Source: Anaerolineae bacterium
GTDB taxonomy: Bacteria > Chloroflexota > Anaerolineae > Aggregatilineales > Phototrophicaceae
Reading direction: 5' to 3'
NCBI GenBank assembly: GCA_022841825.1
Contig: JALHQT010000004.1
Location: 186,001-250,000, forward strand
Length of the DNA stretch: 64,000 nt
Shown: in pieces, positions 1 through 64,000 of the stretch
Layout of the letters: each line of letters opens with the position of its first letter
Numbering within the stretch: position 1 is the first letter of the stretch
Translations under genes and position numbers: made by a program
The notes under the pieces: model-generated
The model's database searches: none
Told to the model about the DNA's origin: nothing
Seen by the model: only the letters and a program-made list of their open reading frames with translations

Positions 1-312
1 CCGCGCCAGGGTCATCGACGCCGCCAGCGTGACGAGATTGAGCATGGCGCTGCTGATGCGCAGGGTGAGCATGTGATCGCCGATGAGGTGCAGCAGTGGG
101 GCGTTGAGGTACATATACAGCACCTCACGTCCCTGGTATGCCTCGACAATCGGGAAGAAGCGCGCGCCGCCAAAGGCGATGCTGCGCGTAATGAGCAGAT
201 ACGCGCCTTCGTCGTAGTGCGGTCCTGGGGGATAGAGATCGAGCTGCCAGAAGCGGAGAAACGCGGCGACGAGCAGGATGATCGTCGCGAGCGGCAGATA
301 CAGTCGTTGCAT
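1..312 (-). CDS. PMT/ArnT-type membrane glycosyltransferase, N-terminal part (cut by window edge)
   Basis: Only the first 104 codons lie in the window; the gene runs off the left edge on the minus strand. The protein begins MQRLYLPLATIILLVAAFLR, an N-terminal membrane helix. It is followed by a PHYDEGAYL segment, matching the acidic DE motif in the first extracytoplasmic loop of GT-C glycosyltransferases (PMT/GT39/ArnT type), and then by a second hydrophobic stretch. Such enzymes move sugars from polyprenyl-phosphate donors to proteins or lipids on the outer face of the membrane. A second, full-length protein of the same broad type is encoded at 46924-48381. The acceptor and sugar cannot be told. 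The family assignment is fairly secure; a functional name is not. Confidence 0.7.
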   Translation of the reverse strand, partial: MQRLYLPLATIILLVAAFLRFWQLDLYPPGPHYDEGAYLLITRSIAFGGARFFPIVEAYQGREVLYMYLNAPLLHLIGDHMLTLRISSAMLNLVTLAASMTLAR

Positions 313-376
313 GTCGCCTCACTGCCTACAACACTAGCAGCGGGCGCGCGGTTTGGCAAGGCGGGACGACAAACAG

Positions 377-404
377 GTAGGGGCGCAATGCATTGCGCCC
401 CTAC
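377..404. repeat. Short palindromic repeat, GTAGGGGCG family (copy 1)
   Basis: A perfect 28-base palindrome with ends GTAGGGGCG and CGCCCCTAC, lying between the 3' end of hsp20 and the glycosyltransferase start. At least five more intergenic copies with the same ends occur in the window. It may act as a hairpin at the end of the hsp20 transcript. Confidence 0.8.
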
Positions 405-423
405 AGCCTTGTATCGAATGCGC

Positions 424-876
424 TTACTTGTGACCCGTCTTGATCGGGATCAGCTTGGGCTGCGTGGCTGGGCTTTTGGGCAGCGTCAGCGTCAGGACGC
501 CGTCCTGGTAATTCGCTTCGGCAGCGTCAAAGTTGATGTCCTGCGGCAGCCGCAGGCGGCGTGCATAGTGCCCATAGCGGCGTTCCTTGATCAGGACTTT
601 CTTGTCCTTGTGCTCGGTCGCCTCGTCCGGGATTTCGCCTTCGATGATCAGGTAATCACCCTCATGACGTACCTGGACGTGGTCAGGGCTGACACCAGGA
701 AGCTCAGTCGTGATCGTATAGTTGTGGTCATCCTCGTGCACGTCGAGAGCCAGCGCGTGGGCGCTGGTCGAGCCGCCGTTCTCCTCATTGACGAATGGAC
801 GCCAATCCTCGAACATGCGATCCATCAGGCGCTGCATGGCGCTCATCTCACGTAGTGGACTCCAGCGGGTAATCAT
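424..876 (-). CDS. Hsp20/alpha-crystallin small heat-shock protein
   Basis: A 150-residue ATP-independent chaperone that binds unfolding proteins in the cytoplasm and keeps them soluble for refolding. The N-terminal region (MITRWSPLREMSAMQRLMDR) is the usual Hsp20 opening. The alpha-crystallin beta-sandwich covers about residues 40-140, with the ELPGVSPDHVQV and DGVLTLTLPK motifs (family pattern GxLxxxxPK). The length is normal. The ATG is preceded by AAAGGAG at a 9-base distance, which supports this start. It appears to be a single-gene unit with an inverted repeat just upstream (901-916) that may control it. Family assignment is secure. Confidence 0.95.
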   Translation of the reverse strand: MITRWSPLREMSAMQRLMDRMFEDWRPFVNEENGGSTSAHALALDVHEDDHNYTITTELPGVSPDHVQVRHEGDYLIIEGEIPDEATEHKDKKVLIKERRYGHYARRLRLPQDINFDAAEANYQDGVLTLTLPKSPATQPKLIPIKTGHK

Positions 877-900
877 CTTGACTTACTCCTTTGTCTCCTA

Positions 901-916
901 TGAACGTAATCGTTCA
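901..916. promoter_or_regulatory. Inverted repeat upstream of hsp20 (candidate operator)
   Basis: TGAACG-TAAT-CGTTCA, a perfect 6+6 inverted repeat about 25 bases upstream of the hsp20 start codon and just upstream of its ribosome binding site. It is neither CIRCE nor the HspR HAIR sequence as I know them. Operator function is inferred from position and symmetry only. Confidence 0.4.
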
Positions 917-990
917 CTCACGACAATCTGAGTCTAGATCGCCCGTGTATGAGATTCATCGGAGCATTGTAAATTCTGCGCAAAAGTCGC

Positions 991-1542
991 TTAGGCATTC
1001 GCGGCGCGCCGGTTGAAGCGGTGGCGAAATTCGGCGCTGGGCTGGTAATGCGATGCTTCCGGATCATCGCTTGGGATCAGGCTGCACACGATGTGCTGAT
1101 TCCCGTCTTCCAAAGCGTAGACAAGATAGTCCTGGTCGTTACGCAGCGGGATCTGCGGCGCAAGCCAAATCTTGAAGCGGTAGACGTTGCCATCCGTATC
1201 CTGCATCACCGCGATCTGCCCCAGCAGACGGCGGATGAACGGCGTCGGCGCGGCACGCAGCGTCAGCGCATGGAGGGGAGTGCGTGCGAAGCGACGTGCG
1301 CGGATGAGCAGCATCGCGCCCAGTACGACGATGATGATGGGGATGATCAGCCACAGGCGCGCCGCCAGGCTGGGCAGGCGCAAGCCGACGACCAGCAGCG
1401 CTGGAGCAAGCAAGAGCAGCACGGTTGTAAGCGGTTCGCCGGTGATCGCCAGCCATTGCGCCGATGTTAGACGACCATCCCGGTTGCTGCGCAGGCGTCG
1501 GATCATTTCTGTACGCACCCATTCACGTTTTGGCTTTGCCAT
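991..1542 (-). CDS. Small membrane protein of unknown function
   Basis: A 183-residue protein I do not recognise. It has a basic N-terminus (MAKPKREWVRTEMIRRLRSN). Two adjacent hydrophobic segments at about residues 37-78 probably form a membrane hairpin. A soluble C-terminal half of about 100 residues follows, containing YRFKIWLAPQIPLRND and LVYALEDGNQHIVCSLIP. Both termini are predicted cytoplasmic. It lies between hsp20 and a divergent TfoX-C-like gene and shows no operon partner. No catalytic motif is visible. Confidence 0.7.
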   Translation of the reverse strand: MAKPKREWVRTEMIRRLRSNRDGRLTSAQWLAITGEPLTTVLLLLAPALLVVGLRLPSLAARLWLIIPIIIVVLGAMLLIRARRFARTPLHALTLRAAPTPFIRRLLGQIAVMQDTDGNVYRFKIWLAPQIPLRNDQDYLVYALEDGNQHIVCSLIPSDDPEASHYQPSAEFRHRFNRRAANA

Positions 1543-1610
1543 GTCATTATCTCCTTATAGCCTATCATAAAGGGAGCGAGCAGAAGCGCAACCCAACTTC
1601 CAGGGGGAAT

Positions 1611-1862
1611 ATGAGCAAGCTGGAAAAGATAAGCGGGATTGGACCCAAAACAGCGCAGTGGTTGGCGGAAATTGGCATCGAAAGCGAGGACGACATTCAC
1701 CGCCTGGGGTCGGTCGAAATCTACAGGCGGTTGAAGGCGCATCGCCCGAAAGAGGTGTCGCTCAATGCGCTCTGGGGATTGGAGGCGGTCATCATGGGTA
1801 TTCGCTGGGATCAACTGCCGCAGGATGTGAAAGAGGATCTCAGACGGCAAATTGGGGAGTAG
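1611..1862 (+). CDS. TfoX/Sxy C-terminal-domain-like small protein
   Basis: An 83-residue protein. ISGIGPKTAQWLAEIGI is a helix-hairpin-helix-like motif, followed by LKAHRPKEVSLNALWGLEAVIMG, closely matching the TfoX C-terminal domain as it occurs alone in many bacteria. The ATG follows CAGGGGGAAT, a usable ribosome binding site; upstream in-frame extension is not supported. The TAG stop codon falls inside the left end of a GTAGGGGCG repeat. The family is linked to competence regulation in Gammaproteobacteria, but the stand-alone domain has no established role here. Confidence 0.8.
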   Translation: MSKLEKISGIGPKTAQWLAEIGIESEDDIHRLGSVEIYRRLKAHRPKEVSLNALWGLEAVIMGIRWDQLPQDVKEDLRRQIGE

Positions 1863-1929
1863 GGGCGACCCATGGGTCACCCGGTCGATGAGGTACCCAT
1901 GACGGGCGGACACATAGGTCCGCCCCTAC
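1859..1929. repeat. Composite GTAGGGGCG-family repeat between convergent genes (copy 2)
   Basis: It begins GTAGGGGCG and ends CGCCCCTAC. Internally it holds the hairpin GACCC-AT-GGGTC and an 8-base-stem hairpin GGGCGGAC...GTCCGCCC. It fills the gap between the TfoX-like gene and the end of nuoN, supplies the stop codon of the former, and may act as a bidirectional transcript end. Confidence 0.75.
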
Positions 1930-1940
1930 AGACGTTATGG

Positions 1941-3479
1941 TTATGGGAACAGACTGGCGACGAGCGACACGCGCTGCGTGAGGTCGGTCGCCAGGAATGG
2001 CAGAATGCCGAGCAGCATGGTGCCCGCGAAGCTGGCGTAGACAGCCCAGTTGAGATAGGGCGTTGCGCCTTCTGCCTTGTCGCCTTCGCCATCACGCAGG
2101 TACATGTTGACGACGACGCGCAGGTAGTAGAAGCCGCTGATGATGCTCGTCAGGACGCCGATGATCGCCAGCGGGATCAAGCCCGCTTCCAGGCTCGACT
2201 GGAAGATCAGGATTTTGCCGATGAAGCCTGCCGTCCCCGGAATCCCGGTCAGACTGAGCATGAAGATTGCCATCATCAGCGCCAGCATCGGGCGCGATTT
2301 GCCCAGCCCGACGAAATCTTCCATCTGTGTGCCGCTGCCATCGTTCTTCTCGACCGCCATCGCAACGGCGAACGCACCCAGGTTGGTGAACATATAGGCG
2401 AGCAGATAGAAGAGTGCCGCCTGTGCCGCGCTGTTGGGCAGCCCGGTGCCGACGCTGACCGTGCCAGTCGCCGCGACCGCCATCATGATGTAGCCGCCAT
2501 GGGCGATGGACGAATAGGCGAGCATACGTTTGATGTTGGTCTGCGAGATGGCGATCAGGTTGCCCAGGATCATCGTCAATGCGGCGATCAGCCACATGAT
2601 CGTCTGCCAGTCGGTACTGCTGGCGGTGGCTGCCGGGGCGAGCGTGGCAAAACCGGTGCCGAAGATACGCAGCATGGCGGCGAAACCACCGACCTTCGCG
2701 CCCACGCTCATGATCGCCGTGACGGGGGTGGGTGCGCCTTCGTAGACATCCGGCGTCCACATATGGAACGGTGCTGCGGCGACTTTGAAGCCAAGCCCGA
2801 CCAGCATCAAGCCCGAACCGAGCAGCAGCAGGAGCTGCGCCGCGCCCGCGTTGGCAGCCTCTCCGCTGAAGAGCGTCGCGCTGACTGCCTGGAGGATGGC
2901 AGGGATGTTGGTCGTCCCAGTCGCGCCGTAGACCAGCGCGGCACCATAGACGAAGAAGGCGCTGGCGAAAGCGCCGAGGATGAAGTACTTGAGACCGCTT
3001 TCTTCCGACTTGAGGTCGGGCGCGCGAAAAGCCGCCAGCACGTAAAGCGGGATGCTGAGGAGTTCGAGCGCGACAAAAACGGTGATCAGGTCATTGGCGG
3101 CGACCATCCACATCGTGCCGACGGTGGCGAAGAGCAGCAGTGAATAGTACTCGCCGCGCTCAATCCCGGTGCGCTTCAGATAATCGACACTCATCAGGAT
3201 GCCGATGAAGGTCGTCGCCAGGATGACCAGGTTGGAGAAGGCGGTGAATTGGTCGGCACGGAACATGCCAAGCATCGCCTCGCCGTCAGTGTTGAACGTG
3301 AAGGCGTTGGCGATGAAGGCGAAGACCACGCCGCCCGCGGCGAGCCAGGCGGTGGTCTCTTTGCGCTCTTTGGGAATCCACAAATCCACCAGCAGCAGGA
3401 TGCACGCCCAAACCGTCAGGCTGAGGGCAGGCAAGGTGTACTGGAGATTGAATTCGCTCAGGCTTGGTACAGGGATCAT
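1941..3479 (-). CDS. nuoN: NADH-quinone oxidoreductase subunit N
   Basis: A 512-residue antiporter-like subunit of the membrane arm of complex I, last gene of the nuo operon. It is hydrophobic throughout, with the expected 14 or so membrane helices. Family motifs include the TM7 region KVAAAPFHMWTPDVYEGAPTPVTAIMSVGAK, shortened here to its core FHMWTPDVYEGAPTPVTA, and NIKRMLAYSSIAHGGY, with the conserved lysine and histidine of the proton path. The length is normal. It starts 10 bases after nuoM, which indicates co-transcription. It is one of three Mrp-like proton-pumping subunits (L, M, N). Confidence 0.97.
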   Translation of the reverse strand: MIPVPSLSEFNLQYTLPALSLTVWACILLLVDLWIPKERKETTAWLAAGGVVFAFIANAFTFNTDGEAMLGMFRADQFTAFSNLVILATTFIGILMSVDYLKRTGIERGEYYSLLLFATVGTMWMVAANDLITVFVALELLSIPLYVLAAFRAPDLKSEESGLKYFILGAFASAFFVYGAALVYGATGTTNIPAILQAVSATLFSGEAANAGAAQLLLLLGSGLMLVGLGFKVAAAPFHMWTPDVYEGAPTPVTAIMSVGAKVGGFAAMLRIFGTGFATLAPAATASSTDWQTIMWLIAALTMILGNLIAISQTNIKRMLAYSSIAHGGYIMMAVAATGTVSVGTGLPNSAAQAALFYLLAYMFTNLGAFAVAMAVEKNDGSGTQMEDFVGLGKSRPMLALMMAIFMLSLTGIPGTAGFIGKILIFQSSLEAGLIPLAIIGVLTSIISGFYYLRVVVNMYLRDGEGDKAEGATPYLNWAVYASFAGTMLLGILPFLATDLTQRVSLVASLFP

Positions 3480-3489
3480 GCTTTGCCCC

Positions 3490-5040
3490 TTAACGTGCCG
3501 CGACGGTCGTTACGAACTGTGTGACCTGCGCCACGATTTGCCCAACCGTCGAGTCCATCGGCGCGAAGAATAACGCCGGGTAGATACCAATGATGAAACA
3601 GCCGACCACGACGGGCACCAGTGCGGCGTATTCCTGCCAGCTCAAGCCGTGCAGGTGCTTGTTCTCTTCCTTGTCCAGCTCGCCCATGAAGACCTTCTGG
3701 AACATGTAGAGCATGTAAACTGCCGCCAGGATGACGCCGAGCGTGGCAAACAGGGCGAAGAAGAAGCCCAGGTATTCGCTGCCGAAGGTGCCCATCAGAA
3801 TGGTGAACTCGCCGACGAACCCGTTCAGACCGGGCAGCCCCATGCTGCTCATGGTCAGCACGAGGCTGATTGCACCGAAGACAGGCAGTGCCTTCCAGAT
3901 GCCGCCGTAAGCATCGAGCGCTTTGGTGTGGCGGCGTTCGTAGAGCATCCCGACGACGAGGAACAAGCCGCCGGTGCTGATGCCGTGATTGACCATTTGC
4001 AGGATGCTGCCCTGGATGCCCTGGCTGTTCAGCGCGAAGATGCCCAGGACGATGAAGCCCATATGCGAGACAGAGGAGTAAGCGACCAGCTTCTTGGCGT
4101 CGGTCTGCGCATACGAGACCCACGCGCCGTAGATGATGCCGATGACCGCCAGCACGCCGATGACGGGTGCCCAGGCGACCGAGGCTTCGGGGAACATCGG
4201 CAGCAGGATGCGGATCATGCCGTAGCCGCCGAGCTTCAGCAATACGCCTGCCAGGATGACCGAGCCAGCCGTCGGCGCTTGAACGTGCGCGTCGGGCAGC
4301 CAGCTATGCAGGGGCCAGAGCGGGACTTTGATCGCCATCGCTATGAAGAAGCCGAGGAAGAGGAACGACTGCGTGCTGAACAAGCCGCTGAACGGGAAGA
4401 CGAGCGCGCCGCTCTGCACCGCCGCGATGATTTCCGGGATGGCGAAGGTTCCCGCCTGATTGCCGACATAGAGGATTGCCAGCAGCATCAGCACCGAACC
4501 CGCCAGGGTATAGAGGAAGAACTTGACTGCCGCATAGACGCGGTTTTCGGAACCCCAGATGCCGATCAGGAAGTACATCGGCACGAGGGTGACCTCGAAG
4601 AAGATGTAGAAGACGATCAGATCCTGGATCATGAACGCGCCGAGCATCGCCCATTCCAGCAGCATCAGGAAGGCGTAGTAGAGCTTTTCGCGCCCACGCT
4701 CTTCGAGGATGTGCGACGCCATGGATGCGAAGATCGCGACGGGCATGATGAAGCCCGTCAGGACGATCATCAGCAGGCTGACGCCATCCACGCCGACGAA
4801 ATAGCTGACGCCGAAGGTGGGCAGCCAATCCCAACGCTGCACCATCTGCAAGCCGGGGTCTGCCGGATTGTAGCTCGCCCACATGACCAGCGTGAGCGCG
4901 AAGATCACCAGGCTGAAGCCGAGCGCGGTGTAGCGGATGTTCCGCCCCTGCGCTTCGGGGATTGCCGCGATGATGGTCATACCGACCAACGGCAAAAAGA
5001 GGATTACCGTCAGCAGCGAAAGTCCGCTTGCTTCCATCAT
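3490..5040 (-). CDS. nuoM: NADH-quinone oxidoreductase subunit M
   Basis: A 516-residue antiporter-like proton-pumping subunit of complex I. GVDGVSLLMIVLTGFIMP, the conserved ILLEWAMLG-type helix (MLLEWAMLGAFMIQD), KVPLWPLHSWLPDAHVQAPT and DAKKLVAYSSVSHMGF are typical NuoM sequences carrying the TM5 glutamate and the central lysines. The length is normal. It lies between nuoL and nuoN in the standard order, with 19 bases to nuoL. Confidence 0.97.
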   Translation of the reverse strand: MMEASGLSLLTVILFLPLVGMTIIAAIPEAQGRNIRYTALGFSLVIFALTLVMWASYNPADPGLQMVQRWDWLPTFGVSYFVGVDGVSLLMIVLTGFIMPVAIFASMASHILEERGREKLYYAFLMLLEWAMLGAFMIQDLIVFYIFFEVTLVPMYFLIGIWGSENRVYAAVKFFLYTLAGSVLMLLAILYVGNQAGTFAIPEIIAAVQSGALVFPFSGLFSTQSFLFLGFFIAMAIKVPLWPLHSWLPDAHVQAPTAGSVILAGVLLKLGGYGMIRILLPMFPEASVAWAPVIGVLAVIGIIYGAWVSYAQTDAKKLVAYSSVSHMGFIVLGIFALNSQGIQGSILQMVNHGISTGGLFLVVGMLYERRHTKALDAYGGIWKALPVFGAISLVLTMSSMGLPGLNGFVGEFTILMGTFGSEYLGFFFALFATLGVILAAVYMLYMFQKVFMGELDKEENKHLHGLSWQEYAALVPVVVGCFIIGIYPALFFAPMDSTVGQIVAQVTQFVTTVAAR

Positions 5041-5059
5041 GAAAAACTACTCCTCCAAT

Positions 5060-7648
5060 TTAGCCGCCGGTATTGAGCAGCGGCAGCAGTAACACAAGGA
5101 TGACAACGACGACGCCCAGGAGCAGCGACAGAGCATAAACACGCACGTCACCCGCCTGGATGAGCCGCACTTTGCTGCTTAACCAGCGCGTGACACGACC
5201 GATGCCGTTGACGGTGCCGTCGATCACGCCGAGATCAACCGGCTTGCTCAGGATTTCGCCAATGGCGTTGAAGCCATCGCGGATGACCGTATTGTGGAAG
5301 TAGCCGTGCCAGAAGCGCTGGTCGATGGTGTTTGCCAGGAAGCCCGCCATCGCATTGAATGGGCGCTCGAAGGCGCGGTTGTAGAATTCGTCCCAATACA
5401 GGCGCGCGTTTGCCAGCGACCAAATCGGGCTTTCCAGCGGGTCGCGGTTTTCCTCGCCGACCAGCGACTTCTCGCCACCATAGATACGTCTCGCCAGAAA
5501 GATAGCGACGAGGGCGCTGGCAGTTGCCAGCAGCGCGATGCCGAGCTGGAATGCCGGGGCGTGCGAATGGATGACGCTCTGCTGCATCCAGTAGACGAAG
5601 TGGTAGGTGCCGAAGATTTGGTCCAGGAAGAAGAACGGACGCGGAAGCTGCATAAAGCCCGCGAGGATGCTGCCGATAGCGAGCAGCGCGAGCGGGACCG
5701 TCATCAGCCAGACGCTCTCTGGCGCTTTTCGCGCAGCTTCTGTGCGCGGTTTGCCGTGGAAGACGAGTTCGATCTGCCGCCACATATAGAAGGCGGTCAG
5801 GAACGCCGCCGCGAAGAGGACGCCGAAGGCGATGTAGCCATGCAGCGCACCTTCTTCGAGTCCGATCAGCCACGAGTCGGCGAGGATTTCGTCCTTCGAC
5901 CAAAAGCCGCTCAACGGGAAGATCCCCGCCAGCGCCAGCGTGCCGATGAGATAGGTCAGATAGGTGACGGGCATCCGACGCCACAGACCGCCCATGTTGC
6001 GCATGTCCTGCGGGTCGAAGTCGTCATCGTGCGCGTGGTCGTCGGCGTGTGCGTCGTGACCATGTGCGTTCTCGCCATGCACCGGATGCGGGTCGTGGTC
6101 ATCGTGCCCGTGACCGTGTTTCCCGTGCGCGAGGTGATGCCCGTGTTCAACGCCGTGAATGACCGAGCCGCTCCCCAGGAAGAGGAGCGCCTTGAAGAAG
6201 GCGTGGGTGAGCAGGTGGAAGACCGCCGCGCTGTACGCGCCAACGCCGACCGCAGCGACCATGAAGCCGAGCTGCGATACGGTCGAATAGGCGAGGACGC
6301 GCTTGATGTCCCACTGACCGATGGCGACGAAACCTGCCATGATCGCCGTTCCAGCGCCGACCAGCGTGACGACGACCGAGGTGAGTTCCGCTTCGTGGTA
6401 CCAGACGTTGGCGCGCACCATCATGTAGACGCCCGCCGTGACCATCGTCGCCGCATGGATGAGTGCCGACACGGGCGTAGGACCCGCCATCGCGTCCGGC
6501 AGCCAGACGAAGAGCGGGATTTGGGCGGATTTGCCCGCCGCGCCAAGCAGCATGAACAGGGTGATCAGCACAAGCACTGTTTCAAACGGCAGGCTGAAGG
6601 GACCGAAATCGACGATATGTTCACCCTCGTGCAGCAGGCGCTCGGTTTGACCGAAGACGCCGAGCTGTTCGGTGGCGATGTGATCGTTGTTCACATAGAC
6701 GACGGCAGGTTCGCCGTGTCCTTCTTCTTCGCCTTCAGCGGCGGCTTCGCCCTCAGCGTGCGCTTCGCCTTCTGTGGCAGCAGCGCCTTCGGCGTGGCTT
6801 TCGCCTTCAGTCGTCGTGGTGGCTTCGGCAGCCGTTGCGCCCTCGGTGGTCGCGGCGGCTTCGCTGTGTTCGCCTGGGGTGGCTTCACCCTCGGCAGGCG
6901 CTTCGGTCTCGGATTTGTGCTCCTCCTGATAGAGGAGGTATGCCGGTGAACCCACTGGAGCGTATTTGCTGCCTTCTGCGAGTTCTGGGTTGGCGACTTC
7001 GCCAGGGCGATAGTAGTCGAGTGTGCCGAACGTCCAGAAGATCAGGAAGATCGCCATCAGCAGACCAAAGTCGCCGACGCGGTTGACGATGAACGCCTTA
7101 CGCGCCGCGTTGCTGTTGCGCCAGCCGACACCCTTCGCCTTATCGAACCAGAAGCCGATCAGCAGGAACGAGCAGAGACCCACGCCTTCCCAACCCACGA
7201 ACATCATCAGGAAGTTATTCCCGGTGACGAGGATGAGCATGAAAGCGAGGAACATATTCAGATAGGCGAAGAAGCGATGATACTTGGGGTCGCCGTGCAT
7301 GTAGCCAGCGGCGTACATGTGGATGAGCGAGCCGATGCCCGTGACGACGAGCATCATCGTCACACTCAGCGTATCCACGCGCTGCTGCCAGGGGATGACG
7401 ACGCTGTCACCGATCTGTATCCAGCCATCGAGCAGCGGAGGATTGACGACCGCCCCCTGATAATTGCTGTTGACCAGGTACAGGTAAAGCAGGAATGACA
7501 CCACGAACGCCAGCGAGGCGGCAATCGTAGCGATGGCACTGACCCCTTTTTCCGTCAATCGCGCGCCCACAAACAGGTTGATGAACGCGCCAATCGCCGG
7601 AAACAGGATGACCAGGGTGACAAGTTGCGGATAAGTGTCCATATGCAT
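5060..7648 (-). CDS. nuoL: NADH-quinone oxidoreductase subunit L with two low-complexity insertions
   Basis: The large antiporter-like subunit at the distal end of the complex I membrane arm, with the long lateral helix at its C-terminus. The core motifs are present: MFVGWEGVGLCSFLLIGFW, GAAGKSAQIPLFVWLPDAM, GPTPVSALIHAATMVTAG and DIKRVLAYSTVSQLGF. At 862 residues it is about 200 longer than usual. The excess is mainly an Ala/Glu/Gly/Thr-rich stretch at about residues 233-319 and a His/Asp-rich stretch at about residues 499-546, with about 16 His in about 46 residues. A second in-frame ATG two codons in (position 7642) is an equally possible start. The gene is 6 bases from nuoK. Confidence 0.95.
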   Translation of the reverse strand: MHMDTYPQLVTLVILFPAIGAFINLFVGARLTEKGVSAIATIAASLAFVVSFLLYLYLVNSNYQGAVVNPPLLDGWIQIGDSVVIPWQQRVDTLSVTMMLVVTGIGSLIHMYAAGYMHGDPKYHRFFAYLNMFLAFMLILVTGNNFLMMFVGWEGVGLCSFLLIGFWFDKAKGVGWRNSNAARKAFIVNRVGDFGLLMAIFLIFWTFGTLDYYRPGEVANPELAEGSKYAPVGSPAYLLYQEEHKSETEAPAEGEATPGEHSEAAATTEGATAAEATTTTEGESHAEGAAATEGEAHAEGEAAAEGEEEGHGEPAVVYVNNDHIATEQLGVFGQTERLLHEGEHIVDFGPFSLPFETVLVLITLFMLLGAAGKSAQIPLFVWLPDAMAGPTPVSALIHAATMVTAGVYMMVRANVWYHEAELTSVVVTLVGAGTAIMAGFVAIGQWDIKRVLAYSTVSQLGFMVAAVGVGAYSAAVFHLLTHAFFKALLFLGSGSVIHGVEHGHHLAHGKHGHGHDDHDPHPVHGENAHGHDAHADDHAHDDDFDPQDMRNMGGLWRRMPVTYLTYLIGTLALAGIFPLSGFWSKDEILADSWLIGLEEGALHGYIAFGVLFAAAFLTAFYMWRQIELVFHGKPRTEAARKAPESVWLMTVPLALLAIGSILAGFMQLPRPFFFLDQIFGTYHFVYWMQQSVIHSHAPAFQLGIALLATASALVAIFLARRIYGGEKSLVGEENRDPLESPIWSLANARLYWDEFYNRAFERPFNAMAGFLANTIDQRFWHGYFHNTVIRDGFNAIGEILSKPVDLGVIDGTVNGIGRVTRWLSSKVRLIQAGDVRVYALSLLLGVVVVILVLLLPLLNTGG

Positions 7649-7654
7649 GGAGGC

Positions 7655-7954
7655 TTAACCTTCCATCTGGCGCAGATCGTCGATGTTGATGCTGTGTTTG
7701 GTTCGGAAGATGGCGACAATCAGCGCCAGACCGACCGCGACTTCAGCAGCAGCCACCGTGATGATGAAAAAGACAAACAAATGCCCCGCTTCCGACCCCC
7801 ACTGATGGGCGAACGCCACCAGCGCGAGGTTGGTCGCATTGAGCATTAACTCAACCGACATAAAGACCAGGATTGCATTCCGGCGGAACAGCACCCCCAG
7901 CACGCCCATCGTGAACAGGATGACACTCAGCAGAATAAACCATTCGGTTTGCAT
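7655..7954 (-). CDS. nuoK: NADH-quinone oxidoreductase subunit K
   Basis: A 99-residue, three-helix membrane subunit of complex I. FTMGVLGVLFRRNAILVFMS and VELMLNATNLALVAF carry the conserved glutamates of the E-channel (E in SVELMLN and in AAAEVAVGLAL). The length is normal. It lies 29 bases after nuoJ in the standard order and contributes to the central proton path with NuoJ and NuoH. Confidence 0.97.
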   Translation of the reverse strand: MQTEWFILLSVILFTMGVLGVLFRRNAILVFMSVELMLNATNLALVAFAHQWGSEAGHLFVFFIITVAAAEVAVGLALIVAIFRTKHSINIDDLRQMEG

Positions 7955-7983
7955 AACGTCCGATTGCTCCTTCGGTGCGGGTG

Positions 7984-9267
7984 CTAATCGCCAGACGGCT
8001 CGCGCTGGTCGGTTTCGGCGGGAAGCTGCGGCGCATCATCAACGACCTGATGCCCCGTCTGGCTGGCGATGACGTTCGTCAGCGGACGCGCCACACGGCG
8101 GCGCACATTTACGCGCTGCTTGACAGGGGTCACGGCGTGGCGCGTCAGGACGATAGCGCCGACCATCGCCGCCAGCAGCAGCACGGCGAGCAGCTGGAAG
8201 GGCAGCATGTAGGTGGTGAACAACTCAATGCCGATGGCACGCGGACCGCCGAATGACGGACGTGTCATCACGCCGAGCGGATCGACTGAGGCGCGGATGC
8301 TGCCATCGACCTGCCGTTCAGCGAACAGCACGATCAGTTTGGATTGGTCGCGTTCAAGCTCATACGCTTCTTCGCGCGCCAACACGTTGTCGATGCCCGG
8401 ATTTACGCTGGACGAACCTTCGCCTCGCACGAACGCCAGAGCGTAATCACCCTCTATGAGCGTGGTGGTTTCCGATGCCGTGCCATAGGGGATGTTGTTG
8501 GCGTAAGTGGCGGTGTCGTTTTCGTCAAACTCCGAGCCGAAGTTGACCATGCTGATCGAAATATCCGGGTCAAAGGCGTTGAAGACGATGACACGGCTGC
8601 TGCGCGCTTCCTGCACGGTCGAGAGATCTTCGGGAACGACGGTTATGCTGGGTGCATCGCCTGTTCCGTAAGCCACGATGGTCTGCACGCTGCCCGCGGT
8701 GAGACTAATGGGGCTGGTGAGTGTGGCTCCGCCTTCTGGCGTGATGCTCACGGTGTAATCGCCGGGGGCGACCGTCATGAAGTTCGATACTTCGCGCAGG
8801 TTCAGCCCTTCCGCCAGCGGCTGCGAACGGAGCGCGCCGTCGAGCGTCACTGCCACATTGTTGCCAATGTCGGTCGCGGCGTGGACGAAACGTACCTGTG
8901 GGTTGGCGGGCGGTGGCTCGATCAGGTCGATGTTGTTGGTGAGGAGGGGTGTAGCAATCGCGAAGAACATTGCCGATGCCAACGCCGTGCCCAGGACAGG
9001 CACAACGGGGAAGCGCTCGCGCAGGTCGAGCTTATCCGCGCCCAGGAGCATGATGACGAAAATGAACAAGACCATGATCGCGCCCGCGTACACGGTGATC
9101 TGGATCATGGCGAGAAACGGCGCGTTGAGCAGCAAGAATAAGAACGCCAGCGCGCCCATCGTCAGGACGAGACCGAGGGCGCTGTGGACGGCATTCTTGC
9201 TGCTCAGCATGATGATCGCGCCAACCAGCGCGATTGTCGCGCCAAAGCCAAAGAGGACTGTTTCCAT
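7984..9267 (-). CDS. nuoJ: NADH-quinone oxidoreductase subunit J with a DUF4397-like insertion
   Basis: A complex I membrane subunit, 427 residues where NuoJ is normally about 165-200. Residues 1-110 give four helices with the family motif MIQITVYAGAIMVLFIFVIM (the TM3 pi-bulge helix). The last helix and its approach match NuoJ again at about 345-376 (IGIELFTTYMLPFQLLAVLL). Between them, residues 118-340 are a soluble insert. Its two halves (VRFVHAATD... from 125; SRVIVFNAFDPDISIS from about 224) resemble DUF4397 domains, usually extracellular beta-sandwiches. With the known NuoJ topology (N-terminus outside) the insert should lie outside the cell. A polar tail of about 50 residues follows. 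The reading frame is continuous. Confidence 0.93.
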   Translation of the reverse strand: METVLFGFGATIALVGAIIMLSSKNAVHSALGLVLTMGALAFLFLLLNAPFLAMIQITVYAGAIMVLFIFVIMLLGADKLDLRERFPVVPVLGTALASAMFFAIATPLLTNNIDLIEPPPANPQVRFVHAATDIGNNVAVTLDGALRSQPLAEGLNLREVSNFMTVAPGDYTVSITPEGGATLTSPISLTAGSVQTIVAYGTGDAPSITVVPEDLSTVQEARSSRVIVFNAFDPDISISMVNFGSEFDENDTATYANNIPYGTASETTTLIEGDYALAFVRGEGSSSVNPGIDNVLAREEAYELERDQSKLIVLFAERQVDGSIRASVDPLGVMTRPSFGGPRAIGIELFTTYMLPFQLLAVLLLAAMVGAIVLTRHAVTPVKQRVNVRRRVARPLTNVIASQTGHQVVDDAPQLPAETDQREPSGD

Positions 9268-9419
9268 CGTGCTGTCCTAGTGTTCAGAACCGATTGTGCA
9301 GTTTATCGCAAACACACACGCATTTCAAACGAAAAGTAACGAGTAACGAGTGATGAGGTGTGAGTGGACTTGCCGTCGGGCGATTTCAATAAACTCATCA
9401 CTCCTACTTCCCACACAAG

Positions 9420-9446
9420 AGGGGCGCACTGTCTTCGTGCGCCCCT
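9420..9446. repeat. GTAGGGGCG-family hairpin between nuoI and nuoJ (copy 3)
   Basis: The stem AGGGGCGCAC / GTGCGCCCCT (10 perfect pairs) with a 7-base loop sits in the 205-base nuoI-nuoJ gap, the largest gap in the operon. The rest of that gap (9268-9419) shows no gene. It could stabilise or attenuate the transcript. Confidence 0.75.
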
Positions 9447-9472
9447 GGCGTGTATCACTCTTTTGCCGACCC

Positions 9473-9967
9473 TTAATCGGGGTTCGGCATATCCGGGATC
9501 GCTCGGTTGAATACGCCTTCTTCGACCTTTTGCGGCGTCGCGGGCATCCCCGGCGCAGGCGCGTCGATCAGCATGTCTTTCGTGAAGATCGCGTCTCGGC
9601 GGTCGGTGAAGCTCAACTGATGTTCGTGCCCCAGCTCAATCGCCTGCGTGGGGCAGGCATCTTCGCAGTAGCCGCAGAAGATGCAGCGCAGCATGTTGAT
9701 CTCGTAGGTCTTGGCGTAGCGCTCGCCGGGGCTGAAGCGAGTTTCGTCGTTGTTCTCCGCTGCCTCGACCCAGATGGCATCGGCAGGGCAGGCAGCGGCG
9801 CACAGCGAGCAGCCGATGCATTTTTCCAAGCCATTGTCATAGCGGCGCAGGTGATGGCGACCCTTATAACGCTCACGGAAAGGGCGTTCCTGCTCCGGAT
9901 ACTGGATCGTGACCGGTTCTTCGAGAAGATGCTTGAAAGTCGTGGTAAACCCGCGAATGATGTTCAT
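9473..9967 (-). CDS. nuoI: NADH-quinone oxidoreductase subunit I (two 4Fe-4S clusters)
   Basis: A 164-residue ferredoxin-like subunit carrying clusters N6a and N6b, which pass electrons from NuoG towards NuoB. Both CxxCxxCxxxC(P) motifs are intact: CIGCSLCAAACPADAIW and CIFCGYCEDACPTQAIEL. The N-terminal RPFRERYKGRHHLRRYDNG is family-typical. The length is normal. It is 20 bases from nuoH. Confidence 0.97.
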   Translation of the reverse strand: MNIIRGFTTTFKHLLEEPVTIQYPEQERPFRERYKGRHHLRRYDNGLEKCIGCSLCAAACPADAIWVEAAENNDETRFSPGERYAKTYEINMLRCIFCGYCEDACPTQAIELGHEHQLSFTDRRDAIFTKDMLIDAPAPGMPATPQKVEEGVFNRAIPDMPNPD

Positions 9968-9987
9968 CCGTCACGTCCTCTGGAATA

Positions 9988-11547
9988 CTACTCGTTCTTG
10001 CTCACGGTGATGGCAGTGCTGCTGTCGGCTTTCGCCTCTTCTTCGCCCGCTTTATCGGCGGCGGACGCAAGATTATCCAGCCACTTGAGCGAAGCGCTGT
10101 AGAGTGCGAAGGGCACCGCCAGAATTGCCCCGACGACCTGGAGGATCGCCCAGCCCAGCCCCTTGCGTTCGCCCGTCACCATCGGGTCATCTTCAAGCGG
10201 TACCTGCTGGTATTCCTCGCCAGAGTCACGCAGGAACAGGTAGCCACCTGCGACGACCAGCACGAAGATGATGCCAGAGACGACCGCGTAAGCAATGGGC
10301 GAGCCGAACGCATCGCCGACCAGAACCGCGACCGCCGACCAGAACACCGCGAGGATTGCCAGCGGCAGCAGAACCTTCCAGCCGAACGACATCAGGCGGT
10401 CATAGCGCAGGCGGGGAAGGGTGGCGCGTATCCAGATCATGAAGATCAGGAACAGGACGATCTTGCCGATCAGAACGAGCGGTCCCAGGATGGGCAGATT
10501 GTTGACGATGCCGAACCCGTCCTGGTAGCCGCCCAGGAACAGGGTGCTGACGACGACGCTAACGCCGATCATGCCGAGGTACTCCGCCATCATGAAACTG
10601 GCGAACTTCATACCGCTGTACTCGGTCATGTAGCCCTGCGTCAACTCCTGCTCCGCTTCCGGCAGGTCGAAGGGCGAACGATTGATCTCGGCGAGCAGGG
10701 CGATGAACAGGATGCCCGCCGCGAGCGGGTTCTGGAAGATGAACCACTCGTAGATGTAGGTCTGGTCACGAATAATGTCGCCGAGGCTCATGCTGCCGAC
10801 GATCACCACGGGGACAGCCATCGTCAGACCGAGACTGAGTTCGTAGCTCAACATCTGGGCGGAAGCGCGCAGACCGCCGAGCATGGCGTATTTGTTATTG
10901 CTCGCCCAACCCGCCAGAACGACGCCGTAAGTGCCGATACTGGTGACCGCCAGCAGCCACAACACGCCGACATTTGGGTCGGCAAGCCCGAGTGGGACGT
11001 TGTACCAGACTCCATCGAACCAGGGGATATTCAGGTTGGGTCCCAACGGAATGACCGCCAGCAGGATGAGGGCGGGCACGGTCTTGAGGATTGGTGCAAG
11101 CAGATAGACGAAGCGGTCTGCGCCACTCGGCGTGATGTCTTCCTTGAAGATCAGCTTGACGGCGTCCGCCGCAGGCTGAAGGAAACCGCCGGGACCCACG
11201 CGGTTGGGACCCACGCGCTGCTGGAAGAAAGCAATGAACTTGCGTTCCAGCAGCGTCGTGTAGGCGAAGCCCGTGACGATGATCAGGAAGAAGACCAGCG
11301 AGAAGACGATCGAATGGATGACAGGGCAGCCGCGTCCTTCCGGTCCGTAGCACGCCACGACGGCGGCGTCGCCGACGCGCGTGTTCGGCTCGAAGATGAA
11401 GCGGAGCACCGAATCGCCCGCGTTGAAGAGCGCGCCCGCGTTCAGGACGATCAGGATCAATCCCAGGACGAGGACGCCCAGGACAATCAAGACCCAGATC
11501 GGGATTGGGAACCTGCGCCCCTGCTGTTCAGGTACTGTTGTCGCCAT
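9988..11547 (-). CDS. nuoH: NADH-quinone oxidoreductase subunit H with extended C-terminus
   Basis: The membrane subunit forming the quinone-binding chamber and the link to the peripheral arm. Motifs: LLERKFIAFFQQRVGPNRVG, the E/D-rich INRSPFDLPEAEQELTQGYM loop and WIRATLPRLRYDRLMSFGWK. At 519 residues it is about 100-180 longer than most NuoH. The N-terminus is extended by about 30 residues. After the normal last helix there is another helix (VVSGIIFVLVVAGGYLFLRD), a charged linker, one more hydrophobic stretch and a Lys/Glu/Ala-rich tail. The frame is continuous. It is 11 bases from nuoG. Confidence 0.95.
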   Translation of the reverse strand: MATTVPEQQGRRFPIPIWVLIVLGVLVLGLILIVLNAGALFNAGDSVLRFIFEPNTRVGDAAVVACYGPEGRGCPVIHSIVFSLVFFLIIVTGFAYTTLLERKFIAFFQQRVGPNRVGPGGFLQPAADAVKLIFKEDITPSGADRFVYLLAPILKTVPALILLAVIPLGPNLNIPWFDGVWYNVPLGLADPNVGVLWLLAVTSIGTYGVVLAGWASNNKYAMLGGLRASAQMLSYELSLGLTMAVPVVIVGSMSLGDIIRDQTYIYEWFIFQNPLAAGILFIALLAEINRSPFDLPEAEQELTQGYMTEYSGMKFASFMMAEYLGMIGVSVVVSTLFLGGYQDGFGIVNNLPILGPLVLIGKIVLFLIFMIWIRATLPRLRYDRLMSFGWKVLLPLAILAVFWSAVAVLVGDAFGSPIAYAVVSGIIFVLVVAGGYLFLRDSGEEYQQVPLEDDPMVTGERKGLGWAILQVVGAILAVPFALYSASLKWLDNLASAADKAGEEEAKADSSTAITVSKNE

Positions 11548-11558
11548 CGTGTAGCCCT

Positions 11559-14030
11559 CTAGCTCTCTTTGCTAATTTCGACCGCGACCGGCAGCAGTGG
11601 CGCGGCGGTCTCTGCCAGATTGCGCGGGACAATGACCGCCCCCACAGGAGCGATGCCATCGACATGTGCGCGCGCGCGCAGCGGCGCAGCGCCCTTCTGA
11701 CTGACGGTGACGCTGTCGCCCGTCTTGATACCGAGCTGCTTGGCGTCGGTGAAGTTGATTTCGACAAAGGACTCCGGCACGCGCCCACCCATGAACTCTG
11801 CTTCGCTGGGGCGGAAAGCCGCCTCGCGGTTGTAAAGGCGCGTGACGGGGATGGCGACCATGCCGCTCTTCTCCGCCTTTGGCAGGGTGACCTTGCCTGC
11901 ATTGATCGTCCCGCTTTCGGCTGCGGACGCGATTTGAACGCCCAAGCCGCCGGTGTTCTTGTAGGACGTGCCGCCGTAGTAGAGGTCGGTACCGCCGACA
12001 TCCGGGAACTGCTTGCTGACCTTCGACAGCTCGCTGTAGCGGCAGCCCTGCCAGCCTTCGACCTTCTGCGTGATTTCCAGCATGACGGCTGCTGCGGAGG
12101 TCTTCGCCTTCGCCTGACCGAGCTTTTCGCCCAGACGCTGGATGACGACCCAGGCAGGCAGCGATTCTCCAAAGGGTCCCTGGGCAGTATAGAAACGCTG
12201 GACACGGCGTTCGCCGTTGGTGTACGTGCCATCGCGTTCGGCGAAGCTCTGTACGGGCAGGACGACCGCGCTGCGCTGGGCGCTGCGAGTCGCAAACATA
12301 TCGAGGCTGATGATCGTCTCGACTTTGGAGAGCCACTCGGACGCCAGCGGATCATCCGCCATCACATCCGCCTGAGCAAGCAGGAGGACTTTGGGCGGGT
12401 TGGCGATGATGCCCTGCGTCGTTTCCGGGGAGAAGCCCATATAGTGCAGCCCCATACCGTTCGCGCCGGGCAGCGTCGCCATCAAGCCGTTGTTCGCCTT
12501 GCCGACATGTCCGCTTTCGATCAGGAAGTTCGCTGCCGCCTGGGTGAGCGCGCGGCTCCCTTCGAGCGTCAAGCCCTCTGCGCCCACGATGATGATCAGG
12601 TTGGTGGCACCCGCAAGCTGCTTGCCGATGTCCATGCCCGCCAGTTCGCCCATGAACTTCGCGGCTTCGCCGACGCCGTATTGGAGGCATTCGCTGGCGA
12701 AGTGATCCATGCGGGTCGGTCGGGCGTTCGCCGTGACGAGCAGCGCGCCCTTGTCCTTGGCGCGCTTGATGCGATGACGCCAGATCGGCACTTCTTCTTC
12801 CAGGTCGCTGGCGATGATCAAGACGGCATCGCCCTTGCCAAGATCGCCCAGGTTTGTGCCGGTGCCGACGCCCACCTGCGCGATCAAATCCGCGCCCGCG
12901 TGGGTTGGGGGCCATGCGCCCAGGCGTTCGCTGCCGAGACCATTGACAAGCTGCTTGAGCGACCAAAGGTCTTCATTGCTCATCATCGGACCTGCGATGG
13001 CGGCGATGCTGCCGCCCGCAGCCTTCAGTTTGTCGGCGGCGGTCGAAAGCGCGTCGTTCCATGAGGCGCTGCTCAGGCTGTCGCCCTTGCGCAGGTGCGC
13101 GCCTGTCAGACGGTCGGCGCTGCGGGTGAAGTGATGCCCGAAGCGCGCCTTATCGCTGATCCAGATTTCGTTGACGAATTCGTTCTGGCGCGCCATGACA
13201 CGCTTGATGGCAGCTTTGCCACCAAATTCACGTTCCAGGCGGACGCACAGCGTGATGTTCGAGCCTGCTGCATCCCAGGGGTCAATGCTGGGGATATTCG
13301 TCAGTTCCCAGGGGCGTGCGCCAAAGCGGAAGTCGCCCGTCGTGAGCGCGCCGACCGGGCAGATGTCGGTCGTGTTGCCGGAAAAATAGGTGTCGAAGCC
13401 GGGGTCGCTGACGGTGATGATTTGCAGCGTGCGTCCGCGTTCGTGGAATGCCAGCACCGGGTCGCCGACGACTTCATCCTGGTAGCGCACGCAGCGCCCG
13501 CACTGAATGCAGCGCTCTTCGTCAAGATAGATCAGGTCGCCGAGCGGGACATGCTTGTCGAGGTGCAGTTTGTCCTCGAAGTTCATGCGACTGCTGCCAG
13601 GTCCGTGCTCCATCGTCAGGTTCTGGAGCGGGCATTCTCCGCCTTTATCGCAGATCGGGCAGTCGAGTGGGTGGCTGGTCAGGATGAACTCAACCACGTT
13701 CTTACGCGCGTCGGCGACCTGCTGGGTGCCGGTGCGCACCACCAGTCCATCGGACACCGTCGTGGTGCAGGCGGTTTGCAGCTTCGGCATCCAGCGAATC
13801 TTCGCTTTTCCCTGCTCGTCGAGGACGACCTCGCCCGTCGCGCGGTCTTTCTCGATGTTGCCCATCTCGACCAGGCACATGCGGCACATGCCGACCGGCG
13901 ACATCTTGGGGTGATAACAGAAGACCGGGATGTCATTCCCGGCGTAAAATTTTGCGACGTCTACCAGATTTGATCCGGCGGGGACTTCGTATTCTTTGTC
14001 GTCGATATAGATTTTGACCATCTTGGGCAT
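11559..14030 (-). CDS. nuoG: NADH-quinone oxidoreductase subunit G
   Basis: An 823-residue peripheral-arm subunit carrying iron-sulfur clusters on the way from NuoF to NuoI. The N-terminal 2Fe-2S domain holds FCYHPKMSPVGMCRMC. The HxxxCxxCxxxxxC ligands of N5 follow (HPLDCPICDKGGECPLQ), then a 4Fe-4S set in CIQCGRCVRYQDEVVG with TTDICPVGALT. From about residue 230 the protein continues as the molybdopterin-oxidoreductase-like fold typical of NuoG, with a C-terminal beta domain. Translation starts MPKMVKIYIDDKEYEV. The length is within the family range. Confidence 0.96.
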   Translation of the reverse strand: MPKMVKIYIDDKEYEVPAGSNLVDVAKFYAGNDIPVFCYHPKMSPVGMCRMCLVEMGNIEKDRATGEVVLDEQGKAKIRWMPKLQTACTTTVSDGLVVRTGTQQVADARKNVVEFILTSHPLDCPICDKGGECPLQNLTMEHGPGSSRMNFEDKLHLDKHVPLGDLIYLDEERCIQCGRCVRYQDEVVGDPVLAFHERGRTLQIITVSDPGFDTYFSGNTTDICPVGALTTGDFRFGARPWELTNIPSIDPWDAAGSNITLCVRLEREFGGKAAIKRVMARQNEFVNEIWISDKARFGHHFTRSADRLTGAHLRKGDSLSSASWNDALSTAADKLKAAGGSIAAIAGPMMSNEDLWSLKQLVNGLGSERLGAWPPTHAGADLIAQVGVGTGTNLGDLGKGDAVLIIASDLEEEVPIWRHRIKRAKDKGALLVTANARPTRMDHFASECLQYGVGEAAKFMGELAGMDIGKQLAGATNLIIIVGAEGLTLEGSRALTQAAANFLIESGHVGKANNGLMATLPGANGMGLHYMGFSPETTQGIIANPPKVLLLAQADVMADDPLASEWLSKVETIISLDMFATRSAQRSAVVLPVQSFAERDGTYTNGERRVQRFYTAQGPFGESLPAWVVIQRLGEKLGQAKAKTSAAAVMLEITQKVEGWQGCRYSELSKVSKQFPDVGGTDLYYGGTSYKNTGGLGVQIASAAESGTINAGKVTLPKAEKSGMVAIPVTRLYNREAAFRPSEAEFMGGRVPESFVEINFTDAKQLGIKTGDSVTVSQKGAAPLRARAHVDGIAPVGAVIVPRNLAETAAPLLPVAVEISKES

Positions 14031-14132
14031 CGTGCTGCCAATCCTCTACGACCATACCGGCTGTGCTGGCATCCAGCAGACATCCGGCGATTGTACCATT
14101 TCAAAACGTCACTACAAACCGATTTCCGGTGC

Positions 14133-14161
14133 GTAGGAGCGAACCCGTGTCTCGCCCCTAC
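14133..14161. repeat. GTAGGGGCG-family repeat, imperfect (copy 4)
   Basis: It begins GTAGGAGCG and ends CGCCCCTAC, between nuoG and the small gene at 14158-14553, whose 3' end it touches. One arm differs at one base, so the palindrome is imperfect. Confidence 0.65.
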
Positions 14162-14553
14162 AAGAGTCGTCGTAAGCCTGCAACCGCGCGGTCTTGCAGC
14201 GCCTGCGACACCATCCCCCAGTCGTCATCGGCAAACTGCGCTTCCGCCAGCTTCAGCGCGGTGCGGAAATCTTCCTCCGCGCGCGCGCGCTCACCGATTT
14301 CTTCGTACACTTCCCCGCGTATCACGTAGTTCGCCGGGCTTTCGGGCTGTCGCTCGATTGCGCGCGTCAGGGCGACCAGGCGTTCGGCGATATACGTGCG
14401 CCTCGCCTGCGACCCAAACCACCGGGCGCGCAGGCGAGCAAACCATCCCTCTCGGTTGTCTGGCACTACCTCTTGCGCATCCGCATCGGTCAGAGGCGTG
14501 ATTTCTTCCGTCGCCTCGTCATCCGCGGCGGGTACGTACAGGTCGTTCGTCAT
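14158..14553 (-). CDS. Small TPR-like protein inside the nuo operon
   Basis: A 131-residue soluble protein encoded between nuoF and nuoG, 8 bases after nuoF and on the same strand, so almost surely co-transcribed. The first 40 residues are acidic and probably disordered. Residues 48-131 are helical with TPR-like spacing (ALTRAIERQPESPANYVIRG, EVYEEIGERARAEEDFRTAL). It is not one of the 14 core subunits. A role as an accessory or assembly factor of complex I is an inference from its position; no cofactor motif is visible. Confidence 0.75.
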   Translation of the reverse strand: MTNDLYVPAADDEATEEITPLTDADAQEVVPDNREGWFARLRARWFGSQARRTYIAERLVALTRAIERQPESPANYVIRGEVYEEIGERARAEEDFRTALKLAEAQFADDDWGMVSQALQDRAVAGLRRLL

Positions 14554-14561
14554 CGCGCCGC

Positions 14562-15893
14562 TTAGTCGCCCGACGGTTCAGGCGCAGCGGCACCGCGTCT
14601 TGCGCCGCCGCCACGGGTGGCGACCGCCGCGGGCGCAGCACCGATGTGCTTCTTGAAATCATCCGGGAAGTTCTTGATGGTATGAATGATCGGGTTGGCG
14701 GCGAAATCGCCGAGCGCACAGAGCGTGACGCCCTGCATGTTCTTGGCGACATTGTTGATGAGGTCGATGTCCGATTCCTGTGCGCCACCCGCCATGATGC
14801 GGTCGAGGACTTTGTCGAGCCAGTACGTCCCCTCGCGGCACGGCGTGCATTTGCCGCAGCTCTCGTGTTTGAAGAACTTCGTGACCTTCGCCGCGACCCA
14901 GGTGATGTCAGTGTCTTCATCCATGATGATGATCGACGCCGAGCCAAGGATCGTACCGACCTTTTGCATCGCCTCGTAGGAAAGCGGCGAGTCGAGGACT
15001 TCATCGGTCGCCGGGATGATGGGACCCGAACCGCCGGAGGGCAGGATCGCCTTGACTTTCTTCCCGCCGGGAACGCCGCCGCCGTACTGCTCGTCGAAGA
15101 TGAGCTGGCGCAGGGTGATCGCGCCCATGACCGCTTCGTAGTTGCCCGGCTTGTTGACGTGCCCGCTCAGGCAGTAGAGCTTGGTGCCGGTGCTCTGCTC
15201 GGTGCCCATCGCTTTGAAGGCGGCAGCGCCTTCGCGCAGGATGAATGGGGCGTTTGCCAGCGTCTCGACATTGTTGACGACCGTCGGTTCGGCGTACAGA
15301 CCGCCGCCTTTTTGAGCGGGGAAGGGCGGGCGAACGCGCGGCTGCCCCAATTTGCCTTCCAGGCTTTCCAGCAGGGCGCTTTCTTCACCGCAGATGTATG
15401 CGCCCGCCCCCAGGTGGGTGTACATCGGGCAGCTCCAGCCGCTGCCCAGGACGTTGTTGCCGACGAAGCCCGCTTTTTCGGCGTCCGCGATGCGCTTGTC
15501 GAGGTCATGGGCGATGTCCCAGTACTCGCCGCGCAGGTAGATGTAAACCGCCGTCGCCTGGATCGCCCAGGCGGCGATCATCGCGCCTTCGATGAGCTGA
15601 TGCGGGTTGTTTTCCATGATCTGACGATCTTTGAAGGTGCCCGTTTCGCTCTCATCGGCGTTGACCACGACGTACTTCTTCGGTTCAGACGCAGGGATGA
15701 AGCTCCATTTGACGCCTGTCGGGAAGCCCGCGCCGCCGCGCCCACGCAAGTTCGCTGCCTTCACTTCGTCGACGACCTCTGTGGGTTTCATCGAGACGGC
15801 TTTTTTCAGCCCGTCATAGCCGCCATTCTTGACATAGACATCGAATTCGCGGATGTTCGGGATGTCTTTTTCACGGAAGATGACGTTGACCAT
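14562..15893 (-). CDS. nuoF: NADH-quinone oxidoreductase subunit F (NADH/FMN binding)
   Basis: A 443-residue subunit that oxidises NADH with FMN and holds cluster N3. The motifs are intact: RGRGGAGFPTGVKW (FMN/NADH glycine-rich loop), VVNADESETGTFKDR, YICGEESALLESLEGK, and the N3 ligands SCGKCTPCREGTYW with a later cysteine in LCALGDFAAN. A short Ala/Arg-rich tail after about residue 420 is not part of the core. It lies 52 bases after nuoE, with a repeat in the gap. Confidence 0.97.
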   Translation of the reverse strand: MVNVIFREKDIPNIREFDVYVKNGGYDGLKKAVSMKPTEVVDEVKAANLRGRGGAGFPTGVKWSFIPASEPKKYVVVNADESETGTFKDRQIMENNPHQLIEGAMIAAWAIQATAVYIYLRGEYWDIAHDLDKRIADAEKAGFVGNNVLGSGWSCPMYTHLGAGAYICGEESALLESLEGKLGQPRVRPPFPAQKGGGLYAEPTVVNNVETLANAPFILREGAAAFKAMGTEQSTGTKLYCLSGHVNKPGNYEAVMGAITLRQLIFDEQYGGGVPGGKKVKAILPSGGSGPIIPATDEVLDSPLSYEAMQKVGTILGSASIIIMDEDTDITWVAAKVTKFFKHESCGKCTPCREGTYWLDKVLDRIMAGGAQESDIDLINNVAKNMQGVTLCALGDFAANPIIHTIKNFPDDFKKHIGAAPAAVATRGGGARRGAAAPEPSGD

Positions 15894-15906
15894 ACTTTAT
15901 CCCATC

Positions 15907-15931
15907 GGGCAAGGCACGCCGTTGCCCCTAC
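15907..15931. repeat. GTAGGGGCG-family repeat in the nuoE-nuoF gap (copy 5)
   Basis: The arms GGGCAA and TTGCCC with the CCCCTAC right end lie in the short gap between nuoF and nuoE. It is a shorter, less symmetric copy, called mainly by its right end and intergenic position. Confidence 0.5.
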
Positions 15932-15945
15932 AACATCGATTAGGT

Positions 15946-16425
15946 CTATGACTTCTCGGCGCGCCATTTGGCGATCAGGTCGCGCATCTTATCCATGTCC
16001 AGGTTTTCGTGGAAATGGAAGTTGCACTGGAGCATCGGCGCGCGGTCGCACGCGCCCAGGCACATGACATGCTCGACGGTGAACATGCCGTCGTCGGTCG
16101 TATCATGGTCGTGATCGAGTTTCAACTCGTGCAGCACGTCTTCGTAGAACTGATCCGCACCGCGCAGCGCGCAGGCGAGATCGGTGCAGATGTGCAGCCA
16201 ATGCTTGCCCTTCGGTCGCTCACGATACATGGTATAGAAGCCGGCGATGGACTTCACCTGGGTTGGATCGAGTTCGCACAGCGCAGCGACCTCTTCGATC
16301 CCTTCCAGGTTCACATAGCCATATTCTTCCTGAGCGATGTAGAGCAGGGGCATGACTGCCGACCGCTTCGTCGGATATTTCGCAAAGACTTTCTCAATAC
16401 GCTCGGCGTACTTCTCAGCCAGCAT
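15946..16425 (-). CDS. nuoE: NADH-quinone oxidoreductase subunit E
   Basis: A 159-residue thioredoxin-fold subunit with the 2Fe-2S cluster N1a, the partner of NuoF. Ligand motifs are CTDLACALRGAD (C-x4-C) and CLGACDRAP (C-x3-C). The helical N-terminus (YPTKRSAVMPLLYIAQEEYG) is typical. The length is normal, and it is 17 bases from nuoD. Confidence 0.97.
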   Translation of the reverse strand: MLAEKYAERIEKVFAKYPTKRSAVMPLLYIAQEEYGYVNLEGIEEVAALCELDPTQVKSIAGFYTMYRERPKGKHWLHICTDLACALRGADQFYEDVLHELKLDHDHDTTDDGMFTVEHVMCLGACDRAPMLQCNFHFHENLDMDKMRDLIAKWRAEKS

Positions 16426-16442
16426 GGAGTTCCCTTTTAAGT

Positions 16443-17711
16443 TTAGCGGTCGCTATCGCCCAGCACACAGTCGATGCTGCCGACAATCGCCACCAGGTCC
16501 GCGATCATATGTCCCTGCGACATCTTGCCCAGAGCGCTGATGTGCATGAACGAAGGTGTCTTAAAGCGCACACGGCGCGGCTTGGGTCCGCCTGTGCCGT
16601 GCAGGTAACAGCCGATTTCGCCGCGCGGGCTTTCAATCGCCATGTACACCTCTTCGTCTGGAAGCGAGAAACCCTCCGTCCACAGCTTGAAGTGGTGGAT
16701 GACCGCTTCCATGCTGCGACCCAGTTCGGCGCGCGGCGGCGGGACGAACTTGCGGTTGTCCGAGCGGAAGCTGCCCTTGGCAGCGCCCAGTCGCTTGATC
16801 GCCTGTTTGAGGATGCGGGTGCTCTCGCGCATTTCATGCATACGAATGATGTAGCGGTCGTAGACATCGCCATGCTCGCCCAGGGGGACGTTGAATTCGT
16901 AGTTCTCATAGCTCATGTACGGCTCTGCCTTGCGAATGTCCCAGTTGATGCCGCTGGCGCGCAGACAGGGACCGGTCAGACCCCAGGCGAGGGCATCTTC
17001 CGGCTCGACAACACCGATGCCCTGGGTGCGATCTCTCCAGATCGGGTTGTTGGTCAGCAGCAGCTCGTATTCATCGACCTTCTGCGGGAAGTAGCCGAGG
17101 AACTTTTCCAGCGCAGGCAGGAAATCGGGCGGCAGGTCGCGCCAGACACCGCCAGGGCGCATGTAACTGGTCATCATGCGCTGCCCACTCAGCATCTCGA
17201 ACATGTCGAGGATGACTTCGCGCTCGCGGAAGGCGTAAAGGAACACGCTCATCGCGCCCAGGTCGAGGGCGTGTGTGCCAAGCCAGACGAGATGGCTGTT
17301 CAGACGGGTCAGTTCGAGGCAGATGATGCGGATGACCTGCGCGCGCTCTGGGACATCGATCCCGCCGAGTTTTTCGACCGCCATGCAGAAGACGGCGTTG
17401 TTGGACATCGGCGCGAGATAATCCATGCGGTCGGTGAGCGTGACACCCTTTTCGTACTGCTTGGCTTCGATGTTCTTCTCAATGCCGGTGTGCAGGAAGC
17501 CAACATCGGGCAGGCAGGTGACGATTTCCTCGCCATCCAGCTCCAGCAGCAGACGAAGCACGCCGTGTGTGCTGGGATGATGCGGTCCCAGGTTGAGCAG
17601 CATCGTTTCGCCCGTAATGGCGCGGTCGGAGACCAAGCCACGCAGCGCGTCGAGATCGCCCTGCCACTCTGCCATGCCGTCGGCGGACGGGCGCGACAAT
17701 TCCATTACCAT
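16443..17711 (-). CDS. nuoD: NADH-quinone oxidoreductase subunit D
   Basis: A 422-residue (49-kDa-type) subunit that forms the quinone pocket with NuoB. Motifs: NLGPHHPSTHGVLRLLLELD (loop with the conserved quinone-contacting His), GIEKNIEAKQYEKGVTLTDR, RPGGVWRDLP, ESPRGEIGCYLHGTG and a C-terminal VGSIDCVLGDSDR. The catalytic-site residues expected of NuoD look intact. An extra N-terminal stretch of about 25 residues precedes the usual start. It lies 18 bases after nuoC. Confidence 0.97.
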   Translation of the reverse strand: MVMELSRPSADGMAEWQGDLDALRGLVSDRAITGETMLLNLGPHHPSTHGVLRLLLELDGEEIVTCLPDVGFLHTGIEKNIEAKQYEKGVTLTDRMDYLAPMSNNAVFCMAVEKLGGIDVPERAQVIRIICLELTRLNSHLVWLGTHALDLGAMSVFLYAFREREVILDMFEMLSGQRMMTSYMRPGGVWRDLPPDFLPALEKFLGYFPQKVDEYELLLTNNPIWRDRTQGIGVVEPEDALAWGLTGPCLRASGINWDIRKAEPYMSYENYEFNVPLGEHGDVYDRYIIRMHEMRESTRILKQAIKRLGAAKGSFRSDNRKFVPPPRAELGRSMEAVIHHFKLWTEGFSLPDEEVYMAIESPRGEIGCYLHGTGGPKPRRVRFKTPSFMHISALGKMSQGHMIADLVAIVGSIDCVLGDSDR

Positions 17712-17729
17712 AACGTGAAAACTCCCGTC

Positions 17730-18269
17730 TTACTCTTTGGCAAAAGGCTTGTGCTTGGCGATGTCCTCAACATTGAAGGAGAACATCACGGTTTCGTAAC
17801 CGAGCGGGTAGTCGCGGCGGTGCGGGTGTCCGTTCCAGTCTTCGGGCATGAGGACACGGCGCAGGTCGGGGTGCCCGTCGAAGGTGATGCCCATCATGTC
17901 AAAGGCTTCACGTTCGAGCCAGTTCGCCCCGGGGAAGACCTCGGTGACGGTCGGCACAGTCGGGTCATCTTCAAAAAGATAGACCTTGACGCGCAGACGG
18001 CGGTTGTAAAGCATCGAATAGAGGTGATAACTGACGCCGAAGCGCTGTCCGTCATAGCGCGTCTCCGGGTAGTAATCCACCGGGCTGATGTCCGAGAGGA
18101 AGTTGTACACCAGCCCCTGGGTATCGCGCAGGGTGTGCAGCACCGCCTGAATCCGCAAGGGTTCGACGACGATGGTGGTCTCGTCACGGAAGGTTTTTAC
18201 GTCAAGCACCGCATCACCCAGCAGGCTTTTGAGCGCGCTGGCGGGGTCGAGAGCTTTGGGGATATTCAT
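17730..18269 (-). CDS. nuoC: NADH-quinone oxidoreductase subunit C
   Basis: A 179-residue (30-kDa-type) peripheral-arm subunit bridging NuoD and NuoB. The signature ANWLEREAFDMMGITFDGHP followed by DLRRVLMPEDWNGHPHRRDY is exact for the family. I chose the ATG giving MNIPKALDPA because it follows GGATAGG; an ATG four codons upstream (18281) is also possible. It is separate from nuoD, not fused. Confidence 0.96.
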   Translation of the reverse strand: MNIPKALDPASALKSLLGDAVLDVKTFRDETTIVVEPLRIQAVLHTLRDTQGLVYNFLSDISPVDYYPETRYDGQRFGVSYHLYSMLYNRRLRVKVYLFEDDPTVPTVTEVFPGANWLEREAFDMMGITFDGHPDLRRVLMPEDWNGHPHRRDYPLGYETVMFSFNVEDIAKHKPFAKE

Positions 18270-18321
18270 GTGCCTATCCATTCATGTGCGGAACCACGCG
18301 CAGATGTCCGCGTTCTACAGG

Positions 18322-18825
18322 TTATGCCTTCTGGGTGAATTCCATCCAGTCGGTAATGCGTTCGCCCTTGATCTTCTCGTGCAGCGTCATGATGCCGTGA
18401 ATGAGCTGTTCCGGGCGGGGCGGGCAGCCCGCAACATAGACATCCACCGGGATGATCTCATCGACACCCTGGACGATTGCGTAATTGTTGTAGACGCCAC
18501 CACACGAAGCGCAGTCGCCCATCGAAACGACGTACTTGGGTGAAGCCATTTGATCGTAGAGCTGGCGCAGCACAGGTGCCATCTTGCGAGTGACACGCCC
18601 TGCCACGATGATCAGATCGCTCTGACGCGGACTGGCGCGGTTCAGTTCCATGCCAAAACGCGACATATCATAATTCGATGCCTGGGTGCTCATCATTTCG
18701 ATGGCACAGCATGCCAGTCCAAACAGAAGGGGCCACATCGCTCCGGTGCGACCCCAGTTGACTGCTGTTTCGAGCGTGGTCGTAACCACGCCGAGGTTGC
18801 CGAGCTTAGACGATACTACTCCCAT
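18322..18825 (-). CDS. nuoB: NADH-quinone oxidoreductase subunit B (cluster N2)
   Basis: A 167-residue subunit holding the terminal 4Fe-4S cluster N2, next to the quinone site. Ligands: the tandem cysteines in [26 protein letters not shown] and [13 protein letters not shown] chose the ATG with GGAG at 7 bases ([10 protein letters not shown]). A GTG at 18846 would lengthen it by 7 residues without a ribosome binding site. The start overlaps the end of nuoA by 10 bases, so the two are translationally coupled. Confidence 0.96.
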
Positions 18826-19178
18826 TCCAGCGCTCCAACCTTCCACTCGTAAATCAATCCGATTGTCAACACTCCAACGAAGATCAGCATAGCGATCAGG
18901 GCGTACAGTCCCATATCCCGGAATACAACCGCCCAGGGCAGAAAGAAGACGACTTCGATATCGAACAGGATGAAAAGAACGGCGATCAGGTAAAAGCGCA
19001 CCGAGTAACGACGGTTCGCGGGACCTATCGGCTTCATGCCGCTTTCGTAGGGAGCGGTCTTACGGGATGTGGGGCGGAACGGTCCAAACAGGAAAGACAG
19101 CACCGAAATCAGGATGGCGACCAAGACCGATATAGCGATCAAAGCGCCAATCGGCGCGAATTCACTTAATGCATTCAT
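18816..19178 (-). CDS. nuoA: NADH-quinone oxidoreductase subunit A
   Basis: A 120-residue, three-helix membrane subunit and first gene of the operon. [20 protein letters not shown] contains the TM1-2 loop with the conserved ESG, where some NuoA carry a cysteine in the loop. [20 protein letters not shown] carries the conserved acidic residues of TM2. The length is normal. A promoter-like sequence and an inverted repeat lie upstream. Confidence 0.97.
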
Positions 19179-19201
19179 GCATCACCTGTTGTACGTTCCG
19201 T

Positions 19202-19219
19202 TTGTTCAAAAAAGAACAA
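19202..19219. promoter_or_regulatory. Inverted repeat between nuo promoter and nuoA (candidate operator)
   Basis: TTGTTC-AAAAAA-GAACAA, a perfect 6+6 repeat about 14 bases downstream of the putative -10 box and 24 bases upstream of nuoA. It suits a dimeric repressor site or a small 5'-leader hairpin. The regulator is unknown. Confidence 0.45.
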
Positions 19220-19232
19220 TCAAAGTGAACTT

Positions 19233-19261
19233 AGGTTAACATGAAGGATGCACGAAGTCAA
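19233..19261 (-). promoter_or_regulatory. Putative sigma-70-type promoter of the nuo operon
   Basis: On the minus strand, TTGACT (19261-19256), a 17-base spacer and TAACCT (19238-19233). The -35 box is good and the -10 box is weak. It lies about 55 bases upstream of nuoA, in the only sizeable gap ahead of the operon. Confidence 0.5.
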
Positions 19262-19308
19262 GAAAATTAAGCGCTTGTAATGCTGCCCTCAAAACGCCTT
19301 ATTCAGGG

Positions 19309-20688
19309 TCAAAAAGCGCTCGATTTCGGGTGTGGGACGCGCGTAAGGCGGTCGATATCGGGGTTCTCTATCGTCATGATGGTTCCATCGAGCCACTGGA
19401 CTTCTAACCGTTCGACCGCCGTTGCATACCCCAGCCCGAAGTGGGCGACCGGCTCCATCTGACAAAGGTAACCGCTGCCCGCATCGATGGCGCGAATTTG
19501 TGTGCGCTCTCCCGCTGTCAGACGGACGACTGCCCCGCGCGCGGGCGCGCCCTGCGGCGTCAGCGGCAGCACGCGCAGATAATGGTGATGGGTCGGATGC
19601 GTGCGGTAGAAGGTCAGCGGTTGCAGCCCGGATTCTCCATGCGCGATCAGCAGCTCAAGCTGACCGTCATCGTCAAAATCGGCGACGGCGGCGCCGGTGC
19701 CCAAGCCGCCCGGTTCGGCAGCGTCACCAATGTCAATCGGCACCCAGGTGCCTTCACGTTGGGCGAACAGACGGTTCGCCTCGCCCATACAGTTGAAGAA
19801 GATTTCTTCGTAACCGTCGTTATCGAAATCGGCGGCGATGACCGTGCGCACCCGGGCGGGCAGCGCCATATCAACAGGCGCGAGGTTCATGAAGGGACCA
19901 CTGTTCTGCTGGCAGAACAGGCGATGCCCACCTTCCCAGTTGCCGATGACGAGATCGAACAAGCCATCGTTATTGGCATCCAGCACGCAGATCCCGCGCG
20001 CGTTTTCGAAAGGGTCGGCGACCCCCATCTCGATCCCAATCTCGTCAAACGTGCCATCACCCGCGTTGCGGAAGAGGAAGTTCGGTCCGCCCTCGTTGCC
20101 GGCGAAGATGTCCATCCGCTGTGTCAGCAGCGGCAGCGCCACCACACTGCGCCCGCCTGTCGTGAAGGCGAGCCGCGCTTGCGGCGCGACATCGCGCAGG
20201 ATGCCGTCGTCATCCAGTTCGTACAGCCGCATGGGTCCACCGTAGTTGGCGATGAAGAAGCCGTACTGCCCATTGCCGGCGCGGTCAACACAGCCGACCG
20301 AGCGTCCGGCGGTCAGGTTGAGCACGCCGCGATTGACGGGGAGCGAGAAGAGATCCGTCCAGCGCCCGTCGACGCGATCGAAAAGGCGGTCTGCAAAGCG
20401 CTTTACGCCTGCGAAACTGTCGGTGTTAAGGACGTAGATTTCCTCGTCCCCGTCGCCATCCAAGTCACAGGCGGCGACGCCGATTGCCTGGCGGTTCTGA
20501 TCTGCCAGCGACGGCGGCGCGACATCCACGAAACCATCGCCGACCCATTTGAGGACAAGATTCGGGAAGCCGGAGAATCCTGCGACGAATGCCTCGAAGC
20601 GATCATCACCATCCAGGTCGCAAATGGCGATTCCGTAGTTGAGTTGTGCGGGATTATGGCGCAGTGCAGACGAGCGATCCAGGAACAT
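19309..20688 (-). CDS. FG-GAP/VCBS-repeat beta-propeller with ASPIC/UnbV C-terminal domain
   Basis: A 459-residue protein. Multiple repeats of about 50-60 residues carry calcium-binding DxDxDG-type motifs (CDLDGDDRFEAF, CDLDGDGDEEIYVLN, LDANNDGLFDLVIGN, ADFDNDGYEEIFFN, ADFDDDGQLELLIAH), as in integrin-like seven-blade propellers. The last about 70 residues (RGAVVRLTAGERTQIRAIDA, AVERLEVQWLDGT) match the UnbV/ASPIC domain. Such proteins are usually secreted, but no signal peptide precedes MFLDRSSALRHN, so its location is uncertain. The gene stands alone ahead of the nuo operon. Its binding partner is unknown. Confidence 0.88.
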   Translation of the reverse strand: MFLDRSSALRHNPAQLNYGIAICDLDGDDRFEAFVAGFSGFPNLVLKWVGDGFVDVAPPSLADQNRQAIGVAACDLDGDGDEEIYVLNTDSFAGVKRFADRLFDRVDGRWTDLFSLPVNRGVLNLTAGRSVGCVDRAGNGQYGFFIANYGGPMRLYELDDDGILRDVAPQARLAFTTGGRSVVALPLLTQRMDIFAGNEGGPNFLFRNAGDGTFDEIGIEMGVADPFENARGICVLDANNDGLFDLVIGNWEGGHRLFCQQNSGPFMNLAPVDMALPARVRTVIAADFDNDGYEEIFFNCMGEANRLFAQREGTWVPIDIGDAAEPGGLGTGAAVADFDDDGQLELLIAHGESGLQPLTFYRTHPTHHHYLRVLPLTPQGAPARGAVVRLTAGERTQIRAIDAGSGYLCQMEPVAHFGLGYATAVERLEVQWLDGTIMTIENPDIDRLTRVPHPKSSAF

Positions 20689-20765
20689 GTAGCGTAGACC
20701 TCATCGCAATCAGCGTATTTGTCCGGTTTGTTGACACTCGATGATACCTCATCCGCTGGCACGCG

Positions 20766-21755
20766 CTATCCACGCATGTGGAACTGCATGATGCCGCCTT
20801 CGGCAAAGCCGAGCGCTTCGTAGAAGGCTTTCACACGTTCGTTGGCGCGGTCGGTGTTGACCATCACATGATGAAGCTGCAAGCGATCCGCGCGTTTGAG
20901 GACGGCGGCGAGCAGTGCCGCGCCCACCCCCCGGCGCTGGTAGGTCGGCAGCACCGCCATGTCGTTGATGAAGCCGCGTCCTTCCGTCAGCCCGCGCACG
21001 ATGGATAGCGCGATGAAGCCGATTAGGATGGGCGGCTGCTGGCGCGCCTGGGCGACGAAGACCTCGACCCCATTTGCCTCGCGGAAGCGCAGGGTGACAT
21101 CGCGCCACTGGTCGCGCGAAAGATCGCGGTTGCCGGGGATGAGATGCAGCAGCGCCATCATCTCGTTGATGTCGCCCGCTTCTGCGGGTCGGATAATGAA
21201 GTCCGCTTCCTCATCGTCCTGCTCACGCGGGACGGCGGCTGGTTGGCTGTCCTCATGCGCCTGTTCGCGCAGATACTGTGCGATGGCTTCGCGATGGGTG
21301 CGGAAGGGGAGGGTAGGCAGTTCCGCAAGCTGGAACACACGCGCTTCCGTCGCATCATCGCCTGCGCGCAGTTCACCGCCGATGGGGCGGGCGCGGAAGA
21401 ATATCATGATGCCGCTGATCGGCGGACCTTCCGGGAAGGAATTGACCCCGGCAAGCTCGATGATCTCGCACTTCAGCCCGGTTTCTTCTTGTGCCTCGCG
21501 CAGCGCGCCGTCTTCAGCGCTTTCGTCGGCTTCGATGAAACCACTGGGCAGCGTCCATTCATCTTTGTGCGGGGGATTGAGCCGCTTGATCAGCACAATG
21601 CCGCCCTCGTGCTCGATGATGATGCCGACGGCAGGGACGGGATTGACGTAGTGGACGTAGCCGCAGTTGGCGCAGCTCTGCCGCTTGCGCCCGCTGTCCT
21701 CGCGCCATTCCAGTTTTTGCCCACAGACTGGGCAGAAGATCAGCTCCTTAGCCAT
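20766..21755 (-). CDS. Nudix hydrolase fused to a GNAT acetyltransferase
   Basis: A 329-residue two-domain protein. Residues 1-35 form a zinc ribbon (FCPVCGQKLEW ... CANCGY), as in NudC-like and related Nudix proteins. The Nudix box (GFIEADESAEDGALREAQEETGL; pattern G-x5-E-x7-REUxEExGU) is intact, so pyrophosphohydrolase activity is likely. Residues about 185-329 are a GNAT fold with the acetyl-CoA loop YQRRGVGAALL and a C-terminal YEALGF motif. The substrates of both halves are unknown. The start overlaps the end of the arginase-family gene by 8 bases, suggesting co-translation. Confidence 0.9.
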   Translation of the reverse strand: MAKELIFCPVCGQKLEWREDSGRKRQSCANCGYVHYVNPVPAVGIIIEHEGGIVLIKRLNPPHKDEWTLPSGFIEADESAEDGALREAQEETGLKCEIIELAGVNSFPEGPPISGIMIFFRARPIGGELRAGDDATEARVFQLAELPTLPFRTHREAIAQYLREQAHEDSQPAAVPREQDDEEADFIIRPAEAGDINEMMALLHLIPGNRDLSRDQWRDVTLRFREANGVEVFVAQARQQPPILIGFIALSIVRGLTEGRGFINDMAVLPTYQRRGVGAALLAAVLKRADRLQLHHVMVNTDRANERVKAFYEALGFAEGGIMQFHMRG

Positions 21756-22665
21756 CGATCACCTGGAACGTATCCACCAGGAAATTGACAAATCCGCGCG
21801 CCAGGCTGCCATCCGGGTCCTTGTCGGGGTCGAAAATGGTGATGTTCATGCCGACTGCCAGGTCGGAGTTTGTCAGCGCGCGCAGCAGGCGACCCAGCTC
21901 CAGGTAGTTCATGCCACCCGCCATGGGGGAGTCTACGGCAGGCATGATGGCGGGATCGAGCACGTCGAGGTCGAGGTGGATGAAGAAGCCCGCCACCGCC
22001 GTTTCGTCGTAGCGCTCGACCAGGTGCTGGACGACGCTGGGGATGGTGATCTCACGCATCTTATCCAGCGTGACCATCTGAATCTGTGTCTTGAAGATGT
22101 GTGGGGCGGGATAACGCGCTGGGTCGGTGACATCGCGGTTTCCGATGATCCAGACATCATTGTCGCGCACCAGCGGCTTAAGCCCGCCAATATTGGTCAG
22201 CACTTCGGGACCATAACCCGTCGCCAGTGCAAGATCCATGCCTGCCGCGCCGCCTGTGCGCGAGGTTTGCGGCGTATGGAAATCGGTGTGCGCGTCAATG
22301 AAGACCAAGCCGTAGCGTCCCAGCTTGCGCAGCGCCAGCGCTGAACCGAGCAGGATGCTGCAATCGCCGCCAACCACGATGGTGAACTGATCGCGGCGCA
22401 CTTCGCGCCCGACCATCTCAGCAAGTCGCACGCTGAAGCCGCGTATCGCAGCCGAATTTCGGATGCCAGTCTCCGGTTCGATGGCGGGATGGTAGACCGG
22501 CGGATCAAGACGACCGGCGTTCTGCGCGCGTAACCGAGAGGCGATCTGCGCTTCGCGGAAGGCGTCGGGCGCGCGCCCCGTGCCAGGAGCCTTGCCCTGT
22601 GCAGTAGGCATCAATCCGAGATTGGACGGGGCTTCAATGATGGTTATGTTGCGTTTGCGTGGCAA
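21748..22665 (-). CDS. Arginase/agmatinase-family ureohydrolase
   Basis: A 305-residue binuclear-manganese hydrolase fold (arginase, agmatinase, formimidoylglutamase family). Motifs: GGDCSILLG, FIDAHTDFHTP and HLDLDVLDPAIMPAVDSP. The DAHxD and DxDxxDP ligands are intact. In the first motif the family's usual metal-binding His (GGDHS) is Cys, which also occurs in some divergent members. The substrate cannot be named. It overlaps the Nudix-GNAT gene downstream. Confidence 0.88.
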   Translation of the reverse strand: MPRKRNITIIEAPSNLGLMPTAQGKAPGTGRAPDAFREAQIASRLRAQNAGRLDPPVYHPAIEPETGIRNSAAIRGFSVRLAEMVGREVRRDQFTIVVGGDCSILLGSALALRKLGRYGLVFIDAHTDFHTPQTSRTGGAAGMDLALATGYGPEVLTNIGGLKPLVRDNDVWIIGNRDVTDPARYPAPHIFKTQIQMVTLDKMREITIPSVVQHLVERYDETAVAGFFIHLDLDVLDPAIMPAVDSPMAGGMNYLELGRLLRALTNSDLAVGMNITIFDPDKDPDGSLARGFVNFLVDTFQVIDG

Positions 22666-22683
22666 GGCGGGTCCGTCCTTTCA

Positions 22684-22707
22684 GGCGAGTTATCGGTTCG
22701 CCCCTAC
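22684..22707. repeat. GTAGGGGCG-family repeat, degenerate (copy 6)
   Basis: The arms GGCGA and TCGCC with a CGCCCCTAC right end, between rpoD and the arginase-family gene. Called by end sequence and intergenic position. Confidence 0.45.
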
Positions 22708-22713
22708 ATGCCT

Positions 22714-24348
22714 CTACATCTCAAGGTAGTCGCGCAGTTGGCGACTGCGGGTAGGGTGGCGAAGTTTGCGCAGCGCTTTTGCCTCAATCTGGCGGATGCG
22801 CTCGCGCGTCACCCCGAAGTGCTTGCCGACCTCTTCAAGTGTGTGATCCTGTCCGTCGGTCAGCCCAAAGCGCATTTCCAGCACTTCGCGCTCGCGTTCG
22901 CTGAGGACGCCAAGCGCCGAGCGAATCTGCTCCTTGAGGAGTTGGCGACTGGCGGCATCGACGGGTCCGACGATTTTATCGTCTTCGATGAAATCGCCGA
23001 GCAGGCTGTTGTCTTCCTGCCCAATGGGCATCTCCAGGCTCATCGGCTCCTGAGAGAGGCGCATGATCTTGCGGACTTTTTGCGCGGCGCGGCGCAGTTT
23101 GCGGTTTAACCCCGCGTCCATCCGCGCGCCGTCACGACGGATCAGCTTGATGGCGTCGGTTTCGTCGCGGGTCAGGAAGTCCATTTCGAGCGCAATCTGC
23201 TCCGCGCTGGGTTCCGCGCCAAGCTCCTGCGTGAGCTGCCGCTGAACACGCATCAGGCGGTTGATAGTCTCGACCATGTGAACGGGGATGCGGATGGTGC
23301 GCGCCTGGTCAGCGATGGCGCGGCTGATCGCCTGGCGTATCCACCAGGTTGCATAGGTGCTGAACTTGAAGCCTTTGGTGTGCTCGAACTTGGCGACGGC
23401 GCGCAGCAGCCCAATGTTGCCTTCCTGGATCAGATCGAGGAAGTTGATGCCGCGCCCCATGTAGCGCTTGGCGACGCTGACGACCAGGCGCAGGTTGGCG
23501 CGCGTTAGGGCTTCGGCGGCGCTTTCGGATTTGCGGTCGATCCCCTCGTGCATATCGGGGAGCGCCTCGATGCCGAGTTCATCCGCCTTCAGCCATTCGT
23601 CGAAGCGTTCCTGGCTGGGCAGCGCACCTTCTTTGTCGTAGGCGCGGCGGATCTGCACCTGCTCGGCAAGCGGGATGAGGTAGAGCGCGTGGACGACCTC
23701 GAAGAAAGCAGTGGCAAGTTCGTTCCAGCGCTCGTCACGACCCCATTCCCGCTGCCGCAGATAGTCGCGGATGTAGGAGGTGCTGCTGACATCCCAGTCA
23801 TCGGTCACGCCCTGCATTTCCGCGATCACGGATTTGAGCTGCGGAGGGTCGAGTTTGAAGCTCTGCGCCATCTTCAGGACCGCTTCCCAGTGGCTTTTGA
23901 GATGGGCATATGCCGCCTGGGTGATCTCGGTGAAGTCGGGCAGCGGTTTGTCTGCCGGGCGCGGCTTGGTGCACAGCTCGTCGCTGAGCGCACTGATCAG
24001 TCGCTCTGCTGCGATTTGTGTACTCAGCCACGTCTCGCGATTCGAGTCGAGCAGGGGAACCTGCCCGATTTCCTTAAGATACATGCGCACCGGATCATCC
24101 GCCAGCGCGAAAGCATCCATGCGGGCGGCTTCCATGAGCGCATCTTCTTCCAGGTCGCCCATGTCTTCGTCAAAAGCAATGTCGCTCGGCTCGTCTTCGC
24201 GCAGCGCAAGCCCGTCGTCGAAGTCGTCGAAGTCGTCGTCTTCGGTATCCAAATCCGCCTGGGTTTCTTCGGCGTCGTCAGCGTTTACTTTCCGAAATTC
24301 ATCCGAAGTCCGAATGTCCTGGCTTCGTTTGCTTCGTTTTTTCGTCAT
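22714..24348 (-). CDS. rpoD: Primary RNA polymerase sigma factor (RpoD/SigA)
   Basis: A 544-residue housekeeping sigma factor that directs RNA polymerase to -35/-10 promoters. An acidic N-terminus is followed by region 1.2 ([17 protein letters not shown]), a non-conserved region, and region 2 ([40 protein letters not shown]). Region 3 and region 4 ([35 protein letters not shown]) complete it. The non-conserved region of about 170 residues between 1.2 and 2 is intermediate in size. It lies 66 bases after dnaG on the same strand, the classic dnaG-rpoD arrangement with order dnaG then rpoD, but no rpsU is seen. Confidence 0.97.
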
Positions 24349-24414
24349 GGATCTTTCTCGATTCCGAATAGACAGGTTTTACACGGGTCACTGGGCTGGG
24401 CAATATCGCTAGGG

Positions 24415-26466
24415 TCAGATTTGATGGAGTGAGCGACTCATATCGCGCAGCGCGGCTTCGATGCGCTGTTTCGCACGCGATGAGTGCATGATAACAATTT
24501 GAATTTGCTGCACAAGCGCTTCTTCCTTCTCTTCATCATCCATTTGTAAGAATACCAGTTCCTGACGTTCGCGCTGGAGCCGCTGCAAACGCAGCTTCAG
24601 CGCCTTTGTCAGCGCGTCGCCCATCGGGTCTGGCGGGGCGCTGGAAAGCTGCACGGCGTACGTGACGCTCTCAAGGTCGATCCCCAAGCCATGCCGAAGC
24701 TTGGGGCGCAGATGTTCCAGGTCTTCGCGCAGCAGGTTCTCGAAGACGGTGACCAGGTCGTGATTCAGTCTGCTGCGCACAAAGGTCAATACGTCGTGTT
24801 CATCCTGGTCGAAGTAGTCACCGAACAGGCTCGCCAGCGCGCGATAATCGGGGTGGCTGAAGTCATCCAGGCACAGATCGTTGAGCGGGGCGTTCAGAAG
24901 CGTGTCCTCACCACCCGCCAGTTCGCGCAGCTTGCGGTTGATGGGGTAGAGCAGCTCCGGGTCTTTGAGGAGCATCCGAATACAGTCGCGCTCCAGCCCG
25001 TTCTCGACCGAACGTGGTTTGCCCGACGGCAGTGCGGGCGCATCGCCCCTGTCGGGTGCTGCGTCGATTTCGTCCGGCGGCGCGCCAAAGATGTCGTCCG
25101 GCATCTCCGGCGGGACTGGTGTGCGCTGCGCCTTCAGGCGGGTCAGCACGGTTTGCTCGTTCGCCCAGGCGAGCAGGTCGCGTTCGGCGATATGGAGTTT
25201 CATCGCCAGCTTCTGAAGATTGTCCTTCTTATAGAGGTCGCTCTCAGAAGCATTGAGGATCGGCAGCAGCGCACGGGCGACGGCTTCGCGTTCCTGTAAT
25301 GATGCCTTTGGCGGCAGGTGCGCCGTCTCCATTGCAATCACATAGTCGGCGACTGGGACGGCATTTTCGACCAGCCCCTGCCACGCTTCGGGGTGCTCGC
25401 GGATCAGGTCGTCGGGGTCTTTGGCATCCGGCACGGTCAGGATGCGAATATCGACCGAGAGCCTGCCGCCATAGTCGGCTTGCAGGGTCTCGCGCGCGAC
25501 TTCCAGGCTGCGGCGGGTCGCGCTTTGCCCGGCGGCGTCGCTGTCGAGTGCCATGATGATCTTCTTCGCCCAGCGCGGTGCGACCAGCTTGAGCTGCGTT
25601 TCGGTCAGCGCGGTGCCCATCTGGGCGACGACGTTTGTATACCCCGCCTGATGCGCCTGGATCGCGTCGAGATAGCCTTCGACGACGACGACGGTCTCGC
25701 TGTCGCGGATTGCGCCGCCCGCCAGGTCAAGGGCGAAGAGCAGACGGCTCTTGTCGAAAAGCGGCGTCTGGGGCGAGTTGAGGTATTTGGGATTGTCCTC
25801 GGCAGCCAGCGCACGGGCGCCGAAACCGACCGGGCGTCCGCGCTCATCGCGTATCGGGATCATCAGACGGTTGCGGAAGCGATCATAGACGCGCCCGTTG
25901 TCATTGCGGATTGCCAGCCCACAGGCGATCAGGTCATCTTCGCTGTAACCGAGTGGGATGAAGAGGTCGAGCGCATTGCGCCAACCGGGAGGCGCGTAGC
26001 CGATCATGAAGCGCGCGAGGGTCTCGTCGGTCAGTCCGCGCTTTTCGCGTGCGTAGGCGAGCGTCCTGGACGCATCGGCGTCATGTGGGTCGAGCAGGCG
26101 TTCATGGTAGAACTCCGCCGCCGCCTTCATCAACCCGCGAAGGCGGTCCGTGTGTTCGTCGCGCGCCTGCTGTTCGGGCGAGCGCGGGCGGACTTCGACG
26201 CCCGTCAGCTTGCCGAGTTCATTGAGCGCCTCGCTGAATGTCCACCCATGCTGGCGCATGGCAAAGTTAATGACGTCGCCGCCCGTGCTGCACGCACCGA
26301 AGCAGCGCCAGCTTTGTCGCCCTGGATCGACGACGAAGCTGGGAGTCTTTTCGCCATGAAACGGACAGCAGGCTTTGTACGTGCGTCCGGCGCGCTTCAG
26401 CGACACCGTGCGTGAGATGTACTGCACGATGTCCAGACGCGACTTGATTTCGTCCACCACCGACAT
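24415..26466 (-). CDS. dnaG: DNA primase DnaG
   Basis: A 683-residue primase that makes RNA primers at the replication fork together with DnaB. The CHC2 zinc domain (CCPFHGEKTPSFVVDPGRQ, then CFGACSTGG) is followed by the catalytic core and Toprim domain (VVVEGYLDAIQAHQAGYTNV with the metal-binding Glu; MALDSDAAGQ with the DxD-like pair). A C-terminal helicase-binding region of about 220 residues follows, which is long and divergent. MSVVDEIKSRLDIVQYI is the standard start. Confidence 0.97.
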   Translation of the reverse strand: MSVVDEIKSRLDIVQYISRTVSLKRAGRTYKACCPFHGEKTPSFVVDPGRQSWRCFGACSTGGDVINFAMRQHGWTFSEALNELGKLTGVEVRPRSPEQQARDEHTDRLRGLMKAAAEFYHERLLDPHDADASRTLAYAREKRGLTDETLARFMIGYAPPGWRNALDLFIPLGYSEDDLIACGLAIRNDNGRVYDRFRNRLMIPIRDERGRPVGFGARALAAEDNPKYLNSPQTPLFDKSRLLFALDLAGGAIRDSETVVVVEGYLDAIQAHQAGYTNVVAQMGTALTETQLKLVAPRWAKKIIMALDSDAAGQSATRRSLEVARETLQADYGGRLSVDIRILTVPDAKDPDDLIREHPEAWQGLVENAVPVADYVIAMETAHLPPKASLQEREAVARALLPILNASESDLYKKDNLQKLAMKLHIAERDLLAWANEQTVLTRLKAQRTPVPPEMPDDIFGAPPDEIDAAPDRGDAPALPSGKPRSVENGLERDCIRMLLKDPELLYPINRKLRELAGGEDTLLNAPLNDLCLDDFSHPDYRALASLFGDYFDQDEHDVLTFVRSRLNHDLVTVFENLLREDLEHLRPKLRHGLGIDLESVTYAVQLSSAPPDPMGDALTKALKLRLQRLQRERQELVFLQMDDEEKEEALVQQIQIVIMHSSRAKQRIEAALRDMSRSLHQI

Positions 26467-26503
26467 AGCCAGGCTTCCCCCACGTTACAGAATGCCATTA
26501 TAC

Positions 26504-26523
26504 GCATGAGCGTACACTCATGC
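26504..26523. promoter_or_regulatory. Inverted repeat upstream of dnaG
   Basis: GCATGAG-CGTACA-CTCATGC, a perfect 7+7 repeat about 38 bases upstream of the dnaG start, in the 123-base gap to corA. It could be a regulator site or an end-of-corA structure. Function is not known. Confidence 0.35.
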
Positions 26524-26589
26524 AATTCGCGACGAGATGGGAACATGTGTTTCGTGACGACGCGGATGCTGCCCTGGCACGGCAAGCCT

Positions 26590-27552
26590 CTACTGGCGGC
26601 GCTGTCGTTCGAGGACTGCCCACAAGAGGCTGATGGTGAGAATGATGGCTGTGATGACAAACAGGACGCCATTGGGGTTATCAAAGCGGATGGGCCACAT
26701 CGTATCGAAATTCATGCCGAAGAAACCCGTGACCACCGCGAGGACGCCGGTCGCGATCGTGATCAGCGTCAGGCGGTTGATGTATTGGTTGAGCTGCTGC
26801 GATTGCGCCGAGAAGAACAGATCGACTGCCGACGAGACGTTGTCCCGAATCGTGTTGGCGCTGTCGTAAATGCGCAGGAGATGATCGTAAACATCGCGCA
26901 GGTAATAGCGCAGGGTTGGCTGATTGATGATGGGCGACTCCTCGCGCATCAGGACGCTGAACATGTCGCGCTGCTGGGCGGCGATGCGATAGATTTCGGC
27001 GGCAGTGCGTTTGGTATGGAACAGGCGAGAAAGCTTGTCGCGGCTGGGTTGGTCGATGATTTCGTCTTCCAGGTGCTCCAACTGCTGTTCGATGCGGTCG
27101 AGCACCGGGAAGTATGAGTCGACGATGACCTGGATCAGGCTGTAGAGCAGGTAGCCTGTCGTGATCCCCTTAATTGTACACGTCTCATTCACGCGACGGC
27201 GCGCCTCGTCAATGGCTGGTTCGGGGAAGCGGTGGATGGTGACGATAAGGTTGTCGCGCACGAAGATATCGACTTCGCGGAAGTAGACATCGCTGCCATC
27301 GACCTGCGCGGAATTCATGATCGTGAACAGGTGCTCGGCGTATTCTTCAACCTTGGGACGCTGCTTGTGATCGAGAACCTGGTCAATGGCAACCGGATGA
27401 AAGCGGAATACTTCGCGCAGTGTGCGGGTGTCATCCGGGCTGGGACCCACCATGTCCACCCACACAATGTACTGATCGCTGCCCAACCAGCGCTCCAGGT
27501 CAAGGGCTTTAGTTTCGCTGAAAGTGCGTCCCTCGTAGAGCAGGATGCGCAT
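26590..27552 (-). CDS. corA: CorA-family magnesium/divalent-metal channel
   Basis: A 320-residue homopentameric channel for Mg2+ (or Co2+/Ni2+) in the cytoplasmic membrane. The large N-terminal cytoplasmic domain (FHPVAIDQVLDHKQRPKVEE) is followed by two C-terminal helices. The signature FGMNFDTM (family YGMNF) at the end of TM1 forms the selectivity ring. The length and layout are normal. It lies 15 bases after glyQS on the same strand. Confidence 0.95.
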   Translation of the reverse strand: MRILLYEGRTFSETKALDLERWLGSDQYIVWVDMVGPSPDDTRTLREVFRFHPVAIDQVLDHKQRPKVEEYAEHLFTIMNSAQVDGSDVYFREVDIFVRDNLIVTIHRFPEPAIDEARRRVNETCTIKGITTGYLLYSLIQVIVDSYFPVLDRIEQQLEHLEDEIIDQPSRDKLSRLFHTKRTAAEIYRIAAQQRDMFSVLMREESPIINQPTLRYYLRDVYDHLLRIYDSANTIRDNVSSAVDLFFSAQSQQLNQYINRLTLITIATGVLAVVTGFFGMNFDTMWPIRFDNPNGVLFVITAIILTISLLWAVLERQRRQ

Positions 27553-27567
27553 GGTGGGTTTTCCTGT

Positions 27568-30567
27568 CTAGAAACCTGCGAGCTGGCTGAGATCGGCACG
27601 ACCCTGCTGCATCGCGCTAATCGCCTGGAGCAAGCCAAGGCGGTTCTGTCGTACGGCGGCATCTTCGGCATTGACGAGCACGCCCTCGAAGAAGGCGGTC
27701 ACGGCGGGCAGCATCGGTACGAAGGCGCTGAGGAAGCGATCCACGCCGCTTTCCTCGTTGAGACTGCTCGCCGCCGTTTGGTAGGCGCTGTGAAGCTGCG
27801 CTTCGACCGCCTCGCTGAAGAGCGCGGGGTTGACGGTGTAACGCTGTGATTCGCCGCGGGTAATGCGGACGCAGCGCGCGAAACCTTCCAGGGTGGGCTG
27901 CCAGTCATCGCGGGTAACCCAGGTGCTCAACTGACGAACGCTTTCGAACGCGCGCCAGGGGTTATGCGCCTGCTGTGCCAGCACCGCCGCGATGACATCG
28001 GCGCGCCATGAACCTTCGTCCAGCCATGACCGCAGTCGCCCGCCGATGAAGTCGATCACCTGCGTTTGTACCGCATCGCTGACGGCGATAGGCTGCGCGC
28101 CCGCGACCAGCGCGACGGCTTTGCGCAGATCGAGATCGCGCTGCTGGTCGATCAGGATCTGGATGATGCCCAGCGCGGCACGCCGCAGCCCATACGGATC
28201 TGTCGTCGCCTGCGGGGCAAGCCCGGCGGCGAATAACCCGACGAGGCTGTCGAGGCGGTCAATCAGGGCGAGCAGGACACCGGACGGGGTCTTCGGCAGC
28301 TTATCGCCCGCGCCGCGCGGCAGCCAGTGCTCGTAAATCGCTTCGGCAGTTGCGGCGCTGCGACCGCTGCGTCGTGCGTACTCGCGTCCCATCGTGCCCT
28401 GGAGCGAGGTCATTTCGACCACGACCTGAGTCGCCAGGTCCGCTTTGAGGATGCGCGCGGCGGCTTCGGCGGTGGCGATATCGCCAGTGTTCGCGCCGAG
28501 CATTGCTCCCACTGCCGCGACCAGACCGGTGACGCGGTTGTTCTTGTCGAGCATCGAACCGAGCTTTTCCTGGAACGTCAGCGTGCCGAGGCGCGGCAGG
28601 AAGTCGTCAAGCTGCTTCTGCGTATCCTGCGCGAAGAAGTAGTGCGCATCGCTGAAGCGGGCGCGCAGGACCTGCTCGTTGCCATCCTGCACCAGGTCGA
28701 GGTGCTGATCATCGCCGTTGCGTACGGTGATGAAGTGCGGCAGCAGTGTGTGGTTGGCATCTTCGAGCGCGAAGTATCTCTGCTTGTCACGCATGACGGT
28801 GACGAGCACTTCGCGCGGGAGTTCGAGATACTGCACCTCAAAGTTGCCGCGCAGGGCGGTGGGCGCTTCGACCAGATTCGTGACTTCGTCCAGAAGTGCC
28901 TCGTCCTGCAAGGCGTGACCGCCAACGCTCTTTGCCAGGGTTTCAACCTGCGCATAGATGGCGGCGCGGCGCTCCTGACTGTCGAGAAGGATGCCCTGCC
29001 CATTGAGGATGTCCCGATACTCTCCGGCGTCGCGCACGCGGTATTCCGGCGATCCATACGGTCGCAGCCCGCGCGTAACGCGGCTGCTTTCGACTTCCGC
29101 ATAGCTGAACGGGATGACGTACTCGCCCAGCAAGGCGACGATCCAGCGGATCGGACGGGAGAAGGCGATGCCGCTGACGTTCCAGCGCATCGCCTTGCCA
29201 AACTTGATGGCGGCGATCAGCCCTGGCAGCTTTTCCCCCAGAATCTGCGCTGCTGGTCGTCCGGTTTCGCGGACGGTTGCAACGACGTAGCGCCCGCCGT
29301 CCATCTCCTCGACGCGCAGGTCGCTTACGCTGACGCCCTTGCCGCGTGCGAAGCCTTCCGCTGCCTTGGTAGGCGCGCCATCCTTGAACGCAATCTGTTC
29401 CGAGGGTCCGCGCTCGACGCGCTCGACGTCGGTCTGGCGTGGTGCGAGCTGTTTCGCCAGGATGACCAGGCGTCGCGGCGTGGCGTAGACTTCGATGCTC
29501 TCGTATGCCAGCCGCAGGTCGGCGAAGAGGGCGGGCGCGAGCGCCTGGAGCTGTCCCAGCGCGTCGGCGGTGTCGTCGGCGGGCAGTTCTTCGACGCCGA
29601 TCTCCAGCAGGAAGTCGGTGGGGATGGAAGGTGCCGCGACTTCTTCGACGATCAGCGGTTCATGACGAACACTCCAAGGCGCGTTGAGCTTTTCCAGCGG
29701 GTGCTCCATCGTCTGGCGCTGTTCGGCGAAGGCTTTGGCGACACGGCGGGTCATATCGCGCATCCGGCGGAAGTAGCCTGCGCGTTCGGTCACACCGATG
29801 GCACCGCGTGTATCGAGGACGTTGAAGAGATGGCTGCACTTCAACACGTAATCGTAGGAGGGGGCGATCAGCCCCGCTTCGAGCGCGCGTTTTGCTTCCC
29901 GCTCGTAGACATCGTAGGTCTGCTTCAGCCCTTCGACGTCGGCAACCTCGAAATAGTACTTGCAGTGCTCAATTTCGGAGCGCAGCAGGATGTCGCCGTA
30001 CAACAAGCCGTTGTCCATCCAATCGATCTTCCAGACGGAATTCTTGCCCTGGAGCGGCAGCGCGATGCGCTCAAGCCCATAGGTGATCTCGACGGAGACG
30101 GGGTTAAGTTCGATGCCGCCTGCCTGCTGGAAGTAGGTGAACTGCGTAATCTCCTGACCGTCCAGCCAGACTTCCCAACCTAAGCCCCATGCGCCGAGCG
30201 CCGGGCTTTCCCAGTTGTCTTCGACGAAACGGATGTCATGCTCGCGCGGGTTAATGCCGAGCGCTTCGAGCGATTGCAGGTAGAGTTCCTGCGGATTGCC
30301 CGGATCGGGCTTCAGGATGACCTGATACTGGTAGTAGTACTGCATTCGGTTCGGGTTTTCACCGTAGCGTCCGTCGTCGGGGCGCACGCTCGGCTCGACG
30401 TAGGCGACGCGCCAGGGTTCCGGACCCAGGACGCGCAGCAGTGTGGACGGGTTGCCCGTGCCCGCACCGACCTGGACGTTGTGCGGTTGCCAAAGTACGC
30501 AGCCCTGCGCCGCCCAGAACTCATGCAGCTTCATGATGATCTGCTGGAAAGTCAAAGGTTGGGTCAT
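27568..30567 (-). CDS. glyQS: Glycine--tRNA ligase, alpha and beta subunits fused in one chain
   Basis: A 999-residue bacterial-type glycyl-tRNA synthetase charging tRNA-Gly. Residues 1-about 290 are the alpha subunit ([60 protein letters not shown]). From about residue 310 the beta subunit begins ([20 protein letters not shown]) and runs through the HD-like and anticodon-binding regions. In most bacteria these are two genes, glyQ and glyS; the single-chain form is known from chlamydiae and some others. I start at the ATG of MTQPLTFQQ, the usual glyQ start. An ATG four codons upstream is possible; longer extensions have no family support. Confidence 0.96.
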
Positions 30568-30676
30568 GGAGGTTTCCATAGAAGAGAGAACAGCAACGAA
30601 TGGTATTATAAGGAAGCAGGGCGGTCTTGGCGAGTGATGCCTTGCCTTCGCCTTTGCTGGCACATGAATTTTCCGT

Positions 30677-30703
30677 GAACTTTTGTAAAGCAGCGCAACC
30701 GTC
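30677..30703 (+). promoter_or_regulatory. Candidate ECF-type promoter ahead of the ECF sigma gene
   Basis: GAAC (30677-30680) and CGTC (30700-30703), 19 bases apart, resemble the GAAC/CGTC boxes of many ECF sigma-dependent promoters. They lie about 28 bases before the sigma gene's ATG. Self-activation is a common pattern for ECF factors; here it is an inference. Confidence 0.4.
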
Positions 30704-30731
30704 AAGGTGGAGCAGGGTTTTTACAGTTGAC

Positions 30732-31367
30732 ATGAACTTACGTAAGCGTCTGCTCAACCGAGCACGAAACTACAAACGCCTGAGCGACAGCGAGCTGGTC
30801 GAACTGGCGAAGGGTGGCGACAAAGACGGTTTTGGCGAACTGTATGAGCGCTATCTGGAGAAGATCTACAACTATGTCTTCTACCGGACGGGCAATCATC
30901 ACGACGCTGAAGATCTTGCCGCGCGCGTCTTCTTTCGTGCGATGGCTCACATCGAGACCTACTCGGAACGCGGTGTACCGTTCCAGGCGTGGTTGTATCG
31001 TATTGCCCACAACCTGGTCGCCAACTGGCATCGGGACAGTGGTCGTCGCAAGATCATTCCGCTGGACGAGTTTGTGGCGACGAGTGTGCGCAGCCATGCG
31101 CCCGACCGCTATGCGGAAGATAAGCAGGAGCGTGAGGCGCTGCTTGCAGCCGTGCGCCGCCTGCCGGAGGAACGTCAGCAGCTTTTGCTGCTCAAATTTA
31201 TTGATGGATTATCGAACGCCGAAATCGGCGCCATTATGGATCGCACTGAGGGAGCGGTGAAATCGCTCTACCACCGCACGTTGATCGCGCTGCGCGAAGA
31301 TATGCACGGCGATGGTGTGGAGGACAGCGCGTCGGATATGTATCTCTCGGACTCGAACGAGGTCTAA
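30732..31367 (+). CDS. ECF-type RNA polymerase sigma factor
   Basis: A 211-residue alternative sigma factor with only regions 2 and 4. Region 2: YLEKIYNYVFYRTGNHHDAE, DLAARVFFRAMAHIETY and PFQAWLYRIAHNLVANWHRD. Region 4: RRLPEERQQLLLLKFIDGLS and NAEIGAIMDRTEGAVKSLYH (helix-turn-helix). The only sensible start is the ATG at 30732; its ribosome binding site is weak. It is followed 7 bases later by a small single-helix membrane protein that may be its anti-sigma partner. The signal it responds to is unknown. Confidence 0.93.
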   Translation: MNLRKRLLNRARNYKRLSDSELVELAKGGDKDGFGELYERYLEKIYNYVFYRTGNHHDAEDLAARVFFRAMAHIETYSERGVPFQAWLYRIAHNLVANWHRDSGRRKIIPLDEFVATSVRSHAPDRYAEDKQEREALLAAVRRLPEERQQLLLLKFIDGLSNAEIGAIMDRTEGAVKSLYHRTLIALREDMHGDGVEDSASDMYLSDSNEV

Positions 31368-31374
31368 ACGACTC

Positions 31375-31755
31375 ATGCAGACACCAGAACAATCGCAGAT
31401 GCCGGACATGCTTTCGACGGTCACCGACACGATGCTGGCGGGCAAGAACATTGATGCCGTCCTCCATGTCTACGGCGTATCGCGCCGGCAGGTGGCGGAT
31501 TTCCTCAACGTGATTACGCTTCTGCAGAAGTCGTTGGTCGGGGTCAAACCGTCGCGGCGTTTCTCCAATCGCCTCAAGCAGGATTTGATGGGTGCGCCGC
31601 GCATGAACGTAATCACGCGCATTCGCTACCTGCCGCCGCGTGTGCAGATCGCGGCGGGTGTCGCGCTGGTGGCGGGCTTCCTGCTGCTGCTGCGCCGCCG
31701 GTCGTCGGATGTGACGAGCCTGGAACTCGCGCGCGAGGCAGAGTCGCCGATCTAG
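31375..31755 (+). CDS. Small single-helix membrane protein, possible anti-sigma factor
   Basis: A 126-residue protein encoded 7 bases after the ECF sigma gene. The cytoplasmic N-terminal about 80 residues are helical (MLSTVTDTMLAGKNIDAVLH, LNVITLLQKSLVGVKPSRRF). One transmembrane segment, VQIAAGVALVAGFLLLL, is followed by RRRSSD and a short tail. No zinc HxxxCxxC anti-sigma motif is present. Gene order and topology suggest it holds the sigma factor at the membrane, but there is no sequence proof. Confidence 0.7.
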   Translation: MQTPEQSQMPDMLSTVTDTMLAGKNIDAVLHVYGVSRRQVADFLNVITLLQKSLVGVKPSRRFSNRLKQDLMGAPRMNVITRIRYLPPRVQIAAGVALVAGFLLLLRRRSSDVTSLELAREAESPI

Positions 31756-31784
31756 GCGGAATATACACAACCAGGTCAATGAAA

Positions 31785-31812
31785 AACCGCCGGATTGCCC
31801 GGCGGTTTTTTT
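31785..31812. terminator. Rho-independent terminator
   Basis: A perfect 9-base stem AACCGCCGG / CCGGCGGTT with a 5-base loop, followed by seven T. It ends the ECF sigma/membrane protein unit. The A run on the other side means it could also serve the convergent TPR gene. Confidence 0.9.
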
Positions 31813-31816
31813 ATGA

Positions 31817-32422
31817 TCATGCAGGTGTTGCCAACTGCTTCAGCAGCGTTTCGGCATCGGTCTGCTCCGAGTCGCCGCTCAGTGACAGGTACTGCTCAAG
31901 ATCGCGCCGCGCGCCTTTGAGGTCGCCTTTGCCGATGCGCGCTCTGGCGCGGTTGTTGTAGACGACTGCCAGACGGGGGTCGAGCTGAATCGCGTGCGTA
32001 TAGTCGGCGATGGCACCGCTCAGGTTGCCGAGCGCCTCGTCCGCCAGCCCGCGATGGTTGTACGCCAGCGGCTGACGGGGATTGAGGTAGATCGCCCAGT
32101 TGAAATCGCCGACGGCTTCCGCGAGATTGCCCAGGGCGTAATGTACCAACCCACGATTGATATAGACTTCCGACCACCGGGGGAGCAGGGCGAGGGCAGC
32201 GTTGTAATCGTCCAGCGCCGATGCGAAGTCGCCCAGGCGATAGTACGCTCTGCCGCGCTGCACATGCGCTTCGACCAGCGATGGATCGAGGGCGAGTGCG
32301 CGCCGAGCGCTGACGAGCGCTTTACGCGGTTCGTCCTGCTGGATCTGGGTGATGCTCCACGACAGATAGGTTTTTGCAAGAGTCGTACAAAAAAGCCGGG
32401 TCAATCTTTGGGCGAAATTCAT
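31817..32422 (-). CDS. Tetratricopeptide-repeat protein
   Basis: A 201-residue protein with about four TPR units, each ending in the typical alanine/proline pattern (KALVSARRALALDPSLVEAH, ASALDDYNAALALLPRWSEV, AEAVGDFNWAIYLNPRQPLA, SGAIADYTHAIQLDPRLAVV). It is a protein-protein interaction scaffold of unknown partner. I chose the ATG of MNFAQRLTRL because GGAG lies 7 bases upstream; a TTG five codons earlier lacks support. The N-terminal about 20 residues are mildly hydrophobic and may be a weak signal or anchor. Confidence 0.88.
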   Translation of the reverse strand: MNFAQRLTRLFCTTLAKTYLSWSITQIQQDEPRKALVSARRALALDPSLVEAHVQRGRAYYRLGDFASALDDYNAALALLPRWSEVYINRGLVHYALGNLAEAVGDFNWAIYLNPRQPLAYNHRGLADEALGNLSGAIADYTHAIQLDPRLAVVYNNRARARIGKGDLKGARRDLEQYLSLSGDSEQTDAETLLKQLATPA

Positions 32423-32562
32423 GATGTAACTCCACAAAGCAAATAGTCTACGATTACATTGTAGGACGATTTGCTTGGCGAAGCGATGACGATCCGTTGA
32501 GACTTTGGAAAGTTCAGGATTTCACGCACGGGTGGTTGCCGTGATGTTGGTTGCGTGCGACT

Positions 32563-33495
32563 TTATCCTGGGCAATTTGTTGTTTGGAAAAATGAAGCTG
32601 GGGCAGAGCGTTCACCGTTTGCGAAGCTTTCCAGCACCTGAGCACGTACGGATTCATCAATTGGGCATTCGGTGTCGTCCGGAAGACGGGTCTTTTCATC
32701 GCAATCAACGTCGGCGACGATCGCATCTGTTAAATTGGCACCGATAAGGTTGGCACCGTCAAGGTTCGCACGGGTGAGATTGGCACCTTCAAAATTGGCA
32801 CCCGTGAGAGTCACGCCGCTCAAGATCGCGTCCGTCAGGTTTGCAAATCTTATTTGCGCTCCATGCATACACGCGTCCTGGAAAACTGTGCCGTTGAGAT
32901 TGGCACCATTGAAGATTGCAGAATTCAGCCGCGACCTAGAAAAGTCCGCACGCCAGAGATTCGCACCAGTGAAATCAGCATATTCCAGTCGAGTTTCCAT
33001 CAACAACGCTTCCCCCAAGCTCTGACCATGTAGGGTGCCGTCTGCGTGCATTCCTTCTGATACCAATTCCTCAGCAGCGGAGCGAGCAATTGCGGGGTCA
33101 TCACTGCGAAGCTCACGCAGCAATCTTTCTCGAATCTCCGATTCTCGATCAAAGACCGCAACCAACGATCCGAGCAAGACCGCGGTTAGGACGAAACCAA
33201 CTATCTCGGTGCTAAAGTCTGCCAACCAGTTGCGTAACCAAGGGAAGAAATATGATTTGCCGCTCACAGGCGGTTGCTCATCGACTGGCTGATCGATGTT
33301 GATCTGTTCTGTTGATTCATCAAGATGTTGTTGCTCTTGTACCGAGTCTTGCCGATTCGAAGAGTGTTCGCCCTTGTACTTGAGGTAGGAAAGCCCCATG
33401 CCTATGAAAGCCAACGCGACAAACATAAAAACAAAGACATCAATAAGCACACTCAGGATTTCAAATGGAATTCGATCTGCCAGTTCTACAAGCAT
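32563..33495 (-). CDS. Membrane-anchored pentapeptide-repeat protein
   Basis: A 310-residue protein. An N-terminal membrane helix (ILSVLIDVFVFMFVALAFIG) is followed by a polar linker (about 40-80) and a second helix (FSTEIVGFVLTAVLLGSLVA). A charged stretch comes next, then about 16 pentapeptide repeats of the A(D/N)Lxx type at about residues 160-275 (ADFTGANLWRADF, ANFEGANLTRANLDGANLIG), which fold as a right-handed quadrilateral beta-helix. Some pentapeptide proteins mimic DNA, but this one is tethered and its target is unknown. Base composition is less GC-rich than the housekeeping genes. Confidence 0.88.
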   Translation of the reverse strand: MLVELADRIPFEILSVLIDVFVFMFVALAFIGMGLSYLKYKGEHSSNRQDSVQEQQHLDESTEQINIDQPVDEQPPVSGKSYFFPWLRNWLADFSTEIVGFVLTAVLLGSLVAVFDRESEIRERLLRELRSDDPAIARSAAEELVSEGMHADGTLHGQSLGEALLMETRLEYADFTGANLWRADFSRSRLNSAIFNGANLNGTVFQDACMHGAQIRFANLTDAILSGVTLTGANFEGANLTRANLDGANLIGANLTDAIVADVDCDEKTRLPDDTECPIDESVRAQVLESFANGERSAPASFFQTTNCPG

Positions 33496-33769
33496 CTTAC
33501 ATCACCCTCGAATAAGTTGTTCATTACATAAGCTGTGGAACAAGTGTAATCGTAATGGGCTGCCAGTGCGATTACACTCTCGTATTAAGTATTACAGAAA
33601 TAAAACAAAGGCTCGTGTGTATAAAAAAGGTAAATTGTGTTTGTATTTTCCAACATGCACGTTAATATCAGGACTAAGGTACTGTCAGTAGAACTATTGT
33701 TAGCCTACTTTACCTTTGTTCAGCAGCGCTCTATGTTACCGATCATTGCAGATTCTGGGCGATTTGATC
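33496..33769. other. AT-richer intergenic region between divergent genes
   Basis: 274 bases without a convincing gene, between the pentapeptide-repeat gene (minus) and the dockerin lipoprotein gene (plus). It contains an inverted repeat at 33543-33578 and probably the promoters of both genes. Base composition is markedly lower in GC than in the neighbours. Confidence 0.6.
33543..33578. repeat. Inverted repeat in divergent promoter region
   Basis: AGTGTAATCG and CGATTACACT, perfect 10-base arms separated by 16 bases. The right arm with its flank (GTGCGATTACAC) recurs at 63263-63274, in the other AT-richer region of the window. It is a possible binding site for a shared regulator. Confidence 0.5.
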
Positions 33770-34492
33770 GTGCGCAAATTCCAAGCGGTCTCTATTCTTG
33801 TAGGATTGGGCATGAATGTGATTGCAGGTTGCGTGGGTCCAACAACTGCAACATTGGCGGTACCCACTCTACCGGCCACCACGCCACACGTATTCGGATC
33901 TTATACGCCAACCTCGACCAATACCGTTACGTTCACTCCGGTTCCCATCGCGACAATTGTTCCATCACAAAACCCTAAACCGAACCAGACGGATACGCCG
34001 CCCGCGACCAATTCTCTCGCGCCGTCGGCAACCCACACCGAAACACTGATACCAACGCCGACGCCGACCCCCACGCTCGTGCCACCGACCGCGACCATAA
34101 CCTCGACTTCGACTCTCACGCCAACGCATACCTGGACACTCGAACCGACGCCGACGCCTACGCCAACTCCCTTGCCACCCACCTTGACCTCTACGCCGAC
34201 GTTCACTGCGGTGCCGCCGACGGCGACAGCGACCTGGACGATGACGCCCACCATGACGGCAACTCCAACCCCTACGCCAACGGCGACCGAAACGCCCACA
34301 CCCACTTCTACGCCTACGAACTGCCAGCGTGCTGATTTGAATGGTGATGGGGTAGTGTCTGACTCCGACATCAATCTGTTGAATGCATTTATGGCTTTGG
34401 GCTTGTATGAACTGCGCTTCGATCTCAACAACGATGGCGAGATTACGACGCTGGATGTGGCGATGCTGATGGGCTTTGTCGGATGCAGATAG
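33770..34492 (+). CDS. Lipoprotein with Thr/Pro linker and C-terminal dockerin domain
   Basis: About 240 residues. A lipoprotein signal peptide ([16 protein letters not shown], lipobox IAGC) puts it on the outer face of the membrane. Then come about 150 residues of Thr/Pro/Ser linker with repeated PTPTPTPT-type units. The C-terminal about 55 residues are a type-I-like dockerin with two calcium-binding F-hand segments, [19 protein letters not shown] and [20 protein letters not shown] chose the GTG at 33770 because it gives a normal signal peptide; a TTG at 33716 is possible. The next gene encodes a cohesin-like domain, the natural partner of dockerins. Confidence 0.82.
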
Positions 34493-34627
34493 CCGCTGCG
34501 ACATAGCCGCATGAGGGGGCGAACGGCGCTGTGCGGCCAAGAATCGGGGTATGGCAAAAAGTTGGTGTCAAGTTAAAATGTTGTTTGCCCGCTGGATGTA
34601 ATCGCATAACAGAGAGAGGTAGGCTCG

Positions 34628-35860
34628 ATGACGACCTTAGTCCGTGCGCTCGTCTGCATATTGCTCGCTCTCTTCCCGCTCAGAGTTGTCGCGGCGCAAG
34701 ACGCGATACCCGCTGCGCTGCCTCCATCTTTCGAAATCCTCGTGCTGACAACTCAGGTGCAGCATGTGGGTAGCACGGAAATCCTGGGAGTGGTTCGTAC
34801 CACCAACGTAGATCTCCGCGCTATGAGTTTCAAGATTCTGCACGATCCTGCGGTTCTGCACATTCAGGCGATTGAGATAGAAGGCTTTGACGCCTTCAGC
34901 AATCCCAGTAATGCCGAGGGGCTATTCGAGATGTATGCCCCTGCTACGGCGCGGACACCTGTCGCAGAACAAGCGGAATCGGGAGATGTAATTTCGGAGT
35001 TTGCCTTCGTGTTGACCGTTGCTACTCAGTCTATCGGCAGCACCCGGCTGTACATTACAGATGTGGAAGCAGCCGACACGCTTGGAAACAGTATTGCCAA
35101 CGATACGATCTATTCCGCCTCGCTCGAGGTCATCGAACCTGATGCCGATGCTTGTACCATTGAGCAAATACGTTATCGAATCGCAGTCGATGCCGCGAAC
35201 ATCCGCAGTACGCCCAACTATGGCGCGGCGGTAACGCGCGTCATTCGCCGCGATGAAGAGGTTGAAGTCCTAACTCAGGCAGCGATGCCCGATGGTATCT
35301 GGTACAACGTCCGCCACGTTGTGAATGCCACATCGACAATCGAAGGCTGGATCTATTCGGCGAACGTGACCTCCAACTGCGCGGGGGAGGGGATCATCCC
35401 AGTTGCTTCCGAAGTTCCTACTTTGTCGCCGATTGTTTCTACGGCTCGTCCATCGGGTGATCCAACACCAACACCATCGCCAACAAGTTCAGGGTCATCG
35501 CCGACCTCTGCTCCTGCCACCTCCTCTGCTCCTGCGACATCCGCCGCTCCAACCAGTACGTTGGCTCCGCCCACGCCAACGCCTCAACCTGTGGTCGTCA
35601 GCGATGGCGATGGCGATGGCTATCCTGACAGCTCGGATCGCTGCCCAGGTCAGGGTCCGAGTGGTTGGAACCAGGGCAGCGATTGCCCGGACTCTGACGC
35701 CGACGGCTTTGTAGAAGCGCCGGGCGTGGATGGTTGTCCCGGACAGTTCGGGACGGTCGGTGGGTGTCCCGACTCCGATGGCGATGGGATTGTCGATACG
35801 GCGGATCAGTGCCGGGATGCTCGCGGACCCGCCAGCAACAATGGCTGCCCGACTGGGTAG
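34628..35860 (+). CDS. Secreted protein: cohesin-like domain, SH3-like domain and TSP3 calcium repeats
   Basis: 410 residues. A signal peptide (TLVRALVCILLALFPLRVVA, then AQD) is followed by a beta-rich domain at about 35-165 (VGSTEILGVVRTTNVDLRAM, FKILHDPAVLHIQAIEIEGF) that resembles cohesin modules. Next is an SH3-like domain at about 185-255 (NIRSTPNYGAAVTRVIRRDE, GIWYNVRHV, GWIYSANVT), then a Pro/Thr/Ser linker. The C-terminus has thrombospondin-type-3 calcium repeats (DGDGDGYPDSSDRCPGQG, DSDGDGIVDTADQCRD) with paired cysteines. It is probably a cell-surface or exported assembly protein. The upstream gene supplies a dockerin. The cohesin call is by pattern and moderately sure. Confidence 0.78.
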   Translation: MTTLVRALVCILLALFPLRVVAAQDAIPAALPPSFEILVLTTQVQHVGSTEILGVVRTTNVDLRAMSFKILHDPAVLHIQAIEIEGFDAFSNPSNAEGLFEMYAPATARTPVAEQAESGDVISEFAFVLTVATQSIGSTRLYITDVEAADTLGNSIANDTIYSASLEVIEPDADACTIEQIRYRIAVDAANIRSTPNYGAAVTRVIRRDEEVEVLTQAAMPDGIWYNVRHVVNATSTIEGWIYSANVTSNCAGEGIIPVASEVPTLSPIVSTARPSGDPTPTPSPTSSGSSPTSAPATSSAPATSAAPTSTLAPPTPTPQPVVVSDGDGDGYPDSSDRCPGQGPSGWNQGSDCPDSDADGFVEAPGVDGCPGQFGTVGGCPDSDGDGIVDTADQCRDARGPASNNGCPTG

Positions 35861-37531
35861 CTACGCCTGGATCTCCACGACGACGCCCTGCTCTGCCCAG
35901 TCGTAGAGCAGGCGGATGTTCTCGTTGCTAAGGAGGATGCAGCCGTAGGTCACGCGCGTGCCCAGGCTGTTCGTCCACAAGAGCTGGCTGCCGCCGCGCG
36001 TCGGGAAGCCGTGAAAGCCGTTGGTGAAGTCCGCGCCGGGGATCGGGCGGTAGACACCCATGAAGTTCGGCATCCACAAGTCCCAGTTGCCTGCGTAGGC
36101 ATTCGGTTCGTGCGAGATGATCTGGTAGATGCCTGTCCAGGTGGGGCTGGATGTAATGCCCGTGCTGGCGACCCAATCCCACCGGAGCGCGCCGCCTTCG
36201 TAGACGCGCACGCGCTGCTCGCCGATGCTGACGACGATACGCTTGTCCGGCACAACCGGCAGTTCCAGGAAGTCGTCCGCCGAGGGGATCGTGATCGTTT
36301 CGCCGACGGAAAGCCCATCCTCAAGGCTTGGGTTCGCCTGCTGTATATAAAGGTAGGGCACGCCGTAATCCCAGGCGATGCTGGTGATGCTCTCGCCGGG
36401 CTGGACCGTGTGCGTGGCGTCGCGGTTGTAAAGACGCACGACCGCCTGCGTCTCGGCGCGCGCGATTGCCGCGTTGATCGTCGCCAGCGTCTCGTCCATA
36501 TTCAGATACTCGTTCTGGGAGAGCGTTCCACGCTGCCCTTCGAGATAACCGCGCACTCCGTTCGTGTCGAACGCCAGCGCCAGCCCGGTCGGCTGCGTGT
36601 CATCAGGGGACGCAGTGAGCCAGGATGCCCAGGTATCCGGCATGACCTGCCAGTTGACGCGGGTGTTGGTAACCGGGTTGTAGGCATCAATCCTGAATGG
36701 CGATGCCAGCAGCGACTGGGCTGCCGCCAGGATAGGCGCGGCGTCCGTGACGGTGGGTGCGATGCGCTGCATGACCAGGTCGAGCGCGCCGTCGCGCAGC
36801 GCGCTGATCCCCTGCGCCTCGAACTGCGCCAGCGTCGCGCTGGCATCCACCGCGCGCCCTTCGACCGCTGCCCGTTCCTGCAACGCGCCGCCGACGAACG
36901 CGACGCCCGCGTTTCGAGCAGGGCGGTCGATTTGCGGGGCGATTTCGGCAAGCCCGCGCACGAATGTTTCGCGATCCAGGCTGATGATCGGTGCGAGCGC
37001 CACCTTGTCGAATGCCGCGCGCACCAGCCCACCCATGCTGACACCGGTTCGCCCATAGCCGACTGCTGCCTGCGCACTTGCCGCCGCGTCCAGGCTGATG
37101 CCGAGGAGTGACGGCTGAATTGGGTAAATCTGGTCGCCATCGCGCAGCAAGACGCCGCGCCCATCCCACGTTTGCGCGATCTGCGCGACTGCTGTTTCCG
37201 CGTTCATTCCACCGACGGGGATACCCGCGACCTGAATGCCCGGCAGCGCCCGGCTGCCGCTGAAGAGCAGCACGGCGCCGACCAATACAATCAGCGCCAA
37301 CACGCCCAACAGCGCCAGCGGGGCGGCGAAGATCGCCCAGTTCATCCAACCGCTGCCGTTGGGTTTCTGCTGCCGATGGGGCGGCCGCCGCCGAGACTGC
37401 GGCGTTGGGGCAGGCGGCAGCGGCAGCGGCTGTAAGGTGGGCTGTGGGGGAGGTGCGGCGCGGCGCAGGGTCGTGCGTGTGCGTGGTGCGCGGCGCGGGG
37501 GCATCGGTTTTGAGATTGGGCGTTGAGACAT
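35861..37531 (-). CDS. L,D-transpeptidase (YkuD) with LysM and VanW/PG-binding-like domains
   Basis: 556 residues. The basic Pro/Arg-rich cytoplasmic N-terminus (about 60) precedes one membrane helix (FAAPLALLGVLALIVLVGAV) and an extracytoplasmic part. That part has two putative peptidoglycan-binding (PG_binding_4/VanW-associated) regions at about 100-340, a LysM motif (THTVQPGESITSIAWDYGVP) and a C-terminal YkuD domain (KRIVVSIGEQRVRVYEGGAL, FHGFPTRGG). The active-site region reads TYGCILLSNENIRLL. The nucleophile Cys is present, but the usual His before Gly-Cys ([ST]HGC) is Tyr. It would cross-link peptidoglycan or attach proteins to it. Its stop codon directly abuts that of the convergent neighbour. 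Confidence 0.88.
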   Translation of the reverse strand: MSQRPISKPMPPRRAPRTRTTLRRAAPPPQPTLQPLPLPPAPTPQSRRRPPHRQQKPNGSGWMNWAIFAAPLALLGVLALIVLVGAVLLFSGSRALPGIQVAGIPVGGMNAETAVAQIAQTWDGRGVLLRDGDQIYPIQPSLLGISLDAAASAQAAVGYGRTGVSMGGLVRAAFDKVALAPIISLDRETFVRGLAEIAPQIDRPARNAGVAFVGGALQERAAVEGRAVDASATLAQFEAQGISALRDGALDLVMQRIAPTVTDAAPILAAAQSLLASPFRIDAYNPVTNTRVNWQVMPDTWASWLTASPDDTQPTGLALAFDTNGVRGYLEGQRGTLSQNEYLNMDETLATINAAIARAETQAVVRLYNRDATHTVQPGESITSIAWDYGVPYLYIQQANPSLEDGLSVGETITIPSADDFLELPVVPDKRIVVSIGEQRVRVYEGGALRWDWVASTGITSSPTWTGIYQIISHEPNAYAGNWDLWMPNFMGVYRPIPGADFTNGFHGFPTRGGSQLLWTNSLGTRVTYGCILLSNENIRLLYDWAEQGVVVEIQA

Positions 37532-37659
37532 AGTGTGTTCGTCAGCTTTCAGAAGCTGGGACGCTAACTTCTCTTCATTGTATGATGATTCGATCTATAC
37601 AATGGTTGCCAGGTCTACTGCAATCCTACGTTTGGCGGACGAATACCCAACTTTTTCGC

Positions 37660-37689
37660 TTGACATTTAATATCTTTTGTGCAAATAAT
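37660..37689 (+). promoter_or_regulatory. rpoB: Putative strong sigma-70 promoter of rpoB
   Basis: TTGACA at 37660-37665, an 18-base spacer and AATAAT at 37684-37689: a perfect -35 box and a 5-of-6 -10 box. It lies about 160 bases upstream of the rpoB start. Confidence 0.65.
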
Positions 37690-37833
37690 ACATGTTCGGT
37701 TCCGTCCTGTTCATCTCATTTGCCAGGATTTGGAATGCACGTTAGAAGCCCTTCGACCCTTCATCATCCAGGATTGTACATCCTGCATCTCGTCCGCCAT
37801 CTTCAATATCCACTGTCAGTTGTTTACGTGTCT

Positions 37834-37840
37834 AGAGGAG
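37834..37840 (+). promoter_or_regulatory. rpoB: Ribosome binding site fixing the TTG start of rpoB
   Basis: AGAGGAG, 7 bases before a TTG codon. The resulting protein starts [20 protein letters not shown], which lines up with normal RpoB N-termini, and no ATG is placed as well. Confidence 0.8.
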
Positions 37841-37847
37841 CGGTGCC

Positions 37848-40800
37848 TTGATACGGTTCACGCGAACGAAGAACTATGCTCGCTTCCCCGATGTACAGGA
37901 ACTGCCTTCGCTGATCGAAGTTCAGTTGGAGTCGTTCCGTTGGTTCCTCGAGGAAGGTCTGGCGGAGCTGTTTGACGAAATCAGCCCGATCGAGAGTTTT
38001 CATGGTGACCTGAAGTTGTATTTCCCCGGCAACAGCAAAGAAGCCAAAGAGCTGGGGTTGCGCTACTGGTTCGAGGAACCGAAGTACAGCGAAGAAATCT
38101 GCCTCGAACGCGATCTCTCATATGCCGCGCCGCTTTACATTCGCGTCGGCTTGGTCAACAAGGAGCAGGGTGACGAAGTCATCCTTTCGGATATTTTCCT
38201 TGGCGACTTCCCGTTGATGACCGAAAAGGGTACGTTCATCATCAACGGCACAGAGCGCGTTGTCGTCAGCCAGTTGATTCGTTCCCCTGGTGTGTATTTC
38301 GATACCGAAGAAGACCGCCTGAGCGGTCGCGTGATGTCAAACGCCAAACTCATCCCGGATCGCGGGGCGTGGATGGAATTCGAAACGCGCAAGAGCGACT
38401 ACCTGACGCTCAAATTCAATCGTAAGCGTACCGTGCCGATCACGATCTTCCTGCGCGCGCTTGCGGCAGTCAACGATGGTACTCCCGAAGGCATGTCGCC
38501 AATTGTGACGGGCAGCGATGAGGAAATGCTGTCGCTGTTTGCGGACATCGACGACAACCCCAATCGTCAGTACATGGCGCAGACGCTCAAGAATGAGCCG
38601 CAGTGGGATCTCAAGCGCGATCAGACGGTTGCGCAGGCGGCGCTGATCGAGTTCTTCAAGCGTATGCGACCGGGCGACCCGGCGACTCTCGACAACGCGC
38701 GCGAGTACATGGTCAGCCAGTTGTTTGACCAGCGCCGCTACGATCTGGAGCGCGTCGGTCGCTACAAGCTCAACCAGCGGCTGCATGCCGAAAATCCGAT
38801 CCCGCGCCAGATTCGCACAGTTACGAAGGCGGACATCGTCAAACTGCTGCGCCGCATGGTGCTGATCAACAATGGCAAGCTCGGTCGCGACGACATCGAT
38901 CACCTCGGCAATCGCCGCGTCAAGACGGTCGGCGAGCTGATCCAGAACAAGCTGCGTGTAGGGCTGCGCCGCACCGAGCGCGTGGTCAAAGAGCGCATGT
39001 CGATGCGCGAGACCAACAGCGTCACGCCGGTTGCGCTCGTCAATATCCGCCCGGTGGTCGCCGCCATCCGCGAATTCTTCGGCTCATCGCAGCTTTCGCA
39101 GTTCATGGAGCAGACCAATCCGCTGGCGGAGCTGACCCACAAGCGAACGCTTTCTGCGCTGGGTCCCGGTGGTCTGCGCCGCGAACGCGCGGGCTTCGAT
39201 GTCCGCGACGTGCATCACAGCCATTACGGACGCATCTGCCCGATTGAGACGCCGGAAGGTCCGAACATCGGTCTGATCGGTCGTCTGGCGAGCTATGCGC
39301 GCGTCAACGAGTATGGTTTCATCGAGACGCCCTACCGCGAGGTCATCAAGTTCCTCGCGCCGAATGACCCCGGCATCGTCGGGCGTACCGTGCGTGATGA
39401 TGTGACGGATGAGAAGGAACGTGTCCTCGCCGAAGATGGGGCGGTCATCACCGAAGAGATGGTCAAGAAGTTCATCAAGGCGGGGTTGACTAGCATTCCG
39501 GTCATGCCGTTCGTCGGTGATGCGATCAAGTATCTCTCGGCAGATGAAGAAGATAACTTTGTCATCGCGCAGGCGAACGCCCCGCTCGACAGTTTTCGCC
39601 AGTTCGCCTCCGACCGCATTTCGTCGCGGCATAACCAGAAATTCCTGGTCACCTCCGCACGGCGCATCGACTACATGGATGTCGCCCCGCGCCAGATCGT
39701 CGGCATCAGCGCCGCGCTCATCCCATTCCTGGAGCATGACGACGCCAACCGTGCGCTCATGGGCTCCAATATGCAGCGCCAGGCAGTGCCGCTTCTCAAG
39801 CCGGACGTGCCGATTGTCAGCACGGGCATGGAAGGGCAGGCGGCGTACGACAGCGGTCAGGTGCTGCTGTCGGATGTCGAGGGCGAGGTTCTGAGCGTGC
39901 AGGGCGACCGCGTCGTCGTGCGCACAACCAGCGGCGACGAGCGCATCTTCCGGCTGCGTAAGTACAACCGCTCCAACCAATCGACCTGCGTTGATCAGCG
40001 TCCCATCGTCACCAAGGGGCAGATGGTCAAGAAGCGCGATGTCATCGCCGACAGTTCTTCGACCACCCTGGGCAACATCGCGCTCGGTCATGATGTGCTG
40101 GGTGCCTTCCTCTCCTGGGACGGCGGTAATTACGAAGATGCGCTGCTCATCAGCGAAGACATGCTGCGCAACGACAAGTTCACGAGCATCCACATCGAAA
40201 AGCACGAGGTGGACGCGCGTGATACCAAACTGGGTCCGGAAGAAATCACCTACGACATTCCGAATGTCGGCGAAGACGCGCTGAAGGACCTGGACGAATT
40301 CGGGATCGTGCGTATCGGCGCGGAAGTCGGTCCCAACGACATCCTGGTCGGCAAGATCACGCCGAAGGGCGAAAAAGAACTCAGCCCGGAAGAGAAGCTG
40401 CTGCGCGCGATCTTTGGTGAAAAGGCGCGCGAGGTCAAAGATTCGTCGCTGCGCCTGCCGCATGGCGAAAAGGGCAAAGTCGTCGATGTGAAGACCTTCA
40501 CGCGCGACGAACACCCCGACCTGCCTGCGGGTGTCGAGAAGATGGTGCGCGTCAGTGTTGCGCAGAAACGTAAGCTGACGGTTGGCGACAAGATGGCAGG
40601 GCGTCACGGAAACAAGGGCGTTATCTCGAAGATCGTCCCCATCGAGGATATGCCGTATCTGGACGATGGTCGCCCCTGTGAGATCATCCTGAATCCACTC
40701 GGCGTGCCAGGTCGTATGAACATCGGTCAGGTGCTGGAAATTCACCTGGGGTGGGCAGCGGAGCGCTTGGGCTTCCGCGCCATCACACCCGTGTTTGACG

Positions 40801-41801
40801 GCGCGAAGGAAGATGAAATCCAGAGCGAGTTGGGACGCGCATGGTTGATCGACCGCGCGTGGATGGAGATTACCGAGCGTGCCTTCCACTGGGTCAGCGA
40901 GTACTACTCGGCAGATGATCTCGAAGATGACGCGGAAGTGCGCCGCCTCTATATCTATGCGCTCCTGCGCGAGAACCCGCTCTATGATGCCGACCAGATC
41001 CTGGTGGACGAGGTCTATGCTCGTCGCGCAGTGCTGACCGAATGGCTGCGCGAAAAGGGCTATAACCCCGATGATGTCCTGCTCTTCGAGACCACTGGCT
41101 TGTCATCCGCAGAGCGTGATCGCCGTGACCAGTATGCCATCATTGTGGCGCTCCGTGAGTGGTGCTACTGGGCAGACCCCGGCATCGAAATCCCGGACGA
41201 AATTTCTGAAAAGGATCTGCTGAAGATCGCCGACCGCGTGATGTTCGAGACCGGACATGCGGTTCCCATCTACGGCAAGCAGAAACTGTACGATGGACGT
41301 ACGGGTGAAGCGTTCGATCAGCCCGTGACAGTAGGCATCATTCACATGCTCAAACTGGCGCATCTTGTGGAAGACAAGGTTCACGCCCGTTCGACCGGTC
41401 CCTACAGTCTTGTCACGCAGCAGCCGCTCGGTGGTAAGGCGCAATTCGGCGGTCAGCGCTTTGGTGAGATGGAAGTGTGGGCACTCGAGGCATACGGCGC
41501 GGCGCACACGCTCCAGGAAATGCTTACGGTCAAGTCGGACGATGTCCAGGGTCGCGTCAAGACGTATGAGGCGATCATCAAGGGCGAGGCGATTGAAGAG
41601 CCGGGTATCCCGACCAGCTTCCGCGTCCTCGTCAAGGAACTGCAATCGCTCGGCCTGGCGGTCGAAGCCATCACCGAAAGCGGCGAGGTGATCCGGTTTG
41701 GCAAGGACGAAGAGAAGCGCCAGCAGAGCAGCAGACCGCAGCCTGCGGGCGGCGCCCCGACCATGCTTGGCATGGGGATGGACGACGGCGGCGACCTTTA
41801 G
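37848..41801 (+). CDS. rpoB: DNA-directed RNA polymerase subunit beta
   Basis: The 1317-residue beta subunit of the core RNA polymerase. Signature blocks: [20 protein letters not shown] and [20 protein letters not shown] (the rifampicin pocket; the common resistance positions carry the sensitive-type residues), [20 protein letters not shown], and [19 protein letters not shown]. The C-terminal [20 protein letters not shown] is the standard clamp-binding segment. The start is TTG. The gene normally heads rpoB-rpoC behind rplL. Here the next gene is endonuclease V and no ribosomal-protein gene precedes it, so rpoC must lie elsewhere. Confidence 0.98.
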
Positions 41802-41819
41802 TCTGTAAGGATGAGAGTT

Positions 41820-41890
41820 ACAACCGCGAAGACGCGATGAGCGCGAAGATCAGGAACACTGCTTCGTAGTCATCGTGCTTTCGCGGTTGT
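41820..41890. terminator. Possible terminator or repeat structure after rpoB
   Basis: The arms ACAACCGCGAA and TTCGCGGTTGT (11 perfect pairs) flank a 49-base loop that itself contains GCGAAG and GCGATG repeats; the right arm is followed by a short T-rich stretch. The large loop makes a plain terminator doubtful. It may be a dispersed repeat. Confidence 0.4.
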
Positions 41891-41911
41891 TTTCATTTCT
41901 AGGTTGGGATT

Positions 41912-42577
41912 ATGGATCTCAAGACTGACCTGCACTCCTGGGACGTATCGCCTGCGGACGCCATTGCGCTGCAAAATCGGCTTGCTGAGCAGCTTCGCGA
42001 GCATGTCCTGGATTGGGAGCGGGTACGCACGGTCGCAGGGGTGGATGTCAGCGTGAAGAACTTCGTGTCGCAGGCGGCGGTTGTCGTGTTGTCGTTTCCG
42101 GACATGCAGGTGCTCGAAGTCGTCACGGCGGCGCAGCCCACCCCCTATCCGTACATCCCTGGCTTGCTCACCTTCCGCGAGGGACCAGTGCTCCTGGAAG
42201 CCTTCCAGAAACTCCAACTCACTCCCGATGTCTTCATGTTTGATGGCATGGGGCGTATTCATCCTCGGCGCATGGGAATTGCCGCCCACATGGGCTTGTG
42301 GCTGAGGCTGCCCACGATAGGCTGCGGCAAAACCTACTTCCTCGGTCAGTATGCCGAGCCAGAGTTGGAAGCAGGCAGCCGCAGTCCGCTGACGCATAAG
42401 GGTGAGGTGATCGGAAGCGTGGTGCGCACAAAGACGCGTGTCAAGCCGCTCTTCATTTCCCCCGGACACCTGATGACGCTCGAAGATGCGGTCAGACTGA
42501 CGCTGCACTGCACAACGCTCTATCGTCTGCCGGAACCGATACGTGCCGCACATCACGCGGCGGGAGGCTTCGCTTGA
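41912..42577 (+). CDS. nfi: Endonuclease V (deoxyinosine repair)
   Basis: A 221-residue nuclease cutting the second phosphodiester 3' to deoxyinosine, starting repair of deaminated adenine. Motifs: VAGVDVSVKNF (catalytic Asp), PYIPGLLTFREGPVLLEAF, FMFDGMGRIHPRRMGIAAHM (second Asp and the HPR motif) and a lysine/Asp region near SPLTHKGEVIGSVVRTKTRV. The length is normal. It overlaps the next gene by four bases (TTGA). Confidence 0.96.
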   Translation: MDLKTDLHSWDVSPADAIALQNRLAEQLREHVLDWERVRTVAGVDVSVKNFVSQAAVVVLSFPDMQVLEVVTAAQPTPYPYIPGLLTFREGPVLLEAFQKLQLTPDVFMFDGMGRIHPRRMGIAAHMGLWLRLPTIGCGKTYFLGQYAEPELEAGSRSPLTHKGEVIGSVVRTKTRVKPLFISPGHLMTLEDAVRLTLHCTTLYRLPEPIRAAHHAAGGFA

Positions 42578-42936
42578 CCCCGCCCGACTGCCGCATCTAT
42601 ATCGACACCGACCTGAGCGACAACGAACTGCTTGGCATCATCCGCATGGTCATGTTCGCGCCAGCCGACCCGACCGATGGGCGCGTCGAATTATTCAAGA
42701 ACGAAGACTATCATCAGGAGCGGCGGCGGCAGTTCCCTCAGGGGTTCATCTTCTTTCGTTACTACGCCGATGTCTTCATGCCCGGCACGGACGCGCAGCG
42801 CGCCATACGGATCGGCGATTTGCTCAACGAGCTGTGGGCGCAGGAGATTTCAGCCGTGGCCGGTTGCAGTTTCGAACACCTGCTGCCGGAACATGGCGGA
42901 TTTCGCAGCGAAAATGTGCCTTGGGTGCGCGATTAG
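42574..42936 (+). CDS. Small protein of unknown function
   Basis: A 120-residue soluble protein, alpha/beta in look, starting with TTG that overlaps the endonuclease V stop; GGGAGG lies 6 bases upstream. Notable stretches are CRIYIDTDLSDNELLGIIRM, EDYHQERRRQFPQGFIFFRY, ADVFMPGTDAQRAIRIGDLL and a C-terminal EHLLPEHGGF. I recognise no family. Translational coupling to endonuclease V suggests co-expression but not necessarily a shared role. Confidence 0.7.
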   Translation: MTPPDCRIYIDTDLSDNELLGIIRMVMFAPADPTDGRVELFKNEDYHQERRRQFPQGFIFFRYYADVFMPGTDAQRAIRIGDLLNELWAQEISAVAGCSFEHLLPEHGGFRSENVPWVRD

Positions 42937-42966
42937 CCACGTCAGGAAGCGCCGCATAACCTTCTC

Positions 42967-44031
42967 TCATGGGTGCAGCATACTCCTATAGACCTCCATC
43001 GTCAGCCGCCCGACCGCCTCTGGTGAACCCTCCAGGTTGATCTTGCGCCTGCCAGCCTCACCCATCGCCTGTGCGAGTTCTCGGTTTTCCAAGAGCCGGA
43101 TCACCGCATCCGCGAATGCCTGCACATCTGAGGGCGGTACCAGCAAGCCTGTGACACCCTCATCGATTGCGTCAGGGAGTGCGCCAACCCGGGTGGCGAC
43201 CACCGGTCTCGCATACGTGTAGGCAAGTGGGATAACGCCGCTCTGCGTTGCCTCGACATACGGCAGTACCACAACCGCCGCTTGCGTGAAGAGTTCAGCT
43301 CTCATTTCATCGGGGATATAGGTGTTATGGATGATATAGCGCGATGGATCGGTCATCAGCGCACGGTAGCGATCCAGCGGCTCTCCCGTACCCGCGATCA
43401 TGATCTTCATGTCTGGGACGCTGGCGGCGATGATCGGCTCGGCGCGGATGAGGATGTCCAGCCCCTTGTATTCCCAGATGCGCCCAAAAAAGAGGATCGT
43501 CTTTGAGGTGATGGGCGTGGTGCTGCCCTCATCGTCCCCAATCTTAACGTGAGGGATGATCGCAATCTTTTCGGCAGGCAGACCCAACTGAATGCACGCT
43601 TCTTTGATACGCTTGCCGTGCACGATGAGCCTGCTGGCGCGGTCGAAACCAAGTCGGAAGATGAACTGCGGTTGTTTTTGCTGCTCATCACCCCGATGAG
43701 GCAGCGGATCATGAACGGTTACGACGAGCGGATACCTGAACAGAAACGGTTGCAGCAGGTTGAACCAGATGAATCCCTGCTGAAGGTGGATTACATCAGG
43801 GCGAAAGCGTCGCAATTCCTGAGACAAGCGCCACATATTGCGGATCTGTTCGAACACATGCCGGATTCTGGCAGCGGGAATTGCGATGAATCGCACTCGT
43901 TTGTCCAGCAGCTTTCTGACCTCATCTTCGGAGTCCGAGAGCGCCAACAGGACATCCGCGTGATCGGCGATACCATTCACCCAACGGATGCTGTATTCGG
44001 AAAATGCGAAGCTGATAAATGCGACGCGCAT
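42967..44031 (-). CDS. Family 4 glycosyltransferase
   Basis: A 354-residue GT-B fold retaining glycosyltransferase. An N-terminal acceptor domain (FRPDVIHLQQGFIWFNLLQP, VVTVHDPLPHRG) is followed by a C-terminal nucleotide-sugar domain with KTILFFGRIWEYKGLDILIR, the acidic EATQSGVIPLAYTYARPVVA motif (the EX7E-type region) and VGALPDAIDEGVTGLLVPP. It probably acts in surface polysaccharide or glycolipid synthesis. Donor and acceptor are unknown. It is 41 bases downstream of a HAD phosphatase on the same strand. Confidence 0.93.
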   Translation of the reverse strand: MRVAFISFAFSEYSIRWVNGIADHADVLLALSDSEDEVRKLLDKRVRFIAIPAARIRHVFEQIRNMWRLSQELRRFRPDVIHLQQGFIWFNLLQPFLFRYPLVVTVHDPLPHRGDEQQKQPQFIFRLGFDRASRLIVHGKRIKEACIQLGLPAEKIAIIPHVKIGDDEGSTTPITSKTILFFGRIWEYKGLDILIRAEPIIAASVPDMKIMIAGTGEPLDRYRALMTDPSRYIIHNTYIPDEMRAELFTQAAVVVLPYVEATQSGVIPLAYTYARPVVATRVGALPDAIDEGVTGLLVPPSDVQAFADAVIRLLENRELAQAMGEAGRRKINLEGSPEAVGRLTMEVYRSMLHP

Positions 44032-44072
44032 GGAGTGACCGCCTGGTTGCGAGACTTGCGTATGAGTAGCCG

Positions 44073-44861
44073 CTAGCGATGACCGAGACTCTGAACCAGT
44101 CCCGCCAGGTCTTCAAATACGACAGTGGGTTGCAGGCGTGATGTGTTCACATCGTCGCGCGTGGCAACACCGCTGAGGACGAGCACGGTCTGCATTCCGA
44201 GCGCGTATGCGCCTGCGATGTCCGTGTCCAGACGGTCGCCAATCATGAGCGTCTCGCGCGCCTGGGTGCCCAGCCGGCTCAAGGCAGTTTCGTACATCGC
44301 GGGATACGGCTTGCCCATGATCTCTGGCTCCCGGTCGCTCGCGGCGCTGAGTGCCGCGACGATGCTGCCTGCGCCGGGTGTGAGACCTTCAAGAGTCGGT
44401 AATGTGCGATCCACGTTTGAGGCGATGTAATCCGCCCCGCGCCGCAGCAGGAGTGTCGCGGTTTTGAGTTTCTGATAGGTGAGCTGCGGGTCTAGCCCGA
44501 CGACCACCACCATTGCGTCATCCGCCACGACGAAACCCGCGTCCGTGACGACCGCGCGCAAGCCATCACCGCCCAGGACGTGGATGGGCGTGCCGGGTGC
44601 ATAACGGCGCTTCAGAGTGTCGGCGGTGGTTGTGCCGCTGGTGATAATCTGCCAGGGTTCGATCCCGCTGACCTCCATTTTTGTCAGTTTACTGACATAA
44701 TCCTGGGGCGTCTTGCTGCTGTTGTTGGTTGCCAGCACAAAGGGCACCTGGTGATTGCGCAGCCAGTCGAACCATTCGAGCGCACCTGGCAGGAAGGTGT
44801 CCCCGCGCCAGATCACGCCGTCCATATCCATGATTACACTGGAAAATTGTGCTAGAGTCAC
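44073..44861 (-). CDS. HAD-superfamily phosphatase (NagD/PGPase-like, type IIA)
   Basis: 262 residues. HAD motif I is VIMDMDGVIWRGD, motif II is LATNNSSKTPQDYVSKL, and the C2-type cap follows. The lysine is in EIMGKPYPAMYETAL and motif IV is TLMIGDRLDTDIAGAYALGM. This is the NagD/4-nitrophenylphosphatase layout, acting on small phosphorylated metabolites. I chose the GTG at 44861 (VTLAQFSSVIMDMD) with AGGAG 9 bases upstream; earlier codons give an extension not seen in the family. Confidence 0.92.
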   Translation of the reverse strand: MTLAQFSSVIMDMDGVIWRGDTFLPGALEWFDWLRNHQVPFVLATNNSSKTPQDYVSKLTKMEVSGIEPWQIITSGTTTADTLKRRYAPGTPIHVLGGDGLRAVVTDAGFVVADDAMVVVVGLDPQLTYQKLKTATLLLRRGADYIASNVDRTLPTLEGLTPGAGSIVAALSAASDREPEIMGKPYPAMYETALSRLGTQARETLMIGDRLDTDIAGAYALGMQTVLVLSGVATRDDVNTSRLQPTVVFEDLAGLVQSLGHR

Positions 44862-44875
44862 GAGGTCATACTCCT

Positions 44876-45565
44876 GTGGGGATTGATTTGTTCGATCATT
44901 GCAGCAAGCGCGCGATAATTCAACGTTCAGGGATCTTTGCATGGCTGGCACTCATCTTACTGACTGCCTGTTCTCCACGCCAGCCGACGCAGGCATTTAC
45001 CGCAGGTGCGCTGCTGGACGAGGTGCGCTTTGACTCGACCATCGAATGGGAGGCGTACAGCGATCTCACGCTGGGCGTGGTCGGCGCGGTAGCCGAGGGC
45101 GTTTATCGCATCGACATCGACGACGGCGGTTTCATGTGGGCGCTGCATGATCAGGTCGAGACGGATGTCATCCTCGAGGTTGAGACGGCACAGCTTTCCG
45201 ACGACATGGACAATGCCTACGGGGTGATGTGCCGTGCCGACCCATCGGCAAATGGCAATGGCTACTACTTTTTCATCAGCGGGGACGGGTATTACACCAT
45301 CCGTCGGGGAGTCGGGCGCGAAGTGCACGACCTGATCCCCTTCACCTATTCGGACTTCATTCGCCAGGGCAAGGACTTCAATCGCCTTCGCGTGGTCTGC
45401 CTGGGGGATTACCTGGCATTGTTCGTCAATGGGGTTTTCATTGACGAGGTGAGAGATGACCTTTATGGTGCTGGCACGGTCGGTCTCACCGCCGCCGTAC
45501 CGAGCGGCGGTGATGCGCGCGTGACCTTTGATAACGTCCTGATCTTTAGGGCGCAGCAGGGATGA
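44876..45565 (+). CDS. Lipoprotein with a jelly-roll (DUF1080-like) domain
   Basis: About 229 residues. A hydrophobic signal (GIFAWLALILLTACS, lipobox LTAC) anchors it as a lipoprotein. The rest is a concanavalin-like beta-sandwich (NAYGVMCRADPSANGNGYYF, FISGDGYYTIRRGVG, FNRLRVVCLGDYLALFVNGV, GTVGLTAAVPSGGDARVTFD) like domains that bind sugars or act as family-16-like folds; catalytic residues are not apparent. The start is uncertain (GTG 44849, GTG 44876 or TTG 44888). It is divergent from the HAD gene with a very short gap. It overlaps the LysM gene tail to tail by 20 bases. Confidence 0.75.
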   Translation: MGIDLFDHCSKRAIIQRSGIFAWLALILLTACSPRQPTQAFTAGALLDEVRFDSTIEWEAYSDLTLGVVGAVAEGVYRIDIDDGGFMWALHDQVETDVILEVETAQLSDDMDNAYGVMCRADPSANGNGYYFFISGDGYYTIRRGVGREVHDLIPFTYSDFIRQGKDFNRLRVVCLGDYLALFVNGVFIDEVRDDLYGAGTVGLTAAVPSGGDARVTFDNVLIFRAQQG

Positions 45566-46385
45566 TCAACTGCTGACCGACGCTCAGACGATCTGGATTG
45601 GTCAGATTGTTGGCGGCAATAATCGCGTCGGACGTGATGCCAAACTGCAATGCAATCGAAAAGAGCGTATCACCCGCCCGCACGGTGTAGGTCGTCCCAT
45701 TCGTGCTTCCCGCCAGCGTCGCGGTTGCGGGCGGCGGAACCAGTGTCGGTGCGCCGGGCGTGATCGCTGCGCCGCCTGCTGGGACGCAGCCCGGGACTTG
45801 CAGCACCTGCCCAGGCTGGAGGATGGGGGCTTCGCCGACGAGTTCGGGATTGGCTGCCCGCATCTCGTCCAGCGATACATCATTGTTGGTGGCGATACGG
45901 AAGAGATTATCGCCCGCCTGGACGATGTAGGTGCATTCACCGGAATTGACGAGCGCGGTCGGCGTAATCAGCCCGGACGGTGTCGCGATGGCTGTGCCGC
46001 CGACCGGGGTTGCGCTGGGCAGCACGAGGGTGACTTGTCCGAGCGGGACAATCGGCGTGATGAAGCCGCCGGGCGTGGCACTGGGTGCGGAGACGGTGAT
46101 GTTGACGACTGCCGGGTTCGTGATGACGGGCGGCGGGGTTGGGGTTTGCAGCGGCTGACCAAAGACCTGTGTGGCAGCGATGGTCGCTGGCGAGATAATC
46201 GTTACCGGAGGCAGGGTCGGTGTGCCCATGACCAGCGGCGGGATGGTCGGCAGTGCTGTCTCGCTTCCTGCTGCGGGATCAATGGGTTGTGAAACCACAG
46301 GCGGTGCATCGCCTGCCGGGCGCAGGCACCCCGCCAAAGGTATAACCGCTGCCATCACCAGTATCCCAAACCATTGCCGTGTCAT
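45546..46385 (-). CDS. LysM-repeat lipoprotein
   Basis: 279 residues. The signal peptide RQWFGILVMAAVIPLAGC (lipobox LAGC) is followed by a Pro/Thr/Val-rich linker (about 25-150) and two LysM domains, CTYIVQAGDNLFRIATNNDV and TYTVRAGDTLFSIALQFGIT, which bind N-acetylglucosamine-containing glycans such as peptidoglycan. It is probably a cell-wall-bound lipoprotein with no enzyme domain. I chose the ATG at 46385, with AAAGGG upstream; an ATG nine codons earlier has none. Confidence 0.85.
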   Translation of the reverse strand: MTRQWFGILVMAAVIPLAGCLRPAGDAPPVVSQPIDPAAGSETALPTIPPLVMGTPTLPPVTIISPATIAATQVFGQPLQTPTPPPVITNPAVVNITVSAPSATPGGFITPIVPLGQVTLVLPSATPVGGTAIATPSGLITPTALVNSGECTYIVQAGDNLFRIATNNDVSLDEMRAANPELVGEAPILQPGQVLQVPGCVPAGGAAITPGAPTLVPPPATATLAGSTNGTTYTVRAGDTLFSIALQFGITSDAIIAANNLTNPDRLSVGQQLIIPAAP

Positions 46386-46531
46386 CGCGCGCCCTTTCCG
46401 ACCCAGACTCATGTTACAAATTTTACACCGAAAGCCATTCTCAAGACAGGTTTTCGTTTTTGCTGTGTACCTTACGTTATGATGTCAGTAGGTTATGGTG
46501 GCTTTGAGGTTAGTCTGGGAGAAGGCAGCGG

Positions 46532-46927
46532 GTGACTGGCGATACACAGCGAATATTGGTGATCGACGATGATCCCGAACTGCGGCAGCTCGTGCGCATC
46601 ATGCTGACCCGGGTGGGTATGGAAGTCATTGATGCCGAATCGGTGGCGAAAGGGGTGCGTGCGCTGGCGACCCCACCGCTTCCTGACCTTGTCCTCCTGG
46701 ACCTGATGCTGCCTGACCAGAGCGGAATGGACTTCCTGAAGCAAGTCCGGGCGCGCGCTGCGTTCAATGCTATGCCCATCATCGTTCTGTCCGCGCTGGT
46801 TGATACAAACCAGATCCGGGATGCGTTGTCTGCCGGGGCAGATCGCTACCTCACGAAACCCTATATTGCCAACAACCTGGTTTCGTATGTCCAGGAAACT
46901 CTGCGTACCGGGCGACGGAAAGCTTAG
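46532..46927 (+). CDS. Stand-alone response-regulator receiver domain
   Basis: A 131-residue CheY-like protein. ILVIDDDPELRQLVRIML holds the acidic pair, LVLLDLMLPDQSGMDFL the phospho-acceptor Asp, PIIVLSAL the Thr/Ser, and YLTKPYIANNL the Lys-Pro. There is no output domain, so it acts by protein contact with an unknown partner. The start is GTG, with GGAG upstream. No histidine kinase is adjacent. Confidence 0.93.
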   Translation: MTGDTQRILVIDDDPELRQLVRIMLTRVGMEVIDAESVAKGVRALATPPLPDLVLLDLMLPDQSGMDFLKQVRARAAFNAMPIIVLSALVDTNQIRDALSAGADRYLTKPYIANNLVSYVQETLRTGRRKA

Positions 46928-48381
46928 GGTGGTAGGAGCCGGTAGACGAGAAATCCCGTTCGCTGCCACTCGACACGCGGCATGAAACCTGCATCGTCGA
47001 GCGCCTCTAACCAGGGGCGCGCTTGAACCCAACGCGGAACAACCAGGTAACGCGGTGCTGGGTCAGGCTGGCGGAGGGCATCTTCCGCGAGCGCGCGCGG
47101 TGTCGGATAGTAGACACGGCGTTTATCCGTCCACTGCCCCAGATAGTAGCCAAGTTCCCATCCCAGCCAGTGATCATAAATGATTGTGCCGAGCGGCAGC
47201 GCATTAAGTTCATCCGCCAGCGCATCGATCTCGGACAGACTCTCACTGTTGATTCCGATGGCGAGTCGCCCTTGCGCGGCATCAAAGGCGCTGACGACGA
47301 TTGCCGCGGCAAACAGCAGCCCGACAAGGCGAATTTCCGCCCACGCCAACTTGCCGATCAGAGCTTCTGACACGCTGATCAGCCCGCGCGCTGTCAACAG
47401 AGCGAGCGGGACGACGATCAGCAGCAGGTAGCGGTCATAGATGTTGAAGGCGACCAGCCAGTGAAGCAGCAGATATGCGACGATATAGAGCGCCAGCAGC
47501 AGGTCGATGAGAAGGTTGCGCGAGATGCCATAACGCCAGCGCCAGAAAATGCCGCCGACTGCCGCCGGGATGAAGAGCGCACTCATCGGCGTGTAGACGG
47601 ACGCCATTAGCTGCACCCAGTGCGCCAAGCGGGGCAGCACCTCATCCGAACGGATCAGGCGCGCCGGGTCGTTGTTCGCCAGCGCGAGCGCGAAGATGCT
47701 GGTCTCTCGCCCGCGTAACGAATCCCAGAGGAGGAGAACTGTCATCCCCGCGCCCAATGCCGCAGCGAAGCGCAGCAGGCGCGAAGGCGTGAGGTCATGG
47801 AGCAGCCAGCCCAACCCGATGACCAGCGGGAGCGCGTACAGCGCCTGCTGCTTGGCTGCAAAGCCGAGCGCCAGCGCTGTGCCCGCCCATTCCCACTGTC
47901 CTCGAACGATGGCGTAAAGCGCGAGCGTCGTCAACAGCAGCATCAGCCCATCGGTGAAGGCAGTCGCCCCGAAGGCGGCGGTGAACGGGGAAATGGCGAT
48001 GAGCAGTGCCGCCAGCACTGCCGAACTCTGCTGACGGTAAAGTCGCCATGCAAGCCCATATACGAGCGGGACCAGCAGCAGGCTGGCAAGCATCCCTGGT
48101 AGCCGCGCGGCGATTTCGCCCGACCGCGCGGTGAGTTCGGGCAGCCCATCAGGGCGCGATGTCGTGAAGGGCAGCATCGCCAATGCCATACTGTAGAGGG
48201 CGAGCGGCGGCTTATCGAGCGCGCCCGGCAGCATCCACTCGCCATTGAGCGCGGCGCTTCGGGCAAAGGTCGCAAAGAGCGCCTCGTCCCCATGAAACCG
48301 CACATCCGCTGTCAGCGCGGTGAGGCGCAGCCACGCGGCGATCAGCAGGATGGCGAGCAGGGCGGGCGGGGGTCGCCTCAT
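46924..48381 (-). CDS. PMT/ArnT-type membrane glycosyltransferase
   Basis: A 485-residue polytopic GT-C enzyme with about 10-12 membrane helices. In the first loop VRFHGDEALFATFARSAALN carries the catalytic Asp-Glu motif, and GEWMLPGALDKPPLALYSMA the conserved KPPL motif. The C-terminal about 90 residues form a soluble extracytoplasmic domain. It transfers a sugar from a polyprenyl-phosphate carrier; the acceptor is unknown. It overlaps the response regulator stop by 4 bases (convergent) and the DUF1028 gene by 4 bases (same strand). Confidence 0.88.
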   Translation of the reverse strand: MRRPPPALLAILLIAAWLRLTALTADVRFHGDEALFATFARSAALNGEWMLPGALDKPPLALYSMALAMLPFTTSRPDGLPELTARSGEIAARLPGMLASLLLVPLVYGLAWRLYRQQSSAVLAALLIAISPFTAAFGATAFTDGLMLLLTTLALYAIVRGQWEWAGTALALGFAAKQQALYALPLVIGLGWLLHDLTPSRLLRFAAALGAGMTVLLLWDSLRGRETSIFALALANNDPARLIRSDEVLPRLAHWVQLMASVYTPMSALFIPAAVGGIFWRWRYGISRNLLIDLLLALYIVAYLLLHWLVAFNIYDRYLLLIVVPLALLTARGLISVSEALIGKLAWAEIRLVGLLFAAAIVVSAFDAAQGRLAIGINSESLSEIDALADELNALPLGTIIYDHWLGWELGYYLGQWTDKRRVYYPTPRALAEDALRQPDPAPRYLVVPRWVQARPWLEALDDAGFMPRVEWQRTGFLVYRLLPP

Positions 48382-49247
48382 CGCATCCCAAAGCGCTTGC
48401 GCAGATATTCCAGCGCGACACGGTCAATCTTGTCCGTGTCGCCTTCGAGACTCCAGCGTCCTTCGAGGTTTTCGCTGCCGACCAGTTCCCAGAATTTGGC
48501 TTTACTGGCGTCATCCCATCTGCCATCAGGTTCCTGAGTTGTGTAGCTGCCCAGGCGCATCATCGTTTGCAGTTCGCGCACGATGTCTTCACTGATGTTC
48601 AGCGCATCTTCTGCTTTAGGTGAACCGAGGAAGAGGTGGTGCAGATCGACCAGTTCCGCCAAGCGCGTGACGGGGGCAGGGTCGTCGTCGACGCGCAGGT
48701 CGAGATAGCGGTCGTTATCGCCACCCACGCCGCCGTTTGGAATCGTGACGAGCAGACCCGCGCCCTGCCGACCGCGCTTGTCACCGCCTGCTTCATCGCC
48801 TGCACGCAGCGCCGCCAACAGCCGGTCTGCCAATTCGCCGCGCGCTGAGATGAATGTCGCCGCCATCGCTTCGAGCACGTCTGCGCCAGTCAGGATGTTG
48901 CCCTGACAGGCGAAGTACTCGCCGGTGCGGCTGCCCGCCCACGCGAAGCAACCGCTTCCGGTGTAGGAGGCGCTCCGGCCCTGGGCATCGACCACACCTA
49001 CCTGTCGCGTATCGCGTCCTGGGTCGGCGGCGACCAGCGCGTCGAGTGTTTCCTGCGCGCTCTTGCCACGCGCCATCATCGCCAATCCATCAGGTCCGTA
49101 GCCGACCTTCACGAACGACTGGGTTGCAACTGCCCCAACTCCCCCCTGCGCCCAGGAGACATAGGCTCCGACCGCGAGAAACTTGCTCGCGACGGCGACG
49201 CCATGCGCGTTTGCATCCGGATCATAGGCGACGATGGAAAAAGTCAT
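48378..49247 (-). CDS. DUF1028 family protein (Ntn-hydrolase-like)
   Basis: 289 residues. Residues 1-200 match DUF1028: MTFSIVAYDPDANAHGVAVA, SKFLAVGAYVSWAQGGVGAV, ATQSFVKVGYGPDGLAMMAR, SGCFAWAGSRTGEYFACQGN and DRYLDLRVDDDPAPV. The family is predicted to have an Ntn-hydrolase-type fold with uncertain activity. The C-terminal 90 residues (MMRLGSYTTQEPDGRWDDAS) are less typical and may bind a peptidoglycan-like ligand, as in some members. It is probably co-transcribed with the membrane glycosyltransferase, overlapping it by 4 bases. Confidence 0.88.
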   Translation of the reverse strand: MTFSIVAYDPDANAHGVAVASKFLAVGAYVSWAQGGVGAVATQSFVKVGYGPDGLAMMARGKSAQETLDALVAADPGRDTRQVGVVDAQGRSASYTGSGCFAWAGSRTGEYFACQGNILTGADVLEAMAATFISARGELADRLLAALRAGDEAGGDKRGRQGAGLLVTIPNGGVGGDNDRYLDLRVDDDPAPVTRLAELVDLHHLFLGSPKAEDALNISEDIVRELQTMMRLGSYTTQEPDGRWDDASKAKFWELVGSENLEGRWSLEGDTDKIDRVALEYLRKRFGMR

Positions 49248-49347
49248 GATTTGCCCTCACTGTCCAGGTTCAGCTTCCAATGAGAGCAAGTGTACTGATG
49301 CATCGGCGCGCTTGCGACTCCGGATTTCGTGAGCCGCTCCTGTCGCT

Positions 49348-50199
49348 TTATGCCCATGCAGACTGATGGTCTTCGACGAACTGACGGAAGCTGATAGGAG
49401 GACGCCCCAGCAGATTTTGCACGTCGTCGCTGATACTCGAGGCATTGCCGAAGCGGGTGATGGTATAGAGCATCGTCATCACCATTGTCATTCCCCATGG
49501 GCGACCGGCTTTGCGCTGATGAATGATGAATTTCGGAATGGAAGGGTCCTTGTAGGTGATGGGGTGCCCAAGGACATCCGACATGATGTCTGCGACCTGA
49601 TAGTAATCGAGTGCTTGGCTGCCGGTCAGTGTGTAGACCTTGCCCTCGTGTCCAGCCTCGGTCAACACGACGCTCGCGAATGCGGCGATGTCGCGAACAT
49701 CGACAAAGCTGGTTCTGCTTTTGCCAGCCGGGACATCAATGACATGCCGTTCACGGATTTCGTCACGATGCGTAGTTGCAAGGTTCTGCATGAAAAAGCC
49801 GCAGCGCAGGAACGTGTAGGGTATCTCGGCGGCGCGGATCGCCTGCTCTATCTTGTAGTGTGGAACCTGCTTATTGTTCTCAACGCCCTGGATGGAGAGG
49901 AAGACGATCTGCTGCACACCAGCCCTCTTTGCCGCCTGAAGGAAGGGCGTGATATATCGGGGGATGTCCGTGATGGCGGGAGGGCGCAGGAGGAAGAGAC
50001 GCGAGATATTCTCAAGCGCGGGTGCGTACGTTGTGGGGTCGCCAAAATCGAAGCGGACGGCATCGATGTCGCTTCCGAGTGCTTGAATTATTGTCGCAGG
50101 CGAGATGTCTGCGGCGCGCGCGCTGCCGGGCGGGAGCGCCCGCATCAGTTCTCGACCGACGTTTCCACCGGCACCTGTGACGAGGATTCTGCTGTTCAT
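49348..50199 (-). CDS. NmrA/QOR2-like NAD(P)-binding SDR protein
   Basis: A 283-residue atypical short-chain dehydrogenase. The Rossmann motif is RILVTGAGGNVGRELMRAL; VQQIVFLSIQGVENNKQVPH and YTFLRCGFFMQNLATTHRDE match NmrA-like and quinone-oxidoreductase-like proteins. It lacks the standard YxxxK in place, so it may sense or reduce an unknown small molecule. A 16-base palindromic operator lies 79 bases upstream, shared with the TetR gene at 50329-50895. Confidence 0.9.
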   Translation of the reverse strand: MNSRILVTGAGGNVGRELMRALPPGSARAADISPATIIQALGSDIDAVRFDFGDPTTYAPALENISRLFLLRPPAITDIPRYITPFLQAAKRAGVQQIVFLSIQGVENNKQVPHYKIEQAIRAAEIPYTFLRCGFFMQNLATTHRDEIRERHVIDVPAGKSRTSFVDVRDIAAFASVVLTEAGHEGKVYTLTGSQALDYYQVADIMSDVLGHPITYKDPSIPKFIIHQRKAGRPWGMTMVMTMLYTITRFGNASSISDDVQNLLGRPPISFRQFVEDHQSAWA

Positions 50200-50277
50200 A
50201 GTGTCTCACTTTGCAGGAGGGCACACTGCTGCACCCCTGCGATATAGTAGGCTTATGTGGTCGCGTTGGGTGGCACT

Positions 50278-50293
50278 TATAGACCAGTCTATA
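50278..50293. promoter_or_regulatory. TetR-type operator upstream of the SDR gene
   Basis: TATAGACCAGTCTATA, palindromic at 14 of 16 positions. It shares the run GTCTATATAA with the site in front of the TetR gene. It resembles the LmrA/YxaF-type TetR boxes as I recall them. Confidence 0.65.
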
Positions 50294-50328
50294 TAATGGA
50301 GCGCCAAAAAAGCGAAGAGTCTTCCTTT

Positions 50329-50895
50329 TTATCTACGTTGGTCGATCAATATTGCCATTGCATCCGCGACGTTCAGCAGCGGCTTCTGACTGCGACTCGT
50401 TCGACACAGAATGATTCCGCCCTCGATTGCCGCCAAAATCACGCCTGCGAGCGCGTGCGCCACTTCATCAGGAGCATCGGGCGAACTCAGTTTGGCGGCA
50501 AACGCATCCTGCCACCTCGTATAGATGCCTTGGCACTCCAGACGAAGGCGGTCGCTGCTAGAGGCAGTTTCCATCGCAACTGTGGTGATAGGTCCGCCAG
50601 CACGATAACCTGATGCCTCGACGTTGTGCGCAATGTTGACAATGAAATCGCGTACCGCCTGTGCTGGACTGTCAATCGTATTCAAATGTTGCCGGATGCG
50701 ATTGAGCACCACTAGCCCGACGCGGCTGAGCGCTTCCGCGCTTAGCTCCTCCTTGCCACCGGGAAAGTAGTAGTAGAGTGATCCCTTAGGACTACCGCTC
50801 TCCTTGATGATCTGGTTCAAACCCGTTGCGTGGTACCCCTGAAGCTCCAGAAGTTCACACATCGTGTCCAAAATCTGGTCTCGTGCCGTTGACAT
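50329..50895 (-). CDS. TetR-family transcriptional repressor
   Basis: 188 residues. The N-terminal helix-turn-helix, MCELLELQGYHATGLNQIIK then ESGSPKGSLYYYFPGGKEEL, is close to the LmrA/YxaF branch (GSLYYYFPGGKE). The C-terminal ligand/dimer domain is typical (FIVNIAHNVEASGYRAGGPI). The ATG has GGAG 7 bases upstream. Similar sites lie ahead of its own start (50919-50936) and ahead of the SDR gene (50278-50293), suggesting self-repression and control of the SDR gene. The inducer is unknown. Confidence 0.94.
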   Translation of the reverse strand: MSTARDQILDTMCELLELQGYHATGLNQIIKESGSPKGSLYYYFPGGKEELSAEALSRVGLVVLNRIRQHLNTIDSPAQAVRDFIVNIAHNVEASGYRAGGPITTVAMETASSSDRLRLECQGIYTRWQDAFAAKLSSPDAPDEVAHALAGVILAAIEGGIILCRTSRSQKPLLNVADAMAILIDQRR

Positions 50896-50918
50896 GATCG
50901 TTCTCCAACATCCGTAAT

Positions 50919-50936
50919 TATACCAACTGGTCTATA
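50919..50936. promoter_or_regulatory. TetR-type operator upstream of the repressor gene
   Basis: TATACCAACTGGTCTATA, an imperfect palindrome about 24 bases upstream of the TetR start. TGGTCTATATAA overlaps the other site's GTCTATATAA. The rest of the 253-base gap (50896-51148) shows no gene. Confidence 0.6.
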
Positions 50937-51148
50937 TAACCGCAAGCATCCTATGATTTCTCTCATTCAGTGCTTACAAGCTAGACGATTGTGCTCAGGC
51001 GCAAGCAACATGGGTCGGCGATCCTGTACTTTTGTGTAGGAAGCGGCACGCCACAAGTCCAACTGTTGCTCTCCCTTTCGTTGCGTGTATAATCGGCGGT
51101 AATGGTAAGGGCGTCCCGCCTTACAATCCAAGGTTACCAAGACACATC

Positions 51149-51676
51149 ATGATCGAAGTGATTATTGACAGTATCCGTGTAAGTTTGATGTCGCAGCATC
51201 GGATCGTCATCCTCAAGGATACCAGCAGCGACCGATACCTTCCCATTTGGATTGGACCCTGCGAAGCGGATGCGATCACCATTGAGCTGCAAGAAGTGCC
51301 CCCGCAGCGACCCCTGACCCACGATCTTCTCAAGGCGACGATCCGCGAATTTGGCGGGCGCATCGCCCACATCCTCATCAACGATCTCCGCAATGATGTT
51401 TACTACGCGCGTATCGTGGTCGAAGTCAATGGCAAACAGATCGACATCGATTCGCGTCCAAGCGATGCCATTGCGTTGGCGGTGCGCGCAAAATCGCCGA
51501 TTTTTGTCTCCGATCTTGTAATGGAACGCGCCGCCATTCGCCCTGACGAGGACATGGAGAAAGAACCACTGGCGAAGGGCGAAGACGAGGTCGTCGATGA
51601 TGGTCGCCTGAGCGCCTTCAAAGACTTCGTCAATTCGCTGGACCTCGATGATCTGGACGACGAAGACGACAAGTAG
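51149..51676 (+). CDS. Bifunctional nuclease family protein (BFN, DUF151)
   Basis: 175 residues. [60 protein letters not shown] and [20 protein letters not shown] are the DUF151 core; plant members were reported to have DNase and RNase activity. An acidic C-terminal tail ([13 protein letters not shown]) follows. The ATG at 51149 matches the family start; upstream codons are poor. It lies 87 bases ahead of dnaB. Confidence 0.92.
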
Positions 51677-51763
51677 CCCCAATTGCGACGGCTCAACAGT
51701 TTGCGTGGATGATGCGGCGGCGGGGAGACCCGTTCGCCGTTTTCTTTCTCTGGTGGATGGACG

Positions 51764-53125
51764 ATGACGAACCAGTCTTTTGCGCTCCCTGGTCAAATGA
51801 TCCCCTACAGTCAGGAAGCTGAAGAAGCCGTCCTGGGTGCCGTCATGGTCAACCCCGAGTCGTTCGCGGGCGTCGCCTCTTTTCTCAAGCCGGATGACTT
51901 TTACATTCTGCGCAACCAGTTCATCTGGGAAGCTATACTGCGCCTGGGTGAGCGTAACGATCCGATCGATTACCTGACGCTTCAGGATGAGCTGCGCATG
52001 TTGCAGCGCCTGAATGATGTCGGTGGACCTGCCTATCTGACGCATCTCATCAACAGCGTGCCGACTTCCGTTCACGCGGAGATTTATGGGCGGTTGGTCG
52101 AGCGCGCGTCGATCCGCCGCCGTCTGCTTATCGCGGCGGACGAGATCAAAGCGTTGGCGTTTGACGAGGAACTGGGCATCGAGCAGGTGACGAACGATGC
52201 CGAGTCACGGCTGTTCAAGGTGACCGAGCGTAATGTGCGGCGCGACATTGTGAGTCTTCGGCAGGCGCTGGGCGATTATTTCGACCGCGTCGCCCACCTG
52301 ATGCAGTATCCCAACGAAACGAGCGGGCTGCCGACCGGTTTCCGCGACATCGATACGCTGCTGGGGGGCTTACAGAAGTCCGACCTCCTGATCTTCGCGG
52401 GACGCCCGGGCATGGGTAAGACATCCTTTTTGCTTTCAGTAACATCACAGGCGGCGCGGACGGGCGCGCGCATCGGCATCTTTTCGATGGAGATGGGGGC
52501 GGATCAAATCGTCCAGCGCCTGATCTCGATGGAGACTGGGATCAACTCGCAGAGGCTGCGCTTGGGGCAGTTGACGCAGCAGGAATGGCTGCGCTTCGTT
52601 CGTGCCACCGAGTATCTGCAAAACTACAAAATCTTCATCGACGACAGCCCGGCGCTGACACCTCTGCAACTGCGCACCAAGTGCCGCCGCATCGCCCATG
52701 AGCACGGACTTGACCTGATCATCGTCGATTACTTGCAGCTCATGAACGGTGGCGGGACCTTCGAGAACAATCGTGTGCAGGAGATCAGCTACATCAGCCG
52801 CAGTCTGAAGGAGCTGGCACGCGAACTGAACGTTCCCTTGTTTGCTGCCGCGCAGCTCTCTCGTGCCGTCGAGCAGCGCCAGGACAAACGCCCCCAACTC
52901 AGCGACCTTCGCGAAAGCGGGAGCATTGAGCAGGATAGCGATATTGTCATGTTCTTATACCGGGATATTGTCTACAACGAGGCGACCGAGTTTCCCAATC
53001 GCGCGGACATCATCGTCTCCAAGCATCGCAACGGTCCCACCGGCGTTGTGTCGCTCCATTTCGACGGCGCGCTGACGAAGTTCACCGACGCTAAGACGCA
53101 GACGATAGACCTGAGCAGCCTGTGA
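51764..53125 (+). CDS. dnaB: Replicative DNA helicase DnaB
   Basis: A 453-residue hexameric fork helicase. The N-terminal domain starts IPYSQEAEEAVLGAVMVNPE. The RecA-like domain has Walker A FAGRPGMGKTSFL, Walker B LDLIIVDYLQLM, and SLKELARELNVPLFAAAQLS with the arginine finger region. No intein. It overlaps the DnaD-like gene start, so helicase and loader genes are coupled. Confidence 0.97.
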   Translation: MTNQSFALPGQMIPYSQEAEEAVLGAVMVNPESFAGVASFLKPDDFYILRNQFIWEAILRLGERNDPIDYLTLQDELRMLQRLNDVGGPAYLTHLINSVPTSVHAEIYGRLVERASIRRRLLIAADEIKALAFDEELGIEQVTNDAESRLFKVTERNVRRDIVSLRQALGDYFDRVAHLMQYPNETSGLPTGFRDIDTLLGGLQKSDLLIFAGRPGMGKTSFLLSVTSQAARTGARIGIFSMEMGADQIVQRLISMETGINSQRLRLGQLTQQEWLRFVRATEYLQNYKIFIDDSPALTPLQLRTKCRRIAHEHGLDLIIVDYLQLMNGGGTFENNRVQEISYISRSLKELARELNVPLFAAAQLSRAVEQRQDKRPQLSDLRESGSIEQDSDIVMFLYRDIVYNEATEFPNRADIIVSKHRNGPTGVVSLHFDGALTKFTDAKTQTIDLSSL

Positions 53126-53826
53126 TGCAGCAGTTTGACGGATTCCCCCCAGGCAAACCGCGCACGGTTGCGCTCCCTGCGCTGCTGTTCGTCGATCTGC
53201 TGCCCATGATCGACGATCTCGCGGAACTGAAAGTAACTCTGTTCGCTTTTTATGCCGTGCAGCAGCGCCAGGGCAAGTATCGTTACGTGCGTGAGGCGGA
53301 TTTTCGTGATAACACAGCCCTGATGGCGTCACTCACAGGGGTGGCGAATTCCTCGGCGGAGGAGTCCTTGCGTATGGCACTGGCGCGCGCGTGTGCACGG
53401 GGCACGCTCCTGTTCGCCGAAGTGCCGTTGAACGGCGCGCGTCAGGCGGTTTACTTCATCAATGCCGAGCCGGGGCGTGTCGCCATCAAGCAGATTGCCG
53501 CGGGCAAGTGGCGACATGGCGAGCAGCCGCAGACGGTCGAACTGATGCCGGAGCGTCCGAATATCTATCAGCTTTACGAAGAGAATATTGGCGCGCTTAC
53601 GGGGATCATCGCCGACCATCTGAAGGATGCCGAAGCGGACTATCCGCCCGGATGGGTCGAAGATGCCATTCGTCTGGCGGTCACGCACGAAAAGCGAAGC
53701 TGGCGCTACATCCAGGCGATTCTGGAGCGCTGGCGCAAGGAGGGTAAACGTGAAACCACTCAGAAGCCTGCTGCCGACGGACGGCGTGCCATCGCCGGAA
53801 ACCTGGAGGACTTCATCATCGAGTGA
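53125..53826 (+). CDS. DnaD-domain replication protein
   Basis: 233 residues. The C-terminal DnaD/DnaB-II domain (about 150-205) reads NIYQLYEENIGALTGIIADH, YPPGWVEDAIRLAVTHEKRS and WRYIQAILERWRKEGK, with the YxxxN-type motif region (family consensus YxxxIxxWxxxG). The N-terminal 140 residues are a helical, winged-helix-like part. DnaD-type proteins help load DnaB at origins or restart forks. It starts within the dnaB stop region (ATG at 53125, or GTG at 53122) and overlaps the loader gene by 77 bases. Confidence 0.9.
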   Translation: MQQFDGFPPGKPRTVALPALLFVDLLPMIDDLAELKVTLFAFYAVQQRQGKYRYVREADFRDNTALMASLTGVANSSAEESLRMALARACARGTLLFAEVPLNGARQAVYFINAEPGRVAIKQIAAGKWRHGEQPQTVELMPERPNIYQLYEENIGALTGIIADHLKDAEADYPPGWVEDAIRLAVTHEKRSWRYIQAILERWRKEGKRETTQKPAADGRRAIAGNLEDFIIE

Positions 53827-55132
53827 GGAGGCGGAAGACCCGAACGTTTGCAAGCTGTGCGGTGGGCAGCCTTTGTGTGGCGGTCTCGGCTATGTGCGCT
53901 ACGAACTGCCGGTCGATCATCCCGACTTCGGCAAGCTGTTTCGCTGTCCCAATCATCCGGGTAAGGCGAATGACGCGCGGTTGGAGCAGCTGCGCAAAAT
54001 GGGCAATCTCGGCGCGTTCGCCAACAAGTCATTTGCCAACTTCGAGATAGAAATTCCCTATCTGACCGTGCAGCAGAAACAATCGCTGCGCACCGCGCTG
54101 CAAGTGGCACAGCAGTATGCGCTGAACCCGGATGGCTGGCTCCTGCTGGAAGGGACGTATGGCTGTGGCAAGACGCATCTGGCAGCGGCGGTCGCCAACG
54201 CGCGCCTGGAACGCGACGAGAATGTCCTGTTTATCACCGCGCCCGACCTGCTCGATCATCTGCGTACCACGTACGGTCCGACCTCGGACATTGGCTATGA
54301 TGAGATGTTCGACCGGATGCGCAACGTGCGCCTGATGGTGTTGGATGATCTGGGTGTGGAAAACCCCAGTCCCTGGGCGCAGGAGAAACTCTTCCAGCTC
54401 CTCAACTATCGTTACAACAACCGCCTTGCGACGATCATCACGACCAACACCGATCTCGATCTGCTGGACCCCCGCATTCGCAGCCGCTTGCTCGACGAGA
54501 ATATGATCAACCGTGTGCGCATTGCCGCGCCGGATTTTCGGACGCCTGTGCAGAACAAGCAGGATCAGCTTTCGAGCCTGTTTCTTTACGGAGATCGCCG
54601 CTTTGACAGTTTCGATACCCATACCGGCTTGTCGCAGGACGAGCAGGCGAATCTGACGCGGGCAGCGCAGGCTGCCTATGAGTATGCGCAGCAGCCAAAC
54701 GGCTGGCTGGTGCTGATGAGCAAGTATGCCGCGAGCGGCAAGACGCACCTGGCGGCGGCAATCGCGAATTTCCGCCAGGAGCATGGCGATGAAGTCATCT
54801 TTGTGACCACGCCCGATCTGCTCGATTTCCTGCGCATGACCTTCAACCCAGGTTCGACGACCAGCTTCGACCGCCGATTCCAGACGGTACGTAATGCGCG
54901 ACTGCTGGTGTTGGACGATTTAGGGACGGAAAGTGCGAGCGCCTGGGCGCGCGAAAAGCTGTTCCAGCTCATCGACTATCGGTATGTCGCCCGGCTGCCG
55001 ACCGTCATCACGACCAGCAAGCAGCCCGACGAGATCGATGGGCGACTGTATAGTCGCATCGCAGACCAGCGCATCTGCACGATGCTGCGGATCACGTCTC
55101 CAGATTATCCGACTCGGCTTAAGCGGGCGTAA
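53750..55132 (+). CDS. DnaC/DnaI-like helicase loader with two tandem AAA+ ATPase domains
   Basis: 460 residues. A cysteine cluster at about 34-37 and later (CKLCGGQPLCGG ... FRCPNH) probably binds zinc. AAA+ domain 1 has Walker A GTYGCGKTH at about 135, Walker B LMVLDDLGVE, sensor IITTN and RIRSRLLD. Domain 2 is a clear duplicate, with Walker A degenerated to SKYAASGKTH at about 323, Walker B LLVLDDLGTE, VITTSKQ and LYSRIADQR. Both pair the P-loop with the DnaC-type TAPDLLDHLR / TTPDLLDFLR segment. I chose the GTG at 53750 because AAGGAGGG lies just upstream. Coupling to dnaB and dnaD supports a helicase-loading role. Confidence 0.9.
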   Translation: MKPLRSLLPTDGVPSPETWRTSSSSEEAEDPNVCKLCGGQPLCGGLGYVRYELPVDHPDFGKLFRCPNHPGKANDARLEQLRKMGNLGAFANKSFANFEIEIPYLTVQQKQSLRTALQVAQQYALNPDGWLLLEGTYGCGKTHLAAAVANARLERDENVLFITAPDLLDHLRTTYGPTSDIGYDEMFDRMRNVRLMVLDDLGVENPSPWAQEKLFQLLNYRYNNRLATIITTNTDLDLLDPRIRSRLLDENMINRVRIAAPDFRTPVQNKQDQLSSLFLYGDRRFDSFDTHTGLSQDEQANLTRAAQAAYEYAQQPNGWLVLMSKYAASGKTHLAAAIANFRQEHGDEVIFVTTPDLLDFLRMTFNPGSTTSFDRRFQTVRNARLLVLDDLGTESASAWAREKLFQLIDYRYVARLPTVITTSKQPDEIDGRLYSRIADQRICTMLRITSPDYPTRLKRA

Positions 55133-55133
55133 C

Positions 55134-56006
55134 ATGATCCTGCATCATTCTTCTGACACTCAGGCTGTGAGCGTCATCCAGTATCAGCGGCGCGACCGCA
55201 GTGCCGTGCGCGATCTCTTTCAGCAGCCCCATCATTTGCACAGCCAGTTGGATTGGTATGAAGCCGATCTGTGGCTCGAACAGTCATCGGCGCGCGCGTG
55301 GACGATCTGGCAGGGGCAGCGCCTGGCGGGCGTGGTCGGGATGAGCGAGACGCTGTCCGGCGCGGTTTGGCTGCGGTTGGCGCTCTTTCGGCTGGGGACT
55401 GACGTGACATCGCTCCTTCGCCATACATGGGGGATTATCACGCCTGTCCTGCGTGCCTCTGACGCGACACAGGTGGTCGTGCTGATTGGCGACGATTGGT
55501 GGCTGCTGCACTTTGCCGCGCTCGGTTTCACCGCCTTCGACGAAGTGGTCACGCTGCGCCGCGCCAGCATGAACCTGCCAGAGATTCAGCAGTCGCCGAT
55601 CCAGGTACGCGGCTTAACATCGCCGGACATGCCAACGGTCATGGAGATTGATCGCGAAGCATTTGTCTCACCCTGGCAAATGCCACCCTCGGACGTTCGT
55701 CAGGCGGAACGCATGTCTGCCAGTGCGATGGTGGCGGTGCTCGACGGGAGGCTGGTCGGATTTCAGTTCAGCACGTTCTACTTCGACGGCGCCCATCTGG
55801 CACGCCTTGCCGTGCATCCGGATGCGCAGGGGCGTGGGGTGGGTCACGCGCTGATGACGGATCTGATCCTGCGGATGGCACGGCGGAGCGTTTACATTAT
55901 CACCGTGAATACACAACTGACCAACACCAGTTCACAGCGCCTGTACCAGCGCTTTCGTTTTGCCCGGACTGGCTACGATTTGCCCGTTTGGAGCTTGACG
56001 ATTTAG
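55134..56006 (+). CDS. GNAT-family N-acetyltransferase
   Basis: 290 residues. The C-terminal half is a RimI-like GNAT: FVSPWQMPPSDVRQAERM, FDGAHLARLAVHPDAQGRGV, GHALMTDLILRMARRSVYII and LYQRFRFARTGYDLPVW. The N-terminal half (about 1-145) is a degenerate second GNAT-like fold, so it may be a two-domain GNAT. It acetylates an amine with acetyl-CoA; the substrate is unknown, and ribosomal protein or another protein N-terminus is possible. It begins one base after the helicase-loader stop codon and overlaps the convergent lipoprotein by 4 bases. Confidence 0.88.
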   Translation: MILHHSSDTQAVSVIQYQRRDRSAVRDLFQQPHHLHSQLDWYEADLWLEQSSARAWTIWQGQRLAGVVGMSETLSGAVWLRLALFRLGTDVTSLLRHTWGIITPVLRASDATQVVVLIGDDWWLLHFAALGFTAFDEVVTLRRASMNLPEIQQSPIQVRGLTSPDMPTVMEIDREAFVSPWQMPPSDVRQAERMSASAMVAVLDGRLVGFQFSTFYFDGAHLARLAVHPDAQGRGVGHALMTDLILRMARRSVYIITVNTQLTNTSSQRLYQRFRFARTGYDLPVWSLTI

Positions 56007-56440
56007 CCCCCAATGCTGCTGAAGGCATCGCTGTAGACGGCGGCTTCGTTGGGCAGCAGCCCGGCGTTGAGCTGGAGCAGGGCGTTCTGATGGACATAAA
56101 CGTAGATCACGGATCGTCGGTTGTCCGGATCGGCGCGCAGCGTGTTGATGTACTGCTCCCACGCCTGGAGATCCGCCGGTGTGCGGAAGATGACGATCTG
56201 CCCGCCTTCCGGCGCGATGCTGGGAATCTGGAAGACGACCCGTTCCGTGAAGGTATTCGGCGCGTCGCGCCCGACGATCATGTCGTTGACGGGGCTTTGC
56301 ACCGTCGCCCCTGCCGCGTTCAGCGCACCGACGACTTCGTGCGCGTTGAGCTGGTCGAAGGGAAGCACGGCAGGCTGCCCGCCGCAGGCAGTCAGCAAAG
56401 CGGTGATTGCGATGAACAGGGCGGCAAGGTATCGTTGCAT
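56003..56440 (-). CDS. Small lipoprotein of unknown function
   Basis: 145 residues. The signal peptide RYLAALFIAITALLTACGG (lipobox LTAC) precedes a mature part with a single alpha/beta domain (FDQLNAHEVVGALNAAGATV, GQIVIFRTPADLQAWEQYIN, VIYVYVHQNALLQLNAGLLP). No enzyme motif is visible. I chose the ATG at 56440, with GAGGG 10 bases upstream; longer versions run over the divergent promoter region. Likely a membrane-attached extracytoplasmic protein. Confidence 0.8.
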   Translation of the reverse strand: MQRYLAALFIAITALLTACGGQPAVLPFDQLNAHEVVGALNAAGATVQSPVNDMIVGRDAPNTFTERVVFQIPSIAPEGGQIVIFRTPADLQAWEQYINTLRADPDNRRSVIYVYVHQNALLQLNAGLLPNEAAVYSDAFSSIGG

Positions 56441-56594
56441 GATCGTTATCCCTCGCTGGAACGGGATGGTGTCTGTGCCTCCGTATTCTATGTGAGAATT
56501 GACTGTGTGACGAAAAACGTACGAAATTGTAGCCGCCGCGCCCCCGTAAGTGCTTTCCCGTAAGCAGCGAGGCTGGCAAATCGAGGATAACGTC

Positions 56595-57587
56595 ATGTCG
56601 TTTGTGTATCATGAAGAATCTGCCGATCTCGCGTTTCTCGATGGTAAGCAGGTCGGTTGCATCGGCTTTGGCAATATGGGGCGACCTTCGGCGTTGAACC
56701 TGCGCGACAGTGGTATCAAAGTGGTCGTCGCCGACCCCGACCTGCAAAAGTGCGAGCAGGCTGCGGCGGAGGGTTTTGCAATCGTGGACATCTCGACGGC
56801 GGTGCTGGAGAGCGATGTCCTGCTGCTTCTGCTGCGCGACGAAGCGATGTCGCAGCTCTATATGGATCATGTTTCGCCCAATTTACGCCGAGGACAAACG
56901 CTGATCTTCAGCAGTGCATACACCATAGCCTTTGGTTTCATCGAAGCACCGGCGTTTGTGGATGTCGGTCTGGTGGCTCCGCGTGCACTGGGGCGAGCGA
57001 TCCGAGAGGCATATACGCAAGGGACGGGCTTTCCCAGTTTCGTCGCGGTCGGGCAGGATGCCAGCCGTCAGGCTTGGTCTACCGTCCTGGCGATGGCGAA
57101 AGCCCTGGGAGCGCTGAAAGCAGGGGCAGTCGAAGTCCGTTTTGAGCAGGAGGCGGAGCTTGATTTGTTCTTGCAGCAGTCGCTCCTGCCGATCTTCCAT
57201 GAGTCGATCATCAAAGCGGCGGAGGTGCTCCTGCGCGCGGGGTATTCGCCCGAAGCGGTCTTCACGGAATTGTATCTCTCCGGCGAGTCAGCGGATTATC
57301 TGCGTCTTGCCTCGCGGCAGGGATTGCTGCAAACGCTCAAGCTGGCGTCGCTGGCATCGCAGTATGGCACACTGAGCCGGGGAGAACGTATCGACGATCT
57401 CAAACTGGAACGGACGATGGAAACTGCGCTGGACGAGATCCGCACCGGACGATTTGCCCAGGAATGGGCGCGCGAGTACGCCTCAGATTACCCGCGTCTG
57501 CGCCAGCTACTGAAGCAGCGCGAATCGCTGGACTTCTGGGAGCTGGAACAACAGACGCTGGAAATGCTGCGGCGCGATGCCATTTAG
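56595..57587 (+). CDS. Ketol-acid reductoisomerase-like protein, active site altered
   Basis: 330 residues, related to IlvC over most of its length. The N-terminal Rossmann domain VGCIGFGNMGRPSALNLRDS matches the KARI NADPH motif, and PNLRRGQTLIFSSAYTIAFG, VGLVAPRALGRAIREAYTQG and YGTLSRGERI match the rest. Metal and catalytic residues differ: AHGFNIHF is SSAYTIAF, and the DLFGEQ motif is DLFLQQ (the second ligand Glu is Gln). It is therefore probably not a working KARI and may bind NAD(P) for another reaction. The ATG has GAGG 8 bases upstream. Confidence 0.85.
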   Translation: MSFVYHEESADLAFLDGKQVGCIGFGNMGRPSALNLRDSGIKVVVADPDLQKCEQAAAEGFAIVDISTAVLESDVLLLLLRDEAMSQLYMDHVSPNLRRGQTLIFSSAYTIAFGFIEAPAFVDVGLVAPRALGRAIREAYTQGTGFPSFVAVGQDASRQAWSTVLAMAKALGALKAGAVEVRFEQEAELDLFLQQSLLPIFHESIIKAAEVLLRAGYSPEAVFTELYLSGESADYLRLASRQGLLQTLKLASLASQYGTLSRGERIDDLKLERTMETALDEIRTGRFAQEWAREYASDYPRLRQLLKQRESLDFWELEQQTLEMLRRDAI

Positions 57588-57612
57588 CTATGCACGACGA
57601 GGAGCCACTACG

Positions 57613-57882
57613 ATGAACACTTCGAGCGAAGCGATCAAGACCCTTCAGGAGGCGCACAGCAAAGTCGCCTCTGCCGCCGCCATTATTCAGGATTTGGTCG
57701 CTGCGCACGATTATCAGGACGTGGCGCTGCTGGTCGCCCATGCGGGTGCCAAACTGGTCGAAGCGGCGACTCATCTGATGCAATCCGATGACACGGCGGC
57801 GTTCACGGCGTTGGAAGACGCCGATGACCTGCTGGATGCCGTTTATGACATCATTGACGCCGATTTGGACGGCGAAGACTGA
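57613..57882 (+). CDS. Small acidic helical protein of unknown function
   Basis: 89 residues, almost fully helical and acidic (AIKTLQEAHSKVASAAAIIQ, QSDDTAAFTALEDADDLLDA, DIIDADLDGED). No known motif. The ATG has GAGGAG 9 bases upstream. It lies 25 bases after the KARI-like gene and is probably co-transcribed. Its last 40 bases overlap the convergent PIG-L gene, so one of the two 3' ends may be wrong. Confidence 0.65.
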   Translation: MNTSSEAIKTLQEAHSKVASAAAIIQDLVAAHDYQDVALLVAHAGAKLVEAATHLMQSDDTAAFTALEDADDLLDAVYDIIDADLDGED

Positions 57883-58673
57883 GACTCGTCCGTTGGCTGC
57901 TCTTCAGGGGTGGTCGTCGCGCCGATGGGCACGGGCGAGGGCGTTTCCTCGCGGATGAAGCGCAGCACGCGGAACGTCTCGGCATAGGGGACGCCCGCTT
58001 CTTTGCCTGCCTGCTCGTCCCAGCCGCGCACCATGTCTCCCACCGATGCAATTAACTGCGATTCATGCGCCAGCAGCGCCGCGACCTTACGGTCGATGAC
58101 ACTGCTGATGTCCACCGCCAGTGTTGGCTGATGGGCGAAGCTGATATAGAGTTCGCTGACATGGTGAGGCTCGTAGCCTTCTGCCAGCAGTTCCGGGAAG
58201 ATCGGGCGCGTTTCGGCGCTGGGAAAGACGGCGTACAGCGCCGCTTCGCCTGCCGCGCGGTGATCCGGGTGGTTGATATAGTCGAACTGTTCGTTCTTGA
58301 CCATGATCGTCGTCGGGTCCATCAGGATGACCCGATATGGCTTCAGCTCGCGGATCAGACGGGTGATGTCACGCCGCAGCTCCAGCGTCGGCTGCAACAT
58401 GCCATCCGGATAGCCGAGGAAGCGGACATCATGGACGCCGACCAGCACGGCGGCATTGATCTGCTCCTGGCGGCGGCGTTCGATCAGACTCTCGCGCGTC
58501 ACATTCGGGTCGTTGCTGCCTGCCGCGCCATCGGTGACGATGCAGTAGACGACGGTGTGCCCGGCGTCTGTCCAGACTGCCACTGATCCCCCGATTCCAA
58601 ACTCAATGTCGTCGGGATGGGCGACGACGACGAGGATGGTGCTGGGTGAGGCGAGTGGTTTTTCAAGCTCCAT
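57843..58673 (-). CDS. PIG-L/LmbE-family deacetylase
   Basis: 276 residues. The zinc motif VVVAHPDDIEFGIGG and the second His motif NHPDHRAAGEAALYAVFPSA are intact, so it is likely a metal-dependent deacetylase of an N-acetyl sugar (as MshB, BshB or LmbE). The substrate is unknown. A polar C-terminal tail follows. I chose the ATG at 58673, with GAAGGA upstream; a TTG at 58700 would overlap the upstream gene. It is 7 bases after the nucleotidyltransferase gene, suggesting joint action on an activated amino sugar. Confidence 0.93.
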   Translation of the reverse strand: MELEKPLASPSTILVVVAHPDDIEFGIGGSVAVWTDAGHTVVYCIVTDGAAGSNDPNVTRESLIERRRQEQINAAVLVGVHDVRFLGYPDGMLQPTLELRRDITRLIRELKPYRVILMDPTTIMVKNEQFDYINHPDHRAAGEAALYAVFPSAETRPIFPELLAEGYEPHHVSELYISFAHQPTLAVDISSVIDRKVAALLAHESQLIASVGDMVRGWDEQAGKEAGVPYAETFRVLRFIREETPSPVPIGATTTPEEQPTDESQSSPSKSASMMS

Positions 58674-58680
58674 GCGGTTG

Positions 58681-59979
58681 TTATCCTTCGTGCGGCTCAA
58701 CGATGACCAGTTCCTGCTTCACATAGACGCGCTGACCATTCAAAATATCACGTTCGACATGCGTGCCGGGTCCGACCTGCGCAAATTCACCGACTTTCAC
58801 GCCCGGCATCGTCATCACGTCCACTGCCAGGAACGCGCCCTGCCCGATGATTGCACCAAGTTTGGTACGCCCACTATCCAGTTTTTGCCCTTTGACACGG
58901 CTGGGGACGCTGCTTCGGTCGATGCGCAAGTTGGCGGTGGTGCAGCCGGCGCTGAAGTTGACATTCGCTGCGAAGACCGAGTCGAGGACGCGGCAGGCGT
59001 GCATGTCGCAATGATCCGAGACGTAGCTGCGGGCAACTTCGGTGGTGAAGCCGACATTACAGCGGGTGAGCACCATCGAGCTGCGGACGAGCGCGTTGTT
59101 GCCGACGATGGTATCGGCACCGATATAAGCGGGTCCCACGATAGCAGCGCCGGGGAAGATTTTGACACGCTCGCCGATGTAGACATCGCCCACCAGCGTC
59201 GCCGTCTTGGCGACGAAGGCGCTTTCCGCGACGTGCTGCCCCTGGATCTTCGAGAGGTAGTAGTCCATTACGTCGAGGACATGCCAGGGATATTTGAGCG
59301 CGTGCCACGCTCCACGATAGGGCACGACGCGGTAGACGCTCTCCTTCATGAGTTTGTCCATCGCGCGCTCGTAGTGGTCGTCGGTCGCGATTGTGCTGGC
59401 ATATTCAGCGCGCAGGGCGCTCATCAGGCGTCTCGCGTCGCTGTGCAGATGGGCGACGATGTTGACGAGGTTGCTCGGACGCTTGTCTGCGCCCGGCTTC
59501 TCGATCATGCCTGTAATGCGTCCGCTGGGGCTGACGATCAGGTAGCCACCAGGGAAGTAGTCCTCGCGCTCGTAACCCGCGATGCAGGTGACGCTTGGGT
59601 CGCCCTGCCAGGCGCGAAGAATGTCGCTATGCAGTGCCTCATCGACGACATCATGCACCTGCGTAATGAAAATCGGGAGGTCTGGGCGGCTGGGCAGGGC
59701 AGCTTCGGCGGCAAGGATGGCATCGCCCATGCCTTTGGGCTGCTCCTGGACGACGACGCGGATGTTGATCTGCGAAAGCTGCCCCGCGATGGCGGCGATG
59801 TCCGCCTTGTTTTCCGGATTGGCGACGATGACGATCTCCGTGAAGCCGAGCGCCTGATAGCGGCGAAGCTGGACGACGAGCAGCGGCTCGGTACCGAAGC
59901 GCAGGAGCGATTTTTCGCGCAGGGGCCACATGCGTGAGGACGCACCCCCCGCTAGGATGATCAGGATGGGTGTTTGCAA
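58681..59979 (-). CDS. Sugar nucleotidyltransferase with hexapeptide-repeat domain
   Basis: 432 residues. The N-terminal NTP-transferase domain has LAGGASSRMWPLREKSLLRF (the GGxGxR-type loop plus lysine) and EQPKGMGDAILAAEAALP. The C-terminal about 150 residues are left-handed beta-helix hexapeptide repeats (VGDVYIGERVKIFPGAAIVG, IVGNNALVRSSMVLTRCNVG, IIGQGAFLAVDVMTMPGVKV). It makes a nucleotide sugar such as UDP-, GDP- or dTDP-sugar, and the hexapeptide part may add an acyl group or serve structure, as in GlmU-like proteins. Exact substrate unknown. It heads an operon with the PIG-L gene. Confidence 0.9.
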   Translation of the reverse strand: MQTPILIILAGGASSRMWPLREKSLLRFGTEPLLVVQLRRYQALGFTEIVIVANPENKADIAAIAGQLSQINIRVVVQEQPKGMGDAILAAEAALPSRPDLPIFITQVHDVVDEALHSDILRAWQGDPSVTCIAGYEREDYFPGGYLIVSPSGRITGMIEKPGADKRPSNLVNIVAHLHSDARRLMSALRAEYASTIATDDHYERAMDKLMKESVYRVVPYRGAWHALKYPWHVLDVMDYYLSKIQGQHVAESAFVAKTATLVGDVYIGERVKIFPGAAIVGPAYIGADTIVGNNALVRSSMVLTRCNVGFTTEVARSYVSDHCDMHACRVLDSVFAANVNFSAGCTTANLRIDRSSVPSRVKGQKLDSGRTKLGAIIGQGAFLAVDVMTMPGVKVGEFAQVGPGTHVERDILNGQRVYVKQELVIVEPHEG

Positions 59980-60144
59980 GACACGCTACTCCAGTCTGGG
60001 ACGATGATGCGGAAAGTGTAGCGCAGTCTGAATAGTCTGACACTTATGGTTCCAATGGTCATACTTGGTCTTACAATCGGACTATTGGACTGCTAGAGTT
60101 GCCTTTAGATTGAGGCGACATTGTGGAGAAGGAATCCCAAATCT

Positions 60145-61050
60145 ATGAGCACGAATGGTCATCACACGAATGGCAGTGAGACGGGCACCTGGGGCGTCAA
60201 GGTCGGGCTTGCCCAGATGCTGAAGGGCGGCGTCATCATGGATGTCGTCACGCCGGAACACGCCAAGATCGCCGAAGACGCGGGCGCGTGCGCGGTGATG
60301 GCGCTCGAACGCATCCCGGCGGACATCCGCGCGCATGGCGGCGTGGCGCGCATGAGCGACCCGGACATGATCGAGGGCATCATGGCGGCGGTCACGATCC
60401 CCGTCATGGCGAAGGCGCGCATCGGGCATTTCGTCGAGGCGCAGATCCTGGAAGCGATTGGCATCGACTACATCGACGAGAGCGAAGTGCTGACGCCCGC
60501 CGACGAGGAGAACCACATCAACAAGCACAAGTTCAACGTGCCGTTTGTGTGCGGCTGCCGCAACCTGGGCGAGGCGCTTCGGCGCGTCAACGAAGGGGCG
60601 GCGATGATCCGCACCAAGGGCGAGGCGGGCACGGGCGATGTGGTCGAAGCGGTGCGCCACGCGCGCACGGTGATGGGCGAAATCCGCCGCCTGACGTCGA
60701 TGGACGAAGACGAGCTGTTCACCTACGCCAAGAACATTCAGGCTCCGTACGAGCTGGTTGCCCAGACGGCGAAGCTCGGTCGTTTGCCGGTCGTCAACTT
60801 CGCGGCGGGCGGCGTGGCGACCCCGGCGGACGCGGCGCTGATGATGCAGCTCGGCGTGGATGGCGTGTTCGTGGGCAGCGGCATCTTCAAGAGCGGCGAC
60901 CCGGCGAAGCGTGCCAAGGCGATTGTCGAGGCGGTCACGCACTACCAGAACCCCGAAGTGCTGGCGAATGTCAGCCGCGGGCTGGGCGAGGCGATGGTCG
61001 GCATCAGTGTAGGTCCTGACCAGGTGATCTTGGGGAAGCGCGGTTGGTAA
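60145..61050 (+). CDS. pdxS: Pyridoxal 5'-phosphate synthase subunit PdxS
   Basis: A 301-residue lyase that makes vitamin B6 (PLP) from ribose 5-phosphate, glyceraldehyde 3-phosphate and ammonia from Pdx[81 protein letters not shown] and the phosphate loop [11 protein letters not shown] are all intact, with the catalytic lysines in VMAKARIG and MIRTKGEAG. The ATG follows GGAGAAGG. The usual neighbour pdxT is absent; a recombinase gene ends 5 bases away. Confidence 0.97.
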
Positions 61051-61054
61051 AGCA

Positions 61055-62647
61055 CTAGGCGTGTCGGCGTTGTCTTCGATTGACTTCTACAACGCCGACA
61101 ATCTCGTGATCAAGCATGACCAGGCGTCGTTTCCCCATCAGCCGATGAAGCGTTTGGTTGATGAAGCGGTTCTCCTTCTTCCAGAAACGCTCCAGTGTCA
61201 TTGTGGTCAGTTCTTCGAGAGCTATCTGCTGGACAGAGTTGTTCTGCTGTGCAGCAAGTGTCTCTCCCTCTTGGCGTGCGCGTGCTTCGCGCACGACCTT
61301 GAGCTGTTCGCTCAGTTTCCTAATCTCTTCGTCGAATATCCCCTGAACCTCCTCCGGCGCGCTGACCTGCTTACGGATGGCAACACGCACTTGTGTTTCG
61401 ATAGCCATGATTTCGGAATCCAGCTTGGCGAGGCGGCGTTGCAAGCTGGGGAGATCTGCTCGAGAGTCAGCGAAGATGTCAGCACTCTGCGCCTCTAACA
61501 TCTGTCGCAGGTATTCGTTCAGCCGATCGACGACCTTATGCTGATTACACACACCTCGATTGCGGCAGTCAGGGAGCGTGGGTGCTCGGTGCTTCGCTGC
61601 CGGGCAATAGACGGCGCGATACCCTTTATCTACATGCGTTGCTAGGAAAGAACCACACTCTCCGCAGATGATGAGGCCTGTCATCATATGTGAGCGCGCT
61701 GGATGTGCACTTCCGCGCATGTGCACGGATCGTCGATCAATTTCCTGCTTCACTTTGTCGGCAACTTCACCCGTCCAGACTGCGGGGTGGGTGTTTCTGA
61801 AAATCAGCACACCTTCTGGCGCAGGTACACCTTCGTCATAAACCCAGCGCCCACACTTGAAACCGTTTAGGCTGTCCTTGTTGTTGTGAAAGCGCGCCAT
61901 GTGACCCCAGAACATTGGCTTCATGATCAGGCGGTACATCTTGTTGGGGTAATAAGGCACGCCAGCCTCGTTGACGTGACCATAGCGTTTGTAGAGTTCG
62001 ATTTCGATCTCAACCCATGCCACGCCTTCCAGAATGAGTTGCGCTAAATCATCCCACATTCGTCGCTTGCGCTCATCTACCTCGAGCCTGATCGCTTTTC
62101 CGCTCTTTTCGTCTCGAAGGATTCGATGGGATAGAGCGATACGGCTGCTGATAGGCTTTCCGATTTTGGCGTAGTTGGTCATCGCATCATCGCGTGCCTT
62201 GACGAGGCGATCAATTTCTCCTGCTGCCTTGTACCCAGACATCGCAATCCAAAGGCGATGGTTCGTAGAATCAACTCTTCCGTCTTGAAGCGAGTAAATC
62301 ACGGCACCGCTATCAATGATGTTCTCTGTGACATAGGCATGGAGCGCCTGCGTCCTCGCAAAGCGATCGCCGTCCCGCACAATCAACACATCAAAGTCTT
62401 TCGACTCCCAATGGGTCTTGAGCCGATTGAAGGCGTCTATCCCTTCTTTGGCAGCGTGCGATGCAACCTCATGGAAATCGAGGTAACGACGACTGTGTCC
62501 TGGAACACGCAGAATATCGACAATCTGCCATCCGGATTGTTGCGCCAGTAGTCTCGCCTCTTCTTCCTGCTGAGGTAGGCTGATCTTTTCTGGCGAGTTC
62601 TGCGCACGGGTAGATACCGCGCACCAGATCACCGCACGGGTAGTCAT
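61055..62647 (-). CDS. Large serine recombinase
   Basis: A 530-residue site-specific recombinase of the large serine integrase type. The N-terminal catalytic domain reads VIWCAVSTRAQNSPEKISLP, with the nucleophile Ser in AVST; RDGDRFART holds the catalytic Asp-Arg and Arg. The recombinase domain has YPNKMYRLIMKPMFWGHMAR. The zinc ribbon is CGECGSFLATHVDKGYRAVY with CPAAKH and DCRNRGVC, and a coiled coil follows at about 420-480. The usual Arg two residues before the Ser (RVS) is Ala here. I chose the ATG at 62647, which overlaps the previous gene's stop by 4 bases. It is the likely enzyme for integrating the DNA to the right. Confidence 0.93.
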   Translation of the reverse strand: MTTRAVIWCAVSTRAQNSPEKISLPQQEEEARLLAQQSGWQIVDILRVPGHSRRYLDFHEVASHAAKEGIDAFNRLKTHWESKDFDVLIVRDGDRFARTQALHAYVTENIIDSGAVIYSLQDGRVDSTNHRLWIAMSGYKAAGEIDRLVKARDDAMTNYAKIGKPISSRIALSHRILRDEKSGKAIRLEVDERKRRMWDDLAQLILEGVAWVEIEIELYKRYGHVNEAGVPYYPNKMYRLIMKPMFWGHMARFHNNKDSLNGFKCGRWVYDEGVPAPEGVLIFRNTHPAVWTGEVADKVKQEIDRRSVHMRGSAHPARSHMMTGLIICGECGSFLATHVDKGYRAVYCPAAKHRAPTLPDCRNRGVCNQHKVVDRLNEYLRQMLEAQSADIFADSRADLPSLQRRLAKLDSEIMAIETQVRVAIRKQVSAPEEVQGIFDEEIRKLSEQLKVVREARARQEGETLAAQQNNSVQQIALEELTTMTLERFWKKENRFINQTLHRLMGKRRLVMLDHEIVGVVEVNRRQRRHA

Positions 62648-62904
62648 GATGACTTCTCCGAGCGTGCGGTTACGGCGCGATACTTCCACTCATAGCCGAT
62701 TGGCCCGTGTCGCGGAACCTGATCAGTTTCTATCAATCCAGCCTCAACTAGTTTGGCGAGCAAGACGATATCCCACTTGTTGAGTGCGGATTTGCCGACT
62801 CGCTTTGCCAGCTCCGTCCGATTCAGCCAATCTTCCGCCTTGCGCAGCTCGTCGAGAATTTTTTTTGCCTGGGGAGTCAAATGGCTTGGAGACGGAGGCG
62901 ACAT
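62644..62904 (-). CDS. Small winged-helix-like protein, recombinase companion
   Basis: 86 residues. A winged-helix pattern (KKILDELRKAEDWLNRTELA, RVGKSALNKWDIVLLAKLVE, AGLIETDQVPRHGPIGYEW) suggests DNA binding. Its stop codon overlaps the recombinase start (ATGA), so the two are translationally coupled. It might be a directionality or expression regulator of the recombinase; this is an inference. Confidence 0.75.
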   Translation of the reverse strand: MSPPSPSHLTPQAKKILDELRKAEDWLNRTELAKRVGKSALNKWDIVLLAKLVEAGLIETDQVPRHGPIGYEWKYRAVTARSEKSS

Positions 62905-63119
62905 AGGAATTCCAAGAGCGCACGTAAATCGCCGCCGAATACCGCTGCAAGCTGTTCATTTGTGAGCGGAGTCCCGACCGGAGGCAATTGGACAAAGCTT
63001 TCACGCAGGCTAGGATGGATATGATCTTCGATCTCGCGCTTCGCCACGACATCGTGTCCATTTGCTGCATCGGGGTGGTCAATTGCGTTTGGCGCGATAG
63101 GGTGGGGTATGATCGCCAT
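62877..63119 (-). CDS. Small protein upstream of the recombinase genes
   Basis: 80 residues, no known family. The N-terminus is His/Asp/Asn-rich (IIPHPIAPNAIDHPDAANGH), and the C-terminal half is helical (PLTNEQLAAVFGGDLRALLE, FLCRLRLQAI). The ATG at 63119 has AGGAG 7-8 bases upstream. It overlaps the winged-helix gene by 28 bases, making a three-gene unit with the recombinase. Confidence 0.65.
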   Translation of the reverse strand: MAIIPHPIAPNAIDHPDAANGHDVVAKREIEDHIHPSLRESFVQLPPVGTPLTNEQLAAVFGGDLRALLEFLCRLRLQAI

Positions 63120-63419
63120 GTCGCTGCTCCTGAGTACACGTACATATGAACAGCGTAGCAAAGCGACGAAGGCGACTCGCTGTAGGATCAACAGAATTGC
63201 CGATGTAATTCTTACAGGATTTTGCATCGATATTTCAAGCCGTCTCTGCGTTTGAATCCTCCGTGCGATTACACGCTAGCACACTTGCGAGAAGAAACTG
63301 CTGAAATACTGCGGTGGTGGGTTAGCAGAATTACATAGCAATATGGCAAATTTCTATCATTTGTAGATGTGAACGGAGTGTATCCGAGCTTTACATAACA
63401 ACGGTTGAAAAACTTGTCT
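63120..63419. other. AT-richer noncoding region beside the recombinase operon
   Basis: 300 bases with lower GC than the chromosome around it and no convincing gene. It should hold the promoter of the recombinase unit. It contains GTGCGATTACAC (63263-63274), identical to a 12-base stretch at 33566-33577. No tRNA or clear attachment-site repeat was found. Confidence 0.55.
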
Positions 63420-64000
63420 TCACTGAGTGGTAGATTCGTCTTGCGACTGCAGCATCTCGGCTATGGTCGCTGCTAGTTTGGCGAATGCGGGATGTTGTGT
63501 TTCATCCGCACGAAACGAAACGCCGTTGGATGCCATCCAGCGTTCGACCCACTTGTGCTGAAGTTGGGGTGTATTGTCATGCGCAATTGCTCTAATGGAG
63601 TATCCCTCGGCTTTTGGCAGGAACAAGCCCAGTGGCATCAGCCACCCGCGGTACGCCATATTTTGCATATATCCGTCATCGATGGTCAATTGGAGGCTCT
63701 GGCTGGCAGCCTGCCAGTGCTTTAGGGTCACAAGCCCATAGACGCGTGCGAGATTAATCATGAAGCGCAGGTCTCGATTGATGGTGCTGGGCCAGATGAG
63801 GCTATCCACGGAAAGCACCCCCAGATGATCGAGATTGCGCTCCAACGCCTCACGTTCACCACGCAGCAGGTTGGCGAATGCGCTCATGGCAATTCCACAC
63901 GCGCGCACGATTGCAAAATCTGCATCGTCGCTTAGGCTCAGCAAGCTCCGAGCATGTTGAGCAGCAGGTTCCCATTCGCCAAGCAGAACATAGACCCATC
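63420..64000 (-). CDS. TPR-like protein, C-terminal part (cut by window edge)
   Basis: At least 193 codons, running off the right edge without a start in the window. The sequence is helical with repeat-like units (WVYVLLGEWEPAAQHARSLL, SLSDDADFAIVRACGIAMSA, WQAASQSLQLTIDDGYMQNM), as in the TPR tails of LuxR/MalT-type regulators and protein-kinase or adenylate-cyclase fusions common in Chloroflexota. There is no domain to name. It lies beyond the recombinase module and may or may not belong to the same element. Confidence 0.6.
   Translation of the reverse strand, partial: WVYVLLGEWEPAAQHARSLLSLSDDADFAIVRACGIAMSAFANLLRGEREALERNLDHLGVLSVDSLIWPSTINRDLRFMINLARVYGLVTLKHWQAASQSLQLTIDDGYMQNMAYRGWLMPLGLFLPKAEGYSIRAIAHDNTPQLQHKWVERWMASNGVSFRADETQHPAFAKLAATIAEMLQSQDESTTQ

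Follow-up and report, generated by a model that had tools for sequence, protein, structure and literature searches.

NuoJ of complex I with a DUF4397-like insert between its fourth and fifth membrane helices in five families of a Chloroflexota order

The 64,000-nucleotide stretch of DNA analysed here (the window) encodes a complex I subunit NuoJ that carries an insert of about 220 residues between its fourth and fifth membrane helices, and the same insert recurs in five families of the order to which the window belongs. The nuoJ gene (7984..9267, minus strand, as are all the features below) is a single open frame that starts with ATG and encodes 427 residues, in keeping with the coordinates and length given in the earlier note on this DNA. 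Residues 1–112 (8932..9267) form TM1–TM4, including the conserved TM3 stretch VYAGAIMVLFxFVIML, and were recognized from predicted helices, invariant columns and a match to the Pfam family Oxidored_q3 (PF00499; 128.7 bits against a cut-off of 33.2). The insert (residues 118–338, 8254..8916), which extends from TM4 to the FGGP motif before TM5, was delimited by alignment and predicted structure; it consists of a first DUF4397 beta-sandwich (residues 124–217, 8617..8898) and a second, DUF4397-like one (residues 222–335, 8263..8604). It is followed by the FGGP motif and TM5 (residues 339–378, 8134..8253) and by a C-terminal tail (residues 379–427, 7987..8133) that is Arg-rich at its start and modelled with low confidence.

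The gene lies between nuoI and nuoK, an arrangement similar to that of most relatives, in a 14-gene nuo operon with the order A-B-C-D-E-F-G-H-I-J-K-L-M-N, which runs from position 19178 down to 1941. Eight of its genes were identified by models above their cut-offs: nuoB (18322..18846; TIGR01957), nuoC (17730..18281; TIGR01961), nuoD (16443..17711; TIGR01962), nuoE (15946..16425; TIGR01958), nuoF (14562..15893; NF010120), nuoG (11559..14030; TIGR01973), nuoM (3490..5040; TIGR01972, 586.5 bits) and nuoN (1941..3479; TIGR01770, 440.8 bits). Pfam families identified nuoH (9988..11547; PF00146), nuoK (7655..7954; PF00420) and nuoL (5060..7648; PF00361 and PF00662), the last encoding 862 residues with long acidic and His-rich loops, and nuoI (9473..9967) was assigned on visual inspection, through its two CxxCxxCxxxCP motifs. 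Finally, nuoA (18816..19178) matched NuoA models with a best E-value of 5e-31, below their equivalog cut-offs. The window NuoJ likewise missed the NCBIfam NuoJ equivalog cut-offs (best score 116 bits against 192); since NuoA from the same operon also misses NCBIfam cut-offs, we read these models as lineage-specific and the miss as non-defining. A promoter and terminator scan across nuoJ gave nothing clearly above shuffled sequences. Note that a small ORF of 131 residues (14158–14553, same strand) is located in the operon between nuoF and nuoG; its sequence, inspected by eye, suggests a helical, TPR-like repeat.

The additional residues lie where the earlier note had put them: about 220 residues separate TM4 (residues 88–109) from the TM5 region. 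The insertion looks clean because its flanks align on either side: in ten insert-free NuoJ proteins, the columns of window residues 110–345 hold 24–40 residues, and two landmarks align with the window protein, a short stretch behind TM4 that often contains Pro and a motif of the (F/Y/H)G type ahead of TM5, except in L060 and L062, two of the ten that are diverged and align poorly at the insert columns. Canonical NuoJ/Nqo10/ND6 (8e9g_J, 3rko_J and 4he8_J) share the five-helix core, the TM3 motif VYxGAIMVLFxFVIM and the TM5 motif, but the solved chain 6 subunits that were matched are 162–252 residues long, against 427 here, and in five alignments to solved chain 6 the profile splits into TM1–4 and TM5, with the insert unmatched.

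The Pfam profile of DUF4397 (PF14344) matches residues 124–231 of the window NuoJ well above its cut-off (60 bits, E 4.2e-16, against 30.6 bits), as the DUF4397 likeness noticed earlier would lead one to expect, and it matches with an E-value of at most 0.01 in all 41 carriers compared (the window and 40 chosen relatives). Scanned alone, the second half of the window insert gives a weak match (13.3 bits, E 0.12). The corresponding halves of nine relatives were scanned in the same way: six matched (E 3e-4 to 2.6e-7, the best being L036), one of them above the cut-off (31.6 bits) and five with 21.8–26.2 bits, and the other three gave no DUF4397 match.

AlphaFold2 models were obtained for the whole protein (33-row alignment; mean pLDDT 80.5, pTM 0.70) and for the insert alone (residues 117–340, 15 rows; pLDDT 89.3, pTM 0.87). 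Helices are predicted at residues 2–22, 26–46, 50–74 and 88–109 (TM4), and then at 342–351 and 354–378 (the TM5 region), i.e. five membrane helices with the conserved TM3, whose columns 59–73 are invariant. Between TM4 and the TM5 region, strands at residues 124–213 and 223–334 build two tandem beta-sandwiches, predicted with confidence: by blocks of ten residues, the pLDDT of the insert is 82–97, except for 281–290 (64) and 331–340 (70). That of the membrane part is 61–89, and that of the tail is 51–53 from residue 381 onward. The earlier claim of two DUF4397-like halves thus stands for the fold, both halves being predicted sandwiches, whereas by sequence the second half of the window protein reaches E 0.12 only.

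Relatives carry the insert at the same position in 85 of 101 sampled genomes of the order, as read by eye from the match rows. The carriers belong to families f1 (that of the window, 57/61), f3 (8/8), f4 (5/5), f7 (7/8) and f8 (8/8), with G080, G082 and G100 counted among them though contig ends cut the gene; families f2 (0/8), f5 (0/1) and f6 (0/2) are insert-free. The five misses inside the carrier clade are G015, G020, G024, G031 and G072. In three of these genomes (G020, G024 and G031) a close NuoG is missing as well (best E 6.8e-13), the NuoG of G015 is cut at a contig end, and nuoG-H-I gives way to other genes in G072. Short NuoJ frames only (174–181 residues, above the Pfam cut-off) were found in G015, where the frame sits in a diverged cluster, G024 and G072, and no NuoJ over the Pfam cut-off in G020 and G031. 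The nuoJ genes extracted from relatives contain no internal stops, and one of them (L049, from G041) encodes 482 residues with the insert. Four loci of family f7 (L037, L039, L044 and L045) showed no nuoH or nuoI beside nuoJ-K-L.

In a survey across Chloroflexota, the insert proved confined to the window's order among the matches listed. A class-wide sample of 396 genomes, 24 of which gave no match at all, yielded 35 with a full-length match, all from this order among the matches listed; 37 genomes of the order had a listed match, the two insert-free ones being G020 and G061, and the best listed E-value outside the order was 3.0e-48, against 2.3e-105 for the weakest carrier. In a phylum-wide sample, two of 301 genomes had the insert, both from the window's family, the other 299 lying outside the order (again among the matches listed). 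These absences cover the DUF4397-type insert; unrelated NuoJ inserts would escape notice. Among named public genomes, the insert is present in 14 of the best 80 loci and absent from 66 (121–277 residues; L101 is cut). The records of the 14 carriers bear the names Anaerolineae, Anaerolineaceae, Chloroflexi or Chloroflexota, with titles that point to many isolates, and some of these assemblies are also among the 101 genomes of the order. Apparently, the cultured relative Phototrophicus methaneseepsis ZRK33 also carries the insert; its genome is a single contig (excerpt of PMC8941918) and its proteome is deposited as PXD023380 (excerpt of PMC11005417).

An artefact (a frameshift, a chimeric assembly or two joined genes) would explain the odd length of NuoJ and nothing else, and we reject it as extremely improbable, since the same architecture occurs in the same place across the 85 genomes of the order and the 14 public records (assemblies partly shared), apparently also in the single-contig genome of the cultured strain, and since G048, flagged for an in-frame TGA, has at this locus an uninterrupted frame of 413 codons ending in TGA. 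The single ORF with both families therefore encodes one fused protein, as had been proposed.

A tree of NuoH, NuoI, NuoK, NuoM and NuoN explains the distribution of the insert by one change: its 25 carriers form one group (SH-aLRT 100), adjoined by f5 and f6 and then by f2, all insert-free. This tree was built from 45 chosen rows by a quick method with SH-aLRT as the only support value and NuoJ left out; five rows are less than half filled, and the outgroup is not confined to one side of a branch (L093 and L095 lie on the other). One change alone cannot separate gain from loss, but the outgroups are insert-free, which makes a gain far more likely than a loss, and the insert was apparently acquired once and then retained.

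A ready-made module was at hand, as free ORFs with two DUF4397 domains exist in other Chloroflexota genomes (L201 and L202, of 223 and 244 residues). These proteins resemble the insert in being tandem pairs of similar size with an Arg starting each half, and differ from NuoJ in being free and having signal-peptide-like N-termini; moreover, a PDAP motif found in L201, L202 and L203 occurs in none of the 41 NuoJ inserts. The window's genome itself has five other ORFs with DUF4397, and these start with stretches that look by eye like signal peptides or lipoprotein signals. On contig C4 of this genome, a secreted-looking protein (L197, 5773–7002) comprises an N-terminal part that is fasciclin-like by eye, followed by two DUF4397 domains.

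Conservation was compared along NuoJ as mean pairwise identity over the 41 carriers. It is 0.70 for residues 1–80 (TM1–3), 0.32 for the TM3–4 loop with TM4, 0.29 and 0.25 for the first and second halves of the insert, 0.59 for TM5 with its motif and 0.31 for the tail; as the TM3–4 loop with TM4 and the tail are also low, low identity is not peculiar to the insert. The length of the TM4–TM5 loop (columns of residues 113–338) ranges from 209 to 295 residues in carriers, and all 41 inserts are acidic, with net charges of -6 to -41. The insert residues kept in at least 90% of the sequences are one Arg starting each half and one Gly, which by eye are present in the secreted DUF4397 proteins too. 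Over 24 close pairs, dN/dS was 0–0.17 for residues 3–112, 0.07–0.48 for the first half and 0.05–0.25 for the second, values to be read with the facts that the pairs overlap and share genomes, that dS exceeds 1 in many and that two region values, including one for the second half, were uncomputable. Judged from these substitution rates, the insert is under purifying selection and constrained less strongly than the core. A single conserved site for docking fits this low conservation less well than does a structural role or an interface that changes fast.

As to the side of the membrane, the insert is most likely outside, as the earlier note had supposed; this prediction relies on the topology of E. 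coli NuoJ and of mitochondrial ND6 with NDUFA1, and on compatible charges. Excerpts of PMC8357420 describe residues 142 and 145 of E. coli NuoJ as a potential link to the surface on the periplasmic side, and name a cytoplasmic half for its TMH3. In mitochondria, the TMH4–5 loop of ND6 is shown with NDUFA1, whose intermembrane-space part contacts ND6 (excerpts of PMC8762328). The counts of Lys plus Arg and of Asp plus Glu in the window NuoJ are 1 and 0 in loop 1–2, 0 and 0 in loop 2–3, 3 and 3 in loop 3–4, 12 and 31 in the insert region, and 7 and 6 in the tail, the first part of which is Arg-rich; this pattern is compatible with an outside insert, without proving it.

Among solved structures, PepT peptide transporters were ranked first by Foldseek and VIA-align 2, by virtue of their extracellular domain. 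Superposition of 5a9h on the whole NuoJ model gave a Z-score of 17.2 (rmsd 2.7 Å over 181 aligned residues, 12% identity), and that of the PepT extracellular domain on the model of the insert alone gave 16.8; the best Foldseek E-values to PepT were 4.0e-11 for the whole model and 4.0e-9 for the insert. The PepT domain is described as two tandem Ig-like folds between TM9 and TM10 (excerpt of PMC4597091), so that PepT1 and PepT2 (5a9h, 5a9i and 5a9d) also have a double beta-sandwich in an outside loop between membrane helices; unlike NuoJ, the host is a peptide transporter. The insert profile matched PepT1 weakly (E 0.18), and the full NuoJ profile matched PepT2 with an E-value of 4.4e-5 over profile positions 69–244, which start in the membrane part. 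Sequence support for common ancestry being weak, we treated the likeness as one of shared architecture. DUF4397 and the PepT extracellular domain, together with the beta-sandwich domain of HGSNAT and AlgF, look alike when predicted models are compared by structure.

Complex I has a membrane core of high conservation, and what is added to the enzyme usually comes as separate chains. NuoJ with its insert is part of this known enzyme. We tentatively propose that a tandem pair of DUF4397 domains, presumably donated by a protein of the secreted type, entered the TM4–TM5 loop of NuoJ once, in a common ancestor of the five families, and that NuoJ from the main complex I locus has retained it since in the genomes sampled. 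The module would fold as two beta-sandwiches between TM4 and TM5, probably outside the membrane, and may serve as a built-in accessory domain, a cap or clamp outside the junction of NuoH, the NuoA/J/K bundle and NuoN, which would stabilise assembly or shield that outer surface, in the way that separate accessory subunits, NDUFA1, NDUFA13 and NDUFS5 among them, may act around mitochondrial ND6; neither electron transfer nor proton pumping would have to change. Taken as a whole, from the single gain to the clamp, this proposal is plausible, if somewhat short of probable. It is favoured by the presence of both families in one ORF, the single change on the tree, the retention at the main locus, the purifying selection and the two confidently predicted sandwiches.

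Published work on the ND6 region bears on a clamp in both directions. ND6 TMH4 meets ND5 TMH16, ND4L TMH1 and ND2 TMH6 in E. coli and T. thermophilus as well as in Y. lipolytica; in mammals, NDUFA1 and its neighbours link two modules of the assembly at this place, and residues H40–S46 of NDUFA1, the region nearest ND6, decide cross-species complementation (all in excerpts of PMC8762328). Against a clamp, the position of ND6 TMH4 is called remarkably variable and suggested to be functionally unimportant (excerpt of PMC9977279); TM4 is poorly conserved here too, the low identity of both insert halves and the spread of loop lengths would be unusual for a tight clamp, the sister families do without the insert, and the acidity of the inserts could simply mean solubility. 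Lineage-specific additions that are said to be stabilising are known in complex I, such as the 94-residue insertion loop of E. coli NuoG, which is said to stabilise the peripheral arm, and supernumerary subunits (excerpts of PMC8357420 and PMC8762328), but the former belongs to the peripheral arm and the latter are separate chains, whereas the NuoJ pair lies inside a core membrane subunit.

Alternatively, the insert could be a docking platform that binds an outside partner, such as a c-type cytochrome or a second respiratory complex, or else the S-layer or cell wall. Its likely position outside the membrane and the signal-peptide-like or lipoprotein-like starts of the other DUF4397 ORFs of the genome would suit such a role, as would the closest solved fold, the PepT double domain being reported to bind trypsin (excerpt of PMC4597091), by way of a di-aspartate motif. 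We consider this rather unlikely, however, because no conserved surface was found in the insert: the columns kept in at least 90% of sequences amount to one Arg per half and a fold-typical Gly.

An ornament, i.e. a mobile domain that entered a loop able to tolerate it and has stayed there, without benefit, as its clean removal is hard, would account for the fast divergence and variable length of the insert; the loop also varies in NuoJ proteins without it, as seen above in the ten insert-free sequences, and the PepT insert is said to affect transport minimally (excerpt of PMC4597091). Yet the five families show no loss, the insert being present in all main-locus NuoJ proteins found in the clade, and both halves have dN/dS values well under 1, though perhaps as a constraint for folding alone, and we regard this reading, too, as rather unlikely. 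A more specific variant of the docking reading, itself distinctly unlikely, is that the insert would tether complex I externally to a partner such as a supercomplex component or the cell envelope, in convergence with animal PepT; if so, bacteria and animals would have independently recruited partners by setting a double beta-sandwich of one kind into the outer loop of a proton-coupled membrane machine.

A folded module of 220 residues, acquired a single time and kept in NuoJ across five families, would mean that the outer face by the E-channel accepts a large domain. The proposed accessory domain could be approached by comparison with the insert-free sister families, which offer a natural reference for the role of that face, and a cultured carrier would allow purification and structure work. 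We found no description of a DUF4397 insert in NuoJ in open-licence PMC literature; as the sequences sit in public genomes, architecture pages of databases may already display this combination of domains.

Two other features of complex I were observed in this genome. NuoL has a loop of 142 residues between residues 212 and 355 (loop A, 22% Asp plus Glu) and a His-rich loop at residues 500–548 (loop B). Many members of the order have a long loop A, but a tie between the long NuoL loops and the NuoJ insert was rejected: loop A has 26 residues in carriers L032 and L036, and 63 and 72 in the f6 non-carriers L057 and L058, and loop B occurs in carriers and in many non-carriers. A second nuo cluster lies on contig C10 (L196, 7780–17823), a stretch in which BLAST found no NuoF, NuoG or NuoI; it has the order A-H-J-K-L followed by three antiporter-type subunits, and its NuoJ is insert-free.
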